From positions 62,001 to 126,000 of the forward strand of contig KV423993.1 in the NCBI GenBank assembly GCA_001632435.1: 64,000 nt of DNA. Direction: 5' to 3'. Source of the stretch: Calocera cornea HHB12733. Lineage: Eukaryota; Basidiomycota; Dacrymycetes; Dacrymycetales; Dacrymycetaceae. The notes below the pieces were generated by a model that was given only the letters and a program-made list of their open reading frames with translations, did no database searches and had not been told where the DNA came from. A program made the position numbers and the translations under genes. Of this stretch, positions 1 through 64,000 are shown piece by piece; position 1 is the stretch's first letter; the number at the start of each line of letters is the position of its first letter.

Positions 1-1242
1 CTCGCCAACGAACTAAATAGACGCAAACCAATCAAGCGATTTTCACCATCGAGTACGGTGTCTGTGACCTGTTTCGGTCTTACCTCAACTCGCAAGGCTT
101 TACCGAGATCCATACTCCAAAACTGCAGGGTGCTGCTACGGAGAGTGGGGCCTCTGTTTTCAAAGTCCAGTACTTTAATGGTGAGCAGAACGTTTCTAAT
201 CACATTTCACTTGTTGTTCCTATACTGACTTTCATCGCTTGGATAGGCCTGGCTTATCTGGCCCAAAGTCCACAGCTACCGAAGCAGATGGCCATCGCTG
301 CTGATTTCGAGAGAGTCTACGAGATCGCGCCAGGTGAGCAACTCGTTAGAGCGAACCGCGGTCGGCTTTGACAGATGTGAAGTCTTCCGTGCGGAAGATT
401 CCAATACGCACAGACACATGACTGAATTCATGGGTCTTGATCTGGAAATGGCATTTGAGGAGTCATACGACGAAGTAATCGAGGTCCTAGATTCTTTGTT
501 TCTGGGCATCTTTGAGGGATTGTCCACCAAGTATGCTGGGGAAATTGCTCTGATCAATAAACAATTCCCGGCAGAACCGTTTACGTGGCGCAAGAAGGAG
601 CAGGGTGGTACCCTGCGGTTGCGTTTCTCGGAAGGTATCGCCATGCTGAAGGCTGCTGGTGCGGAGGTGGAGGATCTGGAGGATTTGAGGTAACAGTCCC
701 ACTGTTTGCAGCACGCTCTGGCTCTGAGATACCCACAGCACGGAGAACGAGAAATGGCTCGGTCGCCTGGTCAAAGAGAAGTTCAACACTGATTTCTATA
801 TCTTGGACAAATTCCCGATGGCTGTCCGACCATTTTACACAATGGCCGACCCAGAGGATGCGGTAATGGAGCCTTCCCATACTCTTATTGTGGCTGCTGA
901 CTATTGTTCTCAGAGGTATTCAAATTCGTATGACTTCTTCATGAGGGGTGAAGAGATTCTCTCCGGAGCCCAGCGCATTCATGACGCTGGCTTATTGGAG
1001 GCGGAAATGGTCAAGAAGGGGATCGATCCGGCTAGTATGAAACACTATGTCGATGCGTTCCGCCTTGGTTGCCCGCCGCACGGAGGTGGAGGTATTGGTG
1101 AGTCGTCTCGACTCCGACTTTGAACATTGTATCTGATTCCAGAACATCAGGGCTAGAGCGCGTCGTGATGCTATTCCTGAAACTGAACAACATTCGTCGA
1201 GCGGCGTTGTTCCCGAGGGATCCCAAGCGGCTGGTGCCATAG
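1..1242 (+). CDS. DPS1: Aspartyl-tRNA synthetase, cytoplasmic (5' partial)
   Basis: Class II aminoacyl-tRNA synthetase that charges tRNA-Asp in the cytosol. The window opens inside the gene; the N-terminal anticodon-binding domain lies outside. The first visible exon reads into [11 protein letters not shown] and the flexible-loop/motif 1 area ([13 protein letters not shown]). After an intron at about 180-246 comes [13 protein letters not shown]. The class II motif 2 is clear as [15 protein letters not shown] near 376-432. Motif 3 is GGGGI, then an intron, then [18 protein letters not shown] near 1154-1203, ending in RLVP and a TAG at 1240-1242. At least four short introns are needed (about 180-246, 335-380, 690-745, 1098-1151). 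The long form with [11 protein letters not shown] and the eukaryotic motif 2 favours the cytosolic rather than the mitochondrial enzyme. No break is seen. Confidence 0.95.
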
Positions 1243-2539
1243 TTATGTTCCCGTTCCTGTGCCTTGTAGGTTCAGTCTCTGCCCTGCAAATCAATAGCTA
1301 GAAGGAAGAATGATATCGCCAATGTGCAAGTGATGCCGTCATGAGACACTCTCTTAAGCTATACATGATTGTATACTAGAGCGCTTGGCAGCAACCCCGC
1401 AATATTAGGTGGACAAGTCATCGCCGGCCATTCTGGCGTGCTCGATGTAAACAGCAGCCGCTTCACATAGGTGGGGAAGATGGAAAGGAGGTTAGGAGCA
1501 GAACAGGATGTCTCCAACAGACACTATCGGCTTGTCCTGGTGCAGCGGTAAACTGGCGTGGGCGCAGGCTGCCACGACGCTCTCACTACGTACAGGCTCA
1601 TGAGAGCCACGTGCAGAGTTCAGCCACTGGGAACTGGGACTGGCGTCCGAAGAGCGGGAGCGGCTTCTCATTTCCCATGCACAAAGGGCTTAAAGGGGGG
1701 ATGTGGACGTCTTAGAGAAGCTCGCTGCCTACCCTAACGAACGAAACAGTACCTCAGGTGGTATATATCCTCGGCATGTGTGCTGAGCTCTGCTTGGATG
1801 AGCTCATTCGTCGGACGTTTACTATGGGTCTGCTAGGCTATCCTGCTGCTGCCGTTGATGATCATATGCATGAAGTCGGAGGGCAACCAAAGCAGTGACA
1901 ACCACGCTTATTGGGCGATTGGTGGCGCAAATCAAGAGGTCACGTGACTGAAGGTGCGGCAATGAGCTGTAAGGGTGCTTCCTAAAAAGGAAATAGACTG
2001 TGAGCTGAAGACGCGTTGTCCGGTGTGGTTGATGGGCGGCCTACCAGGTGGGGGAGGGCCGTTTGGATGCAGAGAGTGTGGAAGAGGAGGAGGAGAGGAG
2101 ACGAGTGGGGCGGACGTGGTTCAGGCTGTGCTGGAGTCAAGGACTCGATCGGAATGGAGAACGCGATTCTGTTTGCAGTCCGCGCGAAGCACACCTTGAC
2201 TAGGCAGTCCCGACATCGGGTGAATAACAGCCCTACGGGACCGGCCCTGTTCATGGCTCGCCTCTCGCACGGGCCACGACTGTCCCATCACCGAGCTTGG
2301 TCCATCCGCATCCAACACCGTCCCCTTCCTCCCCTCCGACCCATCCATGTCCTCCACCACGCCCGCCATTTAGGCAACACACCATCCCTCTCCTTCTGCC
2401 CGCCACCGCAAGCCTCGACATTCTGAAAGCGACCGACTCCTGAACATCCGCATCGTAATACAGGTTAGCTTCCGTCTCCCTCGCGCCTTTGGCCGAGTTG
2501 TATGGCTGCTCATCTCATCTTTCCCTTCCCAACCAGCCA
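1243..2539. other. Intergenic region without recognised gene
   Basis: About 1.3 kb between the synthetase stop and the INO80 start. No coding run with family resemblance is seen on either strand. The last 200 bp are C-rich and pyrimidine-rich, as expected for the promoter and leader of the downstream gene. Nothing else can be supported. Confidence 0.5.
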
Positions 2540-8242
<5,703 letters not shown>

Positions 8243-9383
8243 GTGCGTCCGGTGTGCTCCACGATAGATCGGACCGGCACCACCACCACCAATCACCACC
8301 ACCTACCTACCCGCTTCTCATCCAGCCCATATTCGCCAGGCGCAGTGTGTCTTCTGCGCCCAGCAAGGCTGCGCCAAAGTCTCTGCCTGTTTGTTGTCTA
8401 TCGGATGGCAATGCTGACCCGTTCTCGCTCCTCAAGGTGGTCGACCATCTCCTGCTCCGGCTTTATTCGCCCACCAGAGCGTGTGTATTAGGCGCATTTC
8501 CAGCCCCATTCATTTTCTTCTAAGCATTTGTTTTATACCGACCTGTAACAATTAGCCGACCCGTGCCTTCACTGTACTTTCTATCCACATTGGGGCCTGT
8601 CTCCGCGAAACTCTGGACGCCAGGGCCTATGTCCCTTTGTTTCAAATCCTGGGATATGCGATGTGCTAGGGTGAGGCTTAAGCAGGTGTTGAGTGGAAGG
8701 GCTTGTCTATTCGCCTGTTGCCCATGTGTAGTCCCTCTGGCCGGAGTTGGTCAACGGTCCACACACAAGCCAGAGCTGTCGAGCCTCTATGCAAACTTAG
8801 GTGTCAACCACAGCTCCACGAGCTGCACCCTTTACGGGATTGGGGATCCAGAGGCCTATCCTGCTATGTAGGTTCGAAATATGCCTCGGCCTCTTCCTGT
8901 CTCCTCCAACTCAAGGACTTCTTGCTTTTGTGTGCACTTTTGCTCCCAATGTTGAGCTACTTTTCTTCTGAATGGTAGCTTGCTTCCGCTACCGCGTTTG
9001 ATTCCGCTTCCAACTGTAGTCACTGCATTTTTGGTACGGATTTGCTAGCTGAGGAAAGTCTAGCAAAGGAAGCAAAAGAGCATCTGCTGCCACCTGCACT
9101 ATTCCACGGTGCAGGCAACCTGTCGAATTTGCTAGTTTAGCTGAGCATAGCTCATCAAATTGGACCTTTCCTCAACTCGTAGTGCAGATCTTGGCTTTTG
9201 GTAGGGTGATAGTGCTGGTCGGCAGGAGCTGCCTCCGGCTCACTTGACTCTGCTCCACTATCTCCTCCGTCTAATGCTCAAACACATTGAGTGTGGTGTG
9301 TTGTTGCTGAACATAACATTTCAGAGCTCATTCATAAATCTGTAGCACAATTACCCGTGATACACATATACTGGTGTCATATA
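8243..9383. other. Edge of the repeat island, no gene
   Basis: This 1.1-kb stretch starts with the INO80 3' flank and becomes CpG-poor and repeat-like from about 8.55 kb. Reverse-orientation copies of the CGGAAG motif (TTGCTTCCGCTACCG and GATTCCGCTTCCAAC near 8988-9014) resemble the clusters found at 26.1-26.4 and 46.6-46.9 kb. No gene and no element border could be fixed. Confidence 0.4.
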
Positions 9384-10440
9384 TGTCAGGGGACACCAAC
9401 TTCACCCCAACTTTGGCTATTATTGGCACATTCACAGGTATTCAACTACTTTTGACATATTTGGCTCTCAGAGGACATCTTTGGTCTACCAAATACTGAC
9501 TTCAGACACATCGGCACAGGATTAGGTAAGGCTAAGCAAGGCTGTGACCCTTTGGCTGTGCGGGGCAGTACTTGGCTGTGTTTGGATGAGTAATGCTGTG
9601 GCCAGCAGTGCTTCAGGCAGTGTTGGGTCTCACTTTGGAGTGTTTGGGAGAAGCTGAGGCTATGTTCACTCTTTTTGTATATAACCTTTGGTACCTTCAG
9701 TAGCTCCTTAGATCTGATCTCTGAGGAATCTCCTGTGAGGGCAACACAGGTATTAGGGAAGTTGCCAAAGGTCAATAAGCGGCAAGCAGCAGACCTCAAC
9801 TCCAAAGGCAAGAGAGGAAGAGTCACCTAGAGGATTCTGCAAAGAGCAGTGTTGAGTGGTCAACACAAGGCAATGAAAATGTGGAGATAGCTTAATGCCT
9901 AGGACCCGCGGGAATCCTCAGAGATTAGCTCCAAGGAGTACAAGGGTCTAGCTAAGGGTATATATACCTCTAAATGGAAGCAAATCCCTGTGGCTGAAAC
10001 ATACAGTACTTTAGGGCTGCTCTGCCCTTGCCTCCTGTTGCCTTACCGCCAATGGGCAGTTGGCAACTACCCTTCCAATGGTTCCCCTTTCTTGAAATAA
10101 GGAGTTTTGGAGTCACCTTCGGGCAACTTCTGAAATGGTGACTAGGCAAGTGTTGACTAGTGGCAAAACATTGGGTGTCCCCTGACATCTCCATAGTCTT
10201 GTGAGAAAGCCTGGTCATCACATCTGACATCCCACTCTGAACTTCCAAGCTCTCTCCAAACTCTGCTTGCTTCATCCAAACTACCTTTGACATCCCATGT
10301 ATCTCCTAGTTGGACTTACAAAGGGTACAATTGGTTGGTTATTGGATACTGCCAGCCATGACCTCCTCCAAGTCCCTCATCTTTGGTCTCTTTGACTCAG
10401 TTGGGTTTAGTTGGCAGCCTTGCTAGTGTGTGTCCTCACA
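9384..10440 (+). mobile_element. Solo LTR of a retrotransposon, family A, interrupted
   Basis: Begins TGTCAGGGGACACC and ends GTGTCCTCACA, with the TG...CA ends expected of an LTR. It aligns along its length to the cleaner copy at 12937-13527, including the TATA-like TGTATATAACCTTGG-type block, the GATCTGATCTCTGAGGAATC block and the ...GGCAGCCTTGCTAG end. It differs by many CpG to TpG/CpA changes and by a 454-bp insertion at 9734. No 5-bp target duplication is seen (ATATA upstream, AAACA downstream), so one flank may have been rearranged. No gag or pol is attached. Confidence 0.75.
9734..10187 (-). mobile_element. LTR of the same superfamily nested in reverse inside family A LTR
   Basis: Starts TGTGAGGGCAACACAGG and ends GGGTGTCCCCTGACA, which is the reverse complement of the LTR ends seen elsewhere in the island. 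It is flanked by a perfect 5-bp duplication TCTCC (9729-9733 and 10188-10192). The copy at 12937-13527 has the uninterrupted site GAATCTCCATAGTC, which proves the insertion and its borders. Confidence 0.85.
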
Positions 10441-10449
10441 AAACATCTA

Positions 10450-10932
10450 CAGTCAACTCTGTCTAAGGCAATACTCTCTAAGCCAATATCCTCTCTAATC
10501 TGATACCATTTGGCCCCTCTCAATGTGGGAAAGGGGGAAAATTTGTCCCACCCCATATTCCGATAATCAATACCCAAATCCCAGCCTTGTCTTAGTGGTA
10601 TTGACTTAGAGAGAGTTATTCCAGGCATGTTGGAGCCAAGACCTAGCTTCTAGAAGTTCTAGAAGAAGAGGAAACACTCCATACACATCATCACAGGCCC
10701 TGCTGCTGCATCTAAACAGCCACAAAACCAATTTGTTATCAATAAGTGGGTAGCTTTTCACGATAAGTGCCTTAACACCATTGTCATGTGGCTTAATCTG
10801 GCTTATGTCCGGGATCATGTGACTAATTCCAAGCTCCAATGGCCTTAATTCCAAACTCCATCAACCAATACTCTTTATAAGTGAATAGCAGACCCCCCCT
10901 CCCAATGTGATTGGCTTAGACAGAGTTGACTG
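10450..10932. mobile_element. pogo-like MITE with TA duplication
   Basis: A 483-bp non-coding element flanked by TA (10448-10449 and 10933-10934). Its ends are inverted repeats of about 22 bp beginning CAGTCAACTCTGTCTAAG on both sides. CAGT-type ends and TA targets are known for pogo/Tigger transposons of the Tc1/mariner superfamily. There is no transposase, so it would have been moved in trans. Confidence 0.75.
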
Positions 10933-11473
10933 TACTCTTTCCATACATCTTATTAACACAGATCTTTAGGCACATACATCAACCTGCCCATTGTGTCTGA
11001 CAAGTGAATATGGGGCCCCTGCATCCAACTAAATTCTACTGAGATATGTGTAGCTCTGTGCTTGGATCTTGTCCAATGATAGACATGTGAGTAAGGGTGA
11101 TTGTGTTGGCTGACAGAAAGTGGCTCATGATGTGCTTGTAGCCCACATTGTCCCATGCAATAGAACAATGGAGTGGTGGTTTGGGATTGGCAAAGGTCTG
11201 CATGCAGACAGACCTGTTGTCTGGTGCCTGTGTTGCCTGTACTCATATACTCATATATTATATGTTCTAAGTGAGTACAGTTACTTGTATTCTATCTATA
11301 CTACATAGTAAAGCTGAGGGGAAATGGTCTAGATTACCTTTGCTTGTGAGAGTGCAGAACAAATTCGCTATCCAAGGTTAGGTGACCTGTACTTACCAAC
11401 AGCGGGATCTGCAAAGTCAGACCCAAAATGCGGTGAGTACTCATCCTGCTGGATTTATGCCCTAGGGGCAAAG
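10933..11473. other. Unassigned repeat-island DNA
   Basis: Roughly 540 bp between the MITE and the short LTR. It is CpG-poor with short AT tracts (ACTCATATACTCATATATTATATG near 11240). No open frame with family resemblance and no element ends were found. Confidence 0.4.
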
Positions 11474-11548
11474 TGTCAGGGTACAGCCATAGACCACTTC
11501 TATTTTCCCTCTGGTAGCAGCCTTACCAGAAGCCTGTGTGCCCTCACA
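11474..11548 (+). mobile_element. 75-bp miniature LTR with 5-bp target duplication
   Basis: Begins TGTCAGGGTACAGCCATAG and ends CTGTGTGCCCTCACA. It is flanked by CAAAG on both sides (11469-11473 and 11549-11553). Its two halves match the two ends of the 479-bp LTR at 15462-15940 (in reverse there), so this is that LTR family with nearly all of the middle missing. Confidence 0.75.
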
Positions 11549-11794
11549 CAAAGGAAGCGGAACCAGTTTGCTGTTGGTAAATCCACCCTGGAGCCAAGGG
11601 TCCAGAGGAACATTGGCTCTGTGGTGCTCTCTGTGCGCCCACAAAAGCAGCTTGTTCATTGAATTACAACACAACAACACAGACAGGAGAGTCCAAGAGG
11701 CTAGGGTAGATAGAGTGTGTATAGAAGCAGTCAGTCATGTTAAATAATAATAAATATTGAGTAATTTCCTGCACAAAGTGAATCTGGGGCTCAA

Positions 11795-12165
11795 AAATCG
11801 CTGGTAAATCTTTGTAAATCTACTGTAAATCCAGCGTAGGGAAGTACTTTCCACACTTTCCCCTCCCAAAATCTACTTTCAATAAATTTACAATAGATAA
11901 ATCTGCCCAAAATGGACTTTACAGGCTCAAAATTTGTCTGCGCTGCACATGCACCCATAGGCAGCTACCTCTATCATGTATCCATTTTTCTCATTATTGC
12001 TCTCCTGCAACTTTAGTTGCCAGGCATGTTCCTACACGACTTCAGAGTGTTGCAAACATCTCCGGCTTGGGGTTGTAGAGGGTCCCAGGCCCGGAGCCAA
12101 AGCCATGGCCAGCCTCCGTGCCAAGCCCGATTTACAACAGGAGCAAACCCGGTGTAAATCTGGAC
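11795..12165. repeat. Region of iterated TGTAAATC-type motifs
   Basis: The heptamer GTAAATC or its complement occurs about eight times in 370 bp, for example three times between 11800 and 11835, again near 11888-11910, and at the other end (GATTTACAAC near 12128, GTGTAAATCTGG near 12152). The cluster looks like the subterminal repeats of a small DNA element, but clear termini and a target duplication were not found. Confidence 0.4.
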
Positions 12166-12936
12166 CTATAATGGGTACTTCCACTGCTCTCCTTCACTTT
12201 GGATGGGGAGTTTGCTTCTGGCCTTGCCATTGCCTCTGCCTCTTGCTTTATTTCCATGTGGGAACTTATTTCCTCACCAAGACTGCTATTTCACTCCAGA
12301 TGTGCTTCCGCGGAGCATTTGCTTGCATTCCAAATTCTGCTTCAGCTTGGCTTCTTGCCTCCAGAGTGATCTGTCTCTGCTGGACTATCTTCCCTTCACC
12401 CTCTGAGCTCCAAGCTGTTGTCACATGACACAGCGGACTATCTTCACTTCCAACAATATTTGCTCCTGCATCCGCGTCAAGAGACAACCCAAGCAGTGTG
12501 TCTCAGCCAGATTATTTTTGCTTCCGTCTACTTGGCTCTGAGCAGTCCTTGTCTGACTCATCCGGAGTATCATTGCTTCCAACACTTTGCTCCTGTGTCC
12601 GTGTTGAGCGGCACCCTCTGGTGGTCTGCCTCAGACAGACTATCTTTGCTTCCAGAAGCTTCTACTCCCGCATGCTGCATCCACACATGCCACCAGGGGG
12701 GCCCTTGGAACCAGAGTACCATCACTTCCAGCCACTTGGCTTCAACATGTCCCTTCCAAGATTTGGCAAGATGATGGAGTTGGAGCATCTTTGTCTCTGG
12801 TACACAAGCTGCAACCTTTCCAAACCAATCTTTCAAGCCTCACTCAAGCAAGAGCTCCTGCCTATTCCCACAAAGCAGTAGTGTACCATTGACCATTCTG
12901 TGATAACATAGATTTGCAGTGAGCAAATCAGGGCAG

Positions 12937-13527
12937 TGTCAGGGGACACCAAGTTCGGCCAACTCGGGCACAACCTTGCAACACTCGGACACCCTCGACC
13001 ACCTTTGACAGTTCCCCAGAACTCGGCTCTGCATTCAGGTCTTCGGTTACAAGTTGCACCTTCAGCATAAACCTTTGGATACTTGGTACAGGCTTAGGTA
13101 AGGCAGTGCCCACTCGGCTATGCTTCGGCTGTGTGGGCTATGCCTTGGCTGTGTCCTGGGCAGTGTCGGGTCTCACCTCGGCGTTTTGGGAGAAGCTGAG
13201 GCTGTGATCGTATACTTGTATATAAACCTCGGTAGCTTCGGTAGCTTCTCCTTAGATCTGATCTCTGAGGAATCTCCATAGTCTTGTGAGAAAGCCTGGT
13301 CATCACATCCGTCCTCCCACTCCGAACATCCAAACTCTCCCCGAACTCTGCTTGCTTCATCCGAACTACCTTTGACGTCCCACGTATCTCCTAGTTGGAC
13401 TTACAAAGGGTAAGATTGGTTGGTTCTTGGATACTGTCAGCCACGACCTCCCCCGAATCCCTCGTCTTCGGTCTCTTCGACTCAGTCAGGTTTAGTCGGC
13501 AGCCTTGCTAGACTGTGTGCCCTCACA
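12937..13527 (+). mobile_element. Solo LTR, family A, intact ends
   Basis: 591 bp from TGTCAGGGGACACC to GTGCCCTCACA, flanked by the perfect 5-bp duplication GGCAG (12932-12936 and 13528-13532). It sits inside the left terminal repeat of the pogo element; removing it with one GGCAG restores a repeat matching the right end. It keeps more CpG than the 9384 copy, so it is probably younger. A TATA-like TTGTATATAAACC is near 13216. Confidence 0.9.
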
Positions 13528-13540
13528 GGCAGTGAGCGAG

Positions 13541-15090
13541 TCAGGTTTTCAGACCATCCCTGATGCATGTATGATTGCTTGCCAACAATGCTAGATCTGC
13601 CCAATCAGAGTCCTGAGTACTGCTAGCTACCTGTTCTGCATCTGGGCATGTCCTTGCATTGTGTCCAGGTGTCCTGCAGATTCTGCACCATTGTCCGCCT
13701 GGTTTTGGCTGGATAGAGGGTCCCTCTCCTTGACCTAATCCATGCTCCTCCTCCTCCTCTCCAATGCCTTGCTCTGCCATGTTCCAGCCAGCAGCCTCAC
13801 CGGTAAGTGCTCCAGAATCCTGGAGCCAGGAATTATTGGTCCTCCATTGCTTTGAGAGCTGGTCATTTGCCTCTTCAACAGCCCTGACCCTTCTGGTCAA
13901 GAGTGTCAGGCAATGATCTGTCTCAATTCAGCCTTGGCAAGCTGGTCAACTGATGTCTGATGTATAGATGGGTGTAGGCAAGCTTCCTTGATGCTGGGAT
14001 ATGCAATTCTTGATGAGGGTCACTTGGGAGACAGTTTCTGTTGCTGTCCTTGGCATCTGGGAGACCCATGCTTGTGCTCGGGCATTGTCTTCTGTTGGCT
14101 GAGGGGTAGGTGTCCGAAAGCATAGAGTGAGCTTTAATATCACTGCATTGCCATCCAAAGGCACCAGCCCAGCACCCCGGAAGCCGCTCTTCACATTTTG
14201 AAAAGCAGTGCGGAAGGCTGCAAAGAAGTCAGGCTTTGACACATGGTTCCTGCCCACCTGCATGAGCGAGGAGCTCTTGTCACTGTATGCTCTCTTCAGT
14301 GGGCCAAAGACACTGACGTCAAGAGGCTGCATTAAATGGGAGGAGTGTGCTGGCAAGCAGAGCGGAACAATGTTGTTATCCTTGCAGTACTGATTGAACT
14401 GAGGGGTCATGTGGCTCTTGTGACCATCCAGGACAAGCATCCGCCATTGGCCAATCCTTCGGTTCTTAGTATGCATATCAAAGTGCTGCAGCCATGCAAG
14501 ACCAGTACTCTTGTCAGTCCAGCCTTTGTCTGTGGGCTTGACAACCCAAGTTGGTGGGATATTGGCATTCACGTACCATTGGGCAAGGTGGTAGCGTCTG
14601 ACCATGCACAGGAAAGGTGGGAGGACAAAACCATCTGCCACTATGCAGCAGATTGCTGTTGCCCACTCTCGGTTGCCAGGCTGGATAGCCTTTGGTCTAG
14701 CAGTCTGCCCAGCAGCTGTGACAACTGTTGCTGCCTTTATCATCCCCATTGCAAAGCCAGTCTTGTTGAAGTTGTAGAAATTGCCAGGCTGGACACTGTA
14801 GGTTGCTTGTATGTTGGTTACAAGCTGGAACCACTTGGCATACAGCTTTGGGTCTTCCTGTCATGCCCTCTGATAGTCAAGGGGCTGAGAGAGACGTGTC
14901 TGGCTCTGGTCAATGGCTGATGAACCGGTCCGTCCATCTCACCCCCACCCTCCTCTCCCCTTGCTTTGCCAGCAACATGCTTGCCATCCCCTTCACATCA
15001 GCCCACCTTGGTGGAAACCCTTGCTCCTCTAGCATCAGGATGTACTGAATGATTGCCTCCTCCTCTAGTAAGGACAGCAGAGCTTGCGGG
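13541..15090 (-). pseudogene. pogo/Fot1-type DDE transposase, inactivated
   Basis: Read on the minus strand the frame starts with a helix-turn-helix region (ALLSLLEEEAIIQYILMLEE, then GFPPRWADVKGMASMLLA, near 15080-14960), continues through QTRLSQPLDYQRA and then meets TGA at 14861-14863, where a CGA codon is the simplest ancestor. After that come LYAKWFQLVTNIQATYSVQPGNF-like sequence and the DDE core. The first catalytic position reads NFNKTGFAMG, where the family has Asp (NFDKTGF). The second and third remain: LVLDGHKSHM and SSHLMQPLDVSVFG. A C-terminal zinc knuckle CRICRTPGHNARTC lies near 13650-13690. The stop, the Asp to Asn change and a frame break near 13920 show that it is not functional. 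Confidence 0.85.
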
Positions 15091-15461
15091 CTATGGCAGT
15101 CGGCTTGTGCTGGGACACTAGCCAGTCAACATTGCAGAGTTGTGAGCAGGACATCAAACTCTCTTGCAGCTTCATGACCAGTCATTTCTGGGTTTGCCTT
15201 CAGCTCCGCAAGGGGAAGGAGCACACAATGCTCATTGGAGGCTTTAGGCATGGTTTGGAGCAGGAGATATGCAAGGTATGTGAGGTATGCAACAACAAGA
15301 GGTTGTACATTAAAGTGGCACTGACCCTGACCTGCTCACTGCCCTGATTTGCTCACTGCAAATCTATGTTAAGGGGATATGTAGGGAAGAATCCATTATA
15401 TGAACAAAGGTTACCCAGTAACTGCTGGGTGTGGAGCAACAAGTATTCCCTGCTCCTCCTC

Positions 15462-15940
15462 TGTGAGGGCACACAGGCTTCTGGTAAGGCTGCTACCTAG
15501 ACAGGAAGGGAAGAGTCACACTAACAAGGGCAGGGCAGGGATGGTTGACTTGATGACAATTGGGATTGTCCTACAGTATGCCTGTGGAGGATCCTCAGAG
15601 ACCAAGTCTGAGGGATCAGAACACAGGAAGTGCTGACTACTTATACACAGAGGGGTGCACAGGAGAAAGAGAAGTGGAGTCATGATGCTGTGGCTGATGA
15701 CAGAGGGGGAGTCATGTATTGCAGCACTCTGACATCATAGGTGACCCTCTCATGACTGGGGAGTCCAGGCCTAGGGTCCAGACCATGACATCATGGTAAT
15801 GCTGTGCTAGTGTCACAGCTGACACCTCATGATATCATCCTTGCCTCATAGAGGCTCCACAGCTATGACATCATAACCTAGTAGTGGGAAGGTGCAGAGA
15901 TAGAGGGAAAATAGGAGTGGTCTATGGCTGTACCCTGACA
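15462..15940 (-). mobile_element. Solo LTR, family B, reverse orientation
   Basis: 479 bp, starting TGTGAGGGCACACAGG and ending GCTGTACCCTGACA, flanked by TCCTC on both sides (15457-15461 and 15941-15945). The opposite inverted arm keeps the uninterrupted site (GGAGGAGGAGCAGGG near 19800-19815, reverse complement), which proves the insertion. TGACATCAT-type octamers recur inside (near 15730, 15786, 15863) together with related TCATGA palindromes. Confidence 0.85.
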
Positions 15941-15959
15941 TCCTCCAAGCAAGCCTTTC

Positions 15960-18270
15960 CTGGCACTCCTGCTCTGTCCTGGCCATGGATATCATTCTAC
16001 TGATCTTCTGTGATATGGGGGTCTGGAAGCAAGTCTATGTGGGGGTGATATGGACCACAGTTGCAAAGGACACATTAACCCAAACAGACTTCTGCTGTTC
16101 CTCATCTAAGCAGGCTCTCCTGTAGTCCCAGCTTGTTCCACTGAGCCATTAGGGTCCCATTGACCATCCGTAACAGGGGGGTCCCCCAGGCAAGCCTGCA
16201 TGGGCACCATGACAACAAAAGATATGGAGCAACCAAATGTGGCAAAACAACTTTGGCTTTCCCTCCTCCATGCAAGCTCCCCTGCAAGTCGCCCTTGTTC
16301 CCAGCAACTACTTTGACGCCATAGAGTGTGCATGATCAGGGGGTCTCCAGTGGGATATGCACAAGGGAGATATGACCAACAGCTGCACTTGAGCAGATTG
16401 TGCCCATGCAACTTTAGGCTACTCATCAACCATCTGAGAGTCCTTGTGGGTCCTGCTCCGTCACAGACATTACAGCACACTGTGGATGGTCTGTGATGGA
16501 GGTTCCTCCCATGGCTGGCTCACCAGGAGAGATATAACCAAACATTGCACTTGAACACATTGCCCCAAAGCAGGTTTGGAGCTATGCAAGCCCCTTTGTG
16601 GGCCCTGCTTGTTTGCATACATCAGCTATATTCCATTGATGATCTGTGAGAGTGGGCTCTACAGGGGACAGCTCCTAGGACAGATGTGATAAAAAGTTAC
16701 ACTTGAACACATTGTGTCAATGCAATTTTGACTGCTGCGCCATCACCCAAGGTCAATCAAGGGTCCTGCTGGTTTCCACAGAGGATCAGGGTACCCTTGA
16801 TGAGGTGTAGCCAGCAGACTTGTAGGCTATATATCTTGGGAGATCTATGACCAAACACTGCACTTGAACAGAATCTGTGGTAGTGACTTTTCACTAGTGC
16901 TCCATCAATTGCACTCTCCTGAGAGTCCTGCTAATTCCCACCCACGGATAACATATCATTGATGATGTGTAATCAGGGGCTCTCCAGGGTGTGCTTCCTT
17001 GGATAGTTATAACCACAAGTTGCCCTTGAACACATAATCCTGAAGCAACTTTAGTCTGTTAGTCCATCATATGAGAGTTCCCAGGGCCTTGCTTATTCCT
17101 ATCCATGTGTGTCATACCTTTGATGATGGGTATCCAGAGGCTGTCCTGCAATGTGTTGTAGCAGAGATAATAATTATCAAAGCTAACCCATGGAAGAAAT
17201 TATGCCAAACCAACTTTTGATTCTCAATCTGCCAGCACAGGGCACAGAGGCTCCTGCTGATTCATATGCAGGAGTAACATACATTCAATGATGTGTAGTG
17301 GTTGAATCTCCAGGGGATGTATGTGGGGAGCTGTATGAGCAAACATTATGCTTGAAGGCCATCATGTAAAAGCAACCTTGGGCTGTTTCTACACCACATG
17401 GGCTATGGTGAAGGTCTGGCTTGTTCTCATGCATCAACTATATGCTCTGATGATCTCCAGCCAGGGCTTCTCTGAGACACTCGCCTTGGCAGGGATATGA
17501 CCAAAAGTTGCAATGGAACAAATTGAGTCCAAACAAACTGTTGCTCCTGGTCTCTCACAACAGCTGCCCTGGGGCGCCTGCTGGTTTCCATGAAGTATCA
17601 CGGTACTATCGATGATCTCTAGCCAGGTGTGCCCCAGGACATCTACTCTGGCAGAGATATGACCTAAAGTTGCCATGGGCCAAAAGTTGCCATGGGACAG
17701 ATTGAATCCAAACAGATTTGGGTTTGATCTCCATGAGAAAGTCTTCCCTGATGGCCCTGCTGGTTTCTCTGAAGGATACAAGTATCATTTGTGATCTCCA
17801 ACCGGGTCTTCTCCAGGGTACTAGCTCTGGCAGACATGTAACAAAAACTTGCACCTCATCCAATTCATGCAAAGCAACTCTGGACTGTTTCTCAACCACA
17901 TATGCTCTGGTGAAGGCCTTGCTGGTTCTTGTGCATCAGCTATGTGCTATTGATGATCTCCAGCCAGGGGTTCTCTAAGACACCAACCCTGGCAGAGATA
18001 TGACCAAGGGTTGCAATAGAACAAATTGAGTCAAAACAAACTTTTCTCCCTGCAGTCTCAGGACAGCTGCTCTGGCCGTCCTGCTGGTTCCCTATGAAGT
18101 GTCAGATTACCACTGATGATCTCCAACCAGAGGGACCCTCTGGCAGATATCAATATGACCAAAAGTTGCACTTGAACAGATGCAGTCCAAATAACTTGTG
18201 CTCTTGCCTTGGCAGAACAACTCCCATGGAGGCCCTGTTCCAAACATGAGCATCATTGCATTGGACAGGT
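15960..18270. repeat. Degenerate tandem array, about 163-bp period, 13-14 units
   Basis: A landmark block of the type TTGATGATCTGTGA...GGGGTCTCCAGGG recurs near 15995, 16156, 16330, 16487, 16638, 16798, 16957, 17114, 17285, 17447, 17610, 17786, 17950 and 18113. Spacings are 151-176 bp, mean about 163. Within each unit a second landmark follows, close to GAGATATGACCAAAAGTTGCACTTGAACA, then TGGGTCCTGCTGGTTCCCATG-like sequence. Units are strongly diverged and nearly free of CpG. No coding capacity is shared between units. Confidence 0.8.
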
Positions 18271-18455
18271 TCCCTTACTACAGTGATCATATCTCTTACC
18301 TTTCTTACCACATTCCCACACTCTAATACCACAACTCCTTGTTGTTCTTTCCTTAACCTTAATGACTATGCCACTCAGAGCCACATGACCTACACCAGGC
18401 ATGTTACCACACCCTGTCCACATCTGCTTCCTTATCCTTTTCTTTGTCTTTCATC

Positions 18456-19546
18456 TCTGAGGGTGCACAACCCACAATAGGACAAGCTGGAGGAATTGGA
18501 ATAGGTGGAGGGGGTGTAGAGGCTGTTGTATGAACTATTCCGATCCACTGGAATGTGATAGAGCAATTCCACTTTCATTTGGTGGCAGGAGGTCCAGAAT
18601 GGGCAATTCCAGATATTTGATGAGTGATTGACTCTGGGGGTATTCTGAGGAGGGAGATAGATGTGGAATGTGTAGGAGAACACACTACAACCAATTCCGT
18701 GTCAATATTGAGCTATTCCTGCTCTGTTCAGGGATGGGAGGTTGGAATTGTGCAATTCCAGAGTTGGAGGTCCGGATGTAAGACTCCTTCCCTCGTCTAC
18801 TACCAATTCTTCCTTCTACTTCCTACCCATGCCTTCATATGCTGTGCACCCTTCTTTGACTTTACCGGTGTTGTATACCACCTGGGTCACATGACTTACA
18901 CCCCTACCTCTTGTTGGACCCTTTCTCATATTGTTCCGTTCCATTTCCTTTGTTGTACCTCCATGTCTAGTACTACTGTATTTCAGACCTCTGGCAATAC
19001 AGAACTGTCTTAACAGTACTTTGGAGTCCTACCAGAAACAGGATCCATCAGTGAGGACCTCAGCCAGGGACCTTTCACTGGAATAGGAATTAGCACATGT
19101 AGGAGGGCAATCAGAGAGTGGAATAGGTATGAGATGAGATGCTGGGTTACTATCTCCCACAGTAGGTTGCAGGCAATCCTCAGAGATCAGATCTGAGGTT
19201 CCTGTACTACTTAGTGCACTATATATAGGCATCTGAGGTGTACCACTAGCTGAAACTAATTGGGGCTGTTGGACAGCATTCCTGTGCTGTAGTGTAGCCT
19301 AATCTGCTTGCCAGAACAGGAATGCAGTGTTGCATTGCCTCCAGGCAGTGCAAAGACAATGCACTGCTGTGGGGCCATAGGAGTGGGATGGAATGCATGG
19401 AGAACCTTTGGAATAGGGGCTTGAGTATGGTATGGGACTGGGACAGGTTGTCCTGCCACATTCCCGGTCCTCCCAGGCTATTCCATTGAGTTTCAGGGAG
19501 TCCACAGTTGCGGAATAAAGTCCGGAATTCCTCTAGTGCCCTGACA
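18456..19546 (-). mobile_element. LTR-like element, family C, reverse orientation
   Basis: 1091 bp with ends TCTGAGGGTGCAC and GTGCCCTGACA, related to the ends of families A and B. It is flanked by TCATC on both sides (18451-18455 and 19547-19551). The inner half is unusually dense in GGAAT/ATTCC pentamers (18510-18790). No gag or pol is present. The first terminal dinucleotide has decayed (TC for TG). Confidence 0.65.
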
Positions 19547-20074
19547 TCATCCTACTCCTAGTGCGGTATCATGATGTCTTGAAATACAGAGCAGTCCTAA
19601 CAGTACTCAAGGGCAACAGTACTGATTGAATTATCATAGTTCATACAACAGCAGAAGTTTGTTTCAGTGTAATGTGTCCTTTGCAACTGTGGTCCATATC
19701 ACCCCCATATAGACTTGCTTCCAGACCCCCACATCACAGAAGACCAGTAGAATGATATCCATGGCCAGGACAGAGCAGGAGTGCCAGGAAAGGCTTGCTT
19801 GGAGGAGGAGCAGGGAATACTTGTTGCTCCACACCCAGCAGTTACTGGGTAACCTTTATTCATATAATGGATTCTTCCCTACAGATCCCCTTATCACAGA
19901 ACAGTCAATGGTATGCTACTGCTTTGTGGGAATAGGCAGGAGCTTGCTTGAGCAAGGCTTGAAAGTTGGTTTGGTAAGGTCACAGCTTGTGTACCGGAGA
20001 CAAAAATGCTCCAACTCCATCATCTTGCAAAATCTTGGAAGGGACATGTTGAAGCCAAGCGGCTGGAGATGGTA

Positions 20075-22168
20075 CAGTTGCACCTGTGCATTTGCATCAT
20101 GGTCACTTTGTATCACCTCCAGTTTGGTATTGAGCAGGGATGTCATAGGATATGCATCAGCCCTCTACATTTGCATAATGCATCAACTTTGGGGAAAATT
20201 CCCCTACTGTGATACAAGTATAGAGGTGCCCAATGGATCAAATTTGACCAAGTTTGAGGCTGTGAGCCTTGGTCCCTAGAGGCAAAAATTGCCTTTTGAG
20301 CAGATGTGTCCCTCTGTCCTCACCAACAATGGGTCAGAAGCAAAAGAAGCCTGAGCATCAGCACCTGAGCCTTGAGCAGAAGGTCCAAATTCTTGACTTT
20401 CATGAAGTGGAAGTATTCAAAGCGCAACATTGTTGCTCACTTCCAGAAAGAGCCAGAGTTCTACATGCTCACACAGCCAACTGTCTGTTGCCTATACACG
20501 GAAACTACAAAGTGGTATGAACTTGCTTGAGAGTCTGGTGATCTTAAATTCAAGAAGCAACGGATTGTCAAGTATCCCCAGGTCAAGTTGGCACTGGAGA
20601 AGTGGGTCCACCAGGCAATGGGCAAGCATATGGCAATCACCAAAGGTCTGTTGCATGCACAGGCAGTTGGTTTGCACAGATGAGGGGAATCAAGCCTGAA
20701 CAGTTTCTCAAGTGCTCTAATGGATGGCTGGCATCTTTCAAGCTGCAACATGGACTGAAACAGCACACTTTTCATGGTGAAGCTGGTGCAGTCAAAGAAA
20801 CCAACATTGAACAAGCCCGCACATGTCTCAAGGCAATCACAGATGGTTATCACCCCTGTGATATCTTCAATATGGATGAAACTGGCCTCTTTGGCAGAAT
20901 GCCTCCAGACCGTGGCCTTGCTACCCATTGCATGTCCGGCCTCAAGAGTGAGAAGACCTGATTGTCCTACGCCTTTACTGTGAATGCACTTTGCACAGAG
21001 CGTCTCCCTCCACTTATTATTGGCAAGTCTGCAAGACCAATCTGCTTTGGGCGGAAATCACCGCAGATTGGACCATGTTTCTCTGATTATTGGTGGAATA
21101 AAAAGGCATGGATGACCGGAGAGATCTTTGACCAGTGCGCCACAGTCTGTTCTCTGTTCTCTTTCATGTACTTACACTACCACAGATATCTCACTGCATT
21201 GCAAGACTATCTTGTCCATGATCAAAAGAGCCTTCTGCTGGTCAACAACTGCCCATCCCATTGCACCTTTGACCCCACCAAATTCCCTCAGATATGTGTG
21301 GAATTCCTTGACCCCAACATGACATGCCATATCCAACCATTGGATCAAGGCATTATCCAGTGCTTCAAAGCTCATTATTGCCGCTTATTCTATGAGCGCA
21401 CACTTGCACGTGACATTGCCGGGCAGACAGATCTGTACAAGATCAATCAGGAGATCATGGGGCTTGCCAACAAAGCATGGAAGACTGTGGGCGATACAAC
21501 AGTTGCAAATTGCTAGCATCATTCTGACATTCTCTCACTCCAAAATGCAGATGGCTCTGGGCTTCAAGCAACCACCAATGTCACACCATTACCGGCTCCA
21601 CAGGCTGAAGACCCAGGCCTGTTACGTGCTGCAGGGGCACTTGAAGCAATTCTGAAAGCACTGCAAGAGGCAGGAACTGTGCAAGAGTCACAGCTTATGG
21701 CAGTTGGCAAGTACTTGATGTCCAAGAAGAGCATGTCACCAAGCAGGAGTGGAGCAATGTGGAGATCATTGAGCAGGCACAGGAAGAGATTGCAGTGCAG
21801 AACTAGGAGGAAGTGATAGAGCTGGATGACAAAGATGAGGATGAAGAAGAGCCTGTGTCATCAGCAAAAGCGGCAATCAAGATGCTACATGAGCTGAGCA
21901 ACTTCTGCACATCACAGTCAGAGCCAGAGTTCTGGTCTGCATGCACACTCCTCCCAACCCTTATCTGCAAGCTTCAATACCAGGTCCAGGAAGGTCTTTT
22001 GCAGGCACAGATTACAGATTATCTTGGTCCAAGTCAAGTGGTTGCACATCGTAGCTAGCAAGCTGGAAAAATATTCAGTTCCAATAGTCCTCTTTGTCTC
22101 TGTATCACCTGTCACAATACATAGGTTGACCAGAAACGGAAGGTGATACAAATGCACAGGTGCGACTG
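20075..22168 (+). mobile_element. pogo/Tigger-like DNA transposon, full length, dead
   Basis: 2094 bp flanked by TA (20073-20074 and 22169-22170). Ends are inverted repeats of about 26 bp starting CAGTTGCACCTGTGCATTT (left) and CAGTCGCACCTGTGCATTT (right, reverse complement). The left arm keeps the empty site (GGTACTCTGG in reverse complement near 12712), confirming a TA insertion. It encodes a CENP-B-like transposase on the plus strand. Confidence 0.9.
20329..22058 (+). pseudogene. CENP-B/jerky-type pogo transposase, inactivated
   Basis: Starts MGQKQKKPEHQHLSLEQKV, an N-terminal psq-type helix-turn-helix as in CENP-B-like transposases, then is broken by frameshifts near 20430-20520. A CENP-B-type second DNA-binding segment reads WFAQMRGIKPEQFLKCSNGW. 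The DDE core has FNMDETGLFGRM (first Asp kept, near 20870), LLLVNNCPSHCTFD (second Asp changed to Asn, near 21240) and CHIQPLDQGIIQCFKAHY (third Asp kept, near 21340). An in-frame TGA lies at 20959-20961. A tail (IELDDKDEDEEEPVSSAKAA near 21816) runs to 22058 in another frame. It cannot make an active enzyme as it stands. Confidence 0.85.
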
Positions 22169-22286
22169 TACTCCAGCTCCAAGGGGCCCCCTGGTGGCAT
22201 GTGTGGACGCAGCATGCGGGAGTAGAAACTTCCGGAAGCGAAGATAGTCCGTCTGAGGCAAACCGCCAGAGGGTGCCTCTCAACAC

Positions 22287-22759
22287 AAAATATCATCTAG
22301 AATGCCCTGCCCTTTGCCTTCGTCGTCTAGAATGCTCTCAGGGCCGGATTAATCCACAACACCCTTCTGCAAACGCGAAGATATCCACTTTAATCACCTT
22401 TATTTGTGTCCGAAAACATTGCAATCTATTTTGTTCTGTATACATATTGTGTTCACAAAGGTCAGCTGAGATTCCAGACTGTGCAGTGCCCAAAATGACC
22501 CTGGAGCGTCTGAGGAGCAAGACTGCACTATCTCCAGCAATATTTACTGTGCATGTCTTGTTTTGCTGCAGATTCCATTCCAGGGACAAATAATTGAGCT
22601 TGAACAATGTCTTTTACTATTGGTCAGAATGCTGAACCATGGAAACAAAGGGCTTGAAGTGGATATCTCTGAGTTTGGAGAAGGGCATTGTGGAGTAGTC
22701 CAATTCTGAGGGCATTCTAGGCAATGGAGGCAAAGGGGAGGGCATTCTAGATGATAACT
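22287..22759. mobile_element. Fold-back MITE with long inverted repeats
   Basis: 473 bp, flanked by the direct repeat CCTCTCAACAC (22276-22286 and 22760-22770). Terminal inverted repeats of about 70-110 bp share TATCATCTAGAATGCCCT, CTTTGCC, CTAGAATG and GATATCCACTT in the same order. The arm it interrupts is continuous in the 12.6-kb copy (GGTGCCGCTCAACACGG in reverse complement). A duplication of 8-11 bp fits hAT- or MULE-type movement; the superfamily is not settled. Confidence 0.7.
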
Positions 22760-23168
22760 CCTCTCAACACGGACACGGGAGCAAAGTGTCGGAAGTAATG
22801 ATACTCCGGATGAGTCAGACAAGGATTGCTCGGAGCCGAGTGGACGGAAGCGGAAATAATCTGGCTGAGACACACTGCTCGTGTCGTCTCTTGACGCGGA
22901 CGCGGGAGCAAAGATGGTCGGAAGCGAAGATAGTCCGCTGCGTCACGCGATGACAGCTTGGAGCTCAGAGGGCGAAGGGAAGATAGTCCGGCGGAGACGG
23001 AGTTTCACTTTGTCTGCCTACTGAAGCGCCTCTAGCCCGTGGGGAAGTAATCAGAATTCGCTCTGAAGATCCACCTACCTACCTCATATCAGTTTCACCA
23101 CGGTTGATGTGTGCTTCCAGCCTATTGTTCACATAGATATTGTACAGTAAAAATGATACACCCTTTGC

Positions 23169-25777
23169 TCAATAGTCGTGGCGCATGACAGAGGCGAAAG
23201 CACCTGGCATCGAACGCTCCGCAGATTCAGCTGTTTCCTTCTCCAGTACATCCTCCAGCGTCATTCCGTTTTTGCCGAAGCCTTTCCACTCGTGTCGAGC
23301 CACGCTGCTCGCCATCCGAGGACCAGCCCACGCGCTTGACATCATCACTGGCTCTGAGCTGTGCCAGCTAACATCTCGCACAATAACCCCGCTGTTGTTT
23401 CGACGAGAAGCTGGAGGAGGTGCCTCGCTCGATGCGTCAAAGCTGATTGGAAGTGCCTTTGCCCTGTCGAGAATCTGCACAATCTTGCCGTCCAGACTCC
23501 AGATCTAAGGGGATGGATATCAGCATGGCGGGATCACGGTTGCAAGAAAGCATACATGTATTTTTCCGTCTGCCGAGCCTGAGTACACATAAGAGGAGCC
23601 TGTTGTCGCAGCAGGGCTGAAATGGCATCGTATGAGTGTGCGAAGTACCGTGTGGCCCCTGAATGTCATAACGCTGCAGTCTTGGGGATGAGCGAGATAT
23701 CGAGGTGTTCGGTATGCGCCACTCCTGAGGCGGGTGAGCAGGGTCAACACGTCACGTAGCATACTTGATTTTACCTGTAGTCCCAGTCGGGAATCCCGTA
23801 GTGGGCACGGGGCATGGCTTCAAACTCTTGGCTGCTGCGCATCTTGCGCAAATCCCATAACCGCAGGCCCTGGTCCTTGCCATTGGATATCACGTATCGA
23901 CCGTCGCCTTTCGGAGCGACATTGGTGATTCCTTCAGTGTGACCAACTAGGACACCTGATGGTTTACCTCCACTCAGCGATCGGCGATCCCTGCTATCGG
24001 TCAGCGGTTTGAGAGTACCGGGGTAGTCATGAAGGCTTACCAGACCTTCACAAACGTATCATCTGATGCAGATATCAGCACATTACCACTGGCAGTGTCC
24101 GCCCAGCAACAGCTGTTGATATCGTCCTCATGTGCAGTAATTTTGAGGACTCTGCGTTGCGCCTGCAAGTCATAAACTATGACATATACGCTCAGTTTCG
24201 CTTGGGACGCGGATGCGAGTGCTTACCGAAAAGAAGCCCATCTTGTCTATTTCCGGCACCAGCAACAACTTCGGTGCCATCGGCCGAAAACCGGCACGAC
24301 CAGATGCCAAAATCCCCGTCATCATCCCACGCGCCACGCGCCCGTCGACTGGTCCTGTCGTGGAAATGTAGAGGAACTTGTTCCTCATCCGTAGGGTCTC
24401 TGGTCTTGGCCATATAGATAGTGGATGTCTGCGTTGGTACTTATGACTTCCATGCTCTTGATGCCTGAAAATGGACACTCACAATACTAGAATATATCAT
24501 CCTGACGAAGCGTAAGGCATTGAGGTACTGCGTTGTCGGTGGGACACGGAACACACCTCTCATTATCCGGACTCAGGTCAACGTCGGTGATGGTCCAGCT
24601 GCCAGGGTTGCCCCGCATACTCTTCACGGTCTTCATGGTGGTTTGGTGATCTTCCGAATCATCCACGCCCCAGCGACGGTATCTCTGCTGAGGGTATGGT
24701 GGGCGCTGTATCTGTGCAGATGGGGGTGCCGTTGTGTCATAGACATGAAGCATAAAATCTAAATTGCTGCGTGAGATTGGAAACGACGGGAAATAAGCTC
24801 GAGTACCTTGGCTGCAGGTGTAGAAGAATGACGAATCTCGATGTAAAGTCAGATGCGGTATGATGAGAAGCCAGAACCTGTTTACCAGCAGAGAACTGTC
24901 CCGAGTACACATTCGCTCCATACAGCCCAACGATAGTACCATGCGAGTTTGGGACGTACGTCTAGCATGGGAATCAGATGACCAAACACTTTTCTGATGT
25001 AAGAGCCTTACACGTCCCAGCTGCTCCCTGGTTTTAGCTCCACCGTTAAGTTCACGATCACGGAGTACTCTGGGCAACGGGGTTTTCTTCCTCCTGAATT
25101 TCTTCAGACTCAAGTCGACGCTGCCAAACTCCCCACTGCGCAGGAGATCCATACCAGCCTTGGAGGGCTGTGCGACTGGGCTGAAGAACTTGGCCGCACT
25201 CCTTGGAGGGCCCCAACGGTTGTAGTAGAAAGCATCCTCGTCTTCGTCCTCGTCTGGATCCTCCTCGTCATTCGCTCCGCCGCTGGCAGGGGCAGCTCGA
25301 GCACTGGACACGCGGATGGAGCCGCCGTGGGCTTGAAGGAGGCGTCGGATGATGGCCGTCACGGCTTCGCTGCGGACGGTCACGTTGTCTGTAGAAGCAC
25401 TGGTCAACTCAGCTTGCGTTGCCAGGTCTATGGATGCATTGGGTCAAAAGAGACAATACATCAGATCATGGTTCCGAACCTTCCAAAGCACGACTTTCAG
25501 CTTCCCTCTGGAGATCCGCAAGCTCGGAGTCGCTGATACGATGTTCTTCGGCGAACATCTCCGCCTCCTCTTCTGGATCGTACTCGTCTTCGTCCTCGTC
25601 ATCCTCTTCTTCACCTTCGTCCATGTCGTCTTCGTCATCCTCCATGTCAGCATCTGGTGGGTAGAAGTCCAGTCCTTCCTCGCCCTCCACCTCCACCTCT
25701 TCCTGCCAGATCCCGTCTATGATAGCATTCTCAGGCAAGTCCATCTCTAGGTCGACAAGGTGACGAATGGAAGACAT
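23169..25777 (-). CDS. DCAF11/WDR23-like WD40 protein
   Basis: Likely substrate receptor of a CUL4-DDB1 ubiquitin ligase, by family. The start MSSIRHLVDLEMDLPEN at 25777 leads into a long acidic stretch (25560-25660), and a second acidic run EEDPDEDEDEDAFYY follows after an intron. The diagnostic block of the family is NVYSGQF...FFYTCSQD...LHVYDTTAPP and SWTITDVDLSPDNER (24950-24560). Later WD repeats read EQVPLHFHDR, DDGDFGIWSCRFSADGTEVV, DINSCCWADTASGNVLISAS, GVLVGHTEGITNV, GKDQGLRLWDLRKM and YVYSGSADGKIHIW-type sequence. It ends ...GAFASVMRHDY with TGA at 23169-23171. At least eight short introns are needed. The gene ends just outside the repeat island and keeps normal CpG content. Confidence 0.88.
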
Positions 25778-26149
25778 GGCCAAGGGCGAGGGGCAAGGAA
25801 GGGGTGACAGTGACCCCGCGACAGATAGACTATGATAGGACGGTGCTGGCCCCGGGAGGCACTTCCCCAGAGCTGGCGGATCGGCCGGCTCGGCTCATCA
25901 TGGCGACATGACGGAGGCAGTCCCTCTCGTAATCAGCTGTGGAGGCACTCCCCAGACCGCTTGCCCCGGAGAATACATACCTCCGCTTGCTCCCGTGCCC
26001 CCGTAAGGAAGGGTCGCAATTACCCAAACGCTGCATTTCTGCCTGTGCATAGCATCCTGGATAAGAGACAGTGGCCGTCTTCAAAGTGGCCATGATGGGA
26101 GAAGAGGGGTAGAGCAAAGTACTGGAAGCCTCAACCGCCGGACGCCGGA
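25778..26149. other. Upstream region of the DCAF11-like gene
   Basis: About 370 bp with no supported gene; it holds a few degenerate GGAGGCACT/CCGCTTGC motifs that grade into the CGGAAG cluster that follows. Confidence 0.35.
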
Positions 26150-26405
26150 TGAGCGGAAGTAATTCTCTCGAGCGGAAGTAACCGGGAACAACGGAGACAA
26201 ACCTTCCCAGTGGAAGCACTTCTCCCAGGCGGAAGTAGCTCGGGTGGCCCGAAATGCCACGAGCGGAGGTGCTCTTGGAGACGGAAGCACTCTTAGAAGG
26301 AGGGATACATTATCGGCAGGTAGAAGGGGAGGCGGAAGCAGACTCCCCCGAGCGGAAGTAAGCTCCTCCTTACGCGGAAGTAAGTACCTTCTTCGGGGGA
26401 AGCAA
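26150..26405 (+). repeat. Cluster of CGGAAG(C/T)A motifs
   Basis: About ten copies of a motif close to GCGGAAGTA or ACGGAAGCA in 250 bp, near 26154, 26173, 26211, 26230, 26264 (variant), 26281, 26331, 26355, 26376 and 26396 (variant), all in the same orientation with spacing of 17-50 bp. The same motif is clustered in the divergent region of the transposon at 46594-46860. Nothing here codes. Confidence 0.75.
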
Positions 26406-26410
26406 TTACG

Positions 26411-26725
26411 CTAAGCCGACGCAATCTTAATGATTAACTGGTCGGGTGGGAGGAGAAGAAGGGAGGGCGCAAGCATACCTATCACCATGGAAAGTGTCCG
26501 ACCCGTAGGTAGGTCTGTTACGCGATTGGGGAGGTACGAATCGCCGTTCACCCCGCTGCAGGGCCGGCAAAGAGCCGTGATGAGGACGCGGGCAGTCTCG
26601 TTCCCCAGAGCCGAGTTCATATCCTCCGGTTCAGCCAACTCTTCCGCCTCGGAGTCTGGAAAGCCTAATTCGAATCGAAAGCTGGAGATTGGATCCTCGC
26701 TTGCATCCGGAAGACACTGTGCGCG
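26411..26725 (-). other. Open minus-strand frame, unassigned
   Basis: A stop-free frame of about 105 codons read from 26725 down to 26411 (core: FELGFPDSEAEELAEPEDMN, then NETARVLITALCRPCSGVNG). It has no ATG at its upstream end and no family that I recognise. It may be an exon of an unknown gene or chance; only its openness supports it. Confidence 0.2.
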
Positions 26726-27024
26726 TCGAGGTTCAGCCAGACCTCAAGGAATCTGCGGGGCAGGGGCCGAGCGCTGGCCCCCGCGATTCTGCCGTTTCCA
26801 CCAGCCTTCGTCTGGCTCACGAGCGAACACAAGGCTCTAAATGGAAGGTATCCCTCGTTCAGGGGAGAAGAATCGTGTACCCGGGTAGCCTTGTGTCCTC
26901 GTGCACCCCGACTTGCAAAAGCGTACAACCGAGCTGGGGTAGGCTTCCGTCACTTTATAATGCAGTGGGAGACGCTGGCTCTCACCCACTCATCGTGGAT
27001 GTGCGACGTGCCCTCTCTCCAACG

Positions 27025-28364
27025 ATGGTGGACTTCTCCCTCAACGAGGCATTCATCCTATCAATATGGGTAGAGGTGAGCCAGGGTCATAGGACTCTCA
27101 GAAGCTCAGGCTGAGCGTTGCAAACAGCTCCTGCTATACGGGTGCCTGGTACCCCTCTTCTGGGCCAGTGTGTACATTATGCACGAGAAGATCGTCGCGG
27201 GCCGTCCTAATTGGGTGAGGAACATGAACCGGACGTTGACACTACGCACTTACCTGAGCTTGCCCACAGCCGATGCTCGGTGCGGCCGCGGTGATGTTTG
27301 TGCTTGCTACTGCACATGTTGGTACGCTCGCTGTGACCACCTCCAAGGGCGCGGGTGCGGACTGATCCATCCATAAATATGTAGCGGTCAACCTTCGCCG
27401 CCTGCTCGACGGCTACGTCTGGTCGTCGAGCGCTGTAGACTTCTTCAACGACCTCGACTCTCCTACCCATGTTGTGAAGGATACCCTCTACACGACTCAG
27501 AGCCTGTTAGGCGATGCGTTTGCTGTAAGCGCGGTCATCTTCACACGAATAACCGACCGCCTGAAGGAGTCCCAACAGATTTACCGTTGCTGGCTCATCT
27601 GGGAGCGCCGAATATCTGTTGTGATTGTCCCTGTCGTTCTATTAGTGTGCAGCACCTGTATGCACAGTTCCATTTCAACTTCAAGCATGCACTTGATGGT
27701 CTCGTGTACAGTTTCTGGCTATATTGTCGCATGGCTGTTCGTCAAGAACAAGGATGACAACACTGTGAGCTGATTCTATGCGTCATGTTCGTCGCTCATG
27801 TCGCTTCAGATCTTCGATGGCGATCTGTACGGATGGATCGTCTCATTCTACACTCTCGCATTAGTGCAGAACTTGATCACCACGACTTTGATTGCCTACG
27901 CCATCTGGAGGAGCGACCGCACGATCACCGCATTCCGTGCCGCCGGACGGAGCCTCATGCCCATTGTCGGCATCGTCATGGAGAGCGCAGCCCTCTACGT
28001 GGCCGCCCAGATCGCCCTGCTCGTGTTATATGTGCTCGATTGCAACGCCCAGTACATCGCCCTGGAGATGATCACGCCCACGGTCGGCCTGGTCTTCACG
28101 TCCATCGTCGTCCGGATTGGGCTGCGCTCCCATCCACTCGAAGGACAGCAGCAAGCAAGCGATCCGCATAGCTTGCATCTTCGACCAATCAGCGTCAAGG
28201 TATCGACGGAGAGCATCACGCATGTCGAGCTGGATGGCGTGACCCCGACTTCGGCAACGTTCGACTCGGAACAGCGGCTCGTACGGGAGAGGGAGAAATG
28301 GGATGAAGCGGTCGAAGAGAACATGGAAAGAGGAATGGTACGTCCGTTCGACGTGATTCTGTAG
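27025..28364 (+). CDS. Multi-pass membrane protein (fungal seven-helix-like hypothetical family)
   Basis: Resembles a large family of hypothetical membrane proteins expanded in mushroom-forming fungi; no function is known. Start MVDFSLNEAFILSIWVE at 27025. Exons then give LLLYGCLVPLFWASVYIM, MLGAAAVMFVLATAHV, NLRRLLDGYVW...VVKDTLYTTQSLLGDAFA, IYRCWLIWERRISVVIVPVV, SGYIVAWLFVKNK, LYGWIVSFYTLALVQNLITT, then RSLMPIVGIVMESAALYVAA and YIALEMITPTVGLVFTSIVV. Seven hydrophobic segments are visible, followed by a hydrophilic cytoplasmic tail ending MVRPFDVIL and TAG at 28362-28364. Introns are near 27076-27127, 27217-27270, 27324-27386, 27529-27582, 27658-27709 and 27766-27809. The arrangement is GPCR-like in helix count, but no receptor motif supports that label. 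Confidence 0.8.
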
Positions 28365-28799
28365 CTGAAGCCGGAAGCCAGCATAGTGAGAGAACCCACA
28401 CGTTCATTTGTGCCGCATTTACCCAATAGCCTATACCCGGTAGTGGCATTTCTAATCTAGCCTGTTGATTCTTCTCCTGTTCTCACCGGTCCACCTGGAT
28501 GGCCGTTCGCGGGGCCGCGGAAATCGCAGCATGCTGAGCGTGGGAGCCAGCGCATCAGAAAATCAGCAATAGATTACACATGGTGAACGCAGGTGACGCA
28601 ATGTGCCCCAGCACAGAAGAAGACTAGCGAAGTCATCAGCTCCTACCATCGTTCGATGGAAATAACCCACCCGTGAGTTAGCAATCACTGAAAACCGCAA
28701 AAGAATGAGCCAGATCAGACGGCAAAAGTCCTTCGTCCCCAAATAATGAACCAACAGATTCCCACCAGCGTTCTCAGCCAGCCACATCAGCGCAGCGTG
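28365..28799. other. Intergenic, no gene seen
   Basis: 435 bp between a plus-strand stop and the minus-strand stop of the next gene. It is convergent 3' flank; nothing recognisable. Confidence 0.4.
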
Positions 28800-30010
28800 C
28801 TACAGCAGTGTCTTCTTGAACCACTCCACGGTCTGGTCCGACGAGTCCTCAAACGCCTTCTTCAGTTCTGGTCGGTCCAGCGCGGGGCGGATCGCAAAGC
28901 CGTGCCGCGTGCCAAGGTACTTCTTGAATTCGTAGTCGACCTTGTCGGACCCGGAACGGGCGGCGAGGAGCTGCTCTGCTTCGACGGACTTCTTAGAGGG
29001 GAAAGCAAAGTCCTCTGCAGAGGGACGCATACGGCTGATCAGTGGATGGACCGGAGATTGGGCTAATGCATACCCTCACAGACGACCCAGGAAACAGGAA
29101 ACTTCCAACAAAGCGTATGAGATATGAACGAGACCAGTCACGTTCATGCTACGTACATCCATCTGTGTGACCAGCTTGAGTGGAAAGTCGCCAGGGTGGC
29201 AGATCACGCCGCTCGAGAGGAGGTGGTAAGGTGCCAACTCTGCGATCATTTGGCCTGCGTACGCGTTAGACCCTCTCTCGCGGCGGAGAGTGCTGGATCA
29301 ACCGCCATAGCAGTACCTGGAAGATAGTCAAGCAAATGATTGAATAGGGGAGTCATGAACGCGTACCCCACTGCGCCAACCTTCTCCAGCCCTTTCTCGT
29401 TCTTAAGCGTCACGATGAACTAACAAGACCCTACCTCAGCCATCCCCTATACACAGCCGGAGGAGGCACACATACCGTCTGAAGCCTCTTGCACACCCGC
29501 GAAGGCCAGTTGAAAGTAAGCAGGTTAGGCGCACTCTTGAGGAACTGCCAGCCAAAGCCGAGGTTCTTCCACAAGGGGGGCTTCACGCCCACCTCAAAGT
29601 GGTCGTACGGCTGCAGATCCTCTTCCTTGACCGGCGGCTTTCCCTACGGTGTACGCGCTCAGACCCAGCCTACAGGGCATGAAGCTAATCCAGGGCAGCT
29701 GACCTCAAACATATCCGGCACCTGCATCCCCGTCAGCCAAGTCACAGCGGCACGGGCCCGCATGTTCCGCACGCACATAAACGTCCAGCCCTGCCTCCCT
29801 CGCAAATGCGTCGGCCATGATCTTCGGGTTCTGCAGCGGCAGGCCAAAGATGTCCGTGAACAGCAGGATGGCGTTCTTCGCGGCGGCTGGGGCGCGAGTG
29901 TCGGCGGGGGCCGGGGAGTAGTAGCAGTCCGTGGTGCCTACTTTGATCATCTCACCCTTCGGTGTGCCGGGCAGGCGGTTGCCGGAGACGCAGTCGGCGC
30001 AGAGCTTCAT
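28800..30010 (-). CDS. Dienelactone hydrolase family protein, copy 1
   Basis: Alpha/beta hydrolase of the DLH family, a Cys-Asp-His esterase probably acting on lactones or small esters in the cytosol. Start MKLCADCVSGNRLPGTPKGE at 30010. Conserved strands follow: NAILLFTDIFGLPLQNPKIM, then LDVY^VPDMFE across an intron (29700-29770), and FIVTLKNEKGLEKVGAVG, with the nucleophile motif YCYGG rebuilt across an intron near 29300-29355. The C-terminal half has ICHPGDFPLK, AEDFAFPSKKSVEAEQLL and the catalytic His in GTRHGFAIRPAL, ending TVEWFKKTLL. Several short introns are needed. It is divergent from the aldo-keto reductase (447 bp between starts) and paralogous to the genes at 31836 and 33691. 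Confidence 0.9.
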
Positions 30011-30457
30011 CGTCGCTCCAGAGGGTATCGGTGGGCAGCAGACAGGGGATGGGGGGTATATCGCTGTCGTACAGGATGCAGATGGGCGGTGGGTTGGGCG
30101 GCCTGGCTTGTCGCTGTCACATTCATGAGGGTCCCTCCCTCGGAGCCGAGCGGCACAGATCCGGTCGCTGCACTGGGCGTCAACACCCCGCTAACGCTAA
30201 CCCAACAAGCAGCCTCCTGGCGACGCCCTTGAGAGGGGTCCGAAAGAGTCAGCCAACCCTGCACGTGCCAGTGTTTCTGCGAGATGGGTGCAAGTCAATG
30301 AATACATTCATTCCCCGTCTCCACCTTGGTCGGTCGCACGGTACAAAGCCGGCCCGGACCCTGGTCCGGAATGACGGCGGAACCCACCCCCCCTCCAGCA
30401 ACAAAACCTGCTCGCCTCCCTTGTACTTGACCTGTGCCATCTGCTGCTCATCTTTGA

Positions 30458-31557
30458 ATGCTCGCGAAGATGGCCAAGCTCACGCTCCAGTCCACAGTCA
30501 AGCTCAACTCCGGTGAGCGCCCCCTCCCCTAACGGAACGCTAGCGGCGAGGACTCTGGCTAACAGCAGCTACGCAGGGTTCGAGATGCCCTACATGGGGT
30601 TCGGCGTCTGGGCATCGCCGGGGCACCTCACGCCCCAGTCGTGCATCTACGCGCTCAATGCGGGCTACCGGTGCGCCGCCCATCCTCCTCTCAGCCCCCA
30701 CAGGGATGTGGCATACTGACCCGAGAGCAGACACATCGACACGGCCCAGATGTACAAGAACGAGAGCGAGGTGGGCGACGGTGTGCGCGCATGGTGCGCG
30801 CAGAGCGGCGTCCCGCGGTCCGAGGTGTTCGTGACGACCAAGATGGGCGCTCCGGAGGAGACGCACGAGGCGACGATGGCAGCGCTGCGCGGGAGTGTGG
30901 ATAAGATCAACTTGGGTGTGCATGCTCTTCCCTTGCGAGCAGGACTCGGCACAGGGAGGCGGCTAACGCGGATGCAGACGGGTACGTCGACCTCTTCCTG
31001 ATCCACTCGCCGCGGTCTGGCCCCGCGGGTCGACAGGCATTGTGGAAGGGGATGGAGCAGCTGCTCGCGGAGGGCCGTGCGCGCTCGATCGGGGTGAGCA
31101 ACTACGGACCGACGCAGTTCGAGGAGATGCGGGCGTACGCCAAAGTGTGGCCTGCGGTGAACCAGATCGAGGTGCGTGCTGCGGTCGGGCAGGGGAGCGA
31201 GGACTGATGGATGGGCGTGTGTGGCAGCTGCACCCCTGGTGCCAGCAGCCCGGGGTGGTGGACTACTGCTTCGCGCACGGGATCGCTGTGCAGGCCTACT
31301 GCCCGCTGGTGCGCGGTGAGAAGGCGTCGGACGGTGTGCTGCTCGGGATTGCTGCGAAGCACCACAAGTCGTGGGCGCAGGTGCTGCTTCGGTGGAGCCT
31401 GCAGAAGGGGTTTGTGCCGCTGCCGAAGAGCGACCAGCAGACCCGTATCGAGGCGAACGGGGATGTGTACGACTTTGAGCTGGACGGGGAGGACATGGGT
31501 CAGCTGGACGGGATGGACGAGGGCGCAAAGGGCGCGTTGGTGCGGGTGGCCGAGTAG
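30458..31557 (+). CDS. Aldo-keto reductase
   Basis: NADPH-dependent reductase of aldehydes or ketones, single TIM barrel, cytosolic by family. Two in-frame starts exist, 30458 (MLAKMAKLTL) and 30470 (MAKLTLQSTVKLNSG); the second fits the family better. The catalytic tetrad is visible: Asp and Tyr in GYRHIDTAQMYKNE (Asp49, Tyr54 from the second start), Lys in VFVTTKMG, and His in DLFLIHSPR. Barrel strands continue with RSIGVSNYGPTQFEEM, AVNQIELHPWCQQPGVVDYC, AVQAYCPLVRG and WAQVLLRWSLQKGFVPLPKS. Introns lie near 30512-30575, 30672-30731, 30917-30977 and 31171-31227. It ends LVRVAE and TAG. It sits between dienelactone hydrolase genes, suggesting a shared detoxification or catabolic role. Confidence 0.93.
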
Positions 31558-31776
31558 GCAGGTGCGAGGGGGGTGTACATAGCCGCCGTAGGAATAGGAC
31601 CACTCTGTCCCCCACGAAGGGGTCGTAATGGAGCAGTCCAGGGTGCCCAGGGTGCCCACTCTTGGCCGATGAATGCCGGTCAGGGTCCACACAACCGATG
31701 GATCCATGACGCGCCAACCCGTGGATCGGCCATGGAAGCGCGCCTCAGCGTCCTGCACCGGGCAACAAGGCAGGCT

Positions 31777-31788
31777 CGTTATATACCA
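31777..31788 (+). promoter_or_regulatory. Probable TATA box of DLH copy 2
   Basis: TTATATACCATA about 50-60 bp upstream of the ATG at 31836, in a short leader that turns C-rich before the start. Confidence 0.5.
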
Positions 31789-31835
31789 TATACTCACCAC
31801 ACCCACCGCGTCGCACCCGCCTCCCCTCCCCTCCC

Positions 31836-32793
31836 ATGGCCGCCCCCATCTGCGAGAACTGCACAAAGGGCACAAAGCTCCCCGGAAAGCCCACCGGGAA
31901 CATGGTCAACATCGGCGGCATAGACACCTACGTCGCTCCCCCGCCACGCCCCCTCGCACCCGGCAACGAGCACAAGGCCGTCGTCATATTCACAGACGCA
32001 CTCGGCCTCCCCCTCGGAAACAGCCAGATCATCGCAGATGGATTCGCAAAGGAGCTCAACCTCCCGGTCTACGTCCCGGATATGTTCAACGTGCGCGGCC
32101 CCCCCTCCCTCCCTGCTTTTGTCCGACACACGCTGACGCACTCCCCCTGCAGGGCTCCCCGCCCATCTCCCCCGAGGCAATGTCCTCCGTCGACCACTTC
32201 GAGGTCGGGAAACCCCGGCCCTTCTGGAACAAACTCCGCTTCTACGGCCTCCTCCTCACCATACTCCCAAACATCATCCTGTACAACGCCCCCGGAAAGG
32301 TGGCCGCCCGCATGCAGGGCTGGTGCGACGCACTGCGCAAGGAGAAAGGCGTCGAGCGGCTCGGCGCAGTCGGGCACTGCTATGGCGGCATGGTCATTGT
32401 CAAGCTGGCCGCACTCAGGAGCGGCATCCTCCAGGCGGCCGTCGTCGCTCACCCGGGGAGCATCAAGCAGGAGGAGATTGACAAGGTCGATGTGCGCCCC
32501 CCTCCCCCCTTACCTTCCCTCCCATGCACCCCCGTGCTCACGTCCACCCCCAGTTCCCCTGCGCCTGGGCAACATGCCAGGAAGACCAGTCCTTCCCACA
32601 GCCGTTCGCCAAGCAGGTCGAAAAGTCGTTCCAGGCCCGGGACGACAAGACAAAGGTCCCCTACGAGTTCGTCTACTACCCGGGTACCATGCACGGCTTT
32701 GCCGCTAGGCCTGCCCTCCATGTCCCCGAGATCAGGGAGGCGTTCGAGAAGGTTACGGAGCAGAGCTGGAAGTGGCTCCAGAAGTACCTGTAG
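31836..32793 (+). CDS. Dienelactone hydrolase family protein, copy 2
   Basis: DLH-type alpha/beta hydrolase. Start MAAPICENCTKGTKLPGKP at 31836, then KAVVIFTDALGLPLGNSQII and LPVYVPDMFN. After an intron (about 32090-32152) come GSPPISPEAMSSVDHFEVGK and RLGAVGHCYGGMVIVKLAAL with the Cys nucleophile. After another intron (about 32488-32553) come FPCAWATCQEDQSFPQPFAK and the His motif YPGTMHGFAARPALHVPE. It ends WKWLQKYL and TAG at 32791-32793. About 275 codons, normal for the family. The CEDQ/EED-type position after the second intron may carry the Asp. It is the most diverged of the three local copies. Confidence 0.92.
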
Positions 32794-33590
32794 AGGCTAT
32801 CAGGGCGGGCGGTATACAGTGCTGTTTCCGGTGTCCTTACGACTTTCTTGTTACGGATTCTGGAGTATTCCGTAATGCTAATTACACACCTTCTGAACTC
32901 CTGAGCCCTCCGCGCCCCTCCGCCCAAGTTGCAACCAGTCTGAGCGGTCCTGAGTCGTCTGATATATAGTGATGAGGCGAATAGCTGTGCTGCTGGTCCA
33001 GATCGCAATACTCCGAAGATCCGCGAGTGTGTTGCCCTGCGCAGGAAGCCCCCGCTGCAGCCCACTTGTCAATCACACATGGATCAACAAACCCGATTCG
33101 CTTCTAGCTTGCCATAATGCTAGCCACCTTTCAGCCCACGAGTCAGCCCACTGTGCAGACTGTGTTCCTTCAAACAAAGGCCGCTGCACCCGTTCAGCAT
33201 TCTGCAAGAGATTGCCCGACGGGAACGTGCGCCCGGGCATGAACCACGCCGAACCAATCTCCAGGTCGTCCGCGGTCGTGGACCGCAGGCTCTCAGCCAA
33301 TCACAGTCCTCACCTGCACGCTACCCCACCCGAACACGCTCTCCTCCATCCCCTCAATAGTAACTTCGCCGCCTGGCACCGCCTCGCCGATAGACTCGCT
33401 AGTCCAGGGCAAAGGTGGGATGAAGTAAGCACCGACGTCTGCACGTGCCTTCTGTACGCTCCTGCGTGCCCGGTCCCTGGGCAAACCCCGCAGAGGGCGG
33501 CGTGGAATGGCTGGATGATGGAGCGTCACTGTCAGGGCTTGTGAAGTCACAGACACTGTACTCTTGTGTGAAGCGGGAAGGCGACCTGGT
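32794..33590. other. Intergenic, no gene supported
   Basis: About 800 bp between DLH copies 2 and 3. Overlapping open frames on both strands show no family resemblance. The final 100 bp hold the promoter of copy 3. Confidence 0.4.
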
Positions 33591-33591
33591 A

Positions 33592-33601
33592 GGGTATAAA
33601 A
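33592..33601 (+). promoter_or_regulatory. TATA box of DLH copy 3
   Basis: GGTATAAAAG, close to the eukaryotic consensus, 90-100 bp upstream of the ATG at 33691, followed by a C-rich leader. Confidence 0.65.
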
Positions 33602-33690
33602 GACCTACCCTGCAACAACGTCCCGCACGACCTCGTCCCCTCGACTGCGCCAGGCACCACCCCACCACAGCCAGAAGCACAGCCAACACG

Positions 33691-35426
33691 ATGAAACTCT
33701 GCCCGGACTGCATCTCCGGCGTCGTCCTCCCCGGCACTCCCGGGGGAAAGATGGTCAAGATCGGTGCGATCGACGTCTACCTCGCCTCCCCGCCTCCCGA
33801 GGCGCGTGCGAAGGCGGCGGACAAGAGTGCGGTTGTGCTGTTCACAGACGTGTTCGGGCTACCGCTAGGGAACCCAAAGGTCATGGCAGATTCGTTCGCG
33901 AAGGAGCTTGGGCTGGACGTATGGGTGCCGGATATGTTCAACGTGTGTCCCTCTTGTCCACCAGCTCTCGTCCTCGAGGAATGACGCTGACGCGGGATGC
34001 AGGGCAAGCCCCCGATCAAGAACGAAGACATCATGCCGTATGACCACCAGGATCTCGGCAGCCCGTGGCCATGGTGGAAGTTCGCCGGCTTCATATGGAA
34101 CATGGCATGGACGGCTCCAAGCATGTTCATCGGGTCCAACTCGCAAAAGAAGGTGTTTGCAAGGATGAGGGTAGTAAGTCTGTCCGCGGCTATGATACTA
34201 CAAGGGCTGACCGGTTGGCAGTTCGTAGAGACGCTCAAGAAGGAGAAGGGGATTCAGAAGGTCGGCGCTGTGGGGTGAGTGCAGATGCATGCGCATATAG
34301 CCGCCCCCTTTCCAGAAGCTGAGACGAACACAGATACTGCTATGGCGGAGCTGCCATCCTCTCCCTCATCCCGTACCACGTCCTCGCGAGCGCGGTGATC
34401 TGCCACCCAGGCGGGTTCGACCCGAAGCAGGTAGACCACATCGACGTGCGCCCCTTCTTGCAACTTGCTCTTCGCGCATATACTGACCTTCCTACAGTTC
34501 CCCACGTCCTGGGTGACCTGCGAAGAAGACTTCGTGATGGGACCCAAGCTCGCCGATGCCGCCGAAGCGCAGTTCGCGGCTCGTGCGGCGCGTGCCAAGC
34601 AAGCAGACGAGCCCGTGCCGCCAGCGTACGAGTTCCGGCGGTACATGGGCACGCGGCATGGGTTTGCGTGCCGTCCTGCNNNNNNNNNNNNNNNNNNNNN
34701 NNNNNNNNNNNNNNNNNNNNNNNNNNNNNNNNNNNNNNNNNNNNNNNNNNNNNNNNNNNNNNNNNNNNNNNNNNNNNNNNNNNNNNNNNNNNNNNNNNNN
34801 NNNNNNNNNNNNNNNNNNNNNNNNNNNNNNNNNNNNNNNNNNNNNNNNNNNNNNNNNNNNNNNNNNNNNNNNNNNNNNNNNNNNNNNNNNNNNNNNNNNN
34901 NNNNNNNNNNNNNNNNNNNNNNNNNNNNNNNNNNNNNNNNNNNNNNNNNNNNNNNNNNNNNNNNNNNNNNNNNNNNNNNNNNNNNNNNNNNNNNNNNNNN
35001 NNNNNNNNNNNNNNNNNNNNNNNNNNNNNNNNNNNNNNNNNNNNNNNNNNNNNNNNNNNNNNNNNNNNNNNNNNNNNNNNNNNNNNNNNNNNNNNNNNNN
35101 NNNNNNNNNNNNNNNNNNNNNNNNNNNNNNNNNNNNNNNNNNNNNNNNNNNNNNNNNNNNNNNNNNNNNNNNNNNNNNNNNNNNNNNNNNNNNNNNNNNN
35201 NNNNNNNNNNNNNNNNNNNNNNNNNNNNNNNNNNNNNNNNNNNNNNNNNNNNNNNNNNNNNNNNNNNNNNNNNNNNNNNNNNNNNNNNNNNNNNNNNNNN
35301 NNNNNNNNNNNNNNNNNNNNNNNNNNNNNNNNNNNNNNNNNNNNNNNNNNNNNNNNNNNNNNNNNNNNNNNNNNNNNNNNNNNNNNNNNGCAGACGACGG
35401 AGTGGTTCAAGAAGACGCTGCTGTAG
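33691..35426 (+). CDS. Dienelactone hydrolase family protein, copy 3 (contains assembly gap)
   Basis: Start MKLCPDCISGVVLPGTPGGK at 33691, very like copy 1. It continues SAVVLFTDVFGLPLGNPKVM, LDVWVPDMFN, intron, GKPPIKNEDIMPYDHQDLGS, FVETLKKEKGIQKVGAVG, intron, YCYGGAAILSLIPYH (Cys nucleophile near 34340), ICHPGGFDPKQVDHID, intron, FPTSWVTCEEDFVMGPKLAD and RRYMGTRHGFACRP with the catalytic His. The sequence then enters 710 N and resumes as TTEWFKKTLL and TAG. Copy 1 has only about 16 residues between those points, so roughly 50-65 bp of coding sequence should be missing, not 710. Confidence 0.88.
34680..35389. other. Assembly gap (710 N)
   Basis: Run of N inside the last exon of DLH copy 3. 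Its length is an estimate and may be wrong. Confidence 0.99.
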
Positions 35427-35761
35427 AGTGAGACGGGTGGATAGCCTGGGGGCTCGCTTCGTGTATGCTGTCATGTGACTGCGATCGTGGTGTGTATGTG
35501 CTTGTCGAGGAGCAACATTTCACGTTACCAACCTTGTACTCTGAGGGAGTTGGCCAGTGTCGTCATTAGGGCCCTTGTCAGGAGCAGCACCATCGGCGAT
35601 CCCTCCCTCGCACGCAGGATGGGTTGGCATTGTGCAGGACGGCTTGCATGCACACTACTCATTGGATACACCTCCTACTTCCATTCACCGCAGTCCAGTT
35701 CGCCTTGCCACTGCAGACAGCATCGGCATTCATACCCCGTCATGACGCAGCCCCTGCAGAC

Positions 35762-36154
35762 CTCACGACTGCTCGAGCTTCGGGGCGGCGTCGATGTCCC
35801 GCTTCCTTAGCTTGATGTATTCTATCCGCAGACGTTCCATATTATCCGCGTTGGTACTGTTGCAGTGTCAATATGTGGAGCGGCAGCAGGGAATGGGGGG
35901 AAGGGACGCACTACTGGCGCATACAATTCTGCATGGTCTTGTGCTGTGCCCGGCACGCCCACACGACCGACACCGTCCGCCCTGTTGCGCAGTTCGCAAA
36001 CTCTGTCATCATCGCATTAGCACATACGTGTGGTGCTCCTTCATAGAGGAGGGAGGGAGGACACACCCCGCACGACATCATCGCACGCCTTGAGCGCCTT
36101 CGCTTTGGTCACCTTCATGAGCGTCTCCTCCTCCCGCCTCGAGAGGGTCTCCAT
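35762..36154 (-). CDS. CMC1: CMC1-like twin CX9C mitochondrial protein
   Basis: Small intermembrane-space protein of the CMC family, linked to cytochrome c oxidase assembly. Minus-strand start METLSRREEETLMKVTKAKA at 36154. The first CX9C pair is CDDVVREFANC, rebuilt across an intron (about 36000-36062). The second is CRAQHKTMQNC near 35935. After another intron (about 35853-35912) the tail reads NMERLRIEYIKLRKRDIDAA and ends KLEQS with TGA at 35762-35764. The spacing of both cysteine pairs is exactly nine residues. A TATA-like TATATAACG lies about 55 bp upstream on the minus strand (near 36209). An additional N-terminal exon cannot be excluded. Confidence 0.85.
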
Positions 36155-36605
36155 GACTGCCAGCTGCCGAGGTTTTCAGCGCGCAGTGCCGCAGGAGACA
36201 GTATACTGCGTTATATAGCACCTGACGTTGTCGACACTGTACAATGTGCCGGCAATGCTGCGGTTGATGCTGATGCGCGATCTGGACGATCTTCTGGACC
36301 TGACGGGGTAAGTTAAGGGTCCCCCCCTTCAGTTCCCGGTAGCACGTGCACAGCTTGTCACCGCCAAGTTGTGCGACCTGGCCGGCTTTGCGAGTCATCT
36401 CACCCGTCCATCGTGGTGCCGGACGATGGGATGCCGAGTCGCCCGCCCTTGCGAGACAGTCTGTGGCTCCCACAGACTTGCAGTGACAGTATCAATAGAT
36501 CGTCCTCCTCTCCTAACTGCACCAGGCCCCGTTACAACCAAGCACTTCCTCAGGCCCCGCGTATGCGATTGCCTCGTGGTCCCTTCACATCAATGCTGAT
36601 ATGAT

Positions 36606-37072
36606 ATGCTATATAGCTACCTTAGGTCTATCACTCCTCTCGACGTCTTCGTGGCCGATGGCATGGAGAAGATGTGGTTCAACCCCGACGAGGCCGTCTC
36701 AGCTCGGGCTGTCGATGAGGTCCTCAGTCCCGACTTCCAGTGGATGTGAGCACAGTCCCTTCTCGTATGTGAACACCGTCGCAACTTTGCGCCAGTTTCA
36801 ACGGCAACCCAATCCCCCGTGATGGATTCATCGGCATGGTCAAGCAGACGCGCTCTGGCCCCGGCCTCGGGAAGGTCCTCGGTAAGTTCGACACCCTGGC
36901 GATGGTACTGGATGACGAGGAGAAGCAGACGGGCATCGTTGCGCAGAGGGCCAAGCACACAAGCTACCATACCGGCAAGGAGACCATCATCGAGCCGGTC
37001 ATGATCATGAATGTGGCGGAGGTGAATGGGAAGAGGATGTTCGTCTCCCTTGTCGAGGTGATGAAGTTCTAA
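36606..37072 (+). CDS. Small NTF2/SnoaL-like protein, copy 1
   Basis: Small protein of about 135 residues. The frame starts MLYSYLRSITPLDVFVADGM at 36606, though an upstream exon with the real start is possible. The sequence VDEVLSPDFQWI is split by an intron (36746-36795) from FNGNPIPRDGFIGMVKQTR, followed by LAMVLDDEEKQTGIVAQRAK and VAEVNGKRMFVSLVEVMKF. The alternating pattern of a helical start, a catalytic-like DFQW strand, then beta strands is like the NTF2/SnoaL cone fold, but no catalytic residues can be named. Its intron position and sequence match the gene at 37657, so the two are tandem duplicates. Confidence 0.7.
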
Positions 37073-37656
37073 CTGTGTCGAGAGGCACGGTATATAAAAG
37101 CGTCGGAATGAAGAACACAGCATACAGATTGTTCTTTGGCTGATTGCGCAGTGGGTCAAGTAAGCTGGTATGTAAGGTGGGCCAGAGAGAGAGACAGGTC
37201 GATGCTTGCGAGGTGGACGCGGGCGGCCAAGGCGGTGTTGCTAATAAAGGGTCCTCTCATGGGCTGCAAGTCATCGCAACCCGCGGACGAGTCCCTTGTC
37301 CGGATGTTCAGGACGCGCCCGTTGGATGCGTCGGCCCCCGTGGTTCTGTGACTCGCATCGTCAGTATTGCCCTGCGGGCCCGGCAGCTACGGAGAAATGT
37401 AGGAACACTAACCACATGAACGGAGACAGTCACAGATGTGGCGTCTGACATACGCGGCCTGATTAAGAAGCCGACCGAACCGCCTCTCGCCCCAAGTCTT
37501 TCACTGGGAGTCACTCCCCAGCCCTGACTTTTATGTCGAGCCTTGATGCCTACCCAATTGCTGAGGGGTATAAGATCCAGCGGACGTCTAACGTTCAGAG
37601 CCAACCAACGCACCTTCTTCCAACCCCGCATCATTTTATACCCACGAATCTCAGCC

Positions 37657-38127
37657 ATGTCGACCGCCGCCGCCGTCAAGCCGCTCGATGTCTGGGTCAA
37701 CGACCTCGTCGACGACATCTTCTTCCAGCCAGACGATGCGCTTGCTGTCAAGTCGTTCGACGAAAGCATTAGCCCCGCTATCTACATCGAGTGCGTTTTG
37801 GCTTCTCCCGACTGCTGAGGGACATTAATCAAGCTCGTGGGGGGCAGTGTGAACGGGAAGAAACTCAGCCGCGAGATATATCTCGGGATCGTGCGAGGGT
37901 ACCGCAAGGAGCACGTGGGCGCCTTCGTGGACAACCCTACGCTCGCGATGAGCGTTGACGACAAGGAGAAGCAGACGGGCGTCGTCGCTCAGCTCGGCAA
38001 GTTCAGCTCTGTGAACAAGGCAACGGGCAAGGACGTCCGCGCGACAGGTCTCACCATCTGCAAGGTGGAGATCGTGGATGGGAAGAGGATGCTCACGAGC
38101 TTGACTGAGGTCCAGGCGAATGATTAG
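37657..38127 (+). CDS. Small NTF2/SnoaL-like protein, copy 2
   Basis: Start MSTAAAVKPLDVWVNDLVDD at 37657. The first exon ends ISPAIYI; an intron at 37791-37847 joins it to DVNGKKLSREIYLGIVRGYR, aligning with FNGNPIPRDGFIGMV of copy 1. Then come LAMSVDDKEKQTGVVAQLGK and VEIVDGKRMLTSLTEVQAND with TAG at 38125-38127, giving about 137 residues. A TATA-like GGTATAAGATC lies about 90 bp upstream (37565-37575). Same strand as copy 1, 584 bp downstream. The substrate is unknown. Confidence 0.75.
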
Positions 38128-38611
38128 GAGCCTCCCAATCCCACACGATTGCTTGTAAAAGTGAAGTGTTGTGATGTCCTCGTGGTAGACAGGACAGAAA
38201 CGTGCAATGCCAAAGTTTAGCTTGCGTCACGTGCGGTTAACCGGTGCCGGGGCCTCGCCTTGAAAGGGGCGAACGGTATGACGGCATTTCATCCACTATC
38301 CACTATGGTCGCGTGGATATCCAAGAACTCGGCTGACATGAACACGATTACACGGTGTTTGTCAGTGGGAACGCTCACGAAGCCGTAGTAGCGGGAAGGA
38401 GTTACCAGAAGGCTAACAGTATGGACGGTAGCGGCGTGTACGCCGCCGCTACCATGGATATCTGCCAGGCCCTCCGGAGGTAGACCAAAGGCTCACCAGA
38501 AAGACTGTCCCAGTGAGCCCGAACTAGCGCGTACACCGGTGAGCGTCCTATCGTTCCACTCATGCTGCATCAGCCTCTGTTCGAAGATGTTTTCCCCTTC
38601 CACACGAGTTT

Positions 38612-38725
38612 ACCAGCTACCATACCGGCAAGGAGAGGATCATCGAGCCGGTCATGGCCACGAAGGCAGCGGAGGTCAATGGGAAGAGGAGGTATGTCAG
38701 CCTTCTCGAGGTCATGAAACTGTAG
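38612..38725 (+). pseudogene. 3' fragment of a third NTF2-like copy
   Basis: The last 37 codons of copy 1 recur here as SYHTGKERIIEPVMATKAAE then VNGKRRYVSLLEVMKL and a TAG at 38723-38725. No matching upstream exons were found between 38128 and 38611, so this is a truncated duplicate. Confidence 0.8.
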
Positions 38726-38847
38726 TGGCGCCCAGATAAAAAGGTGTCCAGACAAAGGGTATACAGGAGGGCTAGATTGAGCCGTGTGCGGCTGATCTCG
38801 TCTGTAGCCTACAATACAACATGTATATGAACGCATAGTCGTACAGC

Positions 38848-39690
38848 TCAGTCGTATGGCCTAGCGTCCCTATACTCTGGCGGCGGCAGCGTCCCGCTCG
38901 CGGGCCTGTCCCCAGGGCGATATGGGTCGATCCTTGCAGCCAACAGCTCCAAGACGCGGTCAACCACTTCATTCGTCAGGTGAGGATCCACAGCTAGTCG
39001 TGTAGGTTCCGGAGCCGGAGGAGTAGCATGGAAGGAGACTACGGCGCTGAGTTTCTCGTTCGGTATGGGAGTGGCTGTCGCTACTTCCTCCTCGCTGAGG
39101 TCCAGGGAAGCGTCGAATTGCTCGAAGTTCATGATGGCTCGGCGCCTGCGCCTGCGCAGGATGAACCACAGCACTAGTGCCAGAACGGCGAGGAATGAGA
39201 TTCCGCCAAGGACTCCGCCGACGACTGTCCATGTGTTTGGTGTGCTCCGGGAGGAAGACACCTGCGAGGTGGGTGGGGATGTGAAGGTCGCAGGTGGGGA
39301 GGTCGAGAAGGGCGTACTGAAGGTGGGGTCCGGAGCACTTGGGGAGGATGCTGACGTAGTCGACAAAGGCAGTGACGTGCTCAGGGTAGATGAAGAGGTA
39401 GATGAGGAGGCCGACGATGTGGTTGACGTGGTTGTCGAGGTTGTCGTGGACGATGTTGTGGTGGTTGAGGACGACCTCGTGGAGCTGGAAGGTGAGCCCG
39501 GCGCCTGTGCCAGCGTGGCGGTGACATTTGGGTCTTCAGAGGGATTTTCAGGGAGCTCTGGTCCTAGACCTGGTCCTGGTATCCCAAAAGTATCTGAGGA
39601 GGACATGGTTGGGCCGCGAATGAGACAGGAAGAGGTGGGTGATCTTGGACGTCTCGAGGCAGGGGTGCTAGAAGACACCCCAAGAGACAC
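38848..39690 (-). CDS. Ser/Thr-rich single-pass membrane protein (5' end unresolved)
   Basis: Reads, from high to low coordinate, ASRRPRSPTSS, an internal Met (MSSSDTFGIPGPG, ATG at 39606), then a long Ser/Thr-rich stretch (39460-39300) likely to be O-glycosylated outside the cell. A transmembrane helix follows, TWTVVGGVLGGISFLAVLAL continuing VLWFIL, then the stop-transfer cluster RRRRRR and a cytoplasmic tail with FEQFDASLDLSEEEVATATP, ending EYRDARPYD. The layout recalls Mid2/Wsc-type wall sensors, but the extracellular Cys-rich module is not seen. The frame is open upstream to about 39717 (CYPNAATVSLG) without an ATG, so an N-terminal signal exon probably lies further upstream. Confidence 0.65.
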   Translation of the reverse strand: MSLGVSSSTPASRRPRSPTSSCLIRGPTMSSSDTFGIPGPGLGPELPENPSEDPNVTATLAQAPGSPSSSTRSSSTTTTSSTTTSTTTSTTSSASSSTSSSTLSTSLPLSTTSASSPSAPDPTFSTPFSTSPPATFTSPPTSQVSSSRSTPNTWTVVGGVLGGISFLAVLALVLWFILRRRRRRAIMNFEQFDASLDLSEEEVATATPIPNEKLSAVVSFHATPPAPEPTRLAVDPHLTNEVVDRVLELLAARIDPYRPGDRPASGTLPPPEYRDARPYD

Positions 39691-40069
39691 CGTGGCAGCA
39701 TTTGGGTAGCAGTCGCAATGTTACCATGGCGGATTACTGTGTGAAACTGTTGCTTGTTGCGAAGGAGGTCGTTATTGTGTGGAGAGGGAAGTTGTCAGAA
39801 GATGCAAGATGCAGGGGTGGGAGCGAGAATGTCGACTCCGGTCGGAGCCGAGTGCGGGGTGAGGGAGACCCCTACAACGCGTTCGACGCGTGCAGTGCAT
39901 TCCAGCCCGGGACACGCCCGCGTCCCCGTTGCCCGTGGCCGCCTTCGCCCAGCAGATCTTCACTCCGTCAGCACCACCCCCCCGACGACCAGCACAACGA
40001 CCACCACACACCTCAGCAGCGGTCCTCGCTTCTCTATACCCCAACCAACGCCCATACCCACATCCCAAA

Positions 40070-43066
40070 ATGGCAGCAGCACCAGCAGCAGCACGCCGCC
40101 CACCTCTCCCGGGCCAACCTCAACCGCCTCGCCGGCCCGCAATGGTCAGCACAACACGCCGTCCAGCCGGCCTCGGTGGGCTCATGAGCCCCGTCTCGCT
40201 CGACGACCCCGGTGGGCCCAGCACACCCGGCGCTGCGGCGGGCACCAAGCCGAGCCCGCCGCACCCAGGTGTCAACGGGCGCGGGACACCTAGGGCACCG
40301 CCGGCATCCAAAGCATGTATGCGCCCCTTTCTCACCCTGTTCTCCCTACGTCCCTGTCTGACACCAGACAGCACCCGCCCCCGCTCGCCCGTTGAGGACG
40401 CCCACTCGCCCGCCAAACGCTCGTCCACAACGGCCCTCCCTGCCGAACCAATCCACAGCCCCGCAGATCCAAGTTCAACATTCCACATCCCCCCCGCCGT
40501 CAGAGCACACCCGCACACCCGCGCGCATACCCCTTTCCCGCCAGACCTCCCTCCCACTTTCCACATCGACATCCCCCGGCCCATCCGCAAGCGCTAATGG
40601 AGGATACTCCATCACCCCCAGCTCGCCAGCACAGAGCTTCTGGGCCACCACCGAAGACATCGCGAGCGACGACGACCTGATCACGGAAGTGGACGAGCAC
40701 GCCCCGGACGAGGAGTTCATCCGCTCCCTCCAAGGCGTGGGCGCCCTGCACACTAAGCAGCTGCGCACTCTCAAGCGGCTCTTGGAGCAGAGCCAGACCG
40801 CCGCGGCCTCGCAGTTGCATGCACTGCAGGCTGAGCAGCGGGTGCTGCGGGAGCAACTGGCCCGGGAGAGGGCGGAGAGGGAGCGCATCGAGCGCGCTAT
40901 GGATGGCGAGCGGGCAAGAAGCTGGGCCCCACCGAGGGTTAGGACACCCAGGCCCCCGGAAGCAGGTGTGGATATGGTCGCGGTTATGCGGGGGAGCATG
41001 GAGGGGACGATCAGTGATGGTGAGGTTAAGACCGCGTTGAGAAGCTTGAGGCCGGCGGAGAGGATGCGGCTGTGAGTCGTGTTTCCGTCGCGGTAGTGCT
41101 GCATACTGACGCGTTGTAGCATTCATATCATCTTGGACTGTAAGCGCTTACCCATAAGTATGCGACGTGTCGGCTAACGCTTGTTGCGACAGCCTGTCTC
41201 CCGGGCGACATCAGCGCGATGATCCGTCTGCTCGACAAGTACCTCAAATCGACCTTTGACGTCCTCGGCAACCTCCCCGAAGAGCTCGCGGTGCTCGTCC
41301 TCACCCACCTATCCGTGCCCGAGCTACTTGCTGCCGAGCGCGTGTCCCGTACCTGGCAGCAGCTTGTGCACCACCCCAGCGTGTGGAGGTTCCATTGTAT
41401 GCGCCTGGCGGCGACGGACCCGGTGCCACTCAGGCCGCCTGCAAATCCGGATGGTTGGTGCGTGCTCCTTCCAATGCAACTAGCAGGACGGCTGCACTGA
41501 CGCCTCATGTCGCAGGGAACCGCTCTACCGCGGCCTACACTATCGCGAGCAAAATTGGGCGCTCGGCCTCGCCCAGACCCTGCGCTTCCTGCCAGGCCAT
41601 GCTGGCTACGTAACCACCCTGCACCTCAAAGGCAAGCGCCTGATCAGCGGCAGCTACGACGAGACAGTGCGCGTATGGGATTTGGAGAGCGGCGGCCTGA
41701 CCAAGGAGCTGAGGGTCAAGGCGGTTAGTTGTTTGGATATGCTGCCGGACGAAGAGGTGTTCGCTGTCGGTTTCCATGATGTTGGGTGCGCCTCCCTTCC
41801 TCCTCTCATGTGAATGCCGATGCTGACGTTAGCGCGCGTAACAGCCGCGTCCAAGTGTTCTCGTCCCTCACGTGGAACGTCCTTCAAACGCTGCAAGGCC
41901 ACCTATACGGCATCCGCGCAATAGCGATGAACTCGACGTACCTCGTCTCCGCCGGCGCGGACAAGGCCCTGGTGTGCTGGGACTGGCGCGCAGGGACGAA
42001 GATCGTGCGGTTCGGGCAACAAACAAATCTGAACATCGGCGTGCAGCTCGTTAGCGAGGACCGCGTTGTGGGAGTGACCGTGGATGGCGTTGTTCGGACG
42101 TTCTCGATTCGTGAGTACCTTTCGCCGTGCTAAGGCAAGGGGCTGACGAGAGAGCAGCGAGGAGGGAGATGCTGAGCCAGTTCAAGCTCAGTGACCTACA
42201 CGGCACGGATCCGATGGCAGACTCAAGACTTCTCAACATTGGGGCTGGGGCGAATACGCTGCAGTGCGTTGTCATTCTGTAGCCAATGCTCCGAGCTAAT
42301 CTAGGTGTAGATGGTTCGCCGCCAAGGGGAGACACATTACCGTAGGTCTGCCAGAGCCAAATGGGAAACTGAGCTAATGCCATGGGCAGTGCGCTACAAA
42401 GTCGGTCATCTTGCGCCTGGAATGGCCGGAAGACGGTAGCGAGTCCGCCCGCACACCAACGACAAACGGCCTCCCTTCGCCGCTCGTTGAGCGTCGCATG
42501 GCTGCCCAGCAGCGCAAAGTCAGCGCACCCATGCCCTCTTCGGGCGCGGCCACGCCCGTCAGAGCAGACGCCCTGCGCCGGTCCAGTCTTGGCCGCGCAT
42601 CTGTTGCATCGGCGGCCTCCAGCCCCAAGGCGGCTACGTTTCAGGATGTGCCACTGGGGAGCTTGCCGCGTATCGTGTCTATTACGGACACGCCGGATAT
42701 CTCGGTCGGAGCGGTGGACCCCACCAAGGGAAGGGTCGTTACGAGCACGAGGTTCTCCACGAGGACTGGAGCTGATAGGAGGGTAAACCGACCTTGAAAC
42801 TGTTTCCAAACCGCAGCTGATGAGATCCTGGCTAGATCTTCGTCTCCACTTGCCGAGCAACCCAAACCGGCAAAAGCCCTCATCGCCAACCACTGGAGGT
42901 GGCGGAGGAAGGCGCGGAACAAAAGCCTCTGCCGTTGGGAGACATCGTACCCATCACGGGCATATGGCAGACACACGAGGAGCTCGCCACGCCGGAGAAG
43001 AACCCGATGTCGATGGCTTTGAGCCATGAAGAGGCGGTAGTTGGCTGTGCGGATGGTACCATTTAG
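40070..43066 (+). CDS. F-box and WD40-repeat protein
   Basis: Likely substrate receptor of an SCF ubiquitin ligase. Starts at 40070 ([15 protein letters not shown]) or 40142 ([14 protein letters not shown]). A disordered Pro/Ser/Thr-rich N-terminus leads to [20 protein letters not shown] and a coiled coil ([20 protein letters not shown]). The F-box reads [20 protein letters not shown] then [18 protein letters not shown] (41275-41394). WD repeats follow: [20 protein letters not shown] then [10 protein letters not shown] (41600-41690), [35 protein letters not shown] then [10 protein letters not shown], and [20 protein letters not shown]. After a Ser-rich insert (42420-42780) and an intron near 42781-42836 the protein ends VVGCADGTI with TAG at 43064-43066. 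The transposon begins 201 bp downstream. Confidence 0.88.
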
Positions 43067-43267
43067 TGGGTGTTTCCCTTTTCGGCCTTGGGCACGAGTT
43101 TGACAAACGACAGTGTTCTCGGATTCGTTGGAAACAAGTTCTTGGAGGCACCCACCGAGGAGGAATGATTCGGTTACCTGTGATGGCTTTGTTATTGGTT
43201 GATTCTACCTTCACGACTGATGTTCTATTATGATTGCGCGATTCCTAACGATGCCTTCCTATTCACG

Positions 43268-43351
43268 GAGACCATCCAGGGTCCCCGACACGGAATCCGG
43301 AAATCGAATTCCGGATTCCGGATTCCGTGGGGGCTGTGCTACTTTGCTCCC
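43268..43351 (+). repeat. Left terminal inverted repeat of the KDZ-like element
   Basis: About 84 bp. After the terminal 20 bp comes an internally palindromic run built of GGAATCCGGAA/TTCCGGATTCC units, then CCGTGGGGGCTGTG. Just inside lie two reverse CGGAAGCAAA motifs (TTTTTGCTTCCGGG near 43356, TATTTGCTTCCGC near 43375). Confidence 0.9.
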
Positions 43352-43667
43352 GCTTTTTTGCTTCCGGGATAGGTATTTGCTTCCGCTTATTAGTCACGTG
43401 ATGTCATGTGACATCTGTTCGCCCGTATGTGGTAGAATAATCAAGTCAAAGCAAATAAATACATTTCACTTTGTAGCTACTCTCCAGGCAGTTGAGGTAC
43501 CACAGGGATATCCAAAGGGCTTTTCTGCACACAGCTTTTATTGCAAATTACTAACTATGTAGGAGCCTCTTTCCGCACTATGCGTTACCTAAGTAGCTAG
43601 TTTTTTTTTGGGGGGGTTTTCGGGGTTATCAATGACAGAACAATAGAAGCAATTTGAAAGAAATCTT

Positions 43668-46485
43668 CTACACATCACCAGGGACAGAAAGCCATTTGGG
43701 GTCAACTGGGCGCAGGGGGGGACGAATGTCATACGGGCCGCTTGAAGGAATGTTGAGGCCGATCTTGAGGATCCGGTAGTTGGCATCCACGGGATTGGGG
43801 TGCAACTCATACACCGAGTTCTCGCCATCCGTAAACCTGAAGACCGCCCTTCCCTTGCACTTGTGGCGGCAGGTAAAGTGCCAAGCGCCCTCCAGTGTCT
43901 TCTTCTTGTACTGCATCAGCATTCCACACTTCGGGCAGTTCAGGTCGTTCTCGTTGCCGGTCAAGTTCTTCGACGGGGCACCCCATGTGTACCGGAACCC
44001 AGCCCCGCGTGCACCGAAAACAAAGATGTCGAGACCAAAAGTGGGCGTTGACAACTCATTGGTATACCCCTTCAGGACAGCTTTCTCCTGGGGCAAGTGG
44101 TCCCGATAGAATGCCCGCAGGAAGGGGGCCAGCCAGATCTCTGCCACACGCTGGGAGTTGAAGACCTTTGCCGTGAAGCTGATGACCGTATTGAAACCAA
44201 CACTAGAAGTAGTCAATATAGGTACAGGTACAGAATGTAAAGATACATACGTGCATGCCATAACCGAGGGCAACGCCTTCAACACCATACCGCTGCATGT
44301 CAGCAGAATAAGGGTCGATTCCTCGCAGGCATTCTTTGGGACAACTTCTCCAGCAATGGCAGTGCAAACCTGTCAGAAAGAATTAGACTACTTTCAGAGT
44401 GCTATGGATGAGTACTTACTTGAAGGGGGGTCCCAAATTTGTGGTATGTATCGCCCTTATTGTACAGGAGCTTGCCGTCGTGGTCATTAGAGTGAACGTC
44501 GACGACCATGAGGAAATGAAATTTCTTCTTGTAGCTGTAAGGTAGTGTTAGTAAACCAAGATAGTCCAGGAGCAAGAACACTTACTGGTAAGTCATCTTG
44601 CGCACCAGTTCCGCTATATGAACTTGGATGCTTCGGGTTCCTTTGGCCTGTACCGGGTTGCTCTGGTCCGACGACCACGTTGCACAATCATCCTCGAGCA
44701 CCACATCCACCCAATGGGCACGATGAGCCTATTTAGAAGTCAGCAATTGTTCCCAAGCAGAGAGAGAAACTTACCACTTTACGAGACCTGTACGTCTCAC
44801 CCAGATACCCCTTCACGATCCTGGAAGAGAGGTCCGACATGCTGTGCATGTCTTTCTCCTGCCAGTGCACCATCACGACGATGATCGGTTCAGCATGGAC
44901 TGAACCTTGAGACCATTGGGTGAGGTTCCCAAGATAATTGTACTATTAAAACTCAGTGCAATGCCTTCTTCATGTCATGAACTACTCACGGGCGGCTTCG
45001 ACATCTTGTCATCCTTACAGCATTTGACGCATTTGATGCCCTCTGGAGTATCCACGGTTGCCCTCGTCACATCAGCACATCCAGGTCCACCTGCAGTCGT
45101 GATGCAAAAGGCACGGCCACAGGTGTTGCAATCAGCCAGAGCGCTGGACTCAAAGCTACCACGGCAGACAGAACAATGCTACATTGAAGTTAGCATCTAC
45201 CAAGAGCAATGTGTGAGAAGACTTACAGTCAGCTTCCTGTACCGCGCATGAGGGGCTCCCAGCGCCGCCATCAAGTTACAGGCAGTTTCAGCCTTTGTGG
45301 TCCCCTTGGACACCCCATTCCCAACCTTCCCATCCGCCCAGAGATAGTCCCTGTCCATCTGCATGACACGCTTGGCTTGCTCCGGGCGATCTCTGGGGGC
45401 CACCTCCTTGTTTCTCTGCCAATACTTGTAGATGAGGGCAGGAGCACTTCCCCTAATGAAGAGTAAGTGAAGAACATGAACAATTTCTACAAACGCTTAC
45501 TCCATGGAATCGTGCGTCTGCACCCAATAACGCCACAGACCAGAAGCCGATTCAGGAGAGCCNNNNNNNNNNNNNNNNNNNNNNNNNNNNNNNNNNNNNN
45601 NNNNNNNNNNNNNNNNNNNNNNNNNNNNNNNNNNNNNNNNNNNNNNNNNNNNNNNNNNNNNNNNNNNNNNNNNNNNNNNNNNNNNNNNNNNNNNNNNNNN
45701 NNNNNNNNNNNNNNNNNNNNNNNNNNNNNNNNNNNNNNNNNNNNNNNNNNNNNNNNNNNNNNNNNNNNNNNNNNNNNNNNNNNNNNNNNNNNNNNNNNNN
45801 NNNNNNNNNNNNNNNNNNNNNNNNNNNNNNNNNNNNNNNNNNNNNNNNNNNNNNNNNNNNNNNNNNNNNNNNNNNNNNNNNNNNNNNNNNNNNNNNNNNN
45901 NNNNNNNNNNNNNNNNNNNNNNNNNNNNNNNNNNNNNNNNNNNNNNNNNNNNNNNNNNNNNNNNNNNNNNNNNNNNNNNNNNNNNNNNNNNNNNNNNNNN
46001 NNNNNNNNNNNNNNNNNNNNNNNNNNNNNNNNNNNNNNNNNNNNNNNNNNNNNNNNNNNNNNNNNNNNNNNNNNNNNNNNNNNNNNNNNNNNNNNNNNNN
46101 NNNNNNNNNNNNNNNNNNNNNNNNNNNNNNNNNNNNNNNNNNNNNNNNNNNNNNNNNNNNNNNNNNNNNNNNNNNNNNNNNNNNNNNNNNNNNNNNNNNN
46201 NNNNNNNNNNNNNNNNNNNNNNNNNNNNNNNNNNNNNNNNNNNNNNNNNNNNNNNNNNNNNNNNNNNNNNNNNNNNNNNNNNNNNNNNNNNNNNNNNNNN
46301 NNNNNNNNNNNNNNNNNNNNNNNNNNNNNNNNGTCTGCCTTCTTGGTGTACTCCTCCGGGGTTGAGATATCGTCCGACTTGGACAGATCCCTCGGGGGGA
46401 GGGGGATGGCAGTATTGTCGGCCGCACGTCCCCTGAGGCCTCGAGTGCCGCGCTGACCACGTTGACCACGAGTTCTGGGAGGCAT
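43668..46485 (-). CDS. Cys-rich KDZ-element accessory protein, function unknown (assembly gap inside)
   Basis: Minus-strand start MPPRTRGQRGQRGTRGLRGR at 46485, a Gly/Arg-rich N-terminus, then a 770-N gap. Beyond it come SASGLWRYWVQTHDSME, intron, VAPRDRPEQAKRVMQMDRDY, NLMAALGAPHARYRKLT, intron, then a RING/PHD-like ligand set CSVCRGS...CNTCGRAFCITTAGG...CADVT...CVKCC (45178-45010). Further exons read IIVVMVHWQEKDMHSMSDLS, DVVLEDDCATWSSDQ, FHFLMVVDVHSNDHDGKLLY then NKGDTYHKFGTPLQ, VFNSQRVAEIWLAPFLRAFY, and a second zinc-ribbon-like set CPKCGMLM...FTCRHKCKGRAVF near 43920. It ends SVPGDV and TAG. About nine introns. I do not recognise a named enzyme; proteins of this general look occur in mushroom transposons, from memory only. 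Confidence 0.7.
45563..46332. other. Assembly gap (770 N)
   Basis: Run of N inside the Cys-rich accessory gene of the transposon, removing part of its N-terminal half. Confidence 0.99.
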
Positions 46486-46593
46486 ATTTGAGTTCAGAAG
46501 AGTACAGTGAAAGTCGATTGTTGAAGTCTTGATAATGGTCGTTTGCTGGCAAAGGTATTGCTGCCTCGAGGCACGGACCAGGGGCTATGTGAA

Positions 46594-46860
46594 ACGGAAG
46601 CAGAACCTCGTCACGGAAGCAGATTGCCCAATGAACGGACGTAAATCTTGCACTCGGATGCAACTTACCCTTTGGGCGGAAGCATATTTTGAGTTGCGCG
46701 GAAGTAAACAATTTGGTAGACGGAAGCAGATTGGTAATCCAGCGGAAGCATAATTGGGTGAACGGAAGTAAATGTCACGTGCACGGAAGCAAATAGTCAC
46801 GTGCACGGAAGCAGAATTGCTCCCTGAACGCGGCGCGCGACGCGCGCCGGAAGCAAACAA
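46594..46860 (+). repeat. CGGAAG(C/T)A motif array in the divergent region of the transposon
   Basis: Ten exact CGGAAG cores at about 46595, 46614, 46677, 46699, 46721, 46743, 46763, 46783, 46806 and 46848, plus two variants, nearly all followed by CA or TA and an AT-rich spacer. Spacing near 20-23 bp (about two helical turns) is common from 46677 to 46806. Two GTCACGTGCACGGAAGC repeats contain a CACGTG E-box. All are in one orientation, just upstream of the minus-strand gene start at 46485. Confidence 0.85.
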
Positions 46861-46907
46861 CTCTCTCTCTCTCCCACCACCATCCCTGTTGCGCGCTCGC
46901 AACAGGG
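46831..46907. repeat. Two perfect hairpins beside the motif array
   Basis: CGGCGCGCG-A-CGCGCGCCG at 46831-46849 (9-bp arms) and CCCTGTTGCG-CGCT-CGCAACAGGG at 46884-46907 (10-bp arms). A CT dinucleotide tract (46861-46873) lies between them. Confidence 0.85.
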
Positions 46908-46982
46908 TTATAGTAAGTTTTTTTTTACTAATTAATTTTCTTAGATAATTGGACACTTCGGGCCCCTCCTCAGGGCGAGCAT

Positions 46983-47395
46983 GGCTTGTCCATCTCGTCT
47001 GCGAGGTGGGGCTGGAGGATGTGGAAGAGCGCATGGCTTGTCCGTCGCTCCTCCACTCCTCATACTGTATGGGTCTTCGTGGGGCGCGCATGGCTTGTCC
47101 GTCGCGCCCTTTTCTGCCATCATATATGCGTGCAGGGCTTGTCCCTCGCGCATATATGAATCTCTGTAAGCATGTTTGGGCGTTGGGGGGCGCGGTGGCA
47201 GGACATGCATGGCTTGTCCGTCATGTCTTTGCCACCAGCCGGATGAATGGGGAGCGCAGGGCCTGTCCCTCGTAACCCTGCAGTCCTTCCCAGCGCCTAT
47301 CTCACTCCCCCTGCCCCGCACACACATGGCATGTCCGTTGTGGGCGGTGAGCAGGGGTTTGGACTATGACTTGGTGCAGGGCCTGTCCCTCACCG
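46983..47395 (+). repeat. Eight iterons GGCTTGTCCGTC / GGCCTGTCCCTC
   Basis: Copies begin near 46983, 47034, 47092, 47136, 47211, 47260, 47328 and 47380, spaced 44-75 bp, all in one orientation and nearly all preceded by GCAT or GCAG. Two versions occur: ATGGCTTGTCCGTC and AGGGCYTGTCCCTC. The spacers differ in sequence, so this is an iteron set, not a plain tandem repeat. It lies in the non-coding region between the divergent genes. Confidence 0.85.
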
Positions 47396-47484
47396 AGTCA
47401 TGGGCCAAGTGAGATCTCCCCTAGGGAGCTGAGCCCGCCGACGCCGCCCCAGGAGCTCCTCCTCCCCGACGTCTCCCCTCTTTC

Positions 47485-47631
47485 CCTCGGTATCTTTCGA
47501 TACCGAGGCTGCTTTGGTGTCATGATGCCTCCGACGGGGAGGATCATGACACCGTCGCCCACTGCAGCTTCCCCAGGAGGGGAAGCAGGTAAGCTGACGA
47601 GGAGCGGGCGTCTTGTCGCCCCTCCTCGTCA
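47485..47631. repeat. Run of four hairpins in the divergent region
   Basis: 47485-47508: CCTCGGTATC, loop TTTC, GATACCGAGG. 47516-47553: GGTGTCATGATGCCTCC with a near-perfect partner (one bulged base). 47567-47586: GCTTCCCC, loop AGGA, GGGGAAGC. 47595-47631: TGACGAGGAG pairs with CTCCTCGTCA around a 17-nt loop. Four stems in 147 bp is far beyond chance. They lie about 300 bp upstream of the plus-strand gene start. Confidence 0.85.
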
Positions 47632-47933
47632 TTTAGTATATTTATTTTAGAAACTAGATACATTGTAACACGGGACGCGGCCCCCTCCGCTCTTAAAAAA
47701 TAATAATAAGTTAATATTTTGATTTATATATTTATCTTGTTACTCAGGGACGCCAACCAAATGAAGGCGTACAGGTTGCCTTTTAAGGCAATGCTCATTC
47801 ATCGGACCCGAAACGGGGGATCCGAGTCTCCATCATCAAAATGTTTTTCGCCAGGTCCTTCAGGTGGTTACCATTTCTCAACACCCTTCTTTCCTTCCTC
47901 CCCACTACCTTCTCAACTTCTTTCAGCCCTACG

Positions 47934-49728
47934 ATGTCTTCTTCTTCTCAACATATCGATGTCGACTTTGTTCTTGGCCTCTACCAAGCTGGAGAACGCC
48001 CTGCTCTATTCACACCTCACTGTGGGGTGTGTAACAAGGCGCTCCCACTCGAAGTATGCAGAGACACGGCTGGCCACAAGCCTTCCAACTTTGGCCGGAT
48101 TATGGGCAGAGTATGTGGTCAAACACTTCATTGTTCTCACTCTAACTCAATAACAGTGCAAACCCCATATCAACTTCTGGGATCCCGCCCAACCCAACAA
48201 AAAGGGATTCATCTGGCTCACAGATACCCCTCCCAGTACGGTGCAGACACTGCTCCGGGAGGCGTTCAACGCCAATGGCACGAGGCAGCCTAGCCCTACA
48301 ACAAATGGTACTCAAGTGGCAGGAACCGCTGGGGGCGGGAAATGTCCTGAGACCAACTGTAAGGCACGGAGGAAGCAGGGCTGCTACTTTGGCTCCTGCA
48401 AAGTCCACTGCCAAGCTAAGCAGCACCTCCTTGGAGTTATCTGCGAGGTGCAGAGGCATCCTATCAGCAGGGTTGCTCCTCAAGAACCTTCCTCAGCAAT
48501 CGAGACGCCCCCTCTCCTCGACAGAAGACCTCAGACTCCTGTGCTGGCTCTGACTCAGCCTGAAACCACATGCCAAGTTCTACCTCCTCGACCCACTCAG
48601 GCATTCTATGGCCCATCGAGTCTTGGTACACGTGTAGACGACCCGGGCTATCTGGGCCTCTCAGGTCACACAACTCCTGTTCGACAGGAACAACGTCGAC
48701 AAGAAGAAGAAGAGGCACGCAGTGAGAGGGAGCGGCTTGCACGTCGCTTCTCAGTTGTGGGAATAGAGAAGGCAAGACATCCGGTTGCTTTGATGCTGCC
48801 TAAGGAAGAACTGACCACCCTATAGGATGACAGCACGCGCCACGAGGGTATCGAAGGCACCCTCTGTCCAAAGGGACTCACGACTTCAGTCAGCAAATGG
48901 CCGACCTACGTGCAGAAGATCCTTGCCAGCGAGTACCCAGGGAGGGACTATCTTGAGGTCTTCATCCTCTCCGCAGGGCGATGGGCCACCTATCAGCACG
49001 ACGCCTCCATGGAGATCAAGCGTGAAGATGTGATATTTTTCCGGCATGGTGGGGTTGTCAAAAACCATCCTGCGGTTGCATCAGCAATGGCAGAGCACAG
49101 CCCAGTAGCCCTTCCACAGGATCTTCGCCGAGGAGCTTCGTTCAACACTCCCACCCCACAGAGGACTACTACAGCAGTGCCTGAGAGCCCATGTTCCCCC
49201 TTGGAAGAAACATCTGGAGACATGTGGGCCGCAGCACAGGAGAAAAAGCGCAAGAACAGGACGAGCACTAGTGGAAGTGAGCCGGAGTTACTCGCACCCG
49301 TGGTGTCAGCCTCCAATGTCACTCTGGACAAGCAGGCAGCCTCTACCTTACAGCCCGGGCCGGGCTCCTCGAAACCATCCCTAAAGAAGCCGCGTGGCCG
49401 CCCAGCAAACTGGCCTAACACGCGCACCTTCAACCAGGTCAAGCGGGAGATAGATGAGGTCACAAGGATGGTTGAGATGAGACATACATTGGCTGCTGCC
49501 CAGGCTGCGGTGATAGGACATACCATCCCCTCAACCACCTGGACTGACAACTTGCGCTGGCTCCATGTAGCTGACCCCAGTACTCGAGAGACATATGCTA
49601 CCAAGAAAGGGGAGCAGTCCTGGACTGGGTTCCGGCTGTTGGCCAAGCTCGATCAGGAAAGGGCTCGTCAAGAAAGAGCAGCCCAGGAAGCTGTGGCTCA
49701 GGGGGAAGATAGCAAACCGTCCTTGTAA
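47934..49728 (+). CDS. Transposon-encoded protein with GRF-like zinc motif, function unknown
   Basis: Start MSSSSQHIDVDFVLGLYQAG at 47934; an in-frame ATG at 47841 would add 31 residues (MFFARSFRWLPF). The N-terminus has FTPHCGVCNKALP...SNFGRIMGR joined by an intron (48111-48156) to CKPHINFWDPAQPNKKGFIW, giving a C-x2-C...NFGR...C-x-H-x-NFW pattern reminiscent of GRF zinc fingers. A second set CPETNCKARRKQGCYFGSCK then VHC follows near 48346. After an intron ending at 48825 (probably from about 48753) come STRHEGIEGTLCPKGLTTSV, WPTYVQKILASEYPGRDYLE and REDVIFFRHGGVVKNHPAVA. A basic AT-hook-like KKPRGRPANWP lies near 49387, then a coiled C-terminus rich in Ala, Gln and Glu, and TAA at 49726-49728. 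Zinc and AT-hook motifs suggest DNA binding. No family name is certain. Confidence 0.72.
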
Positions 49729-49786
49729 TGTGGGGTAACCCTTCTGTATATCAAGTATATACCTATTGAATACTAGAAACCACCAC

Positions 49787-51900
49787 TCATTGTAAGAGCA
49801 GACGTCTATCAATGAGGTAAGGTCCCTGTCTGTTCCGCCGCAACTCATCAACAAGGAAGCGATTGCATGCTTTAATGACCTCGTCTAAGAAGAACTCATA
49901 CCTTACAGGGAGCATCTCTCGCACAATCCCATGGAAATTGTTCAGCCAGGCATTGGCCTGCTCGCATGCCGAGGAGTTGAAGGTCCAGCGCTCGGTTTCC
50001 GGATTGTAGAGTTGAGGGAATGCCATTGGATTGCAGTGGGTTGTGCAATACACATCTTTTGTAGAGTGATGATTCTTGAAATGAAACACGTCAACAACAA
50101 GGGCTGTTTTGCTGAAGTGTTGCTGGATAGGTCCACGGCCAGCAAGGTATTGGTGGAGCCGGCAGTTGTTGTCATAGAATAACACGTCGGGCATCGATTT
50201 CTGGGTGGGAAATACACCACGGAGAAACTCCTAACCCCAATATGAGTAAACTCATGTTTAACCTCTTTGGGGGGGACTTACAGCAACTGATGAAAGAGAT
50301 TCGGCGCCATAAAAGGTTCCTCGGGCAATGATAATTCCACATGGCCTTACTACCAGTTGCTCATTGTGGGTGCTTCTTCTTCCAAACCTTGCTTTGAGGT
50401 CATTGTCGGTCTTGCGTGCTCGTCGTGGGCCACTTGGGAGGCCAAGGTCTGGAGTATCTCCTTCTCGGGAGTATGATCTTGCTCGATCTAGTCGATCTCG
50501 CAGGAGGAGCGCTGATTGGCCGGCTGCATAGTAGTTTTCTTCTAACTGACGATGTTTAGAAGATGAGCAGGTCTTGTGACCGGGCTCAACAGGGGCTTGA
50601 CAGCTTTCCACAGAACAAAGGGTTTCCATAGTGGAGTGGGGTAGACAGTATCGTGTGCGATTGGTAGAGAGCGGGTTTGTGCAGTTGTGCACTGCACAAC
50701 AAGGGCGGCCAATGGCTACCCCATCCGTTACAGCGCAAGAGAGCATGTCTGCCAAGTATGTTCAGTAGATAGAGGGGTAGTGTTTTGGGATAGTACTGAC
50801 ATTGTTCTCCTTCTCTATCAAAGAACTTTCGACACCCCTGGCACGAATGAGCCCATTGTTCCTGACCATTTGCGGCCATGAAGTGATTCCGCGTCAACAT
50901 GGCTGCCATGAGTCTCTCACTCTGGCTTCCTGCAGAGTCAGGGAGAGCAAGCTGGGTGCCTTGTTCAGAGTGATGGAGGAGGAGGGAGTACAAGTCGAAC
51001 AGGTCTGAGATATATTCACTGCGCAGGAGAGGAGGAGAGTAGCTGCCAGTGTTGAAAATATGATTGTTGGCCAACGTGTTGTGGTAGAACTGGGCCGTTG
51101 CACTTGCTGAAGCACTGTGTAAGTGTTAGCAAATGAAGTATCATAGAGAATTCAGTCCTTACTGGGAGAGGACTGTATAAGACCGAAAGACTTGGCAAAG
51201 CTTCTCCTCAAAGAAGAGGTGCTTCTCCGACTGAAGAACTGTTGGCATACCTTGATAGTAAAGTCGATACCAAGTCTGGTTGGGACCTTGCTGCCGGGCA
51301 TAATTGATGTAGTATCGGGTGTTGCAAGAGCGGCATTTGAGGGATGTTGTTGAAATGGGGTAAGCACCATTGTTGAGAGTGTACAATGCTGCAATGTAGC
51401 GCTGTGGATCATACAGAGGCGCTTGTTGGCTGGTGTCAATGAAGTGCGGGCAGTGAAGATTGGTGCAGGTTCGATTGGGGGGGTAGAATTCTTCAGCCGC
51501 TGGGAAGAAGTCTGTAAGTATATTCTTTATAGCTGGATGCATCCTTACCAAGCTCTGTGAGATGAGCGTAAGTTTGGAATGGAGTGAAGTCATCGAGAAG
51601 AGGTGCAGTGACCCCGGTAGCATCCCTTGCAGGGTTCCAGAGGACATGGCGCATGACCCCCCATAGCGCCAAGATCTGCGTATCTTGCAAGCCAATAGCA
51701 TGGCTCAGGAAAGAAACGACAGTATGGGGGAGGGTTGGCGGGGAAACATCTACCAGGGAGAGAGTACGGTCTTCTTGCCATGCAATTCTGGTCTGGAGAC
51801 GGCGGGCTAGGCCCAGGAAGGAAAGCAGCTGTTCAACAGAGACACCAGAAAGGTCCTGTTGAAGGAGAAGAAGCTGATTGAGAAGCTCATATAGCTGCAT
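49787..51900 (-). CDS. CxC5/CxC6 KDZ transposase-like protein
   Basis: Minus-strand start MQLYELLNQLLLLQQDLSGV at 51900. After HVLWNPARDATGV...LTELG and an intron comes the CxC5-like module: YPPNRTCTNLHCPHF...LKCRSCNTRYYINY and RLYYQGMPTVLQSEKHLFFE (51490-51190). Further exons give GSYSPPLLRSEYISDLFDLY, QEQWAHSCQGCRKFFDREGE, then a CxC6-like module CCAVHNCTNPLSTNRTRYCL...CSVESCQAPVEPGHKTC (50720-50545). The catalytic RNase H-like end reads PDVLFYDNNCRLHQYLAG, LVVDVFHFKNHHSTKDVYC, CNPMAFPQLYNPETERW, then FNSSACEQANAWLNNFHGIV (Glu in CEQAN) and MLPVRYEFFLDEVIK. It ends RRLLLQ with TGA at 49787-49789. Candidate acidic residues are Asp in YDNN, Asp in VVDVFHF and Glu in ACEQAN. No in-frame stop is seen, so it may be functional. 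Confidence 0.8.
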
Positions 51901-52043
51901 GGTCGCTGGACAAAGGTATGAGGCACTGGGAAGAATAATGTCAATTATCGCGATGATACATTCAACACGCGATTTCCGCGTGTAGAAGCACAACAATCAC
52001 GTGCAGCGGAATGTATTTGTATTTAAATCTTAATTAAGTCCGC

Positions 52044-52124
52044 GGGGGCAAACTACACAGCCCCCACGGAATCCGGAATCCGGAATTCATTCCGGATTCC
52101 GTGTCCGGGAACCCGGATGTACTG
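52044..52124 (-). repeat. Right terminal inverted repeat of the KDZ-like element
   Basis: 81 bp matching the left repeat in reverse complement over the CACGGAATCCGGAA and TTCCGGATTCC blocks and CCGTGGGGGCTGTG, with a 2-bp length difference in the palindromic core and a few substitutions. Confidence 0.9.
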
Positions 52125-52649
52125 TATTCACGAGATCATTGCGATAAGTTACCGGGGATGCCCGATTCATTATATCATAACCTTCGATGTGCATATATCG
52201 GATGATGATGTACAGACTGCCGTTGCCCTTCAATTCCTCCGGTCAGGTTTGTATGCCTTACATATCTCACCTTGTCCAAAGGCTGTCAAGTAGATACATA
52301 CGCGGAGAGGAGTCACCTGGGTCACGTGCTCGGACGCAATTGGGTACGCGCAGATGGCGGCTTGCCCGGCCGGTCACTCACATCTCAACGACTCTCCTCG
52401 CTGCATAAGGACCTTCAGGCACGATTCGAGGTGACGAGCTGGTGTGAGCTCGGCAAGCGGGCCTGTCGCGGCTCAACAATACGTACGAAGAAGAGACAAC
52501 CGCACCGAGAGTCGTGCTTGATTCAAGGCCGGGAACTCTCACCCCTGGGCGCTTCGCAACTCTCCTGAGTCGGTGCCTCATTAGGGTCTTTACGGTGGTC
52601 TCCTGTCTCCGGCAAGGGCTTGTCTTCATCCCCTTCCACATCTTGCAAC

Positions 52650-54952
52650 ATGAAGCCCTCCATATACGCATTGACCCTTCCAGCATGCTTGCTGCAGATC
52701 GCCGGAGCGTCGCAGCCTGGAGCAACCCAGAGCAACGCATGGCCCGCTCGTCCGCTCGTCTGGGGCGACATCAACTTCCTTTTCACGACAGACACGCATG
52801 GTCAGTATCTCTGTTGCGTGTAACGTGTCATCTGAACGGAATATGCCAGGATGGCTTATGGGTCATACGAAGTCCCGACCGCCTGAACCAAACTATAGCG
52901 CAGACTTTGGCGATTTCTTGTCTTTCGTAACGCATATGAAGGAGATTGCACAGGAGAAGGGCGTGGACCTGCTGCTTGTTGACTCTGGTGGGTTTTGGAA
53001 ATTCATTGTCGCCAGTATCTGCGACAGTTCTATGAATAGGTGACTTGCATGATGGTACCGGTCTGACAGATGGATCGCCAACTGGACAGCCAAACGCACA
53101 CGAGGCATGCGTCAACCCATCGTTAGCTTCCTGCCAGCTGATTGTGGCACACAGTCGAACAAATTCATAACCCGCCTGCCCTATGATGTACTTGCGACCG
53201 GAAAGTAAGCGCGTAGAGCCGCATAGATGGCCGCAGACATGCTGACCCCTTCGCAGCCATGAGCTGTACAAATGTACGCGAGATGTAACCAAACCGGTCC
53301 TCCGGTCTAACATGTATCTGCAGACTCGAGTGCGCTGGACACGCGACAGAACTTTGTGCCTCATTGGAACGGCAGGTATCTAACGTCCAATGTCAACGTC
53401 ACTCTATATCAGCAACCGGACATGGGCATATCTGCCCCCCTTGGTGCACGTTACCGCAAGTTCACGACTCTGCAAGGCAAACATGTGACGGCCTTTGGCG
53501 TCCTTTTCCACTTCACGTGGAACGCGCCTGGCACGATCGTGCAGAGCGTCGAGGATCTCGTAGAGCAGGTATGGTTCAGGGAGGCCATCGCGGACCCACC
53601 GGATCTGTTCCTCCTTGCAGGGCATATGCCCGTGCATTTGGAGGAGGATCCAGATGTCAACGTGAATGACTGGCCTATTGTGTACTACGCTATCCGACAG
53701 GTGCACCCGACGACACCCATATTCATATTTGGGGGTCATTCTCACAAGAGGAACTGCACCGTTATGGATGAGGTGCGATTGCCACCCGTACATGTCTTGC
53801 GGAAACTGACGTCAGCAGCATGCCATTGCCGTCCAAGGTGGACGTTATATGGAGACTGTCGGCTGGCTCAGCGCCAATCTCACGGAGGATGGCGGGTACA
53901 GTCGGCGATACCTGGATACAAATCGCAATACGTACCAGGTAAGTCGGCTCCGCCTTCTGTCTTCGTATTGGCTGAAGGTTGTCTACACAGTACCACACTC
54001 GTTTGAGGGAGGAGAGCTTCGACACGGCTGCAGGGCTGAAGCTGACAAACGACATTGCTGAGCTGGCGAACAAGTGGAACCTACATGACGTGTTCGGCTA
54101 CGCGCCGCAGGATTGGTATCTGGATCGGTACGAGCGATACAGACATTGTCTGCTCCGGTGCTAAACAGAGTTGGACAGCGTTGATTACCCGGATAAGCAA
54201 TCGATCATGACTCTGTTTCTCGACGAAGTCCTTCCCACCGTAATGCGGCTCGGTGCTCCGGAACGATCTCATATCCCCCTTCTTGCCATCTTCAACCGTG
54301 GTAGTATCCGGTAGGCCACACGAGCTTCTTTCCCACTCTGGACTGAGGCATTGTCATAGCTATGATATCTATCATGGTGCGTTTACTCGAAATGACCAGT
54401 ACACCGTTCTTCCGTTCAAGAACGACTTCTTCTACGCCACTGTACCCTGGGCTGTCGGCAAGCGGGTCGTGGATGGGGCTAATAAGAAGCGAGAGGACGA
54501 AGCTCAATTGCGCAACGCAAGGCGGATCATGATGCCGTCGTTGCGCCACACGCAAGGGCAAGAATCCGACGCAGTGGTTATGCAGAAGGTTTTCTCAGGC
54601 CCCGAGGAGCAGCTGACATTGGGCTATGTAACGCAAGACGTGAGATGACGTTCCACTCTGCTAGCTGGTGCTCACGCGCGTACAGCTATGCGACGGATAT
54701 GCGGATGACACGATCCATCTCGATATTGGCGGCATGGATCGTGCCGACGACTACATGAGTTCGCCCCCTCCCGAGCTCGATGATGACGACCTGATCGACG
54801 TGATCTTCCCGAGCTTTGTTGCACAACCGATTGTCGACGTGCTGAACAAGCTGTTCCCTGGACAGAACTACTCCATCCCCACGCTGCCCATTTACTGTGG
54901 GATCCAGAGTGATCAGGTGTTCGAGGTGTACGCCCGGCATATGTGGAATTAG
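52650..54952 (+). CDS. Secreted calcineurin-like metallophosphoesterase (5'-nucleotidase-like)
   Basis: Start [20 protein letters not shown] at 52650 is a good signal peptide. The metal-binding motifs of the family are present: FLFTTDTHG (Asp-x-His), LLLVDSG then intron then DLHDGTGL (GDxHDG type), YDVLATGN then HELY (GNHE split by an intron near 53205-53254), [14 protein letters not shown] and [13 protein letters not shown] (GHxH). The C-terminal half, [51 protein letters not shown] and [20 protein letters not shown], fits the fungal 5'-nucleotidase-like group. It ends YARHMWN and TAG. Around ten introns are needed, among them about 54129-54175. The layout suggests a secreted or vacuolar phosphatase. 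The transposon ends 525 bp upstream of its ATG. Confidence 0.85.
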
Positions 54953-55412
54953 AGCAATTTATTGGTGTCCAGCCCGTCGGTGATGTTCTACCGTCACCTG
55001 CATCCAACCCCCCGGCGTATCTGCTGAATAGCCTTTTGAAATTGCGAGATGTGTCATGCGTTCGAAACTGACACCGAATGCATGGCCAAGCCGCCATCAC
55101 GCAGGGGTACTACAGTAGCGTAAAAGGTGCCAGGGACGGGTCGTCTCCGAAGGGTGCCTTCGCGCTTCCGAGGCACGGGAGCACAGCCTCATTAGCACGG
55201 CACTGCAAATAGAGTCGCCAAAAGGCGGATCGGCCCACCCCCCGGGATTGGCGACTCGGTCGACGCAGCGGCGCTCATCGCCTCACTTCATTTCACGACC
55301 TCCTTGCTCCACCACCACCTCGTCCACACATCTCTCCAGCCTCTATTACATCCCGGCACTCGACACTGCTGAGCACATCACCAACCAAAGAACGAACGGA
55401 ATATTCTATACA
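54953..55412. other. Intergenic, no gene seen
   Basis: 460 bp with a C-rich, C/T-tract-containing leader before the next ATG. Nothing else recognised. Confidence 0.4.
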
Positions 55413-56545
55413 ATGCCGAGAGAACGGCAAGGCCACATGTTCTGTTGCTGCGGTCAGTCCCCTGCACACCACGCTCATGGTGACCACGCTGATGCAGCGA
55501 AACAGCGATCCCGTTGCTCAACACAGGCATTTATCTCGCCTTACTTGAGCAACTAGCAGCGGGTATCCTCATCGGGACGCTCATCCTCGCTGCACCACCC
55601 AGTATGTCTCCCATCCTTATGGCTAACTGGTACTCACCTTCGCAGTTGTGGGCGTCTCCATTCCCAGCTTCACCGCCTTCATCCTCGCCGGCCTCCTATA
55701 TGGCGTCTCCCTCTGCCAAATCCTTGGCTTCTTCGGCGTTGCCCGAGAGTCGACAAAGCTGTTCCGCACCTACCTTTGGCTCAACACCGTTCTTGTCGTT
55801 GCGTGTTTCGCTCTCGCCGGTACCCTCATTGGCATCTCCGCAAGCAGGCACAACCAGGTCGTCACTGCTTGCGAAGCGAGTTTCTTTCCCACCAGCACGA
55901 CCACGACAAGTTCGGTGGGGAGCAATGCGCTCGATGGCGAGGGTCAGAGCGTGTGCAACATCTTTGCATGGGTGGATATCGGCGTTCTGGGCGGCTTGTG
56001 GGCCCTACTTGCAATCTTCCAGGTGCGTTCATTTCCTCCTCCTTGTCTCTCGAAATTCAACTGACACAATGTGCGCGTAGGGCTACCTTCTCATAGTAAA
56101 CTCCTTTTACGCGCGCGATCAGCGAGAAGACCACAAGCGCTATTACTCGATCTACTCCACACAAGAGGACATCCTCCTCGCCGACCGGCCGCTGGACAAC
56201 CCCTGGGACACACGCCCATCGATGGACGACTCGCGGGACCTACTCGCCGAGCCCGCCGGCCCTCCTGCCGGTGCTGCAGGCGTAGGCGCTGGCGCCGCAG
56301 GGTACGGGTATATGCAGACACATCAGAGGTCGGGCAGCGAGGCGAGCGAGGCAAGCACTGTTAGGGGCGAGCTCTTCGTCCCGCCCACCAGCCCGCCGAG
56401 GGGAGGCTCTGGAGAGGGTTATGGAGGAGATGAGCAGTTCGTCCCGCCGGGGGCGTCACAACCACAAGGCGGAGTGCCTGGGGGGTACCAGGGTGGAGGG
56501 TACCAGCCGGCGCCTTACCTTGACGGAAGGTACGAGCGGCAGTAA
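55413..56545 (+). CDS. Four-helix membrane protein with disordered tail
   Basis: Start MPRERQGHMFCCC at 55413; an intron (about 55453-55506) joins CC to AIPLLNTGIYLALLEQLAAG. Hydrophobic segments: LEQLAAGILIGTLILAA, SFTAFILAGLLYGVSLCQIL, TYLWLNTVLVVACFALAGTL, and IFAWVDIGVLGGLWALLAIF. Introns near 55600-55646 and 56023-56079 separate them. The cytoplasmic tail RDQREDHKRYYSIYSTQEDI leads to a Gly/Pro-rich, probably disordered C-terminus (SPPRGGSGEGYGGDEQFVPP) ending DGRYERQ and TAA. This layout is common in basidiomycete hypothetical proteins; no function is known. An N-terminal CCC could be palmitoylated, as inference only. Confidence 0.78.
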
Positions 56546-56762
56546 GCTCGCTGGGCGAGTGCTGGCAGGTAGGGTGGAAGGACGGCGGTGGCCGAAGTTG
56601 GGCTGGAGGAGAGACGGAGGATTGACAATGAGACGGAAGATTACGAGTGACGAACTTTACTGGATTTTCTCACTGATCTTGGACTGCACGTTTTCTGAGA
56701 TGCGTATGATTTGCACAGGTGTATCTCTAGCCACGAATGCACTCTTCCCTTGCCTCCCACAG

Positions 56763-57866
56763 CTACAATCTCGGCGGGCCGATCTCCCGCACGGGCCCCT
56801 GCTGCGGGTCGACCTCCCGCAGCCTTGACCTGAGATCGTCCGCCCGGCTCGTCTGCATCCCCGTCGCCTCTCTCAGCTCATCCGACATTTCGCCCTCTAC
56901 CTCCTCCCTCCCCTCCCTATCCTCGAGCTCCTCCAGCTCCCTGTCGAGCCTCTTCTCCTTCTCCGCGTCCCAACCAGCCCACTTGGGCTCCTCCCACCGC
57001 TTCCTCCCAAGGACACCAGCAGCGATGCCCAGCCCGACTCGACTCACGTCCATCCCAGTGAGCCGCTGCCCCGCCCATGGGCGCTTCCCGACCCACGCTT
57101 CCTTCCCATCCTTGGCGGGCAACTTCCGCCTCATCCCTCCTATCACCTCCGGTTCTCTCAGAAGCACGTTCACCCACTCCCTCGCCGCTGAATTCAGCTG
57201 CTCCTTTCCGCCCTCCCCGCGGAACTTGAGCACCTTGGCCCGGTTCACCTTCGTCAGCGGCCGGAGGAACCGGTCTGCCCCTTCGGATGCTAGATCGAGG
57301 TCCTCGGCCTCCCTCAGCTCCTGCGCGTGCTCCTCCGCCCCTTCCTCGGCGGGAAGCCGCTCACCCCAGCGCTTCTCCTGCTCCTCCTTCTCCAGGAAGT
57401 GGTTGAGCGTTTCTCGCCCTACCGCGCGGGCGGTGATGGCGAAGCGTAGGTCATGCGGGTTGTCGACGAGCTCGAGAACAGCCATAGGTGCGTTGTCGCC
57501 GAATCGGTTGCCGAACTTGTGTATGCGCGTGTACCCGCCCGCCCGGTGCTTGTATCGCTTTGCGTAGTGGGTGAAGAGCTTGTCGACGGTGTCGTTCGGG
57601 TTCTAGCATGGGTTCAGCACCCCAGAGCCGGAAAGACAATCAAGGATAGTCACCAGCACGAAGCTGAGCACCTCTCTCCTCGCCTCCAACGTCCCCTTCT
57701 TTCCCAGCGTGATCATCTTCTCTGCCAACGGTGCGGCCTCCTTTGCCTTTGCAAGGGTCGTCTTGATCTGTTGATGCTGGAGGAGGGAGGATACGAGGTT
57801 GCGAAGCATGAGCATGCGCTGGGCCGAAGGCCGCGACAGCTTGCGGTGTACTCTTCCGTGCTTCAT
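56763..57866 (-). CDS. MRPL8: Mitochondrial large-subunit ribosomal protein bL17m
   Basis: Component of the mitochondrial large ribosomal subunit. Minus-strand start [20 protein letters not shown] at 57866 is the bL17 signature, followed by [35 protein letters not shown] and [10 protein letters not shown]. After an intron (about 57605-57652) come [20 protein letters not shown] and [20 protein letters not shown] then AVLELVD. A long mitochondrial-type C-terminal extension ([20 protein letters not shown], then [20 protein letters not shown]) ends IGPPRL. The bacterial core is about 120 residues; the extension more than doubles it, as in fungal MRPL8 homologues. It is divergent from the acyl carrier gene, 231 bp between starts. 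Confidence 0.93.
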
Positions 57867-58097
57867 CCTGTCGTCTCCGTATTATAGCAGAGGGGAGAGA
57901 AGGGCGAGGGCGGGGTGGGGGGCGGTGGTGCGTTCCTTTTCAGCACACCCTCGTCCTAATTGGGCGAATGCTGCCCTGCGTCGGAGTCCCAAATGGAAAA
58001 TCCGCTTCCGGTTCTTGTCAAGCGCACTCGCTGGACAGGCAACTTCCCCGACGCTCACCGCTCTCCTCCGCCCACTCTCACTCCCAACACACACAAA
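57867..58097. promoter_or_regulatory. Shared divergent promoter region of bL17m and mitochondrial ACP
   Basis: 231 bp between two opposite ATGs, both of nuclear genes for mitochondrial proteins. It has C-rich leaders on both sides and no clear TATA box. Shared regulation is inferred from the spacing only. Confidence 0.5.
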
Positions 58098-58677
58098 ATG
58101 TCATTTGCTCGCTGTGCTCCCATCATAGCACCCGTCCTGCGTATCCGCGCACAGGCAACACGCAGCGCTGCATCCGCCCTGCGAGCCACAGTCCCGCAAG
58201 TGCAGGCAGCCCGCTTCGCTCCCCTCGCTGGGGCATCTGTTCGCGCGTACTCGGCTGCCGCTGGGCTCAGCAAGGACGAGATCACGGGCCGCGTCATGGA
58301 GGTGCTCAAGAGCTTCGAAAAGGTTGACGGCGCAAAGGTGCGCTCCCGCCCTGAAGGAGTGCAGAGATTGCGACTGACTCGATGTGTGCCTTGCAGCTAA
58401 GCACCACGTCGTCCTTCACGGACGACCTCGGGCTCGATAGCCTGGACGCGGTCGAGGTGGTCATGGCCGTTGAGGAGGAGTTCAGCATCGAGATCCCCGA
58501 TGCAGAGGCAGACGCCATCACCACCGTCCAGGAGGGTGCGTCCTTCCGCTTCCTTGAGCTGCACGCTTCTGACACTTGGTGCAGCGATCGACTACATTGC
58601 CAAAACACCGGAGGGTATGTGCATTCCCGCTACCAATGCACGATACAATTGCTTATTCAATTCTCTCAGCTGTTTAA
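58098..58677 (+). CDS. ACP1: Mitochondrial acyl carrier protein
   Basis: Carries fatty-acyl chains on phosphopantetheine in mitochondrial type II fatty-acid synthesis and is an accessory subunit of complex I and of Fe-S assembly. Start [20 protein letters not shown] at 58098 is an Arg-rich transit peptide without acidic residues. The ACP fold begins at [20 protein letters not shown], and an intron (about 58339-58396) leads to [20 protein letters not shown] with the modified Ser in [10 protein letters not shown]. Then come [25 protein letters not shown], an intron, [10 protein letters not shown], a last intron (about 58616-58669) and Ala-Val-TAA at 58675-58677. About 135 residues, normal for the family. 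The tail of the last exon is rebuilt from splice signals. Confidence 0.92.
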
Positions 58678-58807
58678 TCTCAGAGTATTACATAGCACAA
58701 TGCAATCCCCCTTTCGACCACCTCGTTCACCGAACCCGCTCACCCCACGCCACTTAGTCAAACGATCATAATGCAACCTGTCCCGCCGGTCCTCTCGTAC
58801 AGCGCAC

Positions 58808-59891
58808 TTAGCCGCGGAACGGCCAGCGGTACACGCCGCCGGTGAACTCGCCCTTCCAGTCGTACAGGAACACGTCACCCTGGCACGGGTACTTTTCCAG
58901 CTGCAGGTCCGAGTCGCCGTTCTGCGGTGTGTTGGATGCGGTCGTGATGAACATGTGCGAGTTGTCCTTGCCTGCGTGCAGTCAGTGTCTGCCGCAGCGC
59001 GAGACATGGGAAGGACGCACCACAGAAGATGGGCATGGTGCACTTGTATGCGCCCGGGATACGGATGACGGTGTCGATGCCCTTGCCGTCCTTGGTGTAC
59101 CTCACCACGACCTCTCCGTTCCACCGCGCGCTCCAGATGCACCCCTCGCTGTCCATGCACAGGCCGTCATGCGTGCTGCTCTGGAAGGGCGCGTCCCTTA
59201 GGCCGAGCGCGGCGCCATCGATGAAGACGTGCTTGTTCGAGACTTTGCCGGTCGACAGGTCGTAGTCGTACGCATGGATCTTGTCCCGGCCAGAGTCGGT
59301 GAAATAGCTGTATGCGCGTCAGCCTCTGAGTGTCGTCTGCGCTTCAGGAGGTGGAACGCACAAGGTCCACTTGCCGTCTTCCTCCCACCACGCCATGCCG
59401 TTGCAGTCTGTCCACCCGCCCTCGACGAGCCATGTCCCTTCGTCACCCACGCCCATGCACCACAGCTCGCCCGGGAGGGTTTCCCCGTTCGGCCCCCCTC
59501 CCCTGCCCTCCAGTGTCCCGCAGAAGAAGCGACCGACGGGGTCGCAAGCACCGTCGTTGAACCGGGAGACCTTTTGCAGCTCTGGGGAGAGCGGCTTGGA
59601 GAGATAGTTGATGGTGAGATGGCCTGGGCGGCCGGGGGTAGGGTCGAGGGTGGCGAAGCCCTGCTCGCCAGCGCCTGCGAGACCGCCCTTCTCCCTCAAG
59701 ACGAGGCATCCAACCTTCTCATCGACCTCGTCTGTGGTGAGCGTGCCGGTGGCGAGCGAGTAGTGGAGGACCTTCTTGCCGTTGATGTCGAGGAAGTGGA
59801 CTGTGTCTGTCGCCTCGTCGTACAGCGGGCCTTCGCCGAGGTTCAGGCCGAGTTTGAGCAGCGGCTCAGTGAGGGTGACGGAGCGGACCAT
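58808..59891 (-). CDS. SMP-30/gluconolactonase/regucalcin-like protein
   Basis: Six-bladed beta-propeller lactonase or related metalloenzyme. Minus-strand start MVRSVTLTEPLLKLGLNLGE at 59891. Metal-ligand motifs known for the family are visible: Glu in NLGEGPLYDE, Asn in DCNGMAWW and Asp in STHDGLCMDSEG. Other propeller landmarks are VHFLDINGKKVLHYS, VSRFNDGACDPVGRFFCGTL, YFTDSGRDKIHAYDYDLSTG and CIWSARWNGEVVVRY. Introns lie near 59310-59362 and 58970-59020. It ends GGVYRWPFRG and TAA (58808-58810). About 325 residues. The natural substrate is unknown; gluconolactone or another sugar lactone is the family guess. Confidence 0.9.
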
Positions 59892-60237
59892 GATGTTGTT
59901 GGGTCGCTATGTCCAGCGGGATAGGTGTGGTTGACTGGAGGGGAGAGGGGCCAGCAGTGTGCGGCGCATGGTGTGCAGCCCTCCATCCGTAAGTGCCCCA
60001 TCTCGCCATTCCCCGCCGTCCCATTGGATTCAGTGCCGCCGACCGTGTCACATGACCTCCCGGGCCAACCCTCGGCGGTCGGAGCGAGCTCCGAGCCGGG
60101 GGAACGGCCCATATGCACTCGAATGTCCTCGGCACCTCGCACCCACCGCCCACACATCGACCACACTCGCTTTGCTTTCTATACACCGCTCGAGGCGACA
60201 ACCGCGGCAAGCCAAGCAAGGCAACCTGCGCCCGGCG

Positions 60238-60420
60238 ATGGACGCATACTGCGAAAGGACGCCCAGTGGTAACCCCAGACTCAGACAAGAGAGACCGCTG
60301 TCACCCCCAAGCTCGACCCAGCAGCACGCCTCGATCCCCACCCTTGCCAGTCAGCAAGCAGAGTATATGTCGATAACCCGGCAGATGTATGCACACGACG
60401 GGTATGGGTCTCCCCTATGA
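60238..60420 (+). other. Short open frame, doubtful
   Basis: A 60-codon frame MDAYCERTPSGNPRLRQERP ending DGYGSPL. It starts downstream of a TATA-like TCTATACACC (near 60178) and has a low-complexity polar composition. It could be the first exon of a small gene or chance; no family is recognised. Confidence 0.2.
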
Positions 60421-60632
60421 GGCAGCGATACAGCAATGCCGTTCCCCACCCCGGTCTCTATGTCCCCTTGCTTGAGCACTCGCAGCATTTCTCTCCCATC
60501 CTCTCTTCTCTATCCTCCACGTAGTTACTGTACCCACTACCTAATCAGTGTGCAATTTTGCATAGTCGTTTCCCGTCACCAATGTCATAGCTCGCGTGCT
60601 ATAAGCAAATAACAATCCCGTCTACTGAGTCA

Positions 60633-60786
60633 GAGTTTCCCGTTATCCTGCGAGTTTCCCGTTTTCCTCTTAGTTTCCCGTTTTCGTCGTGAGTATTCCG
60701 TTTTCCTCTTAGTTTCCCCGCTTTCCTCTGAGTTTCCCATTTTTGTTGTGAGTATTCCGTTTTCCTCCTGAGTTTCCCGTTTCAGA
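60633..60786 (+). repeat. Tandem repeat, 19-20 bp unit, eight copies
   Basis: Units close to GAGTTTCCCGTTTTCCTCTT repeat eight times with substitutions, such as GAGTATTCCG in the fourth and seventh unit. The alternation of unit variants suggests a higher-order pair. It ends at a C7-T8 homopolymer (60791-60805). Confidence 0.85.
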
Positions 60787-60864
60787 GGGTCCCCCCCTTT
60801 TTTTCCAGGGACTCGCGTTGGCTCGCATCATCGCGTCCCCCACCCACCACTACCATCACCACCG

Positions 60865-61552
60865 TTACCCCTCTCGCCTGATGCCCTGCCCCCTCCGCAC
60901 CTTGGAGGAGCTCCTCCAAATTGAAGCTGCGTATACTGGGCCTCCCATGCGCCAATCGGTCCAAATGCCCCATTTGAACCGTGTGCAGCGCTTAGGACAG
61001 TCTGAAGGCATCCAGAATTGTCTATAGTTCAGAGAAAAAGTTGTGCTCTGTGATGCCAACAATGCTGCGTACGCCTTGGTAGAATTGGGCAATGTTGATG
61101 GGCATGCCCTGGTAGATGATGTTCTCCTGGCCTTTATCCCACATCAAGTCGGGCAGCGAGGGCTTGTTGAGCACGATCGCGGTAGCGACTTTGGAGACAG
61201 TGCGGAGGGCGTTGATGGGGTAGTCCCGCATTTTGGTGTAGTAGTCGGGAAACTCGCTGACCTTGTCGAGCTGGCGCTGGTAGTTGTCGCCAGCCTGGAT
61301 GCTGATTTCCTCGCACAGCACGTTGCAAAGCATGTGGACAAAGCGGGTGGCTGTTGGGCTGATGAGCTGGACAGGCTTGAGACCGCCTGAGTGCTGGAGG
61401 CAGGCAAGGATGAGGAAGCGCTCAATGGGTGCCCAGATCGACTCACTAATCGGTTTTGTTTTGCCAGTGACGAGGGCAAAGATAAAGGCCTGGAGCTCGG
61501 TATGGAACAAAGCTTCCACAGTGATCTCTGACCACTCTGTCGAACTGTACAC
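60865..61552 (-). pseudogene. Decayed minus-strand frame, unassigned repeat-associated family
   Basis: A 176-codon frame from 61552 to 61022 reads EALFHTELQAFIFALVTGKT, ESIWAPIERFLILACLQHSG, FVHMLCNVLCEEISIQAGDN, FPDYYTKMRDYPINALRTVS and QENIIYQGMPINIAQFYQGV, ending FFSEL with a TAG. Related-looking sequence in another frame continues to 60865. It looks like real protein by composition and helix pattern. I have the impression of a family common in basidiomycete repeats but cannot name it. No start context or intron set could be confirmed. Confidence 0.45.
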
Positions 61553-61602
61553 TGCACCATCATCTTGCGCAACAAGGGAAGGTCCTTAGTGCACATGTGC
61601 AT

Positions 61603-62365
61603 GTATCTTGCGTCTTGGTCCGGGAATCAGCATGAACAGCGCCATTGCCCCAGCTTTCCCCTCCTCCCTCAACCTTGGCATGCGCGGGGCACGGAGGGGA
61701 GATATTTACCTCCCCCAAAGATGTTCACTGACTGCTTGATAAGCCCGCCTCATCAATCCTGGCCCGTTTGAGGAGGGAGCGGAGAATGAAAGCCGAGGTG
61801 CGTGTTCTCCCTCCCTCAGCCGTGGGGGTGGGTGCTGACTGACAGTTCAGTTCTCCCAAGTTCTGCCCTTGTGTCCACCTCCTCTCCGGCCTTGGCCCGC
61901 CTGAGCAAGAAGAAGGGGGGGGGATTCCGTACGTTATAGCTTTCATCCTCAGCCATGGACATGGCGGCTGCTGGCTCCTTCAGATGAACCACTGGCCTTG
62001 CTAAGCCCCTTGCCTCCTGGGTGCACCCTGTTCAAGCGAGGAAGGGGAGATGGGGTCAGCTTCCCAGGTAGAGGGTGTTTGGACACTTAGGCAGGGGTGT
62101 TGTGCCCGGATTGCATGTTCCACAATGTTTCAAGGTTCTCATAAAACCCCTCATAATACACAGTGTGTGTGCCATGCCATGCCCAGGACTTCCTGGTGAG
62201 GTGCCGCGCTGTGCGTCTCTCCCTTGGGCAGCAGTTTATCATCGATTCCAACAGCTTTATCTGTGCTGGCGCGCCTAGTACCCATGTCTTCGTCCACAGC
62301 TCACAATTTTGACTAGCCGTTACTGGGAATGAATATCATGGATGGTGCATATCTAATCTACACAT
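61603..62365. other. No gene supported
   Basis: About 760 bp between decayed frames on the minus strand. A palindrome-like or repeat structure is not evident and no coding match is seen. Confidence 0.35.
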
Positions 62366-63356
62366 TTACATGGCCCAGACAGCCAGGATGAACTTTGCTT
62401 TCTGTTGAGCTCGGACTGCCTGTGGCTGACTGAACAGAAGAGCCTGTTCATACCAGAGCAAGCCGGTCAAGAGGGATGCAACCTGCAATCCAGTATGTAC
62501 AGATTCTGTCAAGGCAAGCCCGGCAATCCAAGCGAACAGCTCAAACTCGCCTGGAGGGTGATGCCGAGCCCAGCGCGTAGGACAGCAGGCAATCACAACA
62601 TTGTACCATCTTCGTCTTTGGAAGCCACATCAGACACTGCTTTTGGTGCATTAGATCAAAGCTTTCAATGGCATAATGCAGAATGTGAAACTGACCGGAG
62701 TCCTCCTCACCGCGACCTGCTTCGGGGAGGAGCGTGGCCCACAGGCTCTATTCCGCCTCGTATAGAAATCTCTCGTGTTGCCATGAGGTGACAACGTTCT
62801 CCAATTTGACAATATCTGTGTTGAGCTGAAGGAGATCTTTGAAACGGCAACCGCAGGCACTCAGGTGGCCCCATAAGTGATTGCACGATTCCTCCACCTC
62901 GCATAGCTCTGCTGATAGATTTCGCCCCTCGGCCTTATCAATAGTCACTAGGAGTGCCGCTTGAGCTGCGATCAAGCTGTTCATCGTGAGCCTGGCAATC
63001 ACATAGCTCATGTGCCCGCCTCCCTGGGAAAGCAACAGCTTCTTTCACATGTTGACCACACCATTAGAGAGTTCTTTGTATGCCGCCATCTCCTCGGCAA
63101 GAACGGTACAAAGATTCTCTTTGGTGTCCTCCTTCTCCTGCTCGATATCTTCTAAGGCAGATGGGGACACTTGTCCGGACCCCTTGATAACCAGAGTCAA
63201 GATCTTCTTGCTCTCCTGGAGAGATTCAATCTTCTCCAGTGTCTCCAAGGTCTTCCGTTGTGTCCCAATGAGATGGCGAAGCACCTTCAGGAGGGCGGGG
63301 ATGTCGGTATTGTTGCCAATACCACACTCCGAGAGCGGACAGCCGGGGTATCGCAA
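62366..63356 (-). pseudogene. Decayed minus-strand coiled-coil frame with in-frame stops
   Basis: From 63356 the frame reads PGCPLSECGIGNNTDIPALL, LKVLRHLIGTQRKTLETLEK, then IESLQESKKILTLVIKGSGQ and EDTKENLCTVLAEEMAAYKE up to NGVVNM and a TGA at 63045-63047. The same frame carries on after the stop as KKLLLSQGGGHMSYVIARLT, NSLIAAQAALLVTIDKAEGR, LWGHLSACGCRFKDLLQLNT and WQHERFLYEAE, where a TAG interrupts at 62748-62750, then SLWATLLPEAGRGEDSGQFH. A further frame at 62596-62366 (LALTESVHTGLQVASLLTGL, WYEQALLFSQPQAVR) may be the continuation. Two nonsense codons in one continuous frame mark a dead gene, probably the same unit as 60865-61552. Confidence 0.55.
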
Positions 63357-64000
63357 CAGTGCGAGTCGGTCATATCCTTTGTGAACTGCATCGTTGATCT
63401 GCTGAAGTGTGTAGCAAAAAGGTATGTGGGCATGGCGTCCTCATACACAAAGGGCCTAAATTGAGGACCCCGTAAACCCTTAGTAGGACCCTGGAGGACA
63501 ACCCCACGCCTCTCCGCGCCGAAGAAGCACCGGGATCAACGAACGAGGCAGGGCGATTTTGCAGCAGCGCGACTACCATCATCCTGAGGTTCCACTATGC
63601 ATAGATATCGTTATGGGCACTTCTCATGTTCATGCACCTCTCTTTGTATGCTCACCCACCCCCAATCCTTCAGAGAATAAGTCAGAATCGATCTGTATTG
63701 AGCATAATCCTGACTTGGGTTGGACAATGGATGACCGGCGTTGTTGCCTACGACATTGGGTCTTGCGCCCTGTCTCCCTGTACAAATGCGGGATGCACCG
63801 CACCACTCACCACACTGCCCAGCAGCCTAGCATCGGCCTATATATGGATTCACTCTGGGTTGATTTGTTGAGAGTTCTCGGATCGGACTGGATCTGCGCC
63901 ATACCTTTGCTCTGAACTTGATCCGCATTTTGACGCGTCTCCGATCGTCGCCAACAAAAACAATAGGGCGACTGCGATCGCGATCTCCGCAGGCGTCCAC
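63357..64000. other. No gene supported at the window edge
   Basis: Short overlapping open frames without family resemblance. The last 100 bp become CpG-rich, perhaps the leader of a gene beyond the window. Confidence 0.35.

What the first reader, a model, noticed from the sequence alone, without database searches (positions are those of the whole stretch)
43268..52124. Complete 8.86-kb KDZ-like transposon with three genes, defined to the base
The sequence shows an 8-bp direct repeat (TATTCACG) touching ~84-bp inverted termini that align gap-free for their first 24 bp, enclosing three genes. One gene has CxC5- and CxC6-like Cys clusters, known companions of KDZ transposases. The other two genes have zinc-binding-like motifs and no clear name. 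The preserved duplication and open frames suggest recent movement. A three-gene KDZ element with its own large control region may be undescribed.
Basis: partly seen in the sequence, partly recalled or inferred. Interest (0 to 1): 0.88.

Follow-up and report, generated by a model that had tools for sequence, protein, structure and literature searches.

The report
Three-gene jelly-fungus transposon with RNA hairpins
This is a recently mobile, multi-copy jumping gene of the jelly fungus Calocera cornea that seems to carry its own unusual cut-and-paste enzyme, two companion genes of unknown function and a row of eight conserved RNA hairpins; it suggests that a widespread mushroom gene regarded as a companion of transposases is itself a transposase.

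Summary
Window 43268-52124 is one insertion of a multi-copy DNA transposon of Calocera cornea (Dacrymycetes, not Agaricomycetes). Eight left and seven right ends in the assembly start at the same base; pairing their flanks gives exact 8-bp target duplications for 4 insertions and 7 of 8 bases for 2 more. The window copy is not complete as read: 770 Ns lie inside gene 1.

It has CxC5 and CxC6, a sub-threshold KDZ match, a predicted RNase H/DDE fold (best aligned: ISCth4 transposase, retroviral integrases, TnsB) and a D-D-E triad identical in 31 of 31 aligned relatives. In the model CxC6 sits inside the catalytic fold. Ends beginning CAGTAC recur at homology boundaries in three divergent CxC5/CxC6 lineages.

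Genes 1 and 2 are under purifying selection and match no Pfam family. The control region holds eight RNA hairpins with a near-identical tip (bulged C, loop CNUGU), covarying stems and strand bias, kept in three subfamilies; no Rfam family matches. The subfamilies are mosaics whose crossover falls inside this array. KDZ membership stays suggestive; hairpin function is inferred only.

The parts
43260..43267 (.). left target-site duplication TATTCACG
   Evidence: exact copy at 52125-52132; 8 bp confirmed on further insertions
43268..43352 (+). left terminal inverted repeat, starts GAGACCATCC; contains an internal palindrome
   Evidence: same first base in 8 of 8 left ends
43668..46485 (-). gene 1: 771-aa protein (read whole in the C222 copy), 11 exons, Cys-rich clusters; no Pfam family
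   Evidence: exons mapped from C222; identical to CALCODRAFT_488309; no Pfam family at E <= 1
45563..46332 (.). assembly gap (770 N) inside gene 1; 757 bp in the C222 and C52 copies
46595..46855 (+). cluster of CGGAAGCA/CGGAAGTA boxes between the divergent genes 1 and 2 (putative two-way promoter)
   Evidence: such boxes also cluster at the single-copy site 26154-26375
46972..47001 (+). RNA hairpin 1 of 8 (bulged C, loop CNUGU)
47024..47053 (+). RNA hairpin 2
47081..47110 (+). RNA hairpin 3
47125..47154 (+). RNA hairpin 4
47200..47229 (+). RNA hairpin 5
47249..47278 (+). RNA hairpin 6 (weaker outer stem here, well paired in subfamily C); missed by the pairing scan, found by tip pattern and model
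47317..47346 (+). RNA hairpin 7
47369..47398 (+). RNA hairpin 8
47934..49728 (+). gene 2: 559-aa protein, exons 47934-48110, 48157-48756, 48826-49728; N-terminal Cys clusters, sub-threshold AT-hook; no Pfam family
   Evidence: only a sub-threshold AT-hook; distant relative convergent with a gene 3 relative on C238
49787..51900 (-). gene 3: putative transposase, 637 aa, exons 51900-51549, 51499-51163, 51114-50801, 50748-50282, 50230-49787
   Evidence: CxC5 1.1e-29, CxC6 1.2e-25, KDZ 0.015
51072..51549 (-). CxC5 zinc domain of gene 3 (residues 118-244, over introns; coordinates worked out by hand)
50537..50731 (-). CxC6 zinc domain (residues 341-405; coordinates worked out by hand), in the model placed within the catalytic fold and including the putative first catalytic Asp
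50723..50725 (-). codon of D343, putative first catalytic residue
   Evidence: D in 31 of 31
50171..50173 (-). codon of D510, putative second catalytic residue
   Evidence: D in 31 of 31
49961..49963 (-). codon of E580, putative third catalytic residue
   Evidence: E in 31 of 31
52042..52124 (-). right terminal inverted repeat, reads CAGTACATCC inwards
   Evidence: same first base in 7 of 7 right ends; CAGTAC shared with two other lineages
52125..52132 (.). right target-site duplication TATTCACG

Best explanation
The element is an autonomous cut-and-paste DNA transposon of a CxC5/CxC6 transposase lineage that resembles KDZ. Gene 3 encodes an RNase H-fold DDE transposase: its D343-D510-E580 triad cuts at the GAGACC and CAGTAC ends and joins them to target DNA with an 8-bp stagger; CxC5, and perhaps CxC6, which in the model lies after the first strand of the catalytic fold, binds the ends. 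Shown: ends, 8-bp duplications, copies, conserved triad, purifying selection on the three genes, covarying hairpin array. Predicted: the fold and hence the catalytic role. Inferred: end binding by the zinc domains; genes 1 and 2 as accessory DNA- or RNA-binding proteins needed for movement or for evading the host; a two-way promoter (CGGAAGYA boxes) for genes 1 and 2; and eight copies of one RNA hairpin in the leader of gene 2 that an element-encoded zinc-cluster protein binds to limit its own expression. A left module (end, gene 1, promoter) and a right module (gene 2, gene 3, end) have been exchanged between subfamilies, with the crossover in the hairpin array.
Against: The KDZ profile match is below its cut-off (15.4 and 16.1 bits against 26.6), and 7 of 31 relatives match it at E up to 1. 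Profile comparison with the genome's own KDZ transposases put D407, the H/C motif and E477 in register but scored 18.0, within the range of 20 column shuffles, 13.0-23.7. Foldseek alone gave no PDB hit at E <= 0.001, best 0.17. A profile search of PDB sequences gave GDAP1 at 0.0024, probably chance in a helical stretch. The fold is predicted, on a relative; no coordinates were superposed on a solved active site. No transcription, excision or empty site was seen. Hairpins: most of those counted were found by a scan that required pairing, although the tip pattern alone with one mismatch marks all eight, plus one site elsewhere in the window; the number of pairs with a change on both sides (9 of 12) is reached by 111 of 500 shuffles. 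Gene 3 of the C52 copy has one in-frame stop.
Confidence: 0.82

Rival explanations
1. The CxC5/CxC6 protein is an accessory DNA-binding factor and the element is moved in trans by a classical KDZ transposase of the same genome.
For: The Pfam names call CxC5 and CxC6 'associated with KDZ transposases'; the genome holds classical KDZ domains (51 matching stretches, exon by exon); PMC7641404 (passages) found no KDZ gene joined to the CxC5/CxC6 genes of Pleurotus.
Against: Gene 3 itself has the predicted DDE fold and an invariant triad; all 7 right ends found have gene 3 beside them; CAGTAC ends go with CxC5/CxC6 genes in lineages with different neighbours.
Confidence: 0.1
2. Gene 1, not gene 3, is the catalytic protein, and gene 3 is regulatory.
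For: Gene 1 is conserved, large and of no Pfam family; relatives in a second Dacrymycete genus.
Against: Another CxC5/CxC6 lineage has the same CAGTAC end with a different neighbouring open frame and no gene 1 match in the part its contigs hold; gene 1 relatives were found in Dacrymycetes only, gene 3 relatives widely. The gene 1 model failed, so its fold is simply unknown.
Confidence: 0.05
3. The hairpin array acts in DNA (single-stranded or extruded hairpins bound by the transposase, or a recombination hotspot) and not in RNA.
For: The subfamily crossover lies inside the array; palindromes also occur in the terminal repeats.
Against: Strand bias: 34 G-T against 2 A-C cells, which fits one strand only; the array lies mid-element, 3.7 kb from the nearest end.
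Confidence: 0.25
4. Gene 1 contains a caspase-like (CHAT) peptidase domain.
For: Motif impression by eye only: DVHSN and LLTCSG kept in gene 1 of subfamilies A, B and C, on C295 and in Dacryopinax P0002.
Against: No Pfam hit up to E 10 on the isolated piece; a genome search with the CHAT family up to E 10 gave 11 matches, none at a gene 1 locus; hhalign against CHAT proteins of the same genome gave probability 0.3%; no usable model.
Confidence: 0.07

Closest known systems
CxC5/CxC6 gene insert in the MSH4 gene of the sporeless oyster mushroom (PMC7641404; passages read)
   Same: multi-copy mobile fragment (6,792 bp) whose large ORF carries CxC5 and CxC6
   Different: the authors found no KDZ transposon near it and suspected a Copia retrotransposon; the passages read describe no further genes, ends or duplications; here the CxC5/CxC6 protein itself looks like the transposase
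KDZ superfamily (Kyakuja, Dileera, Zisupton); PMC12730594, one section and passages read
   Same: 8-bp target duplications as in Zisupton and Dileera; TIRs as in Zisupton; Cys-cluster protein (association recalled and from Pfam names)
   Different: KDZ domain only sub-threshold; CxC6 placed within the predicted catalytic fold; no TET/JBP hit; two other accessory genes; hairpin array. Kyakuja there has 7-bp duplications and no TIRs
ISCth4 (recalled as IS256 family), retroviral integrases, TnsB
   Same: predicted fold and DDE layout
   Different: no sequence match in the PDB sequence search; a zinc domain after the first strand here

Membership tests
Cut-and-paste DNA transposon | terminal inverted repeats touching a target-site duplication of constant length | tested here: met
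   8 left and 7 right ends; 4 exact and 2 near-exact 8-bp duplications among 56 pairings
Cut-and-paste DNA transposon | several near-identical copies at unrelated sites | tested here: met
   subfamily A copies C222, C124, C179 99.1-99.7% identical to the window
DDE transposases | RNase H fold with D, D, E triad | tested here: met
   by prediction only; triad in 31 of 31
DDE transposases | catalysis by the triad | not testable with these tools
   needs biochemistry
CxC5/CxC6 proteins (PF18718, PF18721) | profile matches above the curated cut-off | tested here: met
   103.4 and 90.0 bits against 26.9 and 27.5
KDZ superfamily (PF18758) | KDZ transposase domain above the curated cut-off | tested here: not met
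   15.4 bits against 26.6; 7 of 31 relatives at E <= 1, best 0.0061; so not filed as a member, only as KDZ-like
KDZ superfamily (PF18758) | profile-profile similarity to true KDZ transposases | tested here: inconclusive
   motifs in register but score within shuffles
Zisupton/Dileera | 8-bp target duplication | tested here: met
   length for those groups from PMC12730594
TET/JBP-carrying elements | TET/JBP dioxygenase gene inside | tested here: not met
   Pfam at E <= 1 gave only CxC5, CxC6, KDZ and a weak AT-hook in the three proteins
known structured RNA family | Rfam match of the hairpins | tested here: not met
   no match at E <= 1 in 43268-52124

The most novel reading that the evidence does not exclude
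CxC5/CxC6 proteins found across mushroom-forming fungi are a distinct transposase lineage with a zinc domain built into the catalytic core and CAGTAC ends, and the Dacrymycete branch has evolved an RNA-based control: eight copies of one RNA operator in the leader of gene 2, bound by an element-encoded zinc-cluster protein, which also serve as the joint at which gene modules are swapped between elements.
Probability: 0.3. Interest if true: 0.85.

Novelty: new variant of a known kind. Interest (0 to 1): 0.7.

Why it matters
CxC5/CxC6 regions occur in high copy number in oyster mushroom (44, and nearly 60 in the sporeless strain, complete or truncated; PMC7641404, passages), and one such insert interrupts MSH4 in the commercial sporeless variety, yet no transposase was assigned to them there. 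If the CxC5/CxC6 protein is the transposase, that open question becomes testable with two defined ends and three residues. The hairpin array would be an unusual RNA control element in a eukaryotic DNA transposon, and the mosaic subfamilies show such elements trading gene modules.

Tried and rejected
CHAT/caspase reading of gene 1: not supported; one of the seven CHAT rows (L068) was read in a wrong frame, which weakens that profile slightly. Gene 2 relatives in the protein database: none at E <= 0.001 among the 7998 candidates scored. Empty site: the flanks occur once in the own assembly. CGGAAGYA as a transposase-binding site: not held, since such boxes also cluster at a single-copy site. PDB sequence hit to GDAP1: judged chance. 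PDB sequences with gene 1: nothing better than E 1.7. Only Pfam was scanned, not NCBIfam, PHROGs or PADLOC. A short stretch on C61 similar to the termini was not examined.

Rows dropped: two of 33 relatives (P0013, P0036) were left out of the alignment used for the triad count; in the 33-row alignment the first Asp is invariant and the other two are at 90% or more, P0036 lacking that end. Of the 24 hairpins of the window, C52 and C95, C1 (identical to A1) and the B hairpin at L038 1911-1940 were left out and the poorly paired A6 kept: 22 of 24. Background for the hairpin scan: 0 hits in 107,580 bases with at least 8 outer pairs, whereas the array was scanned at 6; at 8 or more, 6 of the 8 window hairpins pass. 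Gene 2 of subfamily C (C7) was incomplete and not counted for dN/dS. CAGTAC end: of seven further loci fetched, C7/C234 show a homology boundary at CAGTAC and C142 has the same end with another flank; C5 has CAGTAC without a second copy to prove a boundary; C17, C90 and C1 showed no CAGTAC in the stretch fetched.

Papers: the listings showed none on these elements in Dacrymycetes or on such hairpins; listings were judged by title and abstract start, and most subscription papers are not held. Iyer et al. 2014, which named CxC5/CxC6, is not held and is recalled only.
Full report
Identity of the host. A hand-spliced model of gene 1 from the sibling copy on contig C222 (39,421 bp) is identical over 771 aa to CALCODRAFT_488309 of Calocera cornea HHB12733, on a contig of the same length; gene 3 relatives P0004 and P0005 sit on contigs of the lengths of C179 and C52. 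The window is therefore from a Dacrymycete.

The insertion. TATTCACG occurs at 43260-43267 and 52125-52132, touching inverted termini. In the same assembly 8 left ends (window, C222, C218, C52, C122, C199, C48, C200) and 7 right ends (window, C179, C124, C95, C129, C52, C7) begin at the same base, with unrelated flanks. Many copies are cut by contig ends, so I compared all 56 left-right flank pairs: exact 8-bp duplications for the window, C222/C179 (GACGGGCG), C199/C7 (CGCGGGAC) and C48/C95 (CACCGATT); 7 of 8 for C52 (both ends on one contig) and C122/C129; no exact duplication of 5-7 or 9-11 bp and no 8-mer match at the other offsets tested. Each cross-contig pair joins ends of the same subfamily. 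C218, C124 and C200 stay unpaired, so there are at least eight insertions, probably nine; the tool says its counts are lower bounds. The left tip GAGACC and right tip CAGTAC differ from each other but not between the copies compared.

Correction to 'complete'. 770 of 8,857 bases are N (45563-46332), inside gene 1. The stretch is 757 bp in C222 and C52. Whether gene 1 of the window copy is open cannot be told. Gene 1 is open in C222, C52 and C200, gene 2 in the window and C95, gene 3 in the window, C179, C95 and C7, with one in-frame stop in C52. The projected introns keep GT-AG in the copies compared.

A shared end. In a second CxC5/CxC6 lineage the copies on C52 (1-5243), C89 and C230 stop being alike within 2-6 bp after ...GTGTACTG, i.e. 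CAGTACACCC read inwards, next to the start of the gene. In a third, C7 and C234 become identical exactly at CAGTACGCCC, and C142 has the same end with another flank. The window family has CAGTACATCC. The second lineage has a convergent 674-codon open frame where gene 2 would be; C238 has a gene 2 relative convergent with a gene 3 relative. So the transposase gene and its end stay together while the cargo differs. The left ends of these lineages were not reached.

Genes 1 and 2. Neither has a Pfam match above cut-off (pieces). Gene 1: three proteins in the database, one of them the gene itself and two from Dacryopinax, plus paralogues at about 46% on C295 and C279. Gene 2: none in the database, distant ones in the genome. 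dN/dS is 0.22 for gene 1 (A-B; 0.42, bootstrap 0.27-0.66, for the close pair A-C), 0.24 for gene 2 (A-B), 0.11 and 0.08 for gene 3 (A-B, A-C) (Nei-Gojobori, own script). The three genes are thus kept by selection. The gene 1 model failed (pLDDT 31.7).

Mosaic subfamilies. For gene 1, dS is 0.047 between A and C but 1.48 between A and B; for gene 3 it is 1.3 between A and C but 0.32 between A and B. Identity in 250-bp steps shows A like C at 93-100% up to about 47.0 kb (86% in the first step, which holds the TIR), 86% in 47018-47267 and 70% or less in the next steps; A like B is 61% in 46518-46767, 72% and 84% in the next two, then 81-92% to the right end. The switch lies inside the hairpin array. 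Parts of C52 from 48.0 to 49.5 kb are gap or badly aligned there.

The hairpin array. Between the divergent genes 1 and 2 lies first a cluster of CGGAAGYA boxes (46595-46855), also seen at a single-copy site elsewhere in the window, then eight hairpins at 46972-47398 on the strand of gene 2. Each has an outer stem of its own sequence, a bulged C, a 4-bp upper stem A-[U.G, G-C or U-A]-G-G and a five-base loop, CNUGU in 23 of the 24 hairpins of the window, C52 and C95. The fold of 46925-47665 has z -13.0 on this strand and -9.2 on the other. In 22 distinct hairpins from three subfamilies 97.0% of 264 cells pair (shuffles 70.1%) and 72 cells change on both sides (shuffles 20.1), while the number of pairs with such a change, 9 of 12, is not unusual (111 of 500 shuffles); sliding the partner by 1-3 columns lowers pairing to 40-57%. 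There are 34 G-T and 2 A-C cells, so the structure fits one strand. A covariance model finds 8 in the window and 8 in each of C52, C200 and C95, mostly the sequences it was built from or near copies, and nothing convincing elsewhere in the 17 loci searched (one match at E 0.98) or in the window. The exact tip 14-mer occurs 9 times in the genome, all in these elements. No Rfam family matches. An RNA operator bound by an element protein is my preferred reading (about 0.35 on its own); no transcript or binding data exist.

Literature. PMC7641404 (passages) describes a 6,792-bp insert with a CxC5/CxC6 ORF in oyster mushroom MSH4, found no KDZ transposon with it, and suspected a Copia element. PMC12730594 (outline, one section, passages) gives 8-bp duplications for Zisupton and for a Dileera element, and 7 bp without TIRs for two Kyakuja families. 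PMC12062965 (passages) reports the proposal that a CxC7 domain recognises DNA or chromatin proteins.

Noticed in passing
26154-26375: Cluster of CGGAAGTA/CGGAAGCA boxes in single-copy sequence, like the one between genes 1 and 2; perhaps a common promoter motif of this fungus.
   Followed up: partly
28800-35426: Inverted pair of similar dienelactone-hydrolase-like stretches (several inverted arms, 71-89%), one broken by a 710-N gap at 34680-35389; the family name is by eye.
   Followed up: no
20072-22171: 28-nt inverted repeats (93%) with about 2.0 kb between them, perhaps another small transposon.
   Followed up: no
22291-22756: 110-nt inverted arms (80%) with 246 nt between, a possible MITE or hairpin element.
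   Followed up: no
L069 1-5243, L070, L071: Second CxC5/CxC6 transposon lineage with the same CAGTAC end and a different convergent open frame of 674 codons.
   Followed up: partly
L073 (C212) and C167, C104, C47: Four copies of a distant gene 2 relative (25% identity); in the C212 stretch fetched no gene 3 relative was found, so gene 2 may ride in another element family.
   Followed up: partly
47477-47640: Further strong hairpins of other sequence just downstream of the array, towards gene 2 (seen in the fold).
   Followed up: no
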